DNA from: a virus
Virus record (IMG/VR): IMGVR_UViG_3300043410_001330
Span: 1 to 42,960 of that record
DNA: 42,960 bases
Reading direction: 5' to 3' (one strand)
Under the pieces are notes generated by a model. That model searched no databases. It was not told the DNA's origin and saw only the letters and a program-made list of their open reading frames with translations. Within the stretch, counting starts at the first letter, position 1. Each line of letters opens with the position of its first letter. The translations under genes were made by a program, and so were the position numbers. Positions 1 to 42,960 of the stretch are shown in pieces.

Positions 1-50
1 GTATGGTTAAGGATGTTCTAAAATGAATAAACATATTTTGGAGTAAACTA

Positions 51-332
51 ATGAAAAAATTTGAAGTTAATTTTACAGGATTTGAAGTCAGAAAACCTAT
101 ATGGAATAGTGGTTCCATAAATGTATGTTTTTTTACTAATCTGTCTGATGCACAAAAATGTGCCGAATCAATACCTGGTGGGGATGTTCGAGAAGTTAAT
201 TGCAATCACACCTGGACTGTTTATGATTCGTATGATGAGTATGTGACTGACCCGATTCGTAAACAACAGCGTAAAGAAGAAGCCTTAGCTAAATTAACCA
301 CAGACGAAAAACAACTACTTGGTTTATTATAA
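51..332 (+). CDS. Hypothetical small phage protein
   Basis: A 93-residue soluble protein that I do not recognise. The start is supported by a GGAG Shine-Dalgarno 7 nt upstream. The N-terminal half mixes aromatic and basic residues. The C-terminal third (RKQQRKEEALAKL) is a charged helix ending in a leucine-rich tail. It heads a run of closely spaced small genes on the same strand, a pattern typical of early or accessory regions of large phages. A short reading frame ending at 26, just upstream, may be the tail of a preceding gene. Confidence 0.6.
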   Translation: MKKFEVNFTGFEVRKPIWNSGSINVCFFTNLSDAQKCAESIPGGDVREVNCNHTWTVYDSYDEYVTDPIRKQQRKEEALAKLTTDEKQLLGLL

Positions 333-347
333 TGGAGTTGAATAACT

Positions 348-446
348 ATGACACTTGAGATTGGTTCAAATCTTAAAGACTTAATTGAAACTGTTGTAAT
401 AACAGGTGCAATCGCGTATTCTTATATCACTTTTTTAAAAGGATAA
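348..446 (+). CDS. Single-span membrane micropeptide (32 aa)
   Basis: A very short ORF of 32 codons with a good GGAG Shine-Dalgarno at about 334-337. A polar N-terminus (MTLEIGSNLKDL) is followed by one hydrophobic segment of about 18 residues (IETVVITGAIAYSYITF) and a short KG tail, so a small membrane-anchored peptide is likely. It fits neatly between its neighbours, with 15 nt before it and 3 nt after it. The function is unknown. Similar one-helix micropeptides recur at 1232, 2618 and 8710. Confidence 0.5.
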   Translation: MTLEIGSNLKDLIETVVITGAIAYSYITFLKG

Positions 447-449
447 ACA

Positions 450-677
450 ATGAACAAACAAATTAGAGATCTAGCAGAACGCGCCGGTTATATACCAGGA
501 CTACCAACCGCTGAGGCGTTTAACGAATTTCGAATAGATAAGTTTGCTGATCTAATCATTAACCAGTCGTTGGTTATCTGTGATGCAGTTTCGGAACCAA
601 TTGATGGTGACGATAGTACAGTAGCAGGTGCATCAGTGTGTGCTGAAATGATTAGAGAAAACTTTGGAGTAAAGTAA
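450..677 (+). CDS. Hypothetical small phage protein
   Basis: 75 residues, unrecognised. The sequence MNKQIRDLAERAGY at the N-terminus resembles the opening of many small T4-like phage proteins (M-N-x-x-I-R-x-L-A-E-x-A-G), which usually continue with a FAELI-type helix, here KFADLIINQSLVI. An AAGGA Shine-Dalgarno lies just upstream. The stop overlaps the next start (TAATG at 675-679), so the two genes are probably translationally coupled. Confidence 0.65.
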   Translation: MNKQIRDLAERAGYIPGLPTAEAFNEFRIDKFADLIINQSLVICDAVSEPIDGDDSTVAGASVCAEMIRENFGVK

Positions 678-946
678 TGTTAGATCTACCAGAAAGGTTA
701 TACCTATACCAGCGTAAATTATTTCTCACATACTTTATTAAGTATTCAAAATACTACAATGAGTATTTTAACGCCGTTTGGCATTCAATTGAAGAACGTT
801 ATATCGCAGTTGGGTTTAATGAATGGCATTGGTTTCATATTGAGCATGCTGAATATGAATCAATTGAAGTGCATTGTATAACCATTCTTGGTATTAGCTT
901 TGTAAAAGGTATAGGATTCCAAGCAGAACCAGTCGGAGTTGAATAA
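677..946 (+). CDS. Hypothetical aromatic-rich phage protein
   Basis: 89 residues, very rich in Tyr, Phe, Trp and His (YLYQRKLF, YSKYYNEYF, NEWHWFHIEH), with no clear signal peptide or membrane span. It starts inside the TAATG overlap with the preceding gene and has its own GGAG site at 666-669. No family is recognised. The aromatic composition suggests a compact folded protein rather than a membrane protein. Confidence 0.6.
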   Translation: MLDLPERLYLYQRKLFLTYFIKYSKYYNEYFNAVWHSIEERYIAVGFNEWHWFHIEHAEYESIEVHCITILGISFVKGIGFQAEPVGVE

Positions 947-948
947 AA

Positions 949-1191
949 ATGGCAAAGTATAGAATAAAAGAAAAAATGGTTTGGAATGATTATTATAAAG
1001 AGTTGAGACCAGTGTATAGACCACAGTGTAAATGGTTTGATCTGGTTTGGCTTCCTATCTATGACTATGAAGGTTTCTTTGCGTATTTTGATAATAAATT
1101 AGAAGCAGAAGAGTTTATTAGGCACGAGATAGCACGCAAAGGAAACAAATACAAACCAGTTTATCATACTTTTGAGGAGAAAGGTGACTAA
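949..1191 (+). CDS. Hypothetical phage protein
   Basis: 80 residues, basic and aromatic (KYRIKEKMVW at the start, FEEKGD at the end). A GGAG element at 935-938 supports the start. The middle reads KWFDLVWLPIYDYEGFFAYFDNKLEAEEFIRHEI, a pattern of strands plus a helix that is common in small phage proteins of the W-x-P-I type. The stop overlaps the next tiny ORF at 1191. The function is unknown. Confidence 0.6.
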   Translation: MAKYRIKEKMVWNDYYKELRPVYRPQCKWFDLVWLPIYDYEGFFAYFDNKLEAEEFIRHEIARKGNKYKPVYHTFEEKGD

Positions 1192-1235
1192 TGAATGACT
1201 TAATCTGGGTGGCATTTGTAGGCTTTATATCATGA
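1191..1235 (+). CDS. Tiny coupled ORF (14 aa), possible leader peptide
   Basis: This ORF of 14 codons starts inside the preceding stop (TAATG at 1189-1193) and ends inside the start of the following ORF (ATGA at 1232-1235). The peptide MNDLIWVAFVGFIS is hydrophobic. It may be a coupling leader for the next membrane peptide, or the two may be pieces of one ancestral membrane protein separated by a frameshift. There is no way to show from sequence alone that it makes a stable product. Confidence 0.3.
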   Translation: MNDLIWVAFVGFIS

Positions 1236-1351
1236 AGCCTGATCCAAACCATAGTGAAAGTTTAATTTGGTTTGCAATACTATTTGCCATAGCAACTGGG
1301 CATCTGTTTATTGCATTGTTTATGATTTTAATGGTATTAGAAACTGCTTAG
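1232..1351 (+). CDS. Single-span membrane micropeptide (39 aa)
   Basis: 39 residues. A short polar head (MKPDPNHSES) is followed by a continuous hydrophobic stretch of about 25 residues. Its ATG overlaps the stop of the 14-residue ORF by the sequence ATGA, so it is probably translated by coupling. No function is recognised. The size and topology match other one-helix peptides in this window, suggesting small inner-membrane effectors. Confidence 0.45.
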   Translation: MKPDPNHSESLIWFAILFAIATGHLFIALFMILMVLETA

Positions 1352-1364
1352 GAGAGATAATATA

Positions 1365-1874
1365 ATGTTTGGTATATTCAAATCTTTGTTTAAACGAGCT
1401 AAACGTACTCCTCCTTTTACTGAAGGCGGTAAACATAAAGGTTGTGCATCCAGAGATTGTTTAAATGAAGTGATTTCTTACGGTGTAGATGTACAATATG
1501 AAAAAGATGCTGCATTCTTCGCAAAGATAATTGGAATAGAAGGACATTTTACTATCATAGTTAAGGAGGGTCTTCCTTCCCATCTTAAAAACTATGCAAT
1601 TGGTTTTGTATTTGAAAGTCTTCTTCTTAATAAAGATCCTAACCGAGCTAACATGGAGTGTACTTTAATTAATATAATAAGTTCTACTTCTCGTAACTGT
1701 AGTGCTCTATTTCATGAGATTGAGTATTCAACTAGAAAGAAGTTGATTATAAGTCAATACTTAGAACACTTGATCTATTCAAAAAATATAACTAGTCCTA
1801 CAACTTTAGCTGAATGTTTTGATGTTCCAGATAGAGTGTTAGTTGATCGACTAAAAGACTTAAATTGGGTTTAA
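1365..1874 (+). CDS. Hypothetical protein, 169 aa
   Basis: A good GGAGAG site precedes the start. The protein begins with a basic segment (MFGIFKSLFKRAKR), possibly an amphipathic membrane- or nucleic-acid-contacting helix, and continues as a mixed alpha/beta domain with four Cys residues spread through it. No catalytic motif is recognised. It closes the first plus-strand cluster, because a short palindrome and a sigma70 promoter follow before the next gene. Confidence 0.6.
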   Translation: MFGIFKSLFKRAKRTPPFTEGGKHKGCASRDCLNEVISYGVDVQYEKDAAFFAKIIGIEGHFTIIVKEGLPSHLKNYAIGFVFESLLLNKDPNRANMECTLINIISSTSRNCSALFHEIEYSTRKKLIISQYLEHLIYSKNITSPTTLAECFDVPDRVLVDRLKDLNWV

Positions 1875-1898
1875 AGGAGGTATTATACGGTACCTATC

Positions 1899-1912
1899 GG
1901 CTATTAATAGCC
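1899..1912. other. Perfect palindrome, weak terminator candidate
   Basis: GGCTATTAATAGCC is a perfect 14-bp palindrome followed by ATATTTTC. It could form a short hairpin ending the upstream transcript, or be an operator just upstream of the promoter at 1950-1978. The stem is short, so termination would be inefficient. Confidence 0.3.
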
Positions 1913-1949
1913 ATATTTTCAATTAAATAATTTACGAGCAAATTATCGC

Positions 1950-1978
1950 TTGCACATTCAAATATCTTTTGCTATAAT
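1950..1978 (+). promoter_or_regulatory. Sigma70-type promoter
   Basis: TTGCAC at 1950-1955 and TATAAT at 1973-1978 are separated by 17 nt, a near-consensus bacterial promoter. It should drive the unit starting at 2008, with a leader of about 25 nt carrying the AGGAG ribosome site. Confidence 0.8.
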
Positions 1979-2007
1979 ATATTTTTAAACAACTTTAGGA
2001 GTACACA

Positions 2008-2415
2008 ATGGGATATCGTAGTGACGTTGCCATTAAGATTTATGGCAACAAAGAAAAGATACTAGAACTAAAATACATAGTCGAGGCCGAATTATCAAAA
2101 GCAAGTGATGAGTTTATCGAGATCGTAAACGATCTAATAAATAGTTCTTGCGAAACAGTTGACCGGGATCTTTGGGAATTTGACGACGATGACGCATCAT
2201 TCTTATTCTTCGCAGAATGGGTTAAATGGTATGATGGTATACCAGAGGTTGATTATTTTAATTACATATACGAAACTGCCAAAAAGATGGGTGAATCAGA
2301 CGAAACACTTATTGGTGAATATGTTAGAATTGGTGAAGAACTTGACGACAATGTTCACGAAGGTTTCAATGATGATTATCAACAACTGACAATTCGACGC
2401 TCAATCGAATACTAA
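2008..2415 (+). CDS. Conserved phage protein of the MGYRSDV type
   Basis: 135 acidic residues starting MGYRSDVAIKIYG. I recognise this opening from a widespread family of uncharacterised phage proteins. The family usually shows a central aspartate cluster followed by an aromatic strand, seen here as DLWEFDDDDASFLFFAEWVKWYDG at about residues 54-78. The start is supported by AGGAG and by the strong promoter at 1950. No catalytic role is known to me. It leads a unit that includes the zinc-ribbon and MazG-like genes. Confidence 0.75.
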   Translation: MGYRSDVAIKIYGNKEKILELKYIVEAELSKASDEFIEIVNDLINSSCETVDRDLWEFDDDDASFLFFAEWVKWYDGIPEVDYFNYIYETAKKMGESDETLIGEYVRIGEELDDNVHEGFNDDYQQLTIRRSIEY

Positions 2416-2426
2416 GGAATTATCAC

Positions 2427-2618
2427 ATGGTTAGCATCGTTTCAACTAACCCACATCATTCTGTGGTTAAAGAAGCAATTTGTAAGAATTGTGGATGCAC
2501 ATTGAGTTATGTCCCAGCTGAGGTAACTGAACAGTATACAACTGATTATACTGGCGGTCGTGACTACTACAAAGCAATTACTTGTCCGGCATGTAAACAG
2601 ATGGTGCGGGTTTCATAG
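2427..2618 (+). CDS. Small zinc-ribbon protein
   Basis: 63 residues with two CxxC pairs, CKNC at about residues 19-22 and CPAC at about 54-57, separated by 31 residues. This is the classic layout of a zinc ribbon. An AAGGA site lies 7 nt before the ATG. Such proteins in phages often bind nucleic acid or host transcription factors, but nothing here identifies a target. The stop overlaps the next start (TAGTG). Confidence 0.7.
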   Translation: MVSIVSTNPHHSVVKEAICKNCGCTLSYVPAEVTEQYTTDYTGGRDYYKAITCPACKQMVRVS

Positions 2619-2707
2619 TGAAAGATATTCCATTTATCGTATATTATTTTGTATGGGCTGTGATATGGGTTGCTTTTATTCTCTCCATAGATCCAAGTTT
2701 GAATTAA
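2618..2707 (+). CDS. Membrane micropeptide with GTG start (29 aa)
   Basis: An ORF of 29 codons starting at GTG inside the stop of the zinc-ribbon gene (TAGTG). It encodes one hydrophobic helix (IPFIVYYFVWAVIWVAFIL) and a short polar tail (SIDPSLN). Coupling and composition support it, but the GTG start and short length leave doubt. The function is unknown. Confidence 0.4.
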   Translation: MKDIPFIVYYFVWAVIWVAFILSIDPSLN

Positions 2708-2730
2708 CACACATTTTAGAGGAATAAGAT

Positions 2731-3069
2731 ATGTCAACATTAGTTGATGAGGTAAAACAGAAATCCATTGAAATGGATTCACTACAATCACGAAATCCAT
2801 ATGGTGTACTATCACACCTAATGAGTGAGGTTGGGGAATTAGCACAAGAAATAAGTATTGCACAAGGTGATGCATACAAAGCACACGGCAAAGATCACAT
2901 TATTGGTGAAGCTGTTGATGTAATGTTATGTGTATTGGATTTAATCCACGTTTGTGATTCCTCTATTACAGAGGATGACTTGGTTCGTATTGCAACAAAT
3001 AAAGGTGACAAATGGGTTAATGCCGTCCAAAGCTACATTAGCCGCGAATCCAAACCAGATTTAATGTGA
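2731..3069 (+). CDS. MazG-like nucleotide pyrophosphohydrolase
   Basis: 112 residues. The core has the metal-binding signature of the all-alpha NTP pyrophosphohydrolases: EVGELAQE at residues 33-40 (E33, E36, E40) and GEAVDVM at 59-65 (E60, D63). Enzymes of this family hydrolyse nucleoside triphosphates or related nucleotides to the monophosphate and pyrophosphate. In phages they are thought to tune nucleotide pools or (p)ppGpp-type signalling. The length suits a single-domain MazG-like protein. An AGAGGA site supports the start. The exact substrate cannot be told from sequence. Confidence 0.85.
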   Translation: MSTLVDEVKQKSIEMDSLQSRNPYGVLSHLMSEVGELAQEISIAQGDAYKAHGKDHIIGEAVDVMLCVLDLIHVCDSSITEDDLVRIATNKGDKWVNAVQSYISRESKPDLM

Positions 3070-3072
3070 GTT

Positions 3073-3378
3073 ATGGATTTTGAAATTTCACCTAAAACAA
3101 ATGACCAGCATCTTAATTGGTATGAAGCCGACGAGTACTGCAAGTCATTAGGTAACGACTGGCGTATGCCAACAATAGATGAACTACGCTTGATCTTTGA
3201 ATCAGATCATGATTTGGAGGAAAAGTATTATTGGGCATCAAATGAAAACAACTATGGGTATGGGTGGGCCATTAGTATGAAATATGGTCATATTATGTAT
3301 GACCATAAACGATTGAGCCAATTCTATGTTCGACCTGTTAAGAATTTAGTTCAAATATTAAACGAAAAAAATACTTGA
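3073..3378 (+). CDS. DUF1566/Lcl-like C-type-lectin-fold protein
   Basis: 101 residues. The pattern W-x-E-A-x-x-Y-C at about 16-23, WRMPTIDEL at 32-40, YYWASNE at 53-59 and FYVRPVK at 86-92 is the signature of DUF1566 (Lcl C-terminal) domains. These are related to formylglycine-generating-enzyme/C-lectin folds. They are often ligand-binding, and in phages they occur in both small and virion proteins. Here it is a free single domain just 3 nt after the MazG-like gene. The ligand is unknown. The ribosome site is weak (GTGAG). Confidence 0.7.
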   Translation: MDFEISPKTNDQHLNWYEADEYCKSLGNDWRMPTIDELRLIFESDHDLEEKYYWASNENNYGYGWAISMKYGHIMYDHKRLSQFYVRPVKNLVQILNEKNT

Positions 3379-3403
3379 CAAGATGAATTTAACGCTGTAA
3401 AAT
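3375..3403 (+). promoter_or_regulatory. Sigma70-type promoter with long leader
   Basis: TTGACA at 3375-3380 and TAAAAT at 3398-3403 have a 17-nt spacer. The first T falls inside the stop codon of the upstream gene. The mRNA would have a leader of about 85 nt before the ATG at 3494. The leader contains two copies of ACGAAGCT (from about 3429 and 3444) and a T-rich run. Confidence 0.8.
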
Positions 3404-3493
3404 ATGTCACATAGTTAGTAACAACCTTACGAAGCTATTGACGAAGCTGTACAACACACAACATTTTCTTTTTATTTTTTATTGAGGTTTATT

Positions 3494-3712
3494 ATGCAAA
3501 AGTTAGAACTTGACACTAAAATTCACGACAACTTCTTTATGGCGCACGTGTATGACCACATCGTCGATAATGACAAAGACGGTGTTCGTCGTATCGCACA
3601 AGAGGCATTGGCTGAGTATGATGCACACATCGTGTTTGAAGATGACAACGAACAATATGTTCAATTTGATTCAGACGAAAAGTATACTTGGTTCGTCTTG
3701 AAATTCAGTTAA
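3494..3712 (+). CDS. Small protein of the C-terminal WF-x-L-K/R-F/W family
   Basis: 72 acidic residues starting at the ATG preceded by GAGG at 3484-3487; a TTG 12 nt earlier is less likely. It ends with FDSDEKYTWFVLKFS. That ending is shared by at least five other proteins in this window (5512, 15565, 17469, 19016 and 19300): a beta-strand, a charged turn, then W/F-F-x-L-R/K-W/F. The gene is transcribed alone between a strong promoter and a terminator. The function is unknown. Confidence 0.65.
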   Translation: MQKLELDTKIHDNFFMAHVYDHIVDNDKDGVRRIAQEALAEYDAHIVFEDDNEQYVQFDSDEKYTWFVLKFS

Positions 3713-3730
3713 CTTTCTAATTTAATACTG

Positions 3731-3760
3731 AAGGGGTCCGAGTGGCCCCTTTTCTGTTTT
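3731..3760 (+). terminator. Intrinsic terminator
   Basis: AAGGGG at 3731-3736 pairs with CCCCTT at 3746-3751. The stem can be extended by two GC pairs across a one-base bulge. It is followed by TTCTGTTTTT. It ends the single-gene transcript from 3494. Confidence 0.85.
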
Positions 3761-3783
3761 TAACATTTAACGAATTACACCAC

Positions 3784-3990
3784 ATGGTCAATACGATAGA
3801 GTTAGGGCGGAATACACCGCTACCAACAATAACCAAGCTAACGATTGTTAAAAGACAGCTGTATGCTAAACTAGTTTGGGGATGGCTTGATGTAAATCTT
3901 GACTATCATAGATATTATGGCCCAGCATCAAGTTGGGGAGATTGGTGTGTTAACGGGCAATTTATCAAATCAGGTACTGAAAATGAATGA
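3784..3990 (+). CDS. MORN-like HRYYGPA family protein, cluster A copy 1
   Basis: 68 residues, counting from the ATG at 3784; the longer frame begins inside the terminator and is rejected. The C-terminal half carries HRYYGPA, WGDWCVNG and FIK, the repeat unit shared by six proteins in two clusters. These resemble MORN-like tandem repeats (x-D-G-P-A plus W-Y-x-N-G) found in many phages and giant viruses, which usually form flat beta-sheets. The gene overlaps the next by 8 nt. The function is unknown. Confidence 0.65.
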   Translation: MVNTIELGRNTPLPTITKLTIVKRQLYAKLVWGWLDVNLDYHRYYGPASSWGDWCVNGQFIKSGTENE

Positions 3991-4144
3991 TGAAGCCATA
4001 CATGGATCTGCAATAGTAACATATTGGGAAAAGGGTACATGGGTATGGTATCCATCAGTTGACACCACCAATAGATATTATGGTCCCGCTATGCAAATCT
4101 ATGGGGAATACTTCTGGTATATTCACGGTACGAGAATTAAATAA
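3983..4144 (+). CDS. MORN-like HRYYGPA family protein, cluster A copy 2
   Basis: 53 residues from the ATG at 3983, which overlaps the previous stop (ATGAATGA). It contains a degenerate first repeat (GSAIVTYWEKGTWVWY) and a second repeat NRYYGPA, FWYIHG, RIK. It is the shortest member of the family. The stop overlaps the next start (TAATG), so the three genes form a coupled tandem array. Confidence 0.6.
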   Translation: MNDEAIHGSAIVTYWEKGTWVWYPSVDTTNRYYGPAMQIYGEYFWYIHGTRIK

Positions 4145-4371
4145 TGTTGGAAAAAATTGACAGTTCAGTCGCGGGATTGCCTTGTGTTCAATATAAACTG
4201 AATGGGGTATTCCATAAAACAAATGGGCCAGCAATGACAGTGACTAGTGCTTCCAGTAACTTATTGTATCTGTGGGAGGCTTGGTACTTATATGGGAATA
4301 ACCATAGATATTATGGTGATAGCAATTCCGTGGGTGATTGGTTTATTCACGGGGTTAAACTTAAATGGTAA
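4144..4371 (+). CDS. MORN-like HRYYGPA family protein, cluster A copy 3
   Basis: 75 residues. It has a first repeat NGVFHKTNGPA (about 20-30) and a second repeat NHRYYG at about 53-58, then WFIHG and KLKW. In this copy the usual GPA after HRYY is altered to GDS. It starts inside the TAATG overlap with copy 2. As in the other copies, the repeat suggests a small beta-sheet protein without a catalytic site. Confidence 0.65.
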   Translation: MLEKIDSSVAGLPCVQYKLNGVFHKTNGPAMTVTSASSNLLYLWEAWYLYGNNHRYYGDSNSVGDWFIHGVKLKW

Positions 4372-4395
4372 GATGTAATCTAATACCGTAAAAGG

Positions 4396-4401
4396 TAAAT
4401 A
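4396..4401 (+). promoter_or_regulatory. Late-type promoter box (GTAAATA)
   Basis: TAAATA preceded by G, 18 nt before the ATG at 4420. It matches the box before the structural genes downstream and resembles the T4 late promoter TATAAATA. A GGGGAGA ribosome site lies between box and start. Confidence 0.45.
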
Positions 4402-4419
4402 CATAATTGGGGAGAATAA

Positions 4420-4911
4420 ATGGTAGATATATATTTGGATATGGATGATGTCGTGGCTGAGTGGCGCGGTTTTGCTGAAAAGTTTTTTGGGAGATCAATT
4501 ACCCGTGAAGAAAGATTACCCGATGAGGAATGGCAGACTATATCACGAGATCAAAGAATGTATGCGAAATTGGGGTTGAAAACAGGTGCGCACGAATTAG
4601 TGGAATGGTGTAAACAATATGCACGTACACACAATGGTAATGTTTATTTTTTGACAGCAATACCCAGAAAAAATAATATGCCATATGCTTTGATGGATAA
4701 AGTTCGATGGGCTGAAAGATACTTTCCTGGAATTCCATGCTTCTTTGGACCATATGCTGTTGATAAAGCACAACATTGCACCGGTAGTGATAGCATATTG
4801 ATAGACGATCGTATTTCGAACTGTTCAGCATGGGTTGCAGCTGGTGGCCGTGCACATATCTACCGTAACTGGGAGGATTGTAAAGTATGGTTAGAACAGG
4901 AATTATTGTAG
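4420..4911 (+). CDS. 5'(3')-deoxyribonucleotidase, HAD superfamily
   Basis: 163 residues with all HAD landmarks: DMDDV at 7-11 (nucleophile D7, general acid D9), a threonine after a hydrophobic strand (FLTA, T79), a lysine in the middle (K94 or K116) and an acidic pair after a strand (ILIDDR, D129-D130). The overall layout matches the NT5C-type 5'(3')-deoxyribonucleotidases, which dephosphorylate deoxynucleoside monophosphates. In a phage this would act in nucleotide turnover or pool balancing. GGGGAGA supports the start. The C-terminus overlaps the lipoprotein gene by 25 nt. Confidence 0.8.
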   Translation: MVDIYLDMDDVVAEWRGFAEKFFGRSITREERLPDEEWQTISRDQRMYAKLGLKTGAHELVEWCKQYARTHNGNVYFLTAIPRKNNMPYALMDKVRWAERYFPGIPCFFGPYAVDKAQHCTGSDSILIDDRISNCSAWVAAGGRAHIYRNWEDCKVWLEQELL

Positions 4912-5072
4912 TACTATTATTGATAAATGGTTGTACTAGTTCATATATTAAGAGTCCGGAGGTGGATCCAAATCCATCGTCGGACCCAGTATTAGGGGCA
5001 CGTGGTAAAGTTAATCGCCCACCAACTATTCAATATCATCGTGGTAACACGATCGAACGTGTAATACAATAG
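4887..5072 (+). CDS. Small lipoprotein, possible outer-membrane spanin component
   Basis: 61 residues with a lipoprotein signal peptide: MVRTG, a hydrophobic run, then the lipobox INGC with the lipidated Cys at 16. The mature part is about 45 residues, Pro-rich and unstructured, which resembles phage o-spanins (Rz1-like). No i-spanin is obvious beside it, so this is only a possibility. It carries the motif SDPVLGARGK, which recurs as SDPVAGARGL in the lipoprotein at 8812. A strong terminator follows. Confidence 0.6.
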   Translation: MVRTGIIVVLLLINGCTSSYIKSPEVDPNPSSDPVLGARGKVNRPPTIQYHRGNTIERVIQ

Positions 5073-5080
5073 ATAATAAA

Positions 5081-5120
5081 AAACCCCCATCAGTTATTCA
5101 CTTTTGGGGGTTTATGTTTT
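5081..5120 (+). terminator. Intrinsic terminator
   Basis: AAACCCCC at 5081-5088 pairs with GGGGGTTT at 5106-5113, followed by ATGTTTTT. It ends the unit of the nucleotidase and lipoprotein. Confidence 0.85.
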
Positions 5121-5150
5121 TAAGGATGCCACCATGGTTGTGGGGGGCTA

Positions 5151-5342
5151 ATGTACCCGTGGAACATAACATATAGCAGCACGCTATATGCGATTATGCT
5201 TAATATGGAAACAATATTTGCACTATTTAACATTTTTACTCTCCTGTTGTTGTATTTAGGTTATATTATATCACTAAACCCACTAAAATCAAGCCCTCCA
5301 GAGGAAATTAACTGTTTCCTAAAAAGAAACAATGTTTACTAA
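5151..5342 (+). CDS. Putative membrane protein (63 aa)
   Basis: 63 residues with one or two hydrophobic segments (around 9-24 and 24-41) and a polar tail. Immediately upstream is a 5-codon ORF (5134-5151) with a good AAGGA site, whose TAA overlaps this ATG (TAATG), so coupling from that mini-ORF may drive translation. The second ATG at 5199 is also possible. There is no recognisable family, and confidence is moderate because the ORF sits just after a terminator without an obvious promoter. Confidence 0.4.
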   Translation: MYPWNITYSSTLYAIMLNMETIFALFNIFTLLLLYLGYIISLNPLKSSPPEEINCFLKRNNVY

Positions 5343-5351
5343 TAAGAAACA

Positions 5352-5380
5352 TTGACAACGATATAGTAATACTATATAAT
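5352..5380 (+). promoter_or_regulatory. Consensus sigma70 promoter
   Basis: TTGACA at 5352-5357, a 17-nt spacer and TATAAT at 5375-5380: a perfect consensus promoter. It drives the 5412 small basic protein and the genes to 6399, including NADAR. Confidence 0.9.
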
Positions 5381-5411
5381 AAACAAACTAATAAACATCA
5401 AGGAATCAGCT

Positions 5412-5522
5412 ATGAGAAATTTAGTAGCAAAGAACAATAGGCATCGTGCGGTGGTGATGCCTGACAAGAAGAAGGATTATTGTAGACGTGTTAAGCATGC
5501 AGGTAAGAAGTATGAAAGATGA
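5412..5522 (+). CDS. Small basic conserved phage protein (36 aa)
   Basis: 36 residues, strongly basic: MRNLVAKNNRHRAVVMPDKKK followed by DYCRRVKHAGKKYER. The layout M-R-N-x-V-A-K, H-R-A, D-K-K-K and a KH-x-K tail matches a family of tiny basic proteins that I recall from many Gram-negative phages. These are presumably nucleic-acid or ribosome binding, but uncharacterised. AAGGA lies before the start, and a perfect sigma70 promoter lies 32 nt upstream. The stop overlaps the next gene by 11 nt. Confidence 0.65.
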   Translation: MRNLVAKNNRHRAVVMPDKKKDYCRRVKHAGKKYER

Positions 5523-5733
5523 GACACATCCAATAATAATTTCAATATATCCATTGCCATTTGATATCTTAAATGAGATTATGGTATGGAATAGCGCAAC
5601 CTTTGGCGAATTGGGTGACAAATGGAAATCTGGACTTGGAACCGTTAAGTTCGCCAACCAAGACTATGCCAACTGGTTTAGGCTGAGATGGGCAGACACA
5701 ATTTACGAATATAAACATAAGGATGACACATGA
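5512..5733 (+). CDS. Small protein of the C-terminal WF-x-LRW family
   Basis: 73 residues from the ATG at 5512, inside the end of the basic-protein gene; an earlier in-frame start at 5488 would lengthen the overlap and is less likely. It ends with VKFANQDYANWFRLRWAD plus a polar tail. This is the motif strand, acidic turn, WF-x-LRW shared with the products at 3494, 15565, 17469, 19016 and 19300. The N-terminal half is variable between members, which suggests a conserved scaffold with different targets. The function is unknown. Confidence 0.65.
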   Translation: MKDETHPIIISIYPLPFDILNEIMVWNSATFGELGDKWKSGLGTVKFANQDYANWFRLRWADTIYEYKHKDDT

Positions 5734-6224
5734 AATACCTATACTTTTGGCAAGGGCCATTTTCAAACTGGTACCGTTCTAACTTTGAATTAGACGGTAT
5801 TAGATTTAACACAAACGAACAATATATGATGTATAAGAAAGCAATGTTGTTCAATGATACAGTTACTGCAAACGCAGTTCTTAAATCAAACAACCCCAAA
5901 GAATGCAAAGCACTTGGACGTAAAGTTTCTGGCTTTGACAATGTTTGGTGGCAAGACAACTGTATTGAAATTGTATTTCGCGGTGCTCACGCAAAGTTTT
6001 CACAGAATAGAAAACTATATAATATGTTGATGAACACCGGCGAAGCAACACTGGTCGAAGCTAGTCCATTTGACAAAATATGGGGCATTGGGTTAGACGA
6101 GGAAAATGCAAAGAAAACAAATCCTGACGACTGGCCAGGTACGAATTGGTTGGGGATTATCCTAACTGATTTAAGAGAACACTTTTTAATGGAAGAAGAA
6201 TTAGCAAGGAAACAAAATGTATAA
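5730..6224 (+). CDS. NADAR-family protein (YbiA/RibX-like)
   Basis: 164 residues matching the NADAR superfamily from end to end: FWQGPFSNWY at 6-15, FNTNEQYMMYKKAMLF at 26-41 with the conserved acid E30, FDNVWWQDN at 69-77, and WGIGL at 118-122 before NWLGIIL. Family members are N-glycosidases. YbiA-type proteins act on riboflavin intermediates, and some NADARs remove ADP-ribose from guanine in DNA. Together with NAMPT at 11665 this points to NAD+/ADP-ribose chemistry, possibly counter-defence. The start overlaps the previous stop (ATGA), with an AAGGA ribosome site. Confidence 0.85.
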   Translation: MKYLYFWQGPFSNWYRSNFELDGIRFNTNEQYMMYKKAMLFNDTVTANAVLKSNNPKECKALGRKVSGFDNVWWQDNCIEIVFRGAHAKFSQNRKLYNMLMNTGEATLVEASPFDKIWGIGLDEENAKKTNPDDWPGTNWLGIILTDLREHFLMEEELARKQNV

Positions 6225-6399
6225 AATTGGCGATAAGATTGAATTTTTAAAACGTGAAGAATATGACACCGTTGGTAGCAATATATTTGGTGAAGTGGTT
6301 GGGTTTTACGGGATGGATTTGATTATCCTATTAGAAGAACCAGATAAACAAGGAAATCGTGCCGGTGTTTATTTTAAAAATTTAGTAAAAATCGCTTGA
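6217..6399 (+). CDS. Hypothetical small beta-rich protein (60 aa)
   Basis: 60 residues. The pattern YKIGDKIEFL, GEVVGFYGMDLIILLEE and GVYFKNLVKI suggests an SH3- or KOW-like small barrel, the sort of fold used in RNA or protein binding. An AAGGAA site precedes it, and it overlaps the NADAR gene by 8 nt. The fold assignment is inference only. The -35 box of the next promoter overlaps its final codons. Confidence 0.55.
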   Translation: MYKIGDKIEFLKREEYDTVGSNIFGEVVGFYGMDLIILLEEPDKQGNRAGVYFKNLVKIA

Positions 6400-6423
6400 C
6401 ATTGCTAATTCAGCTGGTATAAT
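6396..6423 (+). promoter_or_regulatory. Sigma70-type promoter
   Basis: TTGACA at 6396-6401 and TATAAT at 6418-6423 with a 16-nt spacer. It starts the unit of 6452 and the downstream membrane proteins. Confidence 0.85.
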
Positions 6424-6451
6424 GAATCATACTTGAAACGGAGAGATGAAA

Positions 6452-6763
6452 ATGTCTAATGAAATTGAATGTGACCGTCCTGAAACAGAAGTTATCGAAT
6501 TCTTCTCGTATGCTTTAAATCGCGGAGTATCTATTGAGGCTAATACCGCAGATATTTGTAAAGAACAATTTACTTGTTATGAAACGGAGAGAAAAATGAT
6601 TAAATTTAAAACGATTGCTTACTTTGACCGCGATATGTTTGACCGCAAAGTCACTGAATACTTGAACGATGGGTGGAAATTGGAAGGTGGTGTCTCTATG
6701 ACGTTTAACTCTTCTAGCCGCAACTATGAATATGTAATCGCTGTTACTAAAGAACATGAATGA
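6452..6763 (+). CDS. Two-part hypothetical protein with a DUF1737-like C-terminus
   Basis: 103 residues if the start is the ATG at 6452, about 7 nt after GGAGAG; the ATG at 6446 abuts that site. The second half, from Met at 6596, reads MIKFKTIAYFDRD and then EYLNDGWKLEGG, resembling DUF1737-type small domains. That internal Met has its own ribosome site, GAAACGGAGAGA, a near copy of the element before the first start. A shorter 55-residue product from 6596 is therefore plausible, and the first 48 residues may be a later in-frame addition. Confidence 0.6.
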   Translation: MSNEIECDRPETEVIEFFSYALNRGVSIEANTADICKEQFTCYETERKMIKFKTIAYFDRDMFDRKVTEYLNDGWKLEGGVSMTFNSSSRNYEYVIAVTKEHE

Positions 6764-6950
6764 TATTATTAACGCACTGAAAGACTTTTATGACAAAAAC
6801 GGTTTGTTGAAATCTTTCTTTATAATTTGGGGACTAGTATTAGTATTTTCAGCAATTGTGAAACTACTAGGCATTGGTGGTATTGCTGTCATTACGTTGC
6901 TGGTCGCCGTTTCATCAATTTTAATTTACACCGAGGATAAACACAAATGA
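6756..6950 (+). CDS. Two-span membrane protein (64 aa)
   Basis: 64 residues. A short cytoplasmic helix (MNDIINALKDFYDK) is followed by two hydrophobic segments at about 19-37 and 39-57 and a charged tail (TEDKHK). The gene overlaps both neighbours by ATGA-type junctions (start at 6756, next start at 6947). Three membrane protein genes follow one another here, suggesting a small membrane complex or independent membrane effectors. The family is not recognised. Confidence 0.55.
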   Translation: MNDIINALKDFYDKNGLLKSFFIIWGLVLVFSAIVKLLGIGGIAVITLLVAVSSILIYTEDKHK

Positions 6951-7186
6951 TGCTGATTCTTACCGAAGTATTTGCGTATTCAATCATGGGCCTCATGTCA
7001 GTCGATATGTTCAACAATATTTATGAACCTGCCGAAACAAGATGGATTAGAATACTACTTAGATTTATGGTATTCTTCTTCTGGCCGGTATTTCTCGTTG
7101 CACTGATGATAACTCTTTTTGTATGTGGCATCTTGGTATTTGTCACAGATACCGTTAAGTTGATTAAAAAAACCTTACTGAGTTAA
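6947..7186 (+). CDS. Two-span membrane protein, LFLWP-type family
   Basis: 79 residues with two membrane segments, at about 4-22 and 37-68. Between them is a basic-aromatic stretch (ETRWIRILLRF) ending in FFFWPVFLVAL. The motif R-I-x-x-x-x-F-x-W/Y-P recurs in the neighbours 7192 and 16192 and more loosely in 15935, so these are probably paralogues. It starts at an ATGA overlap with the preceding gene. The role is unknown. Confidence 0.6.
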   Translation: MMLILTEVFAYSIMGLMSVDMFNNIYEPAETRWIRILLRFMVFFFWPVFLVALMITLFVCGILVFVTDTVKLIKKTLLS

Positions 7187-7191
7187 ACATT

Positions 7192-7407
7192 ATGAATAAC
7201 GCGCTTTATCTGTTTGGACCGGTTTATTTTTTATGGGGGGTTTTGTGTGTTAGTGGTTATAAACACTCAAAATATTATATAAAAACACCACGTTCGCTGA
7301 GTGTAGCCATACGAATTGGCATTTTATTTTTGTACCCAATTTTAATGGTGTGTGGATTTTCATATTTCACACTTACCATACTTAAAGATTTGTTTTATGA
7401 TGAATAG
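7192..7407 (+). CDS. Two-span membrane protein, LFLWP-type family
   Basis: 71 residues. The layout is the same as in the preceding gene: a hydrophobic N-terminal segment, a basic linker (HSKYYIKTPRSLSVAIRI), then LFLYPILMVCGF. It begins 5 nt after the previous stop with no strong Shine-Dalgarno, so coupling is likely. The close spacing to its paralogue suggests tandem duplication followed by divergence. Confidence 0.55.
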   Translation: MNNALYLFGPVYFLWGVLCVSGYKHSKYYIKTPRSLSVAIRIGILFLYPILMVCGFSYFTLTILKDLFYDE

Positions 7408-7416
7408 GAGTATTTT

Positions 7417-7608
7417 ATGAGTGGACCAGGGTTTATCGCACCCGAAGATGACCAGTATTGCGAACTATGTGGGATTATTGCTGAATGTAGACCATATGGT
7501 CCCAACGATGAACAAATCTGTTTTGATTGTGCAATGAAAGACGAGAAGACAACAGAACAAAAAATGATGAAATATCTTTTTAATATTGACAACACAGATT
7601 CAATATAG
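7417..7608 (+). CDS. Small Cys-rich zinc-binding protein
   Basis: 63 residues with CELC at about 15-18 and CFDC at about 35-38, plus a further Cys at 24. This fits a small treble-clef or zinc-ribbon fold, followed by a lysine-rich helix (KDEKTTEQKMMKYL). A GGAG site supports the start. The gene's 3' end contains the promoter for the AAA+ ATPase. A regulatory or adaptor role is plausible but not shown. Confidence 0.6.
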   Translation: MSGPGFIAPEDDQYCELCGIIAECRPYGPNDEQICFDCAMKDEKTTEQKMMKYLFNIDNTDSI

Positions 7609-7614
7609 TATACT
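7586..7614 (+). promoter_or_regulatory. Sigma70-type promoter inside a gene end
   Basis: TTGACA at 7586-7591 and TATACT at 7609-7614 have a 17-nt spacer. The -35 and spacer lie within the last codons of the zinc-binding gene. It drives the AAA+ ATPase at 7642. Confidence 0.8.
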
Positions 7615-7641
7615 TAACTTTTTTTACACGGAGACTTACAC

Positions 7642-8673
7642 ATGACACTTTACGTTAGACGCGCTAATATTTTTACACCGACCGACGATGGCAATCTTGA
7701 TGTACGTGATAAATTACCAGCTGGTAATTTCATCGTTAAACGAACCCCAGATGGTGACTGGTTCTTTGAAAAGGTCGATTCATTTCAAATCAATTTCAAA
7801 CTCTATGGTGATACCTTACCCAATACTACCCGTATCTTGAATACATTTAACAACCGTGAGGCGGCAACTGGTGTAATGTTGACTGGTGAAAAAGGTTCTG
7901 GTAAATCATTGTTAGCAAAATCACTTTCGATCGAAGCTGCTAAACAAGACATGCCAACCTTAATTATTAATACGCCTTGGTTTGGTGATTCATTTAACAA
8001 ACTTATTCAAGATATCCACCAACCGTGTGTTGTGTTATTTGATGAGTTTGAAAAGATCTATGATCGTGAGGATCAACAAAAAATGCTTACATTATTAGAT
8101 GGGGTATTCCCAACTAAAAAGTTGTTCGTATTAACCTGTAATGACAAATGGCGTGTTGACCGACATTTACGTAATCGTCCAGGCCGTATCCATTATTTGA
8201 TTAACTACGGTGGTGTTAGCACAGAATTCATTCATGAATACTGCAATGATAATTTACTTAACCTGCAATACGTAGATCACATTTGTAAATTAACGTCGGC
8301 ATTTAATACGTTTAATTTCGATATGTTAAAAGCATTGGTTGCTGAAATGAACATGTACAATGAAGCACCTGATCACGCGTTGAAAATGTTGAATATCAAC
8401 CCAGAAGATGCTGACGATTGCCGTTTCAAAGCACATTTCACACCAGCAGAAACAAAAGAAACCTCAATTAGTAACTGGGGTGGCAATCCATTGACTGAAA
8501 GCCTCGAATTCAGTTACCGCGATAGCGAGGGGGATTGGATTGAAATCGAGTTCAATGCGAGTGACCTTTCATCGTTTGATAACAGTGGGTATTCATTTGA
8601 AGATGAACACGGCAATAAGTTGACTATGGCACGTATTGTTAAACCACCTTTCAGTTTCTACGACGCATTTTAA
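7642..8673 (+). CDS. AAA+ ATPase
   Basis: 343 residues. Walker A is GEKGSGKS at 82-89, Walker B is VVLFDEFEK at 130-138, sensor 1 is TCN around 165-167, and arginine-finger candidates lie in the segment RHLRNRPGR (174-182). This is the layout of classical FtsH/Cdc48-type AAA modules. The N-terminal 75 residues and the acidic C-terminal region (from about 270) look phage-specific and could recognise substrates. No protease motif (HExxH) is present, so this is a remodelling ATPase without a peptidase domain. It has its own promoter and a hairpin after it. Confidence 0.85.
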   Translation: MTLYVRRANIFTPTDDGNLDVRDKLPAGNFIVKRTPDGDWFFEKVDSFQINFKLYGDTLPNTTRILNTFNNREAATGVMLTGEKGSGKSLLAKSLSIEAAKQDMPTLIINTPWFGDSFNKLIQDIHQPCVVLFDEFEKIYDREDQQKMLTLLDGVFPTKKLFVLTCNDKWRVDRHLRNRPGRIHYLINYGGVSTEFIHEYCNDNLLNLQYVDHICKLTSAFNTFNFDMLKALVAEMNMYNEAPDHALKMLNINPEDADDCRFKAHFTPAETKETSISNWGGNPLTESLEFSYRDSEGDWIEIEFNASDLSSFDNSGYSFEDEHGNKLTMARIVKPPFSFYDAF

Positions 8674-8679
8674 TTATGG

Positions 8680-8709
8680 CGGGTAGCTGGCAACAGCTAC
8701 CCGATCTTT
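8680..8709 (+). terminator. Strong hairpin with GCAA tetraloop, probable terminator
   Basis: CGGGTAGCTG at 8680-8689 pairs with CAGCTACCCG at 8694-8703 around a GCAA (GNRA-type) loop: a perfect 10-bp stem. The tract after it (ATCTTTATG) is only weakly T-rich. It may terminate inefficiently or protect the 3' end of the ATPase mRNA. Confidence 0.65.
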
Positions 8710-8808
8710 ATGAATGACAAGGATTTCGCGTGCATACTAGCATTTTTCGTGCTATTGTTGGGACACCCAGTAATAGCGTTATATATTTTCATTATCTTTG
8801 GGATGTAA
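8710..8808 (+). CDS. Hydrophobic micropeptide (32 aa)
   Basis: An ORF of 32 codons just after the hairpin. MNDKDF is followed by an almost entirely hydrophobic sequence with one central GHP break, giving one long or two short membrane segments. There is no good ribosome site, since the hairpin sits directly upstream, so the evidence is its composition and its fit before the lipoprotein start at 8812. It could be a small holin-like or regulatory membrane peptide, but that is speculation. Confidence 0.35.
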   Translation: MNDKDFACILAFFVLLLGHPVIALYIFIIFGM

Positions 8809-8811
8809 AAC

Positions 8812-9492
8812 ATGTATAAAATTATTTTTCTTTCTTTGTTGTTGATTGGTTGTGGCGAAAGTCCAGAAGAACAACTTAAACGTCAACAACAACAATTACA
8901 ACAACAGCAACAACAGTTGATTAACCAACAACAGCAGCAGTTGCAACAACAATCACAATTCCAACAAGCTCCGGCATATCAGCCGCCAGCAGTGATTCAA
9001 CAACCAGCTGCACCAGTGGTGGTTCAACAACACGATTCATCACTTACTAATATGTTGGTCGGTGGGTTGATTGGCCATCAAATTGCTAAGATGGGTGAAG
9101 ATAATTCATCGAGAGCATCTGACCACAGTTATCAACAACCACAACAAACTGTAACACATGTGCATAACTACAACACACCTGCACCAACGGTAAGTGGTGG
9201 AAGTACACCAGTACAACAAGTCGTCACCCCCGCACCATCTGATCCGGTTGCAGGTGCAAGAGGCTTAACCACGCCACCTACTAATAAGATGGACATGAAT
9301 AAACTTTCTGAATCAGCAAAGTATTCACCACCATCTTCGACTAGTGTTGCTCCAACAGTTGCGTCAGTTGCAAAACCAAGTGGGATGGATATGAGTAAGT
9401 TATCATCACCATCTAGACCTGCACCAGCACCGAGTCCAGTGCGGTCATCTGGGATGAACATGAGTAGGTTATCATCCTCCGGTAAACGTTGA
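8812..9492 (+). CDS. Gln-rich lipoprotein with repeated MDMSKLS motif
   Basis: 226 residues. The signal peptide MYKIIFLSLLLIGC has its lipobox Cys at 14. It is followed by a Gln-rich segment at about 23-66 (likely coiled coil or disordered), a small glycine-zipper-like patch (VGGLIGHQIAKMGED), a Pro-rich linker and three copies of a 12-residue motif: KMDMNKLS, GMDMSKLS and GMNMSRLS. It shares SDPVxGARG with the lipoprotein at 4887. An envelope-anchored, extended protein is likely, perhaps a lysis or superinfection-exclusion factor. The role is unproven. Confidence 0.65.
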   Translation: MYKIIFLSLLLIGCGESPEEQLKRQQQQLQQQQQQLINQQQQQLQQQSQFQQAPAYQPPAVIQQPAAPVVVQQHDSSLTNMLVGGLIGHQIAKMGEDNSSRASDHSYQQPQQTVTHVHNYNTPAPTVSGGSTPVQQVVTPAPSDPVAGARGLTTPPTNKMDMNKLSESAKYSPPSSTSVAPTVASVAKPSGMDMSKLSSPSRPAPAPSPVRSSGMNMSRLSSSGKR

Positions 9493-9501
9493 GTTTAAAT
9501 T

Positions 9502-9536
9502 AAAGGTGTGGTAGAATACTATCACACCTTTTTATT
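9502..9536 (+). terminator. Intrinsic terminator
   Basis: AAAGGTGTGGTAG at 9502-9514 pairs with CTATCACACCTTT at 9519-9531 (13 bp with one G-U pair) around an AATA loop, and the T-run continues into TTATT. Confidence 0.85.
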
Positions 9537-9546
9537 GGATATATGC

Positions 9547-9786
9547 ATGAACGAAACAACACTAGATGTATTTAAACAACTTAGAAACGACCTAGCTGCT
9601 GGGGCAATGATCGAACATAAAGTCGATGGTAAACTTCACAAGGTAAACGGTCCGGCTTGTATCTGGAAAATTGGCAATTATAGTGGATGGGCATTATTTG
9701 GTGAGTGCCATCGGTATTATGGTCCAGCAGCAAGCCTTGTTGGTAATGTCGAACGATGGTGGTTGCATGGAGATTTAATTAAATAA
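9547..9786 (+). CDS. MORN-like HRYYGPA family protein, cluster B copy 1
   Basis: 79 residues from the ATG at 9547; the longer frame begins inside the terminator. A leading helix (MNETTLDVFKQLRNDLA) precedes two repeats: GKLHKVNGPA at about 36-45 and CHRYYGPA at about 58-65, then WWLHG and LIK. It is the clearest two-repeat member. Like cluster A, this cluster sits directly after a terminator, so the two clusters may be copies of one tandem unit placed at different sites. Confidence 0.65.
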   Translation: MNETTLDVFKQLRNDLAAGAMIEHKVDGKLHKVNGPACIWKIGNYSGWALFGECHRYYGPAASLVGNVERWWLHGDLIK

Positions 9787-9789
9787 TAT

Positions 9790-9996
9790 ATGGACATCAT
9801 AGAAAAACTCGAATTACCAGATCAAACTTTATATTTAAAAAATGGCGTGAACCATAATCCATCTGGCCCAGCCAGTTATTATACAAAAGATACTTGGTTT
9901 TGGTATCTAAATGGGAAACCACATAGGTATTATGGGCCAGCCGCATCAACCAGAATAGATACCTTGTGGAGAATTCATGGTGAAGTACTTAAATGA
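9790..9996 (+). CDS. MORN-like HRYYGPA family protein, cluster B copy 2
   Basis: 68 residues. The repeats are NGVNHNPSGPA and PHRYYGPA, the latter after WYLNGK and followed by WRIHG and VLK. It starts 3 nt after copy 1 without a strong ribosome site. The spacing of the two repeats is the same as in copy 1, so the proteins are presumed to share one small beta-sheet fold. Confidence 0.65.
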   Translation: MDIIEKLELPDQTLYLKNGVNHNPSGPASYYTKDTWFWYLNGKPHRYYGPAASTRIDTLWRIHGEVLK

Positions 9997-10183
9997 CAAC
10001 AGCTATTTCCAATCAGATATACCAGGTATGCACCACCGTGCGAATGGGCCAATGCGAATCTTTGAGAATGGTAACTATTCTTGGTATTCATACAATGAAT
10101 GGCATAGGTATTATGGACCAGCTAGGTTTTATGAATATGGACAATGGTTTATTAACGGAATATTTGTAAAAAATGATACTTGA
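9977..10183 (+). CDS. MORN-like HRYYGPA family protein, cluster B copy 3
   Basis: 68 residues. It overlaps copy 2 by 20 nt. The repeats are GMHHRANGPM and WHRYYGPA, followed by WFINGIFVK. The -35 box of the next promoter (TTGACA from 10180) covers its stop codon. The overlap arrangement resembles that of cluster A, supporting duplication of the entire tandem unit or repeated tandem duplication. Confidence 0.65.
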   Translation: MVKYLNDNSYFQSDIPGMHHRANGPMRIFENGNYSWYSYNEWHRYYGPARFYEYGQWFINGIFVKNDT

Positions 10184-10207
10184 CATTTTGTATCAATACT
10201 GTATAAT
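10180..10207 (+). promoter_or_regulatory. Sigma70-type promoter
   Basis: TTGACA at 10180-10185 and TATAAT at 10202-10207 with a 16-nt spacer. It drives the unit 10238-11588, which includes the P-loop kinase. Confidence 0.85.
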
Positions 10208-10237
10208 CATATTTTTTTTAACACAGAGGGCAACTCA

Positions 10238-10846
10238 ATGACAATTACAATCGACGACTGTAAAGAAGCGATCAAAAAAACAACAACCATCAACCCATTC
10301 CTGTCACTAGTCTCAGATTGGAAAACAAAAAAAAGATTTAAATCAAAAGGTAAATGGGTATATCAAGTTTTTAGTGGGCAAATGGATGAAACATTGTATA
10401 TTACTGAGCATTCATATGGTCTTACTGTAACAGTTGAAAAACCTGGTACTCAATGGGCATTCACTGTAAACGACCCGGTTGATTGGGTTGGCCCAGGTGA
10501 CGTAACATTTAAAATCTATGACAAAGATCTTGCCGATGAGGTTGGCGCACCATCATATGATTCTGTTACTTATATCAATAATAAGTTACCACCTGGCACA
10601 AAAGAAATTGCGGACGCAACCTATGTCAACTCTAACTTCACTGAACGCAATTTACGTGAAATTATGGAGGCACTTGACTTTGTTGATGAAACTCCACCAC
10701 GCGATGAGGTTCTAGTCTATCCATCTGCGGCGCTTGATGCTGAATTGGCTGAAGCTGCTGAACCACAAGAGGAAACCGAGGAGTCAATCACGAATAAAAA
10801 AATCAATGACATTCTTGGCAGATTAAAAGATTGGAAAAAATCATGA
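10238..10846 (+). CDS. Hypothetical protein, 202 aa
   Basis: AGAGGG precedes the start. The N-terminal 110 residues look like a beta-rich domain (KGKWVYQVFSGQMDETLYITEH, LTVTVEKPGTQWAFTV). The C-terminal third is an acidic low-complexity segment (EAAEPQEETEE) ending in a lysine-rich helix. No family is recognised. It is the first gene of the promoter at 10180 and overlaps the P-loop kinase by ATGA, so the two products may work together. Confidence 0.6.
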   Translation: MTITIDDCKEAIKKTTTINPFLSLVSDWKTKKRFKSKGKWVYQVFSGQMDETLYITEHSYGLTVTVEKPGTQWAFTVNDPVDWVGPGDVTFKIYDKDLADEVGAPSYDSVTYINNKLPPGTKEIADATYVNSNFTERNLREIMEALDFVDETPPRDEVLVYPSAALDAELAEAAEPQEETEESITNKKINDILGRLKDWKKS

Positions 10847-11322
10847 AACCAAAACTTTACATGTTAATCGGTGCGCCTGGTACTGGTAAATCCACGTGGG
10901 TGGCGCATCAAAAGCTAGATTGGTCTAGAACAGCGTTAGCCAGTTCAGATGGACATATCGACCAGTATGCTAAATCACTTGGGAAAACTTATTCTGACGT
11001 CTTCCAAGACTATATGGGAACAGCGACTCAACTCATGATGAACGATATAACTGATGCCATTGATAAAGATTACGATATTATTTGGGATCAAACCAACATG
11101 TCGGCAAAAGCTAGAAAACGTAAGCTGAAGATGATTCCATCACATTATGAAAAATACGCGGTGGTGTTTGAGTTACCAAATGAAACCGAACATGCCAGAC
11201 GATTAGCAAGTCGGCCAGGTAAGAATATCTCAGCTGACATTATAAACAATATGGTCAACTCTTTTAATATGCCTACCACTGGTGAAGGTTTCGACCATAT
11301 TATTACAATCAATAACAAATAG
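10843..11322 (+). CDS. P-loop kinase of the T4 Pnk (AAA_33) type
   Basis: 159 residues from the ATG at 10843, which overlaps the previous stop; the TTG at 10831 is rejected. Walker A is GAPGTGKST at 10-18. A strand-Asp pattern IIWDQTN around residues 85-91 and an Arg/Lys-rich lid (SAKARKRKLK) match the kinase domain of T4 polynucleotide kinase and related zeta-toxin-like kinases. There is no phosphatase domain, so only 5'-kinase activity is expected. The substrate could be RNA ends (repair after host anticodon-nuclease attack) or a small molecule. Confidence 0.75.
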   Translation: MKPKLYMLIGAPGTGKSTWVAHQKLDWSRTALASSDGHIDQYAKSLGKTYSDVFQDYMGTATQLMMNDITDAIDKDYDIIWDQTNMSAKARKRKLKMIPSHYEKYAVVFELPNETEHARRLASRPGKNISADIINNMVNSFNMPTTGEGFDHIITINNK

Positions 11323-11330
11323 GAAATACG

Positions 11331-11588
11331 ATGGATGAACAAGAATATGCGGTATCAGTTGACACAATAAATGATGCTGGTCGGGATGTAAAATGGTATC
11401 ATCTAAAAACCCCATCATGCCAAGTTGAGGACGGGGTCGATCAGTTAGTTAGATGGGATAATGACCGTTCAGTATGGCAAGCCATTTTTATGGTGACAGA
11501 TGAGGATGGAAATACCATCGATGATCTATGCGAGGCAATCTTCATCCTTCCAGATGGACGCAGATTCTCTGATACCATTCTTACTTGA
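11331..11588 (+). CDS. Hypothetical acidic protein (85 aa)
   Basis: 85 residues, acidic, with a regular strand pattern (YAVSVDTI, KWYHLKT, WQAIFMVTDEDG, AIFILPDGR). AGGAAA supports the start. It follows the P-loop kinase in the same transcript. The end of the gene overlaps the -35 box of the NAMPT promoter. No family is recognised. Confidence 0.55.
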   Translation: MDEQEYAVSVDTINDAGRDVKWYHLKTPSCQVEDGVDQLVRWDNDRSVWQAIFMVTDEDGNTIDDLCEAIFILPDGRRFSDTILT

Positions 11589-11612
11589 CAATAAATAACA
11601 TTGTGTTATAAT
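11585..11612 (+). promoter_or_regulatory. Sigma70-type promoter for the NAMPT operon
   Basis: TTGACA at 11585-11590 and TATAAT at 11607-11612 with a 16-nt spacer, leaving a leader of about 45 nt before the ATG at 11665. It probably drives 11665-14496 up to the terminator at 14502. Confidence 0.85.
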
Positions 11613-11664
11613 GAACAAAACTTAGAGATAGACTTTAAGTTATTATTATTTTTAGGAGTTAAAA

Positions 11665-13062
11665 ATGAACACATCAATTATCTTGAACACTGATTCGTAC
11701 AAAGTTTCAATGAATCAGCAATATCCACCAAACACCACTGGCGTTTTCAGCTATATAGAAAGTCGCGGCGGTGATTATCCTGTCACTGTATTCTTCGGAT
11801 TACAAGCATTTATTAAAGAGTATTTGCTTAAACCAATCACGCAAGCCGATATTGATGAGGCTGCGGTGATTCTTGCAGCACACGGGGAACCATTCAATAA
11901 AGCTGCGTGGGAATACATTCTGCAAGAACATAACGGATATCTTCCAGTTGTTATTAAAGCTGTTCCCGAAGGCACAGTTGTACCTGTTAAAAACGTATTG
12001 GCAACAATTGAAAACACTGATCCAAACTGCTACTGGCTAACAACTTGGCTAGAAACGGCATTACTGCGTGCTATTTGGTATCCAACTACAGTGGCAACAC
12101 AAAGTTGGACTATTAAAAATCACATCATGCAATATCTTATTCAAACCAGCGATTCCCAGTCTAATATTGATTTCAAACTGCATGACTTTGGTGCTAGGGG
12201 TGTATCATCATTAGAATCAGCAGGTATCGGTGGCGCAGCTCACTTAGTAAACTTCAAAGGTACTGATACCATAGCTGGGCTTTTGTTCGCTAGCAAATAC
12301 TACAATGCTGATATGGCGGGATATAGTGTTCCTGCGGCTGAACATAGCACCATCACCAGTTGGGGCAAAGAACATGAGGTTGATGCATATCGTAATATGT
12401 TAAAACAATTTGCTAAACCTGGTTCCATTGTTGCAGTAGTATCAGATAGTTATAATATCTATAATGCTTGCAGTTCATTGTGGGGTGGTGAATTAAGAGA
12501 CGAAGTAATCAATAGTGGTGCAACACTTGTTATCAGACCGGACAGTGGCACACCACATAAAGTTGTGCTTGAATGTCTGCGCATCCTATCTGATAAATTT
12601 GGATACACTGTTAACAGCAAAGGATACAAAGAGATCAACCATGTAAAAGTTTTGCAAGGTGATGGTATTAACTTAGACAGTATCAAAGAAATCTTGTTCC
12701 ATGTTGCTGTTGATGGTTTCTCGACTGACAACGTGGTGTTTGGTATGGGTGGTGCATTACTACAAAAACTAGACCGCGATACCCAAAAATGGGCAATGAA
12801 ATGTTCATCAATACAAGTTGACGGTGAATGGCGTGATGTATTTAAAGATCCAATCGATGACAAAGGCAAATCTAGCAAACGTGGTCGAATTACGTTATAC
12901 AGACCAAACTCAATTTACTATACTTCCACTGAAAACTCCGAGGATTCTAAATATGAGGTATTGACAACTGTATTTGAAAATGGTAAACTTATTACCGAGT
13001 ACACATTCGATGAAATACGTGAACGTGCTCATTCAAAATATCCTTTTACAACACACCAATAG
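11665..13062 (+). CDS. nadV: Nicotinamide phosphoribosyltransferase
   Basis: 465 residues, the full length of NAMPT/NadV. The enzyme joins nicotinamide and PRPP to give nicotinamide mononucleotide for NAD+ salvage. Conserved parts are the opening LNTDSYKVSMNQQYPP (8-22), GARGV (R178), GTDT (D201), PAAEHST with the catalytic His at 227 (human His247 region), IRPDSG (R291, D293), GDG at 332-334 and MGGALLQK. All active-site elements that I can check are intact, so the enzyme should work. It heads an operon with the SPFH lipoprotein, under a sigma70 promoter and an AGGAG site. An NMN adenylyltransferase is not seen in this window. Confidence 0.95.
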   Translation: MNTSIILNTDSYKVSMNQQYPPNTTGVFSYIESRGGDYPVTVFFGLQAFIKEYLLKPITQADIDEAAVILAAHGEPFNKAAWEYILQEHNGYLPVVIKAVPEGTVVPVKNVLATIENTDPNCYWLTTWLETALLRAIWYPTTVATQSWTIKNHIMQYLIQTSDSQSNIDFKLHDFGARGVSSLESAGIGGAAHLVNFKGTDTIAGLLFASKYYNADMAGYSVPAAEHSTITSWGKEHEVDAYRNMLKQFAKPGSIVAVVSDSYNIYNACSSLWGGELRDEVINSGATLVIRPDSGTPHKVVLECLRILSDKFGYTVNSKGYKEINHVKVLQGDGINLDSIKEILFHVAVDGFSTDNVVFGMGGALLQKLDRDTQKWAMKCSSIQVDGEWRDVFKDPIDDKGKSSKRGRITLYRPNSIYYTSTENSEDSKYEVLTTVFENGKLITEYTFDEIRERAHSKYPFTTHQ

Positions 13063-13070
13063 AGGTACAC

Positions 13071-13277
13071 ATGAAATTGAATTTAAAACTGTATTTTAAA
13101 ATAGTAGGGGCATTACTTTTCCTACTATCATTTATCACAATGATTATTCCAGATTTGGTCTCAGCACCCGATACTGGTTCGGTACTCATTGGTGCTGGCC
13201 TGATGTTAGCATTATTTCCAGCATCGTATTATTTAACCATGTGGATTCTCCATGATTTACATAATGGTGAAAGATAA
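13071..13277 (+). CDS. Two-span membrane protein (68 aa)
   Basis: 68 residues with two hydrophobic segments at about 9-27 and 39-60, and a polar connection containing PDLVSAPDTG. A GAGG site supports the start, and the stop overlaps the next ATG (TAATG). It lies between NAMPT and the SPFH lipoprotein. No family is recognised. It could be a partner of the SPFH protein, since SPFH proteins often work with small membrane proteins, but this is inference. Confidence 0.55.
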   Translation: MKLNLKLYFKIVGALLFLLSFITMIIPDLVSAPDTGSVLIGAGLMLALFPASYYLTMWILHDLHNGER

Positions 13278-13633
13278 TGGAGTACCGTTTATTTGATTAT
13301 CTAAAAAAAATTGATTATCGTATTACCGAAGGTATGGTACCAGACCATCTTTTTGATTACTTTGGGGATAACGTATATCAGTATATTCACTTACACGAGG
13401 TGAATAACAAATGTGTATACGAATTCAATGTCGTATTTGACACAGTTGATAGATCGGTGTATATGCTATCGTTCATTGACTATAATTCTGAAATCGAACA
13501 TAGTTGGATTAACCCAGACTTAAGCGATGGAATTATTCCAAACGCAATATTTACAGACGGTGATGTTGAAATTATTGATGATCTCAATACATTCTTAAAC
13601 ATTGCTGATTCAATTATTTTAACCACAGTTTAA
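13277..13633 (+). CDS. Hypothetical acidic protein (118 aa)
   Basis: 118 residues, acidic and aromatic (MEYRLFDYLKKIDYRITEG, then HLFDYFGDNVYQYIHLHE). It starts at a TAATG overlap with the two-span membrane gene. The pattern of strands separated by acidic loops suggests a small alpha/beta fold. It is not recognised, and it is co-transcribed with NAMPT and the SPFH lipoprotein. Confidence 0.55.
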   Translation: MEYRLFDYLKKIDYRITEGMVPDHLFDYFGDNVYQYIHLHEVNNKCVYEFNVVFDTVDRSVYMLSFIDYNSEIEHSWINPDLSDGIIPNAIFTDGDVEIIDDLNTFLNIADSIILTTV

Positions 13634-13641
13634 GGACACAC

Positions 13642-14496
13642 ATGAAAAAAGTAGTATTAGCAGTTGCATTTGCATCAGTATTAGCAGGTTGTACCAGCGT
13701 GGAACCAGGATATGTTGGTATCATGGTAAACCGCGTCGGTGGCGAGAAAGGTGTTGACCAGCACGAAGTTGGGCCAGGTCGCTATTTCTTAACTATTAAC
13801 CAAGACATTTACACATTCCCAACGTTCAGCCAAACACAAGTCTGGACTAAGGATAAAAATGAAGGCAGTGACAAAGATGATTCAATGTCATTCCAAACTT
13901 CAGAAGGTTTAGCGGTGAATGCTGACATTGGTATCACTTATGCAATTAACCCAAACAAAGTGTCGAATGTCTTCCAGAAGTATCGAAAGGGCATTGACGA
14001 AATCACCCACAATTATTTGCGGTCAATGGTTCGTGATGCCTTAGTAACAGAAGCATCAAAACGTCCAATTGAATCGGTATATGGGGCTGGTAAAGGGGAT
14101 CTGATGGATGCGGTTAAAGCACGAGTGGTCGCCGAGACTGCTGAGATTGGTATCATTGTTGAAAACATTTATTGGATTGGGGATTTAAGACTACCTGATT
14201 CAGTTGTTGCCGCAATCAATGCTAAAATTGGGGCAACTCAACAAGCGGCGCAAAGTGAAAACCAAGTTGCAAAAGCACGAGCTGATGCACAACAAGCAAT
14301 TGAAACGGCGCGTGGTGTAGCTGAATCGACAATGTTACAAGCCAAAGCCGAAGCTGCCGCAATTAACCTTAAAGGTGAAGCATTGCGCAATAATCCTAAA
14401 TTGGTTGATTGGTCCGCTGTTGAAAAATGGGATGGTAAACTACCAGAGTATATGCTCGGTGATTCCACACCATTCATTAACCTCAATAAGCAGTAA
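13642..14496 (+). CDS. SPFH/Band 7 (prohibitin-like) lipoprotein
   Basis: 284 residues. The lipoprotein signal ends in LAGC (Cys 17), then EPGYVGIMVNRVGGEKGV leads into a complete SPFH domain (about 20-190). A long Ala/Gln/Glu-rich helix follows (about 195-245), the typical coiled coil through which SPFH proteins form rings or cages. Bacterial SPFH proteins organise membrane microdomains and control membrane proteases. Here the protein would be attached by lipid on the outer side of the inner membrane or to the outer membrane. A phage copy may protect the envelope or block entry. It ends the NAMPT operon before a strong terminator. Confidence 0.85.
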   Translation: MKKVVLAVAFASVLAGCTSVEPGYVGIMVNRVGGEKGVDQHEVGPGRYFLTINQDIYTFPTFSQTQVWTKDKNEGSDKDDSMSFQTSEGLAVNADIGITYAINPNKVSNVFQKYRKGIDEITHNYLRSMVRDALVTEASKRPIESVYGAGKGDLMDAVKARVVAETAEIGIIVENIYWIGDLRLPDSVVAAINAKIGATQQAAQSENQVAKARADAQQAIETARGVAESTMLQAKAEAAAINLKGEALRNNPKLVDWSAVEKWDGKLPEYMLGDSTPFINLNKQ

Positions 14497-14501
14497 TGGA
14501 T

Positions 14502-14527
14502 AAAAGGGAGCTTCGGCTCCCTTTTTT
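14502..14527. terminator. Terminator between convergent genes (TTCG loop)
   Basis: AAAAGGGAGC at 14502-14511 and GCTCCCTTTT at 14516-14525 form a 10-bp stem with a stable TTCG loop and flanking A and T runs. It ends the NAMPT operon. The A-rich 5' side could also stop minus-strand transcripts from 14526-14849. Confidence 0.9.
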
Positions 14528-14849
14528 ATTGCTCAACAACTGTTACCCCTGGGTACTTCTCTCTAGCATTTTCCAATGCTTCCTCCTCACTTAGACCTTG
14601 ACCTAAGAATTGGTCATCATCGGCCGCAAACAAGTACCACATCTTTCCATGCTGTTCGTAGTTGGCTAGTATCGTAGTCGCATACATACGAGCAGTCTTT
14701 GCCTCCATTGCCTTTAAGTACTGCACACGTTTTAACATGGCATCTAGTGCAGATGGGTTTGAAAGTAGTGTACTCTTAAAGTGTTCCGAGTGTACCACCC
14801 ATCCAGCACAGAATCCTGCAACAAAAGCACTTAATACGATTAATAACAT
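14526..14849 (-). CDS. Membrane-anchored hypothetical protein (107 aa)
   Basis: 107 residues. A hydrophobic N-terminal segment (LLIVLSAFVAGFCAGWVV) anchors a soluble domain of about 85 residues containing a charged helix and an aromatic strand (MWYLFAADDDQF), ending with EEEALENAREKYP. The start has a good GAGGTGA site and a CTAAATA late-type box 18 nt upstream, so this gene is probably regulated apart from the rest of the minus-strand operon. The function is unknown. Confidence 0.6.
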   Translation of the reverse strand: MLLIVLSAFVAGFCAGWVVHSEHFKSTLLSNPSALDAMLKRVQYLKAMEAKTARMYATTILANYEQHGKMWYLFAADDDQFLGQGLSEEEALENAREKYPGVTVVEQ

Positions 14850-14867
14850 CTATATCACCTCACATAA

Positions 14868-14873
14868 TATTTA
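14868..14873 (-). promoter_or_regulatory. Late-type promoter box (CTAAATA)
   Basis: On the minus strand CCTAAATAT lies 18 nt before the ATG of the 14526-14849 gene. It is the same box as before the structural genes and sits right next to the terminator of the upstream minus-strand unit, as expected for a fresh transcription start. Confidence 0.5.
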
Positions 14874-14881
14874 GGCAATAA

Positions 14882-14903
14882 AAAACCCACCGTGGTGGGT
14901 TTT
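14882..14903 (-). terminator. Intrinsic terminator (minus strand)
   Basis: AAAACCCAC at 14882-14890 and GTGGGTTTT at 14895-14903 pair. Read on the minus strand the hairpin is followed by a T-run (TTTTTTATTG). It ends the unit that includes the thioesterase. Confidence 0.85.
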
Positions 14904-14914
14904 AAATGTGTTAC

Positions 14915-15262
14915 CTATATAGGTACCTTGTTTCCGTTCTTATCGACGCTTACGAACGTAATCTGATTACTAAATGACACTTCTTGAGTACCTTGATAAT
15001 GGGCTATAACTGTTATCTCAAATGTCGCCGAGGTTGTTCCCTGTTTAATCAAGTTTGAATCAAATTGGAGGATAGAACCTTTATGAATCCGTTTATGGAA
15101 TACGACTTCATTTAGCCCGACTGTAACGAATTCACGGTCAGGGAATGTTAGACTGACAGCAATATACCCAGCTTCATCTATCCATTGCAAGAGTTGGCCT
15201 CCATATAGGAGGCCATAGTGGTTTAAATAATTTGGTAAAACTAATCTATAAGTTGTGGTCAT
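14915..15262 (-). CDS. Hotdog-fold acyl-CoA thioesterase
   Basis: 115 residues from the ATG at 15262; a TTG further upstream is rejected. The motif HYGLLYGGQLLQWIDEAGYIAV at about 15-36 is the hotdog active helix, with the catalytic Asp (D30) after the GG turn. Then come EFVTVGLNEVVFHKRIHKGS and QVSF-type strands, as in YciA/Acot acyl-CoA thioesterases. These cleave acyl-CoA to fatty acid and CoA. In a phage this could alter lipid metabolism or membrane composition. The start overlaps the stop of the upstream gene (ATGA), so translation is coupled. Confidence 0.85.
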   Translation of the reverse strand: MTTTYRLVLPNYLNHYGLLYGGQLLQWIDEAGYIAVSLTFPDREFVTVGLNEVVFHKRIHKGSILQFDSNLIKQGTTSATFEITVIAHYQGTQEVSFSNQITFVSVDKNGNKVPI

Positions 15263-15513
15263 GAGGAATATGAAAGTATTGCCCAATTAAGCATTTGCTC
15301 CGCATTCGTTCTACTATCAGTTTTCCAAACACCATTTCGATCAAATGTAACCTTTTGTGTGTTAAAAAACTCCTGATATCCATCAAACACGGAATGCTGC
15401 CTTCTAGCGATTGCGGATAACCGTATTGTGTAATAAGTATCATTCTTGCTACGGTGTTCCAATAATAAAAACAATTGGGTCTTTTTTAATAATATATGTT
15501 CGTACTTAGCCAT
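15259..15513 (-). CDS. Hypothetical basic protein (84 aa)
   Basis: 84 residues. It has a regular pattern: YEHILLKKTQLFLLLEHRSKN, then TYYTIRLSAIARR, then FNTQKVTFDRNGVWKT and a Ser/Asn-rich tail (EQMLNWAILSYSS). It may belong to the small strand-turn-helix proteins common here. The ribosome site is weak. The gene is directly coupled to the thioesterase by an ATGA overlap. No family is recognised. Confidence 0.5.
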   Translation of the reverse strand: MAKYEHILLKKTQLFLLLEHRSKNDTYYTIRLSAIARRQHSVFDGYQEFFNTQKVTFDRNGVWKTDSRTNAEQMLNWAILSYSS

Positions 15514-15546
15514 ATTTACAATCCAGTAAGTTAAAATTGATATAAA

Positions 15547-15566
15547 AACGGGGCTTACGCCCCGTT
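15547..15566 (-). terminator. Intrinsic terminator (minus strand)
   Basis: AACGGGGC at 15547-15554 pairs with GCCCCGTT at 15559-15566. On the minus strand it is followed by TTTTTATATC. The stem overlaps the stop codon of the 15565-15774 gene. Genes beyond it may be read by partial read-through. Confidence 0.85.
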
Positions 15567-15774
15567 AGTCTTTTTTAAAATAATCTGACCATTTTAAGAT
15601 GAAAAAGTTTCGGTGGCCGTCGTTCTTGAATGAAAACAATCGTTCATTCATCTGCATACCACATTCACTCTTTTCAACCCATTCTGTCATTTCTGCAAGT
15701 ATCTCTGCTGAGATTTCATCACGGTCAAACGAAATTCCTGGTAAACTAAACATCCCAGTGGTAACCTGTTTCAT
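15565..15774 (-). CDS. Small protein of the C-terminal FF-x-LKW family
   Basis: 69 residues from the ATG at 15774, which has a GGAGGA site; a TTG further upstream is rejected. It ends with LFSFKNDGHRNFFILKWSDYFKKD, the family motif of a strand, a charged turn and FF-x-L-K-W. The middle (ISAEILAEMTEWVEKS) is a helix with the E-M-x-E-W pattern that also occurs in the 19300 and 19016 products. The function is unknown. The shared helix-strand arrangement supports real paralogy. Confidence 0.7.
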   Translation of the reverse strand: MKQVTTGMFSLPGISFDRDEISAEILAEMTEWVEKSECGMQMNERLFSFKNDGHRNFFILKWSDYFKKD

Positions 15775-15785
15775 ACTTCCTCCAA

Positions 15786-15938
15786 TTAACAATTAAGTCC
15801 AAGTTCAAAAATTGTATCATATAGGTCTAACAATTGTTGATCTGTTAGATTATACAAGTCTTCTGGGTATATGTCAAATATTTCTACTAGACTATCATCC
15901 CAATGTTTTACAATTCTATCAATAATTAATTCTTTCAT
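15786..15938 (-). CDS. Hypothetical small acidic protein (50 aa)
   Basis: 50 residues: MKELIIDRIVKHWDDS, then EIFDIYPEDLYNLTDQQLLDLYD and FELGLNC. It is almost fully helical and acidic, and starts at an ATGA overlap with the gene upstream (15938-15935). Sequence character and exact fit between neighbours support it. No family is recognised. Confidence 0.5.
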   Translation of the reverse strand: MKELIIDRIVKHWDDSLVEIFDIYPEDLYNLTDQQLLDLYDTIFELGLNC

Positions 15939-16174
15939 CTATTTACCACCTTAAAAATTTCAACTGACAACCATAAGATTGTCACAATAAAAAAAGATAT
16001 TGGCCAACAAAATGCAAGTGCAATACCATACTTGGTTTGCGCTGGGGTTGGCATATATACCTCCAAGTGATTTACAAGCATAGACAGAAATAATTTCTTC
16101 ATAAAAATTGTAATTTCTAGGTATACGACTACTAAGGCAAAATACAGTAGCAGGTTTAAAATTTGTGATACCAT
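15935..16174 (-). CDS. Two-span membrane protein, loose LFLWP-type relative
   Basis: 79 residues with hydrophobic segments at about 4-20 and 51-72. The second contains GIALAFCWPISFFIV, resembling the LFLWP signature of 6947, 7192 and 16192. A GGAG site (on the minus strand) precedes the start. It overlaps the next gene downstream by ATGA. The function is unknown. Confidence 0.55.
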   Translation of the reverse strand: MVSQILNLLLYFALVVVYLEITIFMKKLFLSMLVNHLEVYMPTPAQTKYGIALAFCWPISFFIVTILWLSVEIFKVVNR

Positions 16175-16191
16175 GATGTCTCCTAATTATG

Positions 16192-16419
16192 TTATCGTGT
16201 CATCATTTTACATAAACCGAATAATATCAACAATGGCCACAAAAACAATAGACCTAGACGTTGAAATATACGGATTCCTCTATTTTCACTTAATACCTCA
16301 ATTTCCGGTCCATTACTAAACCATACGCAGGTAAACCCGATCATGAAATATATAATTACAAGTGATATTAAATCGTGAATACTGCCTTCCGTTAAATGTT
16401 GTGATAATATTAGTAACAT
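16192..16419 (-). CDS. Two-span membrane protein, LFLWP-type family
   Basis: 75 residues starting at the ATG at 16419, which follows GGAGGA and overlaps the previous stop (TAATG); a TTG at 16461 is rejected. It has two membrane segments with a polar section containing ENRGIRIFQRLGLLFLWPLLILFG. The R-x-x-x-LFLWP motif is shared with 6947 and 7192 on the other strand, which supports transfer or duplication of this family between the two accessory regions. Confidence 0.6.
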   Translation of the reverse strand: MLLILSQHLTEGSIHDLISLVIIYFMIGFTCVWFSNGPEIEVLSENRGIRIFQRLGLLFLWPLLILFGLCKMMTR

Positions 16420-16571
16420 TACTCCTCCAATACTCGACAATAATAATAATACCCAGACCAAGTTTCGCTAAGGCACCAAGCCTTAGCCTCGGTAACTGTT
16501 TCAAACTCCATCACTTCGGATGATGTTATACTATTGTAGTCTCTATCGACCTTAACCACAATGAACTTCAT
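16419..16571 (-). CDS. Hypothetical small protein (50 aa)
   Basis: 50 residues, starting and ending in TAATG overlaps with both neighbours, so it must be translated by coupling. The sequence MKFIVVKVDRDYNS, FETVTEAKAWC and YYYYCRVLEE resembles a small beta-alpha-beta unit, a common phage pattern (strand, T-E-A-K-A helix, strand). The four consecutive Tyr residues are unusual. The function is unknown. Confidence 0.55.
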   Translation of the reverse strand: MKFIVVKVDRDYNSITSSEVMEFETVTEAKAWCLSETWSGYYYYCRVLEE

Positions 16572-16918
16572 TAGTCTTCCCATGATGATACTTTTAAAAA
16601 TTCTTTTCCATCATAGCTATCAATTTCAGCACAGATGTTTATTTCTTCAACCACCAGCTTACTATGTACGGTATTTGCGGCGTCACCCAACTCACGAACT
16701 ACTGCCACTAATGTTGCATCATTTCTCTTGATATGATAATCATACACTGGTTGGTTGGTTTCAGTCAAATGATATACTGGGCTACCATATTGGTCATTGC
16801 CAATATAGTAGTCGAGGCCTTTACGCGTTAGATATAATTCCATTGCCGCATTGGACAATGAAAACCCACCGTATTTTTTGTTAAGCACTACTTCTGTTGT
16901 TATTTCTGCGATTTGCAT
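16571..16918 (-). CDS. Conserved hypothetical phage protein (115 aa)
   Basis: 115 residues if the start is the ATG at 16918, which has a GGAG site 8 nt upstream; an earlier ATG at 16993 is possible but would overlap the previous gene heavily. The opening MQIAEITTEVVLNKKYGGFSLSNAAM resembles a phage family with the pattern K-x-Y-G-G-F-x-L-S. The later part has LVAVVRELGDAAN and an acidic terminal domain. The role is unknown. Confidence 0.65.
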   Translation of the reverse strand: MQIAEITTEVVLNKKYGGFSLSNAAMELYLTRKGLDYYIGNDQYGSPVYHLTETNQPVYDYHIKRNDATLVAVVRELGDAANTVHSKLVVEEINICAEIDSYDGKEFLKVSSWED

Positions 16919-17291
16919 TTGTACTACTCCGAATTTTTTTAATGTGTCTATGGTGTTCAAATAATGTACGTCGTAACTCATAGACACGGTCATCCATCTG
17001 CAATAGGTTAAATTGATGTCTGGTTGCCAAGCCTGCCCTACATAGTACTATTATAGCATCTCGTTCACACGAACGCAATGGTTTATGATTTAGTTGTTCT
17101 AATTTATCAGTAAAGTCAACGGTTGCCATTTGATATGCGGTGCCGTTTATCTCAAACCAACAAAAGTGAACTGACGAATTATAATAGAATCCAGTTCTAT
17201 TACATATAGGTTTACACGGGGTTAGGTTGCCTAATATATACGTAAAACGATGTGTCATCCAAGGTTCTAGCGGCAATACTTTAAGTGTCAT
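16881..17291 (-). CDS. Hypothetical Cys/His-containing protein (136 aa)
   Basis: 136 residues from the ATG at 17291, 11 nt inside the end of the upstream gene; longer starts would overlap that gene entirely. It contains CKPIC (26-30), further cysteines near 44, 75 and 85, and a strongly basic tail (KKIRSSTNANRRNNNRSSA). The basic C-terminus suggests nucleic-acid binding. It overlaps the next gene by 38 nt. The family is not recognised. Confidence 0.5.
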   Translation of the reverse strand: MTLKVLPLEPWMTHRFTYILGNLTPCKPICNRTGFYYNSSVHFCWFEINGTAYQMATVDFTDKLEQLNHKPLRSCERDAIIVLCRAGLATRHQFNLLQMDDRVYELRRTLFEHHRHIKKIRSSTNANRRNNNRSSA

Positions 17292-17472
17292 ATAGTACCC
17301 ATTCTTGTATTTGATCGTTAAAAGTAGCACCGAGTTCTCTAGGATGCATCTCTGGTAGAACAACCGTTGCGCCAGTATCAAGGTTAATTCCATAATCAAC
17401 ACCGAATACTTTTTCACCAGTCTTACCTATTTTATCATATACCGGAAACCAGCCGGTTATCAATAATATCAT
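17281..17472 (-). CDS. Conserved small phage protein (63 aa)
   Basis: 63 residues. A short hydrophobic start (MILLITGWFPVYDKIG) leads to VFGVDYGINLDTGATVVLPEMHP, then LGATFNDQIQEWVLYDT. The central phrase resembles a short beta-hairpin protein that I recall from several phages (DTG-x-x-V-x-L-P-x-x-H-P-x-x-L-G). It is coupled to the upstream gene by ATGA. The function is unknown. Confidence 0.55.
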   Translation of the reverse strand: MILLITGWFPVYDKIGKTGEKVFGVDYGINLDTGATVVLPEMHPRELGATFNDQIQEWVLYDT

Positions 17473-17705
17473 AAGTATTCGGCGTATTTTAATAAGAAAA
17501 ATGTTTTCTTTAACTCATCATAAAAGTCTAGGTGGATAACTGGATTGCACCATCCATCCTCGTCAATCTCTATGTGGCGGCGACAGGTGAATCCCAATAC
17601 ATCGCGCATTTTAGATCTGATAGCAAATACACTCAGTGGATAATCCTCATGCATTTTTGCTAATAAACCCACCCAAGTTCGTTCTTGAATTTCAATATGT
17701 TTCAT
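17469..17705 (-). CDS. Small protein, probable FF-x-LRW family relative
   Basis: 78 residues with TAATG and ATGA overlaps at its two ends. It ends with HLDFYDELKKTFFLLKYAEYL, a variant of the family motif in which W is replaced by Y. A helical N-terminus and a central Cys-Arg-Arg-His segment make it different from other members, so the assignment is by the C-terminus only. The function is unknown. Confidence 0.5.
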   Translation of the reverse strand: MKHIEIQERTWVGLLAKMHEDYPLSVFAIRSKMRDVLGFTCRRHIEIDEDGWCNPVIHLDFYDELKKTFFLLKYAEYL

Positions 17706-17992
17706 TAGTCAAATGTTTTAATTAAGTGTAGTGTTAGGTATTCATCTTGAGGTAACACCGCCACATCTTGTGGATAGCGGGTATGTTCGCCATTGTACCA
17801 TGTTCGTGTAACAGCGTTAACGATTCTAACTCGAACCATCTTTGGTGTTAATTTGATTACTTTTGCTAACCGTAATTCCGATCCAACCGAAAATACGACA
17901 AAAGAGTTTATTGGTATTTCTCGTCCAATTATATCATGATGTATAATTTCTTTTTTTGTTCTTTTAGCAGCCGGTTTCTTGTCTGTTGTCAT
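17705..17992 (-). CDS. Conserved small beta-barrel-like phage protein (95 aa)
   Basis: 95 residues from the ATG at 17992. A basic N-terminus (MTTDKKPAAKRTKKE) is followed by IIGREIPINSFVVFSVGSELRLAKVIKLTPKMVRVR, then RYPQDVAVLPQDEYLTLHLI. The repeat of short strands (V-V-F-S, L-R-L-A-K-V, M-V-R-V-R) suggests a KOW/SH3-like barrel. This pattern is familiar from T4-like phage hypothetical proteins. Its basic tail could bind nucleic acid. The function is unknown. Confidence 0.6.
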   Translation of the reverse strand: MTTDKKPAAKRTKKEIIHHDIIGREIPINSFVVFSVGSELRLAKVIKLTPKMVRVRIVNAVTRTWYNGEHTRYPQDVAVLPQDEYLTLHLIKTFD

Positions 17993-18275
17993 CCGTGTAT
18001 ACTTCCCAATCCTGTGTGTCAATATTCCAATGGCGAGAATCATATATTCTCATACCGATTTCGTACTTCCCAATACCAAATGTCAATTCTGGACCAGCGT
18101 GGTCATGCCCTCGACATTCTAATGAACAAGTAAATTCAAACCAGTTCCAGTCATCTTTAATAATTTGGAATTCCCAATGCTTATTTTTGGTGAGTGAACC
18201 TTCAGTTGAATATAAACTTTTAAAATTGTTCTGTTTAAAAAACGGATTCTTAATTGTCAATCCAAGTCTTATCAT
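17964..18275 (-). CDS. Hypothetical protein (103 aa)
   Basis: 103 residues with a beta-rich pattern (KHWEFQIIKDDWNWFEFTCSLECRGHDHAGPELTFGIG), suggesting a beta-sandwich or hydrolase-inhibitor-like fold. It starts at an ATGA overlap with the upstream membrane protein and overlaps the next gene by 29 nt. No family is recognised. Confidence 0.55.
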   Translation of the reverse strand: MIRLGLTIKNPFFKQNNFKSLYSTEGSLTKNKHWEFQIIKDDWNWFEFTCSLECRGHDHAGPELTFGIGKYEIGMRIYDSRHWNIDTQDWEVYTDDNRQETGC

Positions 18276-18649
18276 ATATTACCTGTAAGTGAATATGAAA
18301 AATATAACACATACGTCAAATAACACGTATAGTGTAATAATTGATCTAAACCAATAAAGGTCCAGAATAGTGGTTCGTGCATCTCATAGTGACTGATGTT
18401 ATTCTTTGCCCAATCAATATGATAATGCACAATTATATCCACAATTCCCAATATCAAGGCAGTTTTTAAATCAAAGTAGCATAACATAACGGCGGTTAGT
18501 ATACCATGTTTCATACTATGTCTGAAACCGATCCAATTACCATATATGCCTTTCTTGCATACTTCTTCGTAAGTTTGATTATAGAAATCAACGAACCAGT
18601 GCTTGATAAAGAGTAATTGTAGAATAATAAGTGTTGTTAATAAGGTCAT
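18272..18649 (-). CDS. DUF3307-like multi-span membrane protein
   Basis: 125 residues from the ATG at 18649, coupled by ATGA to the previous gene. It has about four membrane segments with repeated His-Asp motifs facing the membrane: KHWFVDF near the first, RHSMKHGILTAVML in the second, and VDIIVHYHIDWAKNN near the third. The H-x-x-D...H-x-x-x-D-W pattern matches DUF3307-type membrane proteins, which also occur in T4-like marine phages. The conserved His and Asp residues suggest a metal site, but the activity is unknown. Confidence 0.6.
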   Translation of the reverse strand: MTLLTTLIILQLLFIKHWFVDFYNQTYEEVCKKGIYGNWIGFRHSMKHGILTAVMLCYFDLKTALILGIVDIIVHYHIDWAKNNISHYEMHEPLFWTFIGLDQLLHYTCYLTYVLYFSYSLTGNI

Positions 18650-18990
18650 GGTGTTTGCTGTTGTTCTAATTTGTCTTCGCATTCACATAAAACACGAATA
18701 GTGTCAAATTGCTCTTTTGCATTCTTTAACGCAGGATATTTATCCACCAGCGTAAGCAGGGCGTCTTCTTTCTGTTTAGCTTGAATTGCCCAGTCAATGG
18801 CCGATTGTGTTTCTTTTGTAAATGTTATAGTACCGCTACTACCAATTCCTACCCATGATTGACCGTTATATACTTCAAGATACCCATTTGAACTCCGCAA
18901 CGTCCCAGTAACCTCAACCCCAGTAAAATATGGAATAAATCCTTTACCAGTACCAAAAAAATACTTATTACTGTAAATCTCTGTAATCAT
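18646..18990 (-). CDS. Hypothetical protein with a fibre-like N-terminal segment
   Basis: 114 residues preceded by GGAGAG. The first half (GVEVTGTLRSSNGYLEVYNGQSWVGIGSSG) resembles short modules found in phage tail fibres. The second half is helical (AIDWAIQAKQKEDALLTLVDKYPALKNAKEQFDTI), like a small phage family that I recall from T4-like phages. It may be a virion or assembly factor, although it lies in an operon of early-type genes. The assignment is uncertain. Confidence 0.55.
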   Translation of the reverse strand: MITEIYSNKYFFGTGKGFIPYFTGVEVTGTLRSSNGYLEVYNGQSWVGIGSSGTITFTKETQSAIDWAIQAKQKEDALLTLVDKYPALKNAKEQFDTIRVLCECEDKLEQQQTP

Positions 18991-19015
18991 TTAACTCTCC
19001 GTGTCATATTTTGTG

Positions 19016-19291
19016 TCAAGACCATCTTAACACAAACCAGTTTAAATCCGATTCATCCCTAAAATAGAATTTCCCTGTAAAATGCCTAAACCAACGTCTT
19101 GGCAATTGTGCGTCTGATGGGCCAAACTGTTGTTCGCACCACTCATACATTTCTTTCCTTATACCCGCCGTTTCTAAGTATCGATATGCGGTACTAACCC
19201 AGGCATAACCTGCATATTCATCACCAGCATTCATTGTCACATGCTTCCCTGTTTTTACTCTTGGTGTCTTAGTCCATTCTTTATTAATCAT
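19016..19291 (-). CDS. Small protein of the C-terminal WF-x-LRW family
   Basis: 91 residues ending with GKFYFRDESDLNWFVLRWS, the best match to the family consensus (strand, D-E-S-D, W-F-V-L-R-W). The central helix (YLETAGIRKEMYEWCEQQFG) corresponds to the E-M-x-E-W helix in the products at 15565 and 19300. The ribosome site is weak. It follows 19300-19485 closely and is in the same operon. Confidence 0.65.
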   Translation of the reverse strand: MINKEWTKTPRVKTGKHVTMNAGDEYAGYAWVSTAYRYLETAGIRKEMYEWCEQQFGPSDAQLPRRWFRHFTGKFYFRDESDLNWFVLRWS

Positions 19292-19299
19292 TTAGTTGT

Positions 19300-19485
19300 C
19301 TAGCCTAGCCATCTTAATATAAAAAAGCTTTTATCTTGTTCATTAAACAGTGATATAATATTCGATTGTAATATATGTTTAATCTTATTACTGTGTAACC
19401 ATTCTAGCATTTCAGCTACCTCGGTTGATTCTGCCGTACCTAATATAAAACTCTGCGGCTCAAATGGGTGCCTACGAATATTCAT
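19300..19485 (-). CDS. First gene of minus operon: FF-x-LRW family protein
   Basis: 61 residues from the ATG at 19485, which has a GGAGGA ribosome site; the upstream frame extension is rejected. The sequence ESTEVAEMLEWLHSNK, a helix, leads to IISLFNEQDKSFFILRWLG, the family signature. It is the first gene after the strong minus-strand sigma70 promoter and therefore should be among the most expressed products of the accessory operon. Confidence 0.7.
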   Translation of the reverse strand: MNIRRHPFEPQSFILGTAESTEVAEMLEWLHSNKIKHILQSNIISLFNEQDKSFFILRWLG

Positions 19486-19505
19486 ACGATCCTCCAGTAC
19501 GCACA

Positions 19506-19534
19506 ATTATACTAAAACATTTACTGTTTGTCAA
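19506..19534 (-). promoter_or_regulatory. Sigma70 promoter of the minus-strand operon
   Basis: On the minus strand TTGACA (19534-19529) and TATAAT (19511-19506) are separated by 17 nt, a perfect consensus promoter. It faces the operon that runs down to at least 15565. Its -35 box directly abuts the TAAATA box of the divergent epimerase gene. Confidence 0.9.
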
Positions 19535-19540
19535 TAAATA
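19535..19540 (+). promoter_or_regulatory. Late-type promoter box, 5 nt from the start codon
   Basis: AATAAATA with TAAATA at 19535-19540, followed by TTTTA and the ATG at 19546. There is no Shine-Dalgarno in the gap. It has the same geometry as 35622 and 42880. If it is a late promoter, transcription would begin about at the start codon. Confidence 0.5.
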
Positions 19541-19545
19541 TTTTA

Positions 19546-20361
19546 ATGAGAATATTAATAACTGGCCACAAAGGGTTCATCGGCAGAAATATGATGGATT
19601 GGCTTAATCAAGAAGATGAGTGGCTGATCGATGGCTGGTCTTGGGACCCAGCAAATTTACCTAATATAAAACTTTATAATTGGGTCATTCACTTAGGTGC
19701 GGTCACTGACACCAGTGATGCGGATATCGATACCATTATACACAAAAACTATGAGTTTAGTCAATGGTTATTCAATGAATGCAACAAAAATAAAGTACAT
19801 TTGCAATATGCTAGCACTAGTCAGGTATATGGCAACAATAAGGATTTCAGTGAGTTTGCACCATGTCATCCAACCACACCATATGCATGGTCTAAGTACC
19901 TGTTTGATAGATGGGTACTTCAACAAGAACATAAAGTATACGTTCAAGGATTCCGATATTTCAATGTGTACGGTCGTTATATGCACACCAAAGGCGAATT
20001 CAAAGACATTATGTCACAATGGCGTGAACAAGCTAAGAAAGAAGGTAGAATAACTATCTGGGGCAATGCAGAGCATATCAAACGTGATTGGGTTTGGGTT
20101 GGTGATGTGTGCCGTCTTCACATTGATTTCATTAAACAAGTTAATGGGTCTGGTATTTGGAATGTTGGGTCTGGACTATCCCATTCATACTTTGACATTG
20201 CTGAGGAAATTTCTATCCAAGAGGGAGTTGAGTTAAAATTAATTGACCCAAAGATAACTGAGCAATATAATACAAAAGCTGATCTACGCCATCTTAAAGA
20301 AACCATAGGTAAACGCAAATGGGCAAATGTATATGAGTGGCTAGACCGTGGAATAGAATAA
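19546..20361 (+). CDS. SDR nucleotide-sugar epimerase, HldD/RfaD-like
   Basis: 271 residues from the ATG at 19546; an upstream TTG is rejected. The Rossmann motif is GHKGFIG at 7-13. The pattern HLGAVTDT (49-56), YASTSQVYG (88-96) with Thr/Ser 91-92, and YAWSK with Tyr113 and Lys117 is the active site of extended SDR enzymes. FRYFNVYGRY is the C-terminal substrate-binding motif. The HLGA-x-T-D-T phrase is closest to ADP-heptose 6-epimerase (HldD) and related sugar epimerases. A role in altering host LPS or a virion glycan is possible. It is slightly shorter than HldD, so the substrate is not certain. Confidence 0.8.
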   Translation: MRILITGHKGFIGRNMMDWLNQEDEWLIDGWSWDPANLPNIKLYNWVIHLGAVTDTSDADIDTIIHKNYEFSQWLFNECNKNKVHLQYASTSQVYGNNKDFSEFAPCHPTTPYAWSKYLFDRWVLQQEHKVYVQGFRYFNVYGRYMHTKGEFKDIMSQWREQAKKEGRITIWGNAEHIKRDWVWVGDVCRLHIDFIKQVNGSGIWNVGSGLSHSYFDIAEEISIQEGVELKLIDPKITEQYNTKADLRHLKETIGKRKWANVYEWLDRGIE

Positions 20362-20364
20362 ATA
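20359..20364 (+). promoter_or_regulatory. Late-type promoter box
   Basis: AATAAATA overlapping the end of the epimerase gene, 20 nt before the ATG at 20385 with GGAGA in between. It probably starts transcription of the internal-head/lysis group. Confidence 0.45.
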
Positions 20365-20384
20365 CCAAGATACGGAGAATATTA

Positions 20385-20840
20385 ATGAAAATACGCGAAT
20401 TTATTGATGATTACGACGATGATGAAGATGATGAACCAAACTATGATGATCTTCCATCAGTAAAAGATGCAGAAGCACTACGCCCATTATTAGCAAATGC
20501 AGCACAACAAATATATGATAAATGGGATGAAGAAGATATTGATACTTATGCAGGTGGTGGAATATGTCACTACATTGCCGATGCATTCGTTGATATATTA
20601 TATTCAAGACTACATCTGAACTGTCAATCAGTAACATCAAGTCATGAGCAACACGTTTATGTTGCCGCGCAATTCCAAGAAGGTGTCTATGTTATCGATT
20701 TACACCACAGTAATTATGAAACTGGTGGTGGATTTTCGTGGAAGAAAATACCAGATGTCGAAATAGACCCACGAGATATTACTTTTTATAGATATTCAGC
20801 AAATCCAGGTGATTTTGATGAATATGTAGGAGATTATTAA
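20385..20840 (+). CDS. Putative Cys-protease-like protein with CTS-like N-terminus
   Basis: 151 residues from the ATG at 20385 with GGAGA. The N-terminus MKIREFIDD is the capsid-targeting-like opening seen in several late genes, followed by an Asp-rich linker. The core has GGGICHYIADAFVD (57-70), then HVYVAAQF (90-97) and GVYVIDLHHS (100-109). A Cys61, His90 and Asp105 order fits a papain/NlpC-like cysteine protease or transglutaminase fold. Conserved YETGGGFSWKKIP follows. Enzyme activity is inference; the family is one that I recall from phages only as hypothetical. The stop overlaps the next start (TAATG). Confidence 0.6.
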   Translation: MKIREFIDDYDDDEDDEPNYDDLPSVKDAEALRPLLANAAQQIYDKWDEEDIDTYAGGGICHYIADAFVDILYSRLHLNCQSVTSSHEQHVYVAAQFQEGVYVIDLHHSNYETGGGFSWKKIPDVEIDPRDITFYRYSANPGDFDEYVGDY

Positions 20841-21199
20841 TGAGAGCACATGAATTTTTAAATGAAGACAGCTTTGGTACTAATCCAAAGCGTAAAATGC
20901 GTGAAGGCAGTCGTCCAGCAAGAGGACACGCTGCGCAACCAACTTATAAAGAACAAGTCCAGAGTGAAGACTTTGACTTAGATGAAGCTGGAAAAGCACC
21001 TAAGAAACTCTGCTTATCTAAAAAAACTGATAAAGAATTAGGGGCAAGTCAATTATCATCTTGTAAAGCACAAGGTTTACGTAAACGTGATACCAAACGT
21101 AAATTTAATATTGGCAATAAAGTCAAGAAAATTAAAGGTAAAATGGTTAAATCAAGTGATTACGGCGGTCCATTACCTAAATGGAAAGGGAATGAATAA
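20840..21199 (+). CDS. Basic putative internal head protein with CTS-like N-terminus
   Basis: 119 residues. The opening MRAHEFLNED has the capsid-targeting layout, with a possible prohead protease cut after E9 (LNE/D). A second L-x-E site occurs at DLDE/A around residues 47-51. The rest is strongly basic (KRK clusters, LRKRDTKRK) and contains LCLSKKTDKELGASQLSSCKAQGL, a pattern that I recall from T4-like marine phage proteins. A DNA-binding protein packed inside the head would fit. It overlaps both neighbours by TAATG junctions. Confidence 0.6.
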   Translation: MRAHEFLNEDSFGTNPKRKMREGSRPARGHAAQPTYKEQVQSEDFDLDEAGKAPKKLCLSKKTDKELGASQLSSCKAQGLRKRDTKRKFNIGNKVKKIKGKMVKSSDYGGPLPKWKGNE

Positions 21200-21987
21200 T
21201 GAAAATTTTTGAACTGTTAGCACCTGCTACGTCACCATTTTCATTAAATGTGCCTTCGAGTAAAGAAGGCATGGATATTGCTGATTTACAAAAAGTATTG
21301 AAAGCACTTAGATATGACTTAGGCCCAACTGGTGTTGATGGAAAATTAGGTGACTACACATCTGCAGCTATAAAAGCAGCACAAGCCGACGTTGAGCAAG
21401 CATCAACTGGTGTACCAGATAGTGAATTTATCAATGTATTAAACCAAGTGTTATCGGCATACCCAGAGTTTACAGCATCACTGTCAAAAACAAATCCAGA
21501 TGAATTAAAGCACTCAAAGGACTCTGGTTCATCCAACATTGAGTTAGATCCAGAATTCGATAAAGCATTGCATCAAGTTGCTGAAAAACTAGGTGTCAAT
21601 GCAAACGATTTAAAAGCAATTATGTACAAAGAATCTAGGCTCAAACCAACCGCAGTAAACAAATATTCTGGGGCAACTGGGCTGATCCAATTTATGCCAA
21701 AAACGGCGGCGGCACTTGGTACCTCAACGAAAGAATTGTACAATATGTCTGCTGTTGAACAATTGCAATATGTCTATAAGTACTATAAACAATATGTGCG
21801 TCCTGGTGACGACCGTGGTACATTATACATGGCTACGTTCTATCCAGCACTTATGCATCATGATGACAACCACGTAATTAGTTCTCGTGGTAAAGCAATA
21901 TATGACCAGAACCGTGGTCTAGATGTTTCACACGATGGTGTTCTTACAGTTGGTGATGTAAAACGAAGTGTGAATGCCTATGCTTAA
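21199..21987 (+). CDS. Lytic transglycosylase with peptidoglycan-binding domain
   Basis: 262 residues. The N-terminus is MKIFELLAP, similar to the capsid-targeting openings. A PG_binding_1-type domain follows (about 23-85: DLQKVLKAL, GVDGKLGDYTSAAIKAAQ). The C-terminal part is an SLT transglycosylase domain: KAIMYKESRLKPTAVN with the catalytic Glu145, then GATGLIQFMPKTAAALG. It cleaves peptidoglycan by forming 1,6-anhydro ends. No signal peptide is seen, so it is either holin-dependent or, given the CTS-like start, packaged in the virion for entry. Confidence 0.85.
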   Translation: MKIFELLAPATSPFSLNVPSSKEGMDIADLQKVLKALRYDLGPTGVDGKLGDYTSAAIKAAQADVEQASTGVPDSEFINVLNQVLSAYPEFTASLSKTNPDELKHSKDSGSSNIELDPEFDKALHQVAEKLGVNANDLKAIMYKESRLKPTAVNKYSGATGLIQFMPKTAAALGTSTKELYNMSAVEQLQYVYKYYKQYVRPGDDRGTLYMATFYPALMHHDDNHVISSRGKAIYDQNRGLDVSHDGVLTVGDVKRSVNAYA

Positions 21988-22549
21988 GTTAAATAGGTAC
22001 ATGAATTTAACAGGTAATTTAATAATAGCACCACCAGCGGTCAAAGGAAACTTCTGGTATAAAACAGTTATAATGATAACTGAACATCATACTAATGGTA
22101 GTATTGGACTCATGCTTAATAAAAAAAGCAATATGTCCGTCGCCGAACTTGGTGATAAGTTAGGATACGATATAGATATCGATGATTTTGTATATGTGGG
22201 TGGTCCTATAAGTAAACAAAGTCTTTCACTACTACATAGCAATGAATGGCGATGCAAAAACACTATGAGAATAAATGATCAATTTTCTATTAGTTCAGCT
22301 GATGATATGCTTCCTAGATTTGCTAAGTATGATATGCCAAATCAATGGCGAATGTTTGTTGGTGTATGTGGGTGGGCACCTTGTCAACTAGAAAATGAAA
22401 TTAAAGGTGTTGAACCATATATTCATGACAATAGTTGGTGTATCTCAACTGGTAGTTCTGATCTAGTATATAACTCAGATGGTAAAGAACAATGGTGGAA
22501 TGCACTAGAACAATCTAGTATGGAATTCGCACGTGGGATTCTATCATGA
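21974..22549 (+). CDS. YqgE/AlgH family protein (UPF0301)
   Basis: 191 residues if started at 21974; an internal ATG at 22001 (MNLTGNLII) looks like the natural start, giving 182 residues. It matches YqgE: NLIIAPP, VIMITEHHTNGSIGLMLNK, VYVGGPI and RMFVGVCGWAPCQLENEI. Bacterial YqgE is a small alpha/beta protein of unknown biochemical role, often co-located with Holliday-junction resolvase genes. A phage copy is unusual in my experience. The start overlaps the lytic transglycosylase, and the stop overlaps the next gene (ATGA). Confidence 0.85.
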   Translation: MPMLKLNRYMNLTGNLIIAPPAVKGNFWYKTVIMITEHHTNGSIGLMLNKKSNMSVAELGDKLGYDIDIDDFVYVGGPISKQSLSLLHSNEWRCKNTMRINDQFSISSADDMLPRFAKYDMPNQWRMFVGVCGWAPCQLENEIKGVEPYIHDNSWCISTGSSDLVYNSDGKEQWWNALEQSSMEFARGILS

Positions 22550-22983
22550 AGAAATGGCTATGGAAAATTGGTGGTTTTGTTTTATTAGGGATTGCATACT
22601 TAGGTGTAATAACACCAGGACTGCCATTTAGTCCATTCCTAGTTGGCGCGGCGGTATGTTTTAGTAAAGGTAGCCCAAAAATGCATGCTTGGATTTATAA
22701 TCATAAGCTATTTGGACCTTTTCTTACTAACTGGGTTGACCATAAGGTATTTCCTACTAAAATGAAATATACTATGCTGATTGTAATGGGGTCATCTCTT
22801 TTAATACTATGGCTTAAAACATACAACGTTAAAGCACTATTAGGTAGTGGTATCTTTATGGCATTGGTAGCAATATGGGCATGGCGATATCCTGGTAGCC
22901 TCGATGAATATGAATATAGAAAATCTAACGGAAAACGCATAGGATGGTTTAAAGTTTCGTTAAATAACGATATACAACAATAA
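22546..22983 (+). CDS. DUF454 (YbaN-like) inner-membrane protein
   Basis: 145 residues. The first segment, ending in LGVITPGLPFSPFLVGAAVCFSKGSPKMHAW, is the DUF454 signature (L-G-x-x-x-P-x-L-P-x-x-P-F-x-x-x-A-x-x-C-F, then SP and W). Three or four membrane spans are predicted by hydrophobicity, with W-D-H and Y-R-x-x-NGKR in polar loops. The activity of YbaN is not known to me. It is co-transcribed with YqgE and a secreted nuclease. Confidence 0.8.
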   Translation: MKKWLWKIGGFVLLGIAYLGVITPGLPFSPFLVGAAVCFSKGSPKMHAWIYNHKLFGPFLTNWVDHKVFPTKMKYTMLIVMGSSLLILWLKTYNVKALLGSGIFMALVAIWAWRYPGSLDEYEYRKSNGKRIGWFKVSLNNDIQQ

Positions 22984-22991
22984 AGGATTTT

Positions 22992-23798
22992 ATGAGATTT
23001 TTATTATTAACATTTACATTATTAGCGGCATTCCAAGTAAAAGCATGGGATCAATGGGCACCATATCCAGTTGACAAATGTCAAGTGCAAGTACCATACG
23101 GCATACCAGCCGCATCAACACAAGGCACAACTATCTGTCGGGCCGGATATATTACATTGAATGACCCTATTGCAAAATTACCAGTATGGGTAAGTTATCA
23201 ATTATTTCCAGAATACGCATTAGGTTGTGTGCCCCGTTCAAATGGATTTGCACCGGACAAAAGTTTACCTAAAGGTGCAAGAGCTGAATTAGAAGATTAT
23301 GCAAAATCTGGATATGACATCGGACACGTTGCGCCAAACGCTGATATGAGTAGATTCGACCAGTTGGAACTCGAAAGTTTTTTGTTAACAAATATGATGC
23401 CGCAACTCCCTGGGCTAAATCGTGGGATTTGGAAGTTATTGGAAACCAATGTTCGTGGATGGACCGTGCAACGGAACCATTCGATTGTGGTATACGCTGG
23501 ACCTATTTATGGCGCTGGTGATCCAGTAATCGGTCCTAATAAAATGGTGATTCCACATGCATTTTATAAGATTGTAATCGATACCACCACAAACGAGGTT
23601 GCTGGGTTTTTATTCCCACATACCGGTAACCAAGGTAATGATTTAACTAAAGTTAGAGCCCCAGTTGCACAAATACAATCATTAACTGGTATAGCGTTTG
23701 CATACCCAGCTAATGCAGTTGAATTACCATTAGATTACTTATGGTCCGTTGATTATAAAGCATTGACTGATGCTAAGAAGGCGTCTTGTGGTAAATAA
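22992..23798 (+). CDS. Secreted DNA/RNA non-specific endonuclease (EndoG/NucA-like)
   Basis: 268 residues. A Sec signal peptide, MRFLLLTFTLLAAFQVKA (cut likely at A18), precedes the catalytic domain. The active-site phrase is YDIGHVAPNADM at 108-119: His112 is the general base, and D-x-G-H replaces the usual D-R-G-H, with Ile at 110. NMMPQLPGLNRGIWKLLE (134-151) supplies the metal-binding Asn143. Such enzymes degrade DNA and RNA with Mg2+. Export to the periplasm is unusual for a phage nuclease and suggests attack on incoming or released DNA. An AAGGA site supports the start. Confidence 0.85.
   Translation: MRFLLLTFTLLAAFQVKAWDQWAPYPVDKCQVQVPYGIPAASTQGTTICRAGYITLNDPIAKLPVWVSYQLFPEYALGCVPRSNGFAPDKSLPKGARAELEDYAKSGYDIGHVAPNADMSRFDQLELESFLLTNMMPQLPGLNRGIWKLLETNVRGWTVQRNHSIVVYAGPIYGAGDPVIGPNKMVIPHAFYKIVIDTTTNEVAGFLFPHTGNQGNDLTKVRAPVAQIQSLTGIAFAYPANAVELPLDYLWSVDYKALTDAKKASCGK
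23792..23797 (+). promoter_or_regulatory. Late-type promoter box (GTAAATA)
   Basis: GTAAATAA overlaps the stop codon of the nuclease gene. It lies 63 nt before the ATG at 23861 and could start that short transcript. This is weaker evidence than the other boxes because of the distance. Confidence 0.35.
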
Positions 23799-23860
23799 TA
23801 TAATTACAGCCATCTTTGACGTATTAGCTTGGTATGGTTGTGGTTTGGAGGGAATTATCT

Positions 23861-24082
23861 ATGAAATATGACTACTTGGCCGAACGCGCCCAATATCTTA
23901 GCCATACAAAAGAATTAGCAAAAGCACATTACGGCGACGTCGAAAATGAGGACGAAGCTGTGTTACAATTCTTAGCAAGAAGTGTTGCACATTCAAAAGA
24001 GGATGATGCAAGATTAACCGATGAGGTTGAACTTCTTAAAGATCGTATTACAAAAATTGAAGATATTATCAACGCAAGATAA
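23861..24082 (+). CDS. Hypothetical small helical protein (73 aa)
   Basis: 73 residues from the ATG at 23861, preceded by GGAGG; a longer frame is rejected. It is almost all helix, with a repeated E/K pattern, ending in [18 protein letters not shown], a likely coiled coil. It overlaps the end of the convergent ALAS gene by 14 nt. The family is unknown. It could be a virion or assembly component, since similar short coiled-coil proteins of T4-like phages end in this way. Confidence 0.6.
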
Positions 24083-25262
24083 GTGCTGTTAACGCATTCA
24101 CTAAATCTTCAATCATACCGTCTGTGTGAAGAGGGGTTGGGGCAAATCTCAATCGTTCTTCACCAACTGGCACCGTTGGATACTGTATCGCTTGTGCATA
24201 TATATTATACTCATTCAGTAACAAATCACTAATTTCTTTCGCACGTTTTGCATTACCAATTTTCACTGGAACTATATGTGTAAAACTTTCCATAACTGGT
24301 AATCTTGCCTTTATCATTTTATATTTTAATTTAGCCGCACGTTCTTGATGTGCCATCCGTAATTCATGATGTTCTTTTAAATACTTTACGGATGCCAATG
24401 CACCAGCCGCGATAACAGGACTTAGACTAGTGGTAAATATAAATCCATCGGCGACACTTCTTATTGCATCTATTACCACTGAATCAGCCGCAATATAACC
24501 ACCTTGTACACCATACGCCTTACCAAGAGTACCATTAACGATATCTATTCGATGTTGTAATCCATATTCTTCCAAAAATCCTGCACCAGTTGCACCTCGT
24601 ACACCAACCGCATGGACCTCGTCTATATAAGTAATTGCATTATACTTTTCTGACAACTCACAAATCGTAGCAATTGGGCTTATATCACCTTCCATCGAAT
24701 ATACACTTTCAAATACAATACAAGGTGTTGCTCCTCGACTAACCGCGTCAACTAAACATTCCTCTAAATGATCCATATCATTATGTTTAAATATCTGTTT
24801 CGGTGCCCGACTATGGCGCATTCCATTAATTAAACTGTTGTGATTTTTACTATCACTTATAAATTCGATATTGGGGACAATCTTAGCTAATGCAACCAAA
24901 CTCCATTCATTAGCCGTATACGCGGAACTGAATAACAATGCGCGTTCTTTTTTATGCAATGATGCTAACTCGTGTTCTAACGCAACATGATAATGACAAG
25001 TTCCTGAAATATTTCTAGTACCACCTGAACCTGCACCAGTCATATCTAATGCTGTTCTCATTGCATCTAACACAACTTTATGCTGACCCATTCCTAAGTA
25101 ATCATTACTGCACCAATTAACTATATTTTTAATAGCATACGGTCCATACCATATTGCATTTGGATACTTACCTTGTTCACGTAATATATCGTTGAATACT
25201 CTATAGTTACCGTTGTCTTTTAATGTGGTTATAATTTTTTGAAATGGTTCTTTGTTTATCAT
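24069..25262 (-). CDS. hemA: 5-aminolevulinate synthase (Shemin pathway)
   Basis: 397 residues. The PLP enzyme condenses glycine and succinyl-CoA to 5-aminolevulinate, the first step of C4 tetrapyrrole synthesis. It is full length and aligns by eye with Rhodobacter ALAS: Arg21 in [16 protein letters not shown] (51-60), [14 protein letters not shown] (75-88), [19 protein letters not shown] with Asp214 and His217, NGTLGKAYG with the PLP Lys248, and YPTVP plus ERLRFAPTP with Arg372. The start is the ATG at 25262, since the upstream frame is covered by another gene. There is no ribosome site, but a CATAAATA box lies 4 nt before the ATG. It is separate from other metabolic genes. Confidence 0.93.
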
Positions 25263-25266
25263 TTTG

Positions 25267-25272
25267 TATTTA
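25267..25272 (-). promoter_or_regulatory. Late-type promoter box of the ALAS gene
   Basis: On the minus strand GCATAAATA is followed by CAAA and the ATG at 25262. There is no Shine-Dalgarno. Together with the plus-strand box at 25277 it forms the inverted repeat TATTTATGCCTAAATA. Confidence 0.5.
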
Positions 25273-25276
25273 TGCC

Positions 25277-25282
25277 TAAATA
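25277..25282 (+). promoter_or_regulatory. Late-type promoter box (CTAAATA)
   Basis: GCCTAAATATAGG lies 17 nt before the ATG at 25300, with GGGAGAGGA as ribosome site. It is divergent from and separated by only 4 nt from the ALAS box. Confidence 0.55.
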
Positions 25283-25299
25283 TAGGGAGAGGATTTAAA

Positions 25300-25515
25300 A
25301 TGGCAGCAAACGGCATATCCACACTTGCAACAAAAGCAGCAAGACAAAAAGCAAAATTAGACTTAGCGCAAACTAAAAGAAGTACCACTGGAACTAATGG
25401 ATATAGAACATTACATACATATGCATTGGCAGACTTACCAACACAATACTCTGGTAACAATGTGATTGATAATCCAAATGTTGGTGGTCTTAAACAAGGC
25501 AGACCTTGGTCATAA
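25300..25515 (+). CDS. Conserved myovirus structural protein (71 aa)
   Basis: 71 residues, starting after GGGAGAGGA. The sequence [27 protein letters not shown], then [11 protein letters not shown] and [14 protein letters not shown], matches a small family that I recall from T4-like cyanophages, usually described as a virion protein near the tail-fibre genes. It heads the structural region on the plus strand. Its exact place in the particle is not known to me. Confidence 0.7.
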
Positions 25516-25527
25516 GAGAGGCGCATA

Positions 25528-25785
25528 ATGACAATTGAAGAATTATTAAGATCCTTAATGGATCGATTAGATAAGATAGAAAACGGTGATACGAAACAAC
25601 CAGTAGTGGTACACGTTCATAATAATCTAAATGGCGAAACCTCTGAACATAATCCAACCGAAATTGACGATGAACCTGGTACATTCACACCACCGCTCCA
25701 ACAAAAAATTGAACTATTAAAAAAATCAGCCGGTCTTAAATCTATATTTGACCTTGCCGATGATGATGGTCCATTCGAGAGTTAA
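25528..25785 (+). CDS. Small acidic protein of the PLQQ type, fibre cassette 1
   Basis: 85 residues. It begins [21 protein letters not shown], contains a Thr/Glu/Asp-rich linker and ends in [33 protein letters not shown]. The [17 protein letters not shown] phrase recurs as [16 protein letters not shown] in 29590, also directly before a collagen-like fibre gene. A role as fibre chaperone or connector is suggested by its constant position. The start follows a GAGAGGC element. Confidence 0.6.
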
Positions 25786-25787
25786 CC

Positions 25788-29558
<3,771 letters not shown>

Positions 29559-29564
29559 TATACG

Positions 29565-29570
29565 TAAATA
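29565..29570 (+). promoter_or_regulatory. Late-type promoter box (GTAAATA)
   Basis: TACGTAAATATA, 19 nt before the ATG at 29590, with AAAGGA as ribosome site. It starts fibre cassette 2. Confidence 0.55.
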
Positions 29571-29589
29571 TATTAATAAAGGATTATAA

Positions 29590-29867
29590 ATGAGAGCAAG
29601 AGAATTTACAATAAATGTACCAATTAACATTAAAATTAATGGTGATGGTGATCCCGAAATAGATGTTCCATCATCGGATAGTGTTGATCCTAGTGAACTA
29701 GACCCAAATCCAATATATATCTCACCATTACAACAAGATTTAGAACTCCGTAAAGCTGAGGTTGGTAAAAATAGTGATGTTATCCAAGATCTCACACAAG
29801 ATGAATTCAAAGATACCTTATCATCCGATGAACTAGTAAGAGTTAGAGAAATACTTGGAAAATTAGT

Positions 29868-29871
<4 letters not shown>
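29590..29871 (+). CDS. Small acidic PLQQ protein, fibre cassette 2, CTS-like start
   Basis: 93 residues. The opening [10 protein letters not shown] resembles the capsid-targeting-like starts. Then come Asp/Pro/Ser-rich segments and [25 protein letters not shown], the same phrase as in 25528. A terminal helix ([15 protein letters not shown]) follows. It overlaps the fibre gene by 4 nt. The duplicated order (small acidic protein, then fibre) implies a shared function such as chaperone or adaptor. Confidence 0.6.
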
Positions 29872-32438
<2,567 letters not shown>

Positions 32439-32442
32439 TAAC

Positions 32443-32448
32443 TAAATA
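32443..32448 (+). promoter_or_regulatory. Late-type promoter box (CTAAATA)
   Basis: ATAACTAAATACAA, 41 nt before the ATG at 32490, with AGGAG as ribosome site. It starts the transcript of the 1024-residue structural protein. Confidence 0.55.
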
Positions 32449-32489
32449 CAACATAATGGAATTATCCATAACAATTAGGAGAATAAAAA

Positions 32490-35400
32490 ATGGCAATAAT
32501 TAGCGAACTAGGCAAAAATAGTGCTGTAATTACATACCAGTCAACTACAGGTGCCGATGTTTTTGGTACATTTGGACTTATTGACAAGTGGATTCGAAAT
32601 GATACATTACAAGGTACTGCATCGACATCCGGAACTACTGTTTTAGGTGCAAATTCAATGTTCTTAACTCAATTAAGTTCAGGCGACATTATCATGCTTG
32701 GCGGTTACAAAAGAATAGTAGATACAATAGCATCTGATTCTAGCTTCACTGTTACAGTAGCATTTTCACCTGATATTTCAGCCGCTAATCCCGGAACAAT
32801 CAAAGTATTAAATCCAGTGGTTGGTACAGGTACACAAAACACACAACTAGCCGGTACTGCAAGTACATTAGATTTAGCGTATGCTAATAGTAATACTGCA
32901 GGCACCGTGTCAGTTAAAGCGGGCGATGTTACTGTTACTGGTTCATCAACATATTTTACAAGCGAATGTACTAACTCAGTATCAACTTCTGCGGTAACTG
33001 GTACAGTTGCAGTTGATACATCTGGTAATATTACCGGGACAGGTACCTCATTCTTAACAGCAGTACTAGATGCTGATAAATTAAAACCAGGCGATAGTAT
33101 TTTAGTTGGAACAAACAACTATTTCGTTGTCGATACAGTAACAGGAGACCTTACCGCAACAGTACGCGTTCCACCTGCATCTGGAATTGCCGGAGGAGCA
33201 GCGATTGCAAAAGCTACAAATAGTGTGGTCGGACGTACTATAAACATAAATGGTCGTGTTCGTGTAATTACTGGAATAACTAATGACACTACACTAAATG
33301 TAAATGCTGCGTGGGATTTTACTGATACAAATCTTGAATTTAAAATGTATCCACGTGGTACAGTTGCAGTTACAGCAGCTAATACCGGTATAACTGGAAC
33401 TAACACCTGTTTTTCTTGGGACATTCCATCAGGATGTCAAGCATGGGTTGGTGACGAATTAAGAACGTTTACATATTTAGCAGGTGCAACTACTGCTGCG
33501 ACAGCTGGGATTAGCGGGTATCCTATAGGTTATAGTGCAATATCAGCAAACTTTTCAACAACAATGACCGGGTTAACATTTAGACGTGACGACACTGTTG
33601 TAACATATACTCCGTCAGGCGGCAATCTTCTTGCTAACGAAATTCGCGTTGGTGATGATATTATCATTAACGGTAATGAAACAACTATTACTAAAATAAT
33701 TTCGGCTACCCAATTTAAAGTTAGTACCGATTTACCGTACTTTGATGCTAAAACTGTATATAAAAAGAAAAAATTACACGGTTTCACATTAGAAGGTACT
33801 CGTGAAGGAATTACATCAGATACGTCTGTCACTAGGTTAGGTACAACTACGTACATAACTGCTAATGCACTAATTGGAACAAATACAATTACAATTACTG
33901 CGTTAACTGCTAATGTTCATGCTGTTAATAACATTGTTAAAATCCAAGGCGCCGGTGGTCCGCATGCGCTGTTAACAGGTACTGTAATTGTTAATACTAA
34001 TAATACAATTTCCGGAACTAATACAAAATTCTTGTCAGAATTACATGTAGGTGCTGAAATTTTAGTTGGTAATGAGTTTACTTATATTACTGCAATTTCA
34101 AGTGACACTGGTGCAACTGTTGCACCATGGCCAAATGTTGGTTCTGCAAACGCAAATCAAATTAACACTGGTTCGAATTCATTCCCGATTTACAGAACTA
34201 CACCATTATATACATTTATTACGGGAACAAGTTCTAATACGTTTACAATTTATCATCCTTTAAAAAATTCATTGTATATTAACGGTACAGGTGGAACATT
34301 AGGTCCGGCAGTTATGTGTCCAACTACTACTGTTGCAACTAACTTTATTGAATTTGTGTACTCTGCGCCAAACAAAATGATTGAGACATCAATTACTGAT
34401 ATTAACAATAGTTACGATCGTAAATATTTTGGAATAAGGTATTACCCATTTGCAGGAACAACAAATACCCTTATTGGTTCAGATGGGGCATACAACGTAA
34501 CTGTATACGAAAGATGGGTCGCTAGTTGGGCTGGCGCTGGTGGTGTTGGTATTAACTTAGCTCACGGTAGTGACGGTATAACTGGACTCGGATTAAGTCA
34601 AAATACTACAGTAACTGATCAGACATCAATGACATTCCAAACAGGTGGATATTTATATTTGTTTGCTAAACCAAGATACTTCATCGTACAAGGTAAAACA
34701 TTTGGCGGTATTCAAAAACAATGGTTAGGTTGTATTGAATTTGAACGCGCTCAACCAGACGATTTACCATCCGGTTTAGGAACAGCTACCCCTGGATATT
34801 CGTATACCGGAACATTTAGTGGCAACTATTCAATTGCGCCAACAACTAGTCCGTTCCCGTGCTTTGCATATTTTAATTCAAATAGATTCCCAGTAGGAGC
34901 AACTCAAATTCCTACATTCCCAATTAATTATACAACTGCTGCACAAGGTGTTCACGGTAGTATTTTTTCAGTTCCTCGTATTAAGGGTAGTAGAGGTGAT
35001 TTAGTTAATATTAACTCACATATCTATACTGCTGCAACTGTTACAACTGGAAGATGGGGCCATTTATTTGAACTTGGTGGGGCAGGTGCATATACTAATC
35101 CGACAGCATCTGGCGCAGCTTTTGTAAGTGGAACAATAGGTAATACCGCAAACACATTGTTCCAGCCGCATTTAGGACAGATTATTCCTTATGCACCTAA
35201 CGTTTATAATAGCAAACGGTTTATGTTTAGTCCTGTTATGATTTTAGGTCCTGCATGGGATCCCGATATTCGTGGAAGAATGTTCGGTCTTAAAATTATC
35301 CCAAGCAACTTAGGAACATTAATGGACACCGTAAATGTAACTATTGAATCCGATGACTTTTATGATAAGAACGGAACTGCCACTGATCACTGGGTTATTA

Positions 35401-35564
35401 CAGCGCCTGGGGTTACTACTTATACCTTTAGGGTTATTGGAACCGCAACAGCTTCAACATATACCGCTACTAGTGGTATTAGAAGTCTTGAAGATGAAAG
35501 TACAACTTTTAGTTTAACACCTACTACATTTACAAACAACTTTAGATTTGCAATTCCAACTTAG
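32490..35564 (+). CDS. Large virion structural protein (1024 aa)
   Basis: 1024 residues, rich in Thr, Ser, Gly and Asn and poor in charge, typical of a beta-structured virion protein. A recurrent module of about 50 residues, G-T-x-x-V-x-x-x-x-T-x-F-L-x-x-L-x-x-G-D-x-I-x-x-G, occurs around residues 40-75, 170-220 and 500-540. The segment NIVKIQGAGGPHALLTG (about 485-501) has a counterpart in 39390 (VRISGAGAPHTALNG), so the two genes share domains. Position and composition suggest a tail or baseplate-attached protein; the exact role is unknown. It ends at a terminator. Confidence 0.75.
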   Translation: MAIISELGKNSAVITYQSTTGADVFGTFGLIDKWIRNDTLQGTASTSGTTVLGANSMFLTQLSSGDIIMLGGYKRIVDTIASDSSFTVTVAFSPDISAANPGTIKVLNPVVGTGTQNTQLAGTASTLDLAYANSNTAGTVSVKAGDVTVTGSSTYFTSECTNSVSTSAVTGTVAVDTSGNITGTGTSFLTAVLDADKLKPGDSILVGTNNYFVVDTVTGDLTATVRVPPASGIAGGAAIAKATNSVVGRTININGRVRVITGITNDTTLNVNAAWDFTDTNLEFKMYPRGTVAVTAANTGITGTNTCFSWDIPSGCQAWVGDELRTFTYLAGATTAATAGISGYPIGYSAISANFSTTMTGLTFRRDDTVVTYTPSGGNLLANEIRVGDDIIINGNETTITKIISATQFKVSTDLPYFDAKTVYKKKKLHGFTLEGTREGITSDTSVTRLGTTTYITANALIGTNTITITALTANVHAVNNIVKIQGAGGPHALLTGTVIVNTNNTISGTNTKFLSELHVGAEILVGNEFTYITAISSDTGATVAPWPNVGSANANQINTGSNSFPIYRTTPLYTFITGTSSNTFTIYHPLKNSLYINGTGGTLGPAVMCPTTTVATNFIEFVYSAPNKMIETSITDINNSYDRKYFGIRYYPFAGTTNTLIGSDGAYNVTVYERWVASWAGAGGVGINLAHGSDGITGLGLSQNTTVTDQTSMTFQTGGYLYLFAKPRYFIVQGKTFGGIQKQWLGCIEFERAQPDDLPSGLGTATPGYSYTGTFSGNYSIAPTTSPFPCFAYFNSNRFPVGATQIPTFPINYTTAAQGVHGSIFSVPRIKGSRGDLVNINSHIYTAATVTTGRWGHLFELGGAGAYTNPTASGAAFVSGTIGNTANTLFQPHLGQIIPYAPNVYNSKRFMFSPVMILGPAWDPDIRGRMFGLKIIPSNLGTLMDTVNVTIESDDFYDKNGTATDHWVITAPGVTTYTFRVIGTATASTYTATSGIRSLEDESTTFSLTPTTFTNNFRFAIPT

Positions 35565-35587
35565 CGCAAACTAAGTAATAAAATTTT

Positions 35588-35618
35588 AAATAGCTGCCTG
35601 ACCCGCAGCTATTTTTTT
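35588..35618 (+). terminator. Intrinsic terminator
   Basis: AAATAGCTGC at 35588-35597 pairs with GCAGCTATTT at 35605-35614 around CTGACCC, followed by TTTT. It separates two structural transcripts. Confidence 0.9.
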
Positions 35619-35621
35619 AGG

Positions 35622-35627
35622 TAAATA
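35622..35627 (+). promoter_or_regulatory. Late-type promoter box, 5 nt from the start codon
   Basis: GGTAAATA directly after the terminator, then TTAGT and the ATG at 35633, with no Shine-Dalgarno. The same spacing and nearly the same sequence (xTAGTATG) appear at 42880. Confidence 0.55.
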
Positions 35628-35632
35628 TTAGT

Positions 35633-38600
35633 ATGATTATTAACTTCCCTGCTCCAGGTTCTGAAACCGCAACACAGTTAAATACTGTTTTTGAAAACTT
35701 TACTGTACCGTCAAATAGTGGTGCATTATCGTATATTGATACTACCGATATTGAAATTGGTACTCCGATTTACATTACAAATTATAAAGTATCCTTTAAT
35801 GTCGCAGATTGGTATGCTAAAGAATTAAATATTTTATCTAGATCAGTAACAGTGCCTTCCGGCTCACAAACTTTAAATTTTAACAATAAGTCGGCTAGCT
35901 CGTTAATATTACAAGTTGGATATAAAATAAAAATAACCGACTTAGTTTTAAATACTAGCACAATTGTGACTATTTCTGCTGCTACTATATCAGGTATTAC
36001 TATTCCAGTGATACCAGGATTTCCGCTATACGGTAACCGATCTATTAGGATTGTAAACGTTACAACTGAAATATATCCAAAAACTGCGGTATCTCAAAAA
36101 AATGTATCATTGGGGTTAATAATTGCTAATATTATAGCACCTAGAGATAATTTGTTTTTGTCAGAAACTGCGCCATCAGTTCGCGGCATAAAACTACCGA
36201 TTAGTCAATCCTTAATATCTAGCCAAATACCAGTTGTTCCGTCTAGACTTAACACATATTCTAATGTTAATATTAAAGGTGACATATTAGTCAATATTAC
36301 TGATCAGTCAACTAATTTAAAAACTACCTCATCTAATATTATAAACTGGTATGCAACAGAAGAGCCTATACTAAAAATTACCACAACATTGCCATCAACT
36401 AAAATACTGTATTTTTCTCAACAGTCATATATTCCGTTTTTTAAAGGCAGTACAGTACGAGTATCAGCAACACATGGGTTTATTGGGACATTTACTGTAT
36501 TAGACTGTTCACTGACATCAGTAACTTTGGATAACTGCGCAATCTTTGGTACTGTTGGAACAACTGTTGATAACATAACAACTACTGTGCGTAAGGTTAG
36601 AGATCAAGTTGAATTACCAGCACTACCATTACGTAATTTACTTTATAGTTTAGTTAAATCCACTAGTAGTTTTATTGGAAGTACGCCCGTTGTTACACAA
36701 TTTGAACCTGCAGTAATTAATCAATCACTATCTGTAAGAGAAGTTTCCCCGATAATAGTAAGTGCAAAACTAAGCACATACGATAACGTTGGTCTTACCG
36801 AAGGCGCAGCAGTTACTATTAATAGTATTGTTGAAAACATTTTACCAATTACCGGAATGTTAAGTAATGCATCATCCAATGTAGTTAATTGGTATACTAA
36901 TGAATTGAATATTCTTACTACTACATATACCAATCCTTCAACAGTGACATTGTTCTTTAATAAACCGACCACAATTGGATCGGATATTGTATTATCAAAT
37001 TCACAAAGATCGTATATTAGTAAAATTACAGTAATATCATCAACTTTAAATAGTGTAACTATTGCAAGACCGGCATTTGATATTAATTTTACCGGATTCT
37101 TTACTGGATTCTTTATCTATGTATCTTCAACATTAAATTTCACTTCCACATCATCTATTCTGTATAATAGTGGCGGATTTGTTAAATTAAATGCACCAGG
37201 GTACTCAACAGTTGTACCTATAATTAGCGGAAATAACTCATCGATCACGGTTGAAGTCCCATTACAATCACTAACCATGAGTTATACTAGTTTTGAAAAT
37301 GCAAGTTTATCAGTATATCCAAGTGTAATGGCGTCATCAATGTCGCATACTAGAGAAAAAATATTCTTAGTTTCCTCTAGAATCGCGGATACGAGCAATG
37401 CAGCATCGTTGGATAGAATTGCGTCAGCTGATATCGTACCTAAAATAAAATCAGTAAACTTAATTGAACCGTTTTATAATGTTCCTAACTTTGTTGAAAA
37501 TGTAATAGTATCAACTGGGTCAGTTGACACTGTAATACCAATTACGTTTAGTATACAGGCATACACTAATAACGTGGTACAATGGTACGAACAAGACCTT
37601 AATATCTTAAAGCAAACCGCAATTACACAAACCACATTAATACTATATTTTAATAATTCGATTGGGGTTGTCGCGGGTTCAACTATTCGTGTAATAGAAT
37701 ATACCTCTAAACTATATAGATTGTTAACCGTTATTTCTGCAAATTCGTATAGTGCAACTGTTGCGTATGATTCATCTCTTATAATTAATAATTTATATGT
37801 ATATGTCAAAACTACCCAATCGTTTACACAAAAATCGTTTATTCCATATATTATTACAGGTATTGTATCATTAAAATTACCAAATAGTACAATAGTGATT
37901 AATACAAGTATTATCAACAGTACATCATCATCGATTGAGTTTGTTAAAACATCAGTAATAAATACTGCCGGGGCAACTATATCTGATGCTAATCCATCAT
38001 ACTATCCTCAAATTAAAGTTGCTACAACACAACTACCTTTAACCCCAAGAGAGAACTTATATTATGCGGTGGTATTGCCATATTATAGAACAGCACAAAC
38101 TGTAAAACCGGCAACAGAAGAACCAAGAACATTTAGTAATTTTGGAAAAATATCTGCATTTAAAACAGATCAGTATCAAGGCTTTATTGTTCCTAAGAAT
38201 GATAAAGTTCAAACTGTTAAATTTACTGCATCTGCAACTAGTGTATCAGTCGGCGACGTTACGTCATTACCTAAATTTTCAACAGTACCAACTGCAATAA
38301 CTGCATCTGCAGTAGGACAAACAGTTTACAACGTACCAACTTGGTATGGGTTTGAATTAAACATATTGCAACGACAGTCTACCGTAAGTTCAACAACACG
38401 ATTGGTCTTTAATAACGCCAGCAGTTATAATTACTTATTTTCGGTCGGCGACACTGTAAAACTATACAGATTAAATTATTACGTGTATGTTGAAATCCTA
38501 AGCGCAACACTAACGACTATTACGTTTATAACTCCAAACGGATTTCCTAATGACACATCAGGTTTGACTATTCAAAATTATTCGTCAACGATATATCCAA

Positions 38601-39088
38601 AAGATGTAACATACGCAGAGATGGCACCACTTGGTATGCCGCGTGATGTACAGATACCTCGTCAAAACTTAATATCTGCTGAATACATAAAACCAAATCA
38701 AAGAGGTTCTACTGATTTTAATATTGATAGAACCGAAAGTGCGGTAATTACGAGTGGGTTACTTGGCAAATTTAAAGTTGATATAATTGCGGTCGAACCT
38801 ATTAACAAGGCCAACACCCTTAATAAACCATTATTTACAGTAGTTAATATTGCTGCTAAGATTAATGTTGGTAAAGTTACCCAATTTGCTAAAATTGCAG
38901 GAGACGCAGTTTCAGTTTCTAACAGTAAGGGTGTTATAATTAAAAACGATAAACTAACATCGATTGATCAGATTATATCCAGCGAAGGTATAATTAAACA
39001 ATTTAAAGTAGATCGTATTGCGGGGATAACATCAGAACCAGCAAAAATTATAGTAACACCATTATCTCCGATACAGTTTTGGAATTAG
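35633..39088 (+). CDS. Large structural protein with five WY-x-x-ELNIL repeats
   Basis: 1151 residues. Five related modules begin with a helix N-V-x-x-WY-x-x-E-L-N-I-L (Trp at about residues 60, 239, 420, 651 and 904) followed by a strand of the type T-x-x-L-x-F-N-N. Each module also has a later phrase P-R-x-N-L (APRDNLFLSE, PLRNLLYSL, TPRENLYYAV, PRQNLISAEY). Modules are about 180-250 residues long. No enzymatic motif is seen. The repeated beta-modular organisation suggests a long fibre or a baseplate decoration. The start has no ribosome site. Confidence 0.75.
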   Translation: MIINFPAPGSETATQLNTVFENFTVPSNSGALSYIDTTDIEIGTPIYITNYKVSFNVADWYAKELNILSRSVTVPSGSQTLNFNNKSASSLILQVGYKIKITDLVLNTSTIVTISAATISGITIPVIPGFPLYGNRSIRIVNVTTEIYPKTAVSQKNVSLGLIIANIIAPRDNLFLSETAPSVRGIKLPISQSLISSQIPVVPSRLNTYSNVNIKGDILVNITDQSTNLKTTSSNIINWYATEEPILKITTTLPSTKILYFSQQSYIPFFKGSTVRVSATHGFIGTFTVLDCSLTSVTLDNCAIFGTVGTTVDNITTTVRKVRDQVELPALPLRNLLYSLVKSTSSFIGSTPVVTQFEPAVINQSLSVREVSPIIVSAKLSTYDNVGLTEGAAVTINSIVENILPITGMLSNASSNVVNWYTNELNILTTTYTNPSTVTLFFNKPTTIGSDIVLSNSQRSYISKITVISSTLNSVTIARPAFDINFTGFFTGFFIYVSSTLNFTSTSSILYNSGGFVKLNAPGYSTVVPIISGNNSSITVEVPLQSLTMSYTSFENASLSVYPSVMASSMSHTREKIFLVSSRIADTSNAASLDRIASADIVPKIKSVNLIEPFYNVPNFVENVIVSTGSVDTVIPITFSIQAYTNNVVQWYEQDLNILKQTAITQTTLILYFNNSIGVVAGSTIRVIEYTSKLYRLLTVISANSYSATVAYDSSLIINNLYVYVKTTQSFTQKSFIPYIITGIVSLKLPNSTIVINTSIINSTSSSIEFVKTSVINTAGATISDANPSYYPQIKVATTQLPLTPRENLYYAVVLPYYRTAQTVKPATEEPRTFSNFGKISAFKTDQYQGFIVPKNDKVQTVKFTASATSVSVGDVTSLPKFSTVPTAITASAVGQTVYNVPTWYGFELNILQRQSTVSSTTRLVFNNASSYNYLFSVGDTVKLYRLNYYVYVEILSATLTTITFITPNGFPNDTSGLTIQNYSSTIYPKDVTYAEMAPLGMPRDVQIPRQNLISAEYIKPNQRGSTDFNIDRTESAVITSGLLGKFKVDIIAVEPINKANTLNKPLFTVVNIAAKINVGKVTQFAKIAGDAVSVSNSKGVIIKNDKLTSIDQIISSEGIIKQFKVDRIAGITSEPAKIIVTPLSPIQFWN

Positions 39089-39089
39089 C

Positions 39090-39095
39090 TAAATA
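39090..39095 (+). promoter_or_regulatory. Late-type promoter box (CTAAATA)
   Basis: TTAGCTAAATATAA, overlapping the stop codon of the preceding gene and 30 nt before the ATG at 39126. A CGAGGA ribosome site lies between. Confidence 0.55.
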
Positions 39096-39125
39096 TAATA
39101 TAAACATTAACACGAGGACAACACT

Positions 39126-39377
39126 ATGTTTGACGATTTAAATTCGGCATTCCCAGATCATGACTACTTTTATGAAGTATCTGGTCTTACATTGAATGAA
39201 GCAATGGAATACTGCGCACGACTTTCAGCAGGTAACCCGCATATTTTTAACTTCAACGGCAAAGTTATATTTGCTTCACAACAACCGGTGTCAACGACTG
39301 ATATTTCATGGTTAACAGAAGTACCAGGTTCACCAACTATTTTAGCAGAAGATGTTTCTGCTACACCATCTGAATAA
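39126..39377 (+). CDS. Small structural-region protein (83 aa)
   Basis: 83 residues, acidic. MFDDLNSAFPDHDYFYEVSGLTLNEAMEYCARLS is followed by HIFNFNGKVIFASQQPVS and an acidic Ser/Thr tail. The small alpha/beta pattern with a GLTLNEAMEYC helix may be a chaperone or connector for the large protein that follows 12 nt later. No family is recognised. Confidence 0.6.
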   Translation: MFDDLNSAFPDHDYFYEVSGLTLNEAMEYCARLSAGNPHIFNFNGKVIFASQQPVSTTDISWLTEVPGSPTILAEDVSATPSE

Positions 39378-39389
39378 TAGGAGAGGCTG

Positions 39390-42300
39390 ATGGCAAAACG
39401 AATAGTCTTAGAATCATATTCATTTGACAAAGTTAACAAAATTGTTACAATTAACAATAGATATCTGCGTAGAGAACAACTGATATTAATCACAAATATT
39501 GATAAAAATACCGTAATTTATAATTTTGCAGATACCACATTTTCAATTGATACTTGGGAAACCTCAGTAACACCAAATGCAGAATATACAAAAATTACAT
39601 TAAAAAACACTGGAAACCCACTAGCGTTTGATAATATGAGTAATACAGATAAACTATCCATTTTAGTTGAAGAAACTAATGAATCGTTTCAACCTGATGA
39701 AGCAAGAATGGACCCAGTTGGTAAACTCAGAGTGAGTACTCCACAGTCATTAATCGACACTGACTTTGAATACGGTCCACAACCTACAAAATGGGAAACG
39801 GTTGGATTAGTAAATAATCGTCCATCAGCATATTACGACCCTACTGTCTTTTTTCAAGCAGGTATTAGTAATATTACTGCAACTAACGCTAGCAGAACTG
39901 TAACCGTTTCATTACCATCATCAGCGGTATATTCTGCATCGTGTACACCGGCGGTTGGTTCAAACTCACTAGCTGTTACATCAACTGCTGGTTTGCAAGT
40001 AGGTATGTATTTAATAGCTGCATCATCAGGCCTTCCACTTGGCGCTATGGTTACTAGTATTACTTCTACAACTGCATTTACAGTAAACTATGTAGCAAAC
40101 ACTACAACTGCGGCAACTATGAACTTTGCGTTAGTAAGTCCAATTGCACCAATATATATTCAAGACACAACAGTGCCAATGTTAAACGGTTGGACAATAC
40201 CAACATCAGTAACTTATGTTGCAGCAACCACCTCATCGTTTACATACACAGCTCGTGAAAACTTTACAGGTACTACAGGTAACGTTAACGACACTAGCAA
40301 AACATATATATACCCTGGATATTTCTTCAGTGGTGCAGGTATTCCGGTTTCCACTGCGGCTACTGTAACTAATTCATTTACAAACTCAGGTACTATTGTA
40401 TCAGTTACTACATTAACTGCACACGGATTAAGTATTGGACAAGGAATTTATGTTACAAATTTAACGGCTACCACTAACCCTCCAAATGGTGCATGGATTG
40501 TTAAAACAACTCCTACTGCAAACACATTCACATACGAAGTAATCAATGCTCCAACTGGTACTATAGTTGCAGGGTGGGTAAGTGCAGCACAGTCAACTGC
40601 ATTAACACTTAATGTAACTTCAGTATCTGGTGGTACTATTGTTTCTATTGGTGGGCCAGTAACCGCAGGTACAAATTACAACGTTGGAGACATTGTTCCA
40701 ATTAGTACAGGTACTGGCGGATTGGCTAAAATCTTGTCAATTACTGGTGGCGGTGTAGTTAATCAGGTTGGTATTTTACATGCCGGGACCGCTTCTTACA
40801 CAACTGGCACACTAGCAACTACTGCGGCAACTTATGCGTGTAATGTATTATTCCCTAGATCATGGGGAACAGCAGTGCATCGTGCTTTTGACGGTGGGGT
40901 TTCATTCTCAGCTGGTTTACCGTATCATGGTAATCAAACAATTCGCCAAACACGTCGTTACTTTAGATATCAATCTGGTAAAGGTATTCAATTTAATACA
41001 GGCACAAATATGTGTTCACCTTTCCAACTTGATAGTATTGTAGTTTCTGGTACTAACTTAGTAACAGTAACTACTAAGTACTCACATAATTTGTACATGA
41101 ATAATTCCGCTACGGCAAATGGTCCAACTGTTAGAATCTCAGGCGCTGGTGCACCGCATACCGCATTAAATGGTGACTGGGTAGTGACAGGTGTCACTAG
41201 CGATACAACATTTACATTTTCAGTAAGTTCATTTTCCAACGGGCAAGTTGTTAATGCCGCTGGTGGCTCATTAACTGTTCAACCATATAAATGGTACGGT
41301 GCTAGTACACGTATCGGAATGTTTGATCAACAAAATGGTTTCTTCTTTCAATACGACGGCGCTAACGTGTCAGTTAATCGCAGATCTAGTACATATCAGT
41401 TACCTGGTGCAATTAGTAACTTATGCTGCGGTTCAGCTACTGTAACAGGTGTTGGTTCAAGATGGAATGTTGATTTAGTGCCGTATGATTTTATTGTTAT
41501 TCGCGGTCAAAGCTATATGGTACTTAGTATCGAATCAGCAACATCAATGACAATATGCCCAGAGTACAAAGGAACTGCAATTCTTGCTCCAACATTGGCT
41601 GTTATTAGTAAAACGGTTGACTATAAAGTAAATCAAGCATCTTGGAATATTGATAAATGCGATGGTACTGGTGCAAGTGGGTTCAATCTTGATATTTCAA
41701 AAATGCAAATGTGGATGATGGATTATTCATGGTATGGGGCAGGTGCTATTAGATTTGGTTTTAAAAATCAAAGAGGTGAAATTATGTATGTTCACCGTAT
41801 GGCACACGGTAACCAACAAACTGAAGCATTTATGCGTAGTGGTAACTTACCGGCACGATATGAAGTTAATACATTTTGGCCTGTTACTAAATTAGTTCCA
41901 ATGGCTGCTAGTCCAAGTACGTTTACATTAGCAAATAACGGAGCATCGTTTACTGTTAGTGATGCAACTGGTTTCCCTCCAGCCGGTTATGTTACCTTTA
42001 GTGGACATACTACTGCATCACCTCTTGCAGGTGCGATGCCTACGATCGAATATGTTAAATATACATCATTAACTGGTAACGTGTTTAGTGGTCTTACACG
42101 AGGATGTACGGTAGGGTCAAATCCAATTATCGGTCCAGGCGGGTTAACAGCAGCTGGCGGTAGTGCTGCAACTACATATGATTTTACTAACGCACCATGT
42201 GCGGTTTCATTATGGGCGCCGCAATCTTCTACTACATTAAGTCACTGGGGTTCTGCAGTTGTAATGGATGGTAGATTTGACGACGATAAAGCGTTTATAT

Positions 42301-42833
42301 TTAACTATGGTAATTCTGCATCTGCAACGTATGCAACTTCGGGTACTAGATATCCGGTGTTTAGTATCAGATTGGCACCTAGTGTTGATGCTGGCTTAAC
42401 TGGTTTATTAGGTGCTAGAGAGATTATTAATAGAATGCAATTAACACCAGTATCTTGCGGTGTGTTTTCAACTAGTGCCGCTGCGGTTAGAGTTGAATTG
42501 TTCTTAAACTCTAGAGTTAATACCGGTACGTTTGTACCAGTCGGTGGTTCAAGTTTAGCACAATATGCAACTCATGGTACTTCTGGGGTATTATCAGGTG
42601 GTGAATGTATATTTACGTTCTTTGCACCTGCTGGTAGTGTTAGTTCTCAAGATTTATCTAAAGTACGTGACTTAGGTACAAGTATTTTAGGTGGCGGAAA
42701 TACATTAGCATATCCAACGACTCCGTTAAACATATACCCAGACGGTCCAGACGTATTAACATTATGTGTTACACCATTAGCGGCTAATGCCGTTGTAGCT
42801 GCTCGTATTAACTGGTCCGAGGCCCAAGCTTAG
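39390..42833 (+). CDS. Large virion structural protein with QSLIDTDFEYG motif
   Basis: 1147 residues. The N-terminal 110 residues form a repeat-free beta domain. QSLIDTDFEYGPQPTKWE at about 116-133 is a phrase that I recall from virion proteins of T4-like cyanophages and related marine myoviruses. The rest is Thr/Ser/Gly-rich, with Ig-like modules containing H-G-L-x-x-G-x-x-I/V (around residues 350 and 570) and CGSATVTGVGSRWNVDL, which resembles modules in the 32490 protein. AGGAGAG supports the start. It is probably a tail or baseplate-associated protein. Confidence 0.8.
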   Translation: MAKRIVLESYSFDKVNKIVTINNRYLRREQLILITNIDKNTVIYNFADTTFSIDTWETSVTPNAEYTKITLKNTGNPLAFDNMSNTDKLSILVEETNESFQPDEARMDPVGKLRVSTPQSLIDTDFEYGPQPTKWETVGLVNNRPSAYYDPTVFFQAGISNITATNASRTVTVSLPSSAVYSASCTPAVGSNSLAVTSTAGLQVGMYLIAASSGLPLGAMVTSITSTTAFTVNYVANTTTAATMNFALVSPIAPIYIQDTTVPMLNGWTIPTSVTYVAATTSSFTYTARENFTGTTGNVNDTSKTYIYPGYFFSGAGIPVSTAATVTNSFTNSGTIVSVTTLTAHGLSIGQGIYVTNLTATTNPPNGAWIVKTTPTANTFTYEVINAPTGTIVAGWVSAAQSTALTLNVTSVSGGTIVSIGGPVTAGTNYNVGDIVPISTGTGGLAKILSITGGGVVNQVGILHAGTASYTTGTLATTAATYACNVLFPRSWGTAVHRAFDGGVSFSAGLPYHGNQTIRQTRRYFRYQSGKGIQFNTGTNMCSPFQLDSIVVSGTNLVTVTTKYSHNLYMNNSATANGPTVRISGAGAPHTALNGDWVVTGVTSDTTFTFSVSSFSNGQVVNAAGGSLTVQPYKWYGASTRIGMFDQQNGFFFQYDGANVSVNRRSSTYQLPGAISNLCCGSATVTGVGSRWNVDLVPYDFIVIRGQSYMVLSIESATSMTICPEYKGTAILAPTLAVISKTVDYKVNQASWNIDKCDGTGASGFNLDISKMQMWMMDYSWYGAGAIRFGFKNQRGEIMYVHRMAHGNQQTEAFMRSGNLPARYEVNTFWPVTKLVPMAASPSTFTLANNGASFTVSDATGFPPAGYVTFSGHTTASPLAGAMPTIEYVKYTSLTGNVFSGLTRGCTVGSNPIIGPGGLTAAGGSAATTYDFTNAPCAVSLWAPQSSTTLSHWGSAVVMDGRFDDDKAFIFNYGNSASATYATSGTRYPVFSIRLAPSVDAGLTGLLGAREIINRMQLTPVSCGVFSTSAAAVRVELFLNSRVNTGTFVPVGGSSLAQYATHGTSGVLSGGECIFTFFAPAGSVSSQDLSKVRDLGTSILGGGNTLAYPTTPLNIYPDGPDVLTLCVTPLAANAVVAARINWSEAQA

Positions 42834-42840
42834 TCCATTG

Positions 42841-42870
42841 AAATCCCCAGTTCGCTGGGGATTTTCTTTT
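42841..42870 (+). terminator. Intrinsic terminator (TTCG loop)
   Basis: AAATCCCCAG at 42841-42850 and CTGGGGATTT at 42855-42864 pair around TTCG and are followed by TCTTTT. It ends the last complete structural transcript. Confidence 0.9.
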
Positions 42871-42879
42871 GTATTATCC

Positions 42880-42885
42880 TAAATA
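42880..42885 (+). promoter_or_regulatory. Late-type promoter box, 5 nt from the start codon
   Basis: CCTAAATA followed by CTAGT and the ATG at 42891, without a Shine-Dalgarno. Confidence 0.55.
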
Positions 42886-42890
42886 CTAGT

Positions 42891-42960
42891 ATGAAACTTA
42901 GAGAACTATTATCAGAAGGATTACAGCAAGATAGTGCAATAAAAATTATTGACAAATTTT
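42891..42960 (+). CDS. Start of a late gene with capsid-targeting-like N-terminus (partial)
   Basis: The gene runs off the window; 23 residues are seen. MKLRELLSEGLQQ fits the T4 capsid-targeting layout almost exactly (M-K-x-x-E-L-L-x-E, then G), with a possible cut after E9 (LSE/G). It has a late-type box immediately upstream. No more can be said about the product. Confidence 0.6.
   Translation, partial: MKLRELLSEGLQQDSAIKIIDKF

Follow-up and report, generated by a model that had tools for sequence, protein, structure and literature searches.

Fifteen small genes on the minus strand of a phage fragment form a terminator-bounded operon, which lies on a single strand behind a host-type consensus promoter. 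The fragment, referred to here as the window, is the whole 42,960-nucleotide stretch of the IMG/VR virus record IMGVR_UViG_3300043410_001330. The class of the promoter, the tight packing and the terminator give good support to the view that these genes are a co-transcribed, early-type set encoding small proteins. Four of them (g1, g2, g15 and, on separate evidence, g7), together with two plus-strand genes of the window, are assigned from their sequences to a protein family that we name FALRW, whose members are mostly 60-150 amino acids long and end at F-x-L-R/K-W. In other large phages, including the cultured Sinorhizobium phage Phosso, genes of this family occur in tandem arrays.

Anatomy of the operon

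The minus strand between positions 19485 and 15565 contains 15 ATG-initiated ORFs of 50-136 amino acids, covering 98.4% of the interval. In 1000 first-order shuffles of the same sequence the mean was 2.75 ORFs (maximum 9) and 12% coverage (maximum 40%), and the opposite strand over the same interval has four ORFs and 18% coverage. The operon of about 15 tiny genes proposed in the preliminary description is thus borne out. Its statement that almost every junction overlaps is slightly too strong, since 4 of the 14 junctions are gaps of 8-25 nt; the other ten do overlap, four as ATGA, three as TAATG and three by 11, 29 and 38 nt. When codon usage was scored in all six frames after training on the other genes of the window, the ORF's own frame ranked first for 13 of the 15 (p 6e-9), the exceptions being g1 (rank 2) and g13 (rank 4).

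A sigma-70 promoter, TTGACA-17-TATAAT, lies upstream of g1 (19506-19534, minus strand) and matches the consensus at 12 of 12 positions with a 17-nt spacer, while a stem-loop followed by a U-tract forms an intrinsic terminator at the downstream end (15547-15566, minus strand). The promoter upstream of g1 agrees with the earlier proposal that one consensus promoter drives all of the genes, but a second 12/12 promoter is located within g14, upstream of g15 (15849-15877, minus strand), so that a single promoter for every gene is not assured. The window as a whole has six such 12/12 sites against 0.2 expected (maximum 2 in 60 shuffles). The virion genes of the window are far from the FALRW genes and have no promoters of this type at their starts. 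The T4-type late promoter TATAAATA has one match against 7.3 expected, and T4-like late promoters are therefore unsupported.

All genes of the operon are on the minus strand. Three FALRW genes lie at its two ends: g1 (19300-19485; 61 amino acids, with a GGAG ribosome site), g2 (19016-19291; 91 amino acids) and g15 (15565-15774; 69 amino acids). The product of g4 (18272-18649; 125 amino acids) exceeds the Pfam cut-off for DUF3307 (PF11750; 33.9 bits, cut-off 23), the only one of the 15 to do so, and matches the membrane protein phrog_2470 (E 2.6e-15). Two further products resemble PHROGs: g6 (17705-17992; 95 amino acids) is similar to phrog_2251 (E 1.1e-6), and g10 (16571-16918; 115 amino acids), which is widespread among phages with 341 relatives among viral contigs, to phrog_16527 (E 7.7e-17). 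Relatives of g5 (17964-18275; 103 amino acids) and of g6 are found close to FALRW arrays, those of g3 (18646-18990; 114 amino acids) in records G001 and G058, and a single relative of g9 (16881-17291; 136 amino acids) in record G039. The remaining genes are orphans: g8 (17281-17472; 63 amino acids), g11 (16419-16571; 50), g12 (16192-16419; 75), g13 (15935-16174; 79) and g14 (15786-15938; 50). Both g12 and g13 are hydrophobic by eye, and g13 has the lowest coding score. The preliminary description had called g11 and g14 invisible in simple ORF lists; they are missed at the usual 60-amino-acid cut-off and listed at 30. It had also considered the products mostly unknown proteins of 50-136 residues, which is right as to size, but four share one family, g4 is a DUF3307 protein, and g6 and g10 match PHROGs. 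The preliminary description further suggested that the set may serve in host takeover.

No close relatives of the window were found by megablast against the phages collection or by single-protein scans of viral contigs, and single-protein tblastn of g3, g6 and one array member in the phages collection found nothing.

The FALRW family and its arrays

An HMM built with the window excluded, applied to the 373 ORFs of the window, recovered five genes at E-values from 1.9e-13 to 3.6e-4. The best is g2 (1.9e-13), with g15 at 5.5e-6 and g1 at 1.7e-5. The two plus-strand paralogues are found at 5512-5733 (73 amino acids, E 4.3e-8; the alignments took 5518-5733), the second ORF after a 12/12 promoter at 5352, and at 3494-3712 (72 amino acids, E 3.6e-4), with an 11/12 promoter at 3375. 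The same HMM gave g7 (17469-17705; 78 amino acids) only E 0.02, the next unrelated ORF of the window being at 0.18. Its assignment to a divergent subfamily (..LDFYDE..FxLKY) comes from tblastn homologues at 11 loci, which end in FxLKY or FxLRY and mostly lie inside or adjoining arrays; three are themselves called FALRW members and most others are no more than 35 nt from one. In g1, g2, g7 and g15 the C-terminal F-x-L-[RK]-[WFY] is close to the stop. The collected loci yielded 652 FALRW matches (E<1e-3); in 590 of them the motif forms the end of the protein, no more than 6 residues before the stop, and reversed or shuffled ORFs gave none in a control on the first and last HMMs of the series. 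No family in Pfam, PHROGs or the PDB matches FALRW, and a search of open-licence PMC papers found no description of it.

The C-terminal domain is predicted to fold as beta-alpha-beta-beta-alpha with a final helix E-D-A-x-x-F-x-L-R-W, on the basis of two modelled members: g2 (AlphaFold pTM 0.62; residues 41-91 mostly at pLDDT 83-94) and a 60-amino-acid array member (pLDDT 88.6, pTM 0.73). Foldseek against the PDB named no function for either (best E 1.1 and 0.54, respectively), and a second fold comparison gave Z-scores no higher than 5.5 and 6.3, values of a size that the tool itself describes as common; for this reason type IIA topoisomerase folds listed for g2 were dropped. Weak sequence matches of A2/A4 in the PDB (E 0.09 to 1.4) were disregarded. 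The only significant fold matches of g2 are three uncharacterised proteins of uncultured Caudovirales phages, A0A6J5L6V8, A0A6J5T1G0 and A0A6J7WGK8 (E 1e-4 to 2.4e-4).

At 112 loci, including the window's own, 731 members were counted, with at least five at 63 loci and at least ten at 22; these loci (L102-L213) were chosen by a DNA pattern of the FALRW motif, so that prevalence cannot be read from the counts. Four near-complete records have 22-47 members each, and Agrobacterium phage Atu_ph07 has six family matches. The HMM behind the 731 members, the 22-47 copies and the codon and dN/dS results below was partly built from the pattern loci. Several loci share one record and orthologues are repeated in related contigs, which means that Fisher tests on these loci overstate independence.

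Where another ORF abuts downstream, 239 of 322 members have AGG as the arginine codon of the motif, versus 6 of 44 where none does. Judged from the sequences, the Leu-Arg-Trp codons of array members double as the ribosome site of the next gene and so chain the members together. The FALRW genes of the window use TTA AGA/AAA TGG and similar codons, with AGG in none; they lack the array-type coupling of ATGA with a Leu-Arg-Trp site and are mostly separated by other genes. The motif is not a mere by-product of the ribosome site, because it is kept in the protein where no gene follows (the 44 members) and, through other codons, in the window. FALRW members are under purifying selection: among 253 orthologue pairs the median dN/dS is 0.13 and none exceeds 1. 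The array copies are old, since only two pairs within loci are at least 60% identical, versus 668 between loci. These identities and the dN/dS values rule out recent runaway duplication.

Capsid segments on FALRW proteins

A Gp23 HMM run on 17,432 small ORFs, with the E-value set for 1000 sequences, gave 27 matches, of which 21 are FALRW members (970 of the 17,432 being FALRW; p 8e-22). No ORF of the window is among the 27, and its FALRW genes thus have no capsid segment. Pfam Gp23 was found in 12 of 127 long members. The segments are N-terminal, and in most of 15 chimeras segment 1 corresponds to about residues 93-117 of T4 gp23, beside the most conserved 29-residue windows of Gp23 (T4 96-128). 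This region presumably overlaps Gol, the EF-Tu-binding part of the protein that sets off the Lit defence.

According to PMC3014915, Gol is the most conserved part of gp23, binds EF-Tu and activates Lit; the chimeras bear a segment homologous to this part, but outside gp23, on small proteins of their own that also contain a FALRW domain, and the members in the window are without it. Two other papers present capsid protein as a trigger of CapRel (PMC9712102) and of Sau-Thoeris (PMC11312562).

A "spacer-like" capture of fresh fragments from a phage's own capsid protein is unsupported, because the own protein is not the closest (it ranks 7, 3, 3, 1, 7, 8 and 10 of 10) and no other source protein recurs; N-terminal parts match non-capsid phage proteins in 18 of 518 FALRW members versus 27 of 518 control small ORFs. 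Since only about 2% of the family (21 of 970) carry a Gp23 segment, decoying of capsid sensors cannot account for all of FALRW.

Possible roles of the FALRW proteins

The explanation we prefer, to which we give close to an even chance, is that the operon is transcribed early, by the host polymerase, and that FALRW proteins are small proteins which bind host or defence targets as adaptors or decoys. The choice of partner would fall to the variable N-terminal part, with the constant domain as the scaffold. For members with a capsid segment, the likeliest partners would be binders of nascent capsid protein, with EF-Tu, capsid-sensing abortive-infection proteins of the Lit or CapRel kind, and capsid assembly as candidates. 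Instead of blocking Lit-type defences, however, a segment containing Gol might set them off. The members in the operon may have different targets in the host or its defences; as they have no capsid piece, an adaptor or decoy role is something we infer for them. A bolder and rather doubtful proposal sees in the arrays a modular arsenal for counter-defence or host targeting, combining a shared adaptor domain, hidden ribosome-site chaining and variable N-terminal baits, and in the operon a dispersed form of it under early promoters. Dozens of small FALRW proteins, each chained through the ribosome site in its last codons, would then coexist, and the baits, including the EF-Tu-binding Gol region and a second segment of the capsid protein, would engage host factors or defence sensors on the lookout for capsid protein.

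It is possible, but somewhat doubtful, that this is an ordinary accessory operon whose small early proteins are unrelated and each have a minor role of their own, the FALRW domain being an old fold shared by proteins with no function in common. Accessory clusters of tightly packed small unknown genes do surround relatives of g10 in the T4-like cyanophages S-CRM01 and B23, whose records differ from the window in lacking FALRW, and a relative of g4 in BUCT-ZZ01; moreover, g1, g8 and g11-g14 have no tblastn relatives in the collected loci. However, FALRW recurs in long arrays under purifying selection, and relatives of g3-g6 occur in 17 of 112 FALRW loci versus 0 of 79 control loci (five of the eight g4 loci being near-copies of each other). 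A chainable cassette, running from a start codon through the gene and its Leu-Arg-Trp ribosome site to the start of the next gene, could also have multiplied by tandem duplication that was mostly neutral. Such duplication would profit from each cassette's end providing the next one's ribosome site, but the age of the copies and the low dN/dS make it highly improbable.

The capsid segments allow two other readings. FALRW proteins could be virion or head-assembly proteins, with the capsid segments joining or regulating the prohead and the arrays supplying packaged internal proteins. The segments are specific to Gp23, and Atu_ph07, with its six FALRW matches, has a virion of 131 proteins, mostly without function according to the available part of PMC6102473; yet most members lack the segment, and those of the window stand behind sigma-70 promoters, distant from virion genes that have none, which makes such a role unlikely. 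Alternatively, members with capsid segments could poison the assembly of competing phages while others hit other competitor functions, as the segments are equally close to the capsid proteins of other phages and of their own. The producer would have to be immune, however, with its own capsid protein about equally close, and capsid protein alone is mimicked, no further virion protein recurring; we consider interference of this kind quite unlikely.

The zinc ribbon of phage G (about 35 copies) resembles FALRW in being a small protein that has undergone a large, lineage-specific expansion in a jumbo phage, but it is a different protein, and the available text of PMC7824862 describes neither an embedded ribosome site nor a capsid segment. 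Should FALRW members with capsid segments prove to bind EF-Tu or sensors of the capsid, they would represent a counter-defence strategy against capsid-triggered systems and would help to account for part of the many genes of unknown function in big phages. Present in two phages in culture, Phosso and Atu_ph07, this uncharacterised family, of which a genome can hold tens of members, is directly testable.

The operon and its promoters

The window, a 42,960-base IMG/VR virus record of class linear, is probably a fragment. On its minus strand, from 19485 to 15565, 15 ATG ORFs of 50-136 amino acids cover 98.4% of the stretch, whereas shuffled versions of it (n = 1000) contain 2.75 ORFs on average, with 12% coverage. 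This bears out the preliminary description of a minus-strand operon of about 15 tiny genes. The called frame is favoured by codon usage in 13 of the 15 ORFs, and a simple pattern recognises a ribosome site in nine. Overlap had been described at nearly every junction; it is present at 10 of 14, and the remaining four lack it. The consensus promoter that had been noticed lies upstream of the first gene, g1 (19534-19506, minus strand), and matches all 12 bases of the sigma-70 hexamers (12/12); together with a terminator recognised in the sequence at 15566-15547 (minus strand), it equals or exceeds what was described. The claim that one promoter serves all the genes needs qualification, because a further perfect 12/12 site lies within g14 (15877-15849, minus strand), and the last gene, g15, may have a separate transcript.

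Six 12/12 sites are present in the whole window, compared to 0.2 expected, which suggests a promoter class used by the window's phage. Other strong sigma-70 sites outside the operon precede small genes, an AAA ATPase gene (7642-8673, plus strand) and a nicotinamide phosphoribosyltransferase gene (11665-13062, plus strand). No such site was found by the window promoter scan where the virion genes (25788-39390) start. Across both strands of the window, the T4 late-promoter octamer TATAAATA has a single match, fewer than the 7.3 expected by chance. Judging from sequence, the operon would be transcribed early from a host-type promoter.

Pfam and PHROGs identify g4 as DUF3307, g6 as phrog_2251, and g10 as phrog_16527, and give no useful match for the remaining operon genes. 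Just beyond the terminator is a 4HBT thioesterase-family gene (14915-15262, minus strand; Pfam E 1.6e-10). The operon is real and ordinary for a large phage; its interesting part is the set of genes belonging to a family that we call FALRW.

The FALRW family

Inspection by eye showed that g1, g2, g7, g15, and two plus-strand ORFs of the window end in F-x-L-[RK]-[WFY]. Four of these six genes have a strong promoter directly before them or one ORF ahead. Through a g10 relative we reached a 264-kb record (G001; locus L075), in which six ORFs with such ends stand in a row adjoining a g4 relative, and about 13 form a second tandem run. Viral contigs yielded 112 stretches matching a DNA pattern for E-D-A-x-x-F-x-L-R-W, and prokaryote genome contigs six. 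One of these six is on a 6.4-kb contig (L231) binned in a Bacteroidetes MAG (UBA11400). Its array of about 17 matching ORFs, of which 15 score below E 1e-4, occupies 160-3693 (plus strand), and the contig is probably phage DNA within that bin.

A FALRW profile matched 652 ORFs at E<1e-3, of which 590 end at the motif, and no reversed or shuffled ORFs. Built without window sequences, the profile recovered five of the six window genes among 373 window ORFs at E 3.6e-4 or better; g7 reached only 0.02, and its homologues in 11 loci give separate support for its membership. Literature searches covering open-licence papers gave no account of the family. The minimal domain has a predicted beta-alpha-beta-beta-alpha fold (good confidence), with the motif within the last helix. 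The predicted model of g2 shares this core, and its significant fold matches are to unnamed phage proteins only. ORFs in two other loci (L164, 2525-2016; L212, 308-796) seemingly have two FALRW domains per protein.

In total, 731 members are found on 112 loci, with at least two in 100 loci, at least five in 63, and at least ten in 22. All 24 larger records, each selected for having the pattern (G001 for having the family), contain 4 to 46 members, and four records read nearly whole have 47, 44, 30, and 22. Among cultured phages, Phosso has 23 matches at E<=1, of which 17 reach E<=0.01, and a five-gene ATGA-coupled run, Atu_ph07 has six matches, and B23, S-CRM01, BUCT-ZZ01, Tr1, ET-ABTNL-9, and Moabite have none. 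No arrays were found in 37 records picked by g10 or g4, four of which have a single match each. Relatives of g3, g4, g5, or g6 occur at 17 of the 112 FALRW loci versus none of the 79 control loci chosen through g10 (p 1e-4, related contigs being counted separately); by this gene content, the operon appears to be a dispersed form of the accessory regions in which FALRW arrays occur.

Capsid segments and a possible role

When 26 records were searched for Gp23, the T4-type major capsid protein, 19 gave a match at E<=0.001, and 18 exceeded the Pfam cut-off; unexpectedly, the search also matched short pieces within FALRW arrays. An HMM made from ten capsid proteins matched 27 of 17,432 small ORFs, and 21 of these are among 970 FALRW members (p 8e-22); four of the other six are long, and at least two have a visibly related tail (..LALRFG, ..AMKWA). 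In these chimeras, the FALRW domain occupies the C-terminal part and the Gp23 piece the N-terminal part. Recurrent pieces are of two kinds: one corresponds to T4 gp23 residues of about 93-117 (in many cases extending to 125) and lies where the 29-residue windows of gp23 are most conserved (T4 96-128); the other corresponds to residues of about 250-326. In 127 long FALRW members, Pfam found Gp23 in 12 and PHROGs found major head proteins in 12 and 6, and no other virion protein recurred in either database. Three informative chimera pairs have dN/dS of 0.15-0.21; a near-identical pair has 0.83 on few changes, and another lacks synonymous change. The segments do not most closely resemble the capsid protein of their own phage, and none is present among the window proteins.

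Our best guess is that a FALRW protein would be a small adaptor or decoy in which a variable N-terminal bait is joined to a constant domain. The commonest bait, which overlaps the Gol part of Gp23, provides the strongest clue. Excerpts of published work describe Gol as the most conserved part of gp23, which binds EF-Tu and activates the Lit protease (PMC3014915), and describe the triggering of CapRel (PMC9712102) and Sau-Thoeris (PMC11312562) by capsid protein. The chimeras could block or trigger capsid-sensing systems, or their target could be EF-Tu or assembly. The adaptor or decoy reading may not extend to members that have no Gp23 segment.

Coupling and maintenance of array genes

FALRW genes in arrays typically end in TTG AGG TGG NN ATGA. 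Of 322 members abutted by a downstream ORF, 239 have AGG as the Arg codon of the motif, versus 6 of the 44 that lack such a neighbour (p 7e-15); elsewhere in the members, AGG accounts for 323 of 3328 Arg codons. Therefore, the last codons double as the ribosome site of the next gene, and the protein motif is retained independently of this use. The window members, which are uncoupled or loosely coupled, use AGA or AAA as the Arg/Lys codon.

Between contigs, close FALRW orthologues have a median dN/dS of 0.13 (253 pairs, none above 1). Members of the same array are seldom similar: pairs with at least 60% identity number 2 within a locus versus 668 between loci. The array members are old genes, each maintained individually. 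A second small-ORF family, with ends of the 'HRYYGPA...GxxxxW..HG..K' type, was seen by eye in several copies in two plus-strand clusters of the window (3784-4370 and 9547-10185).
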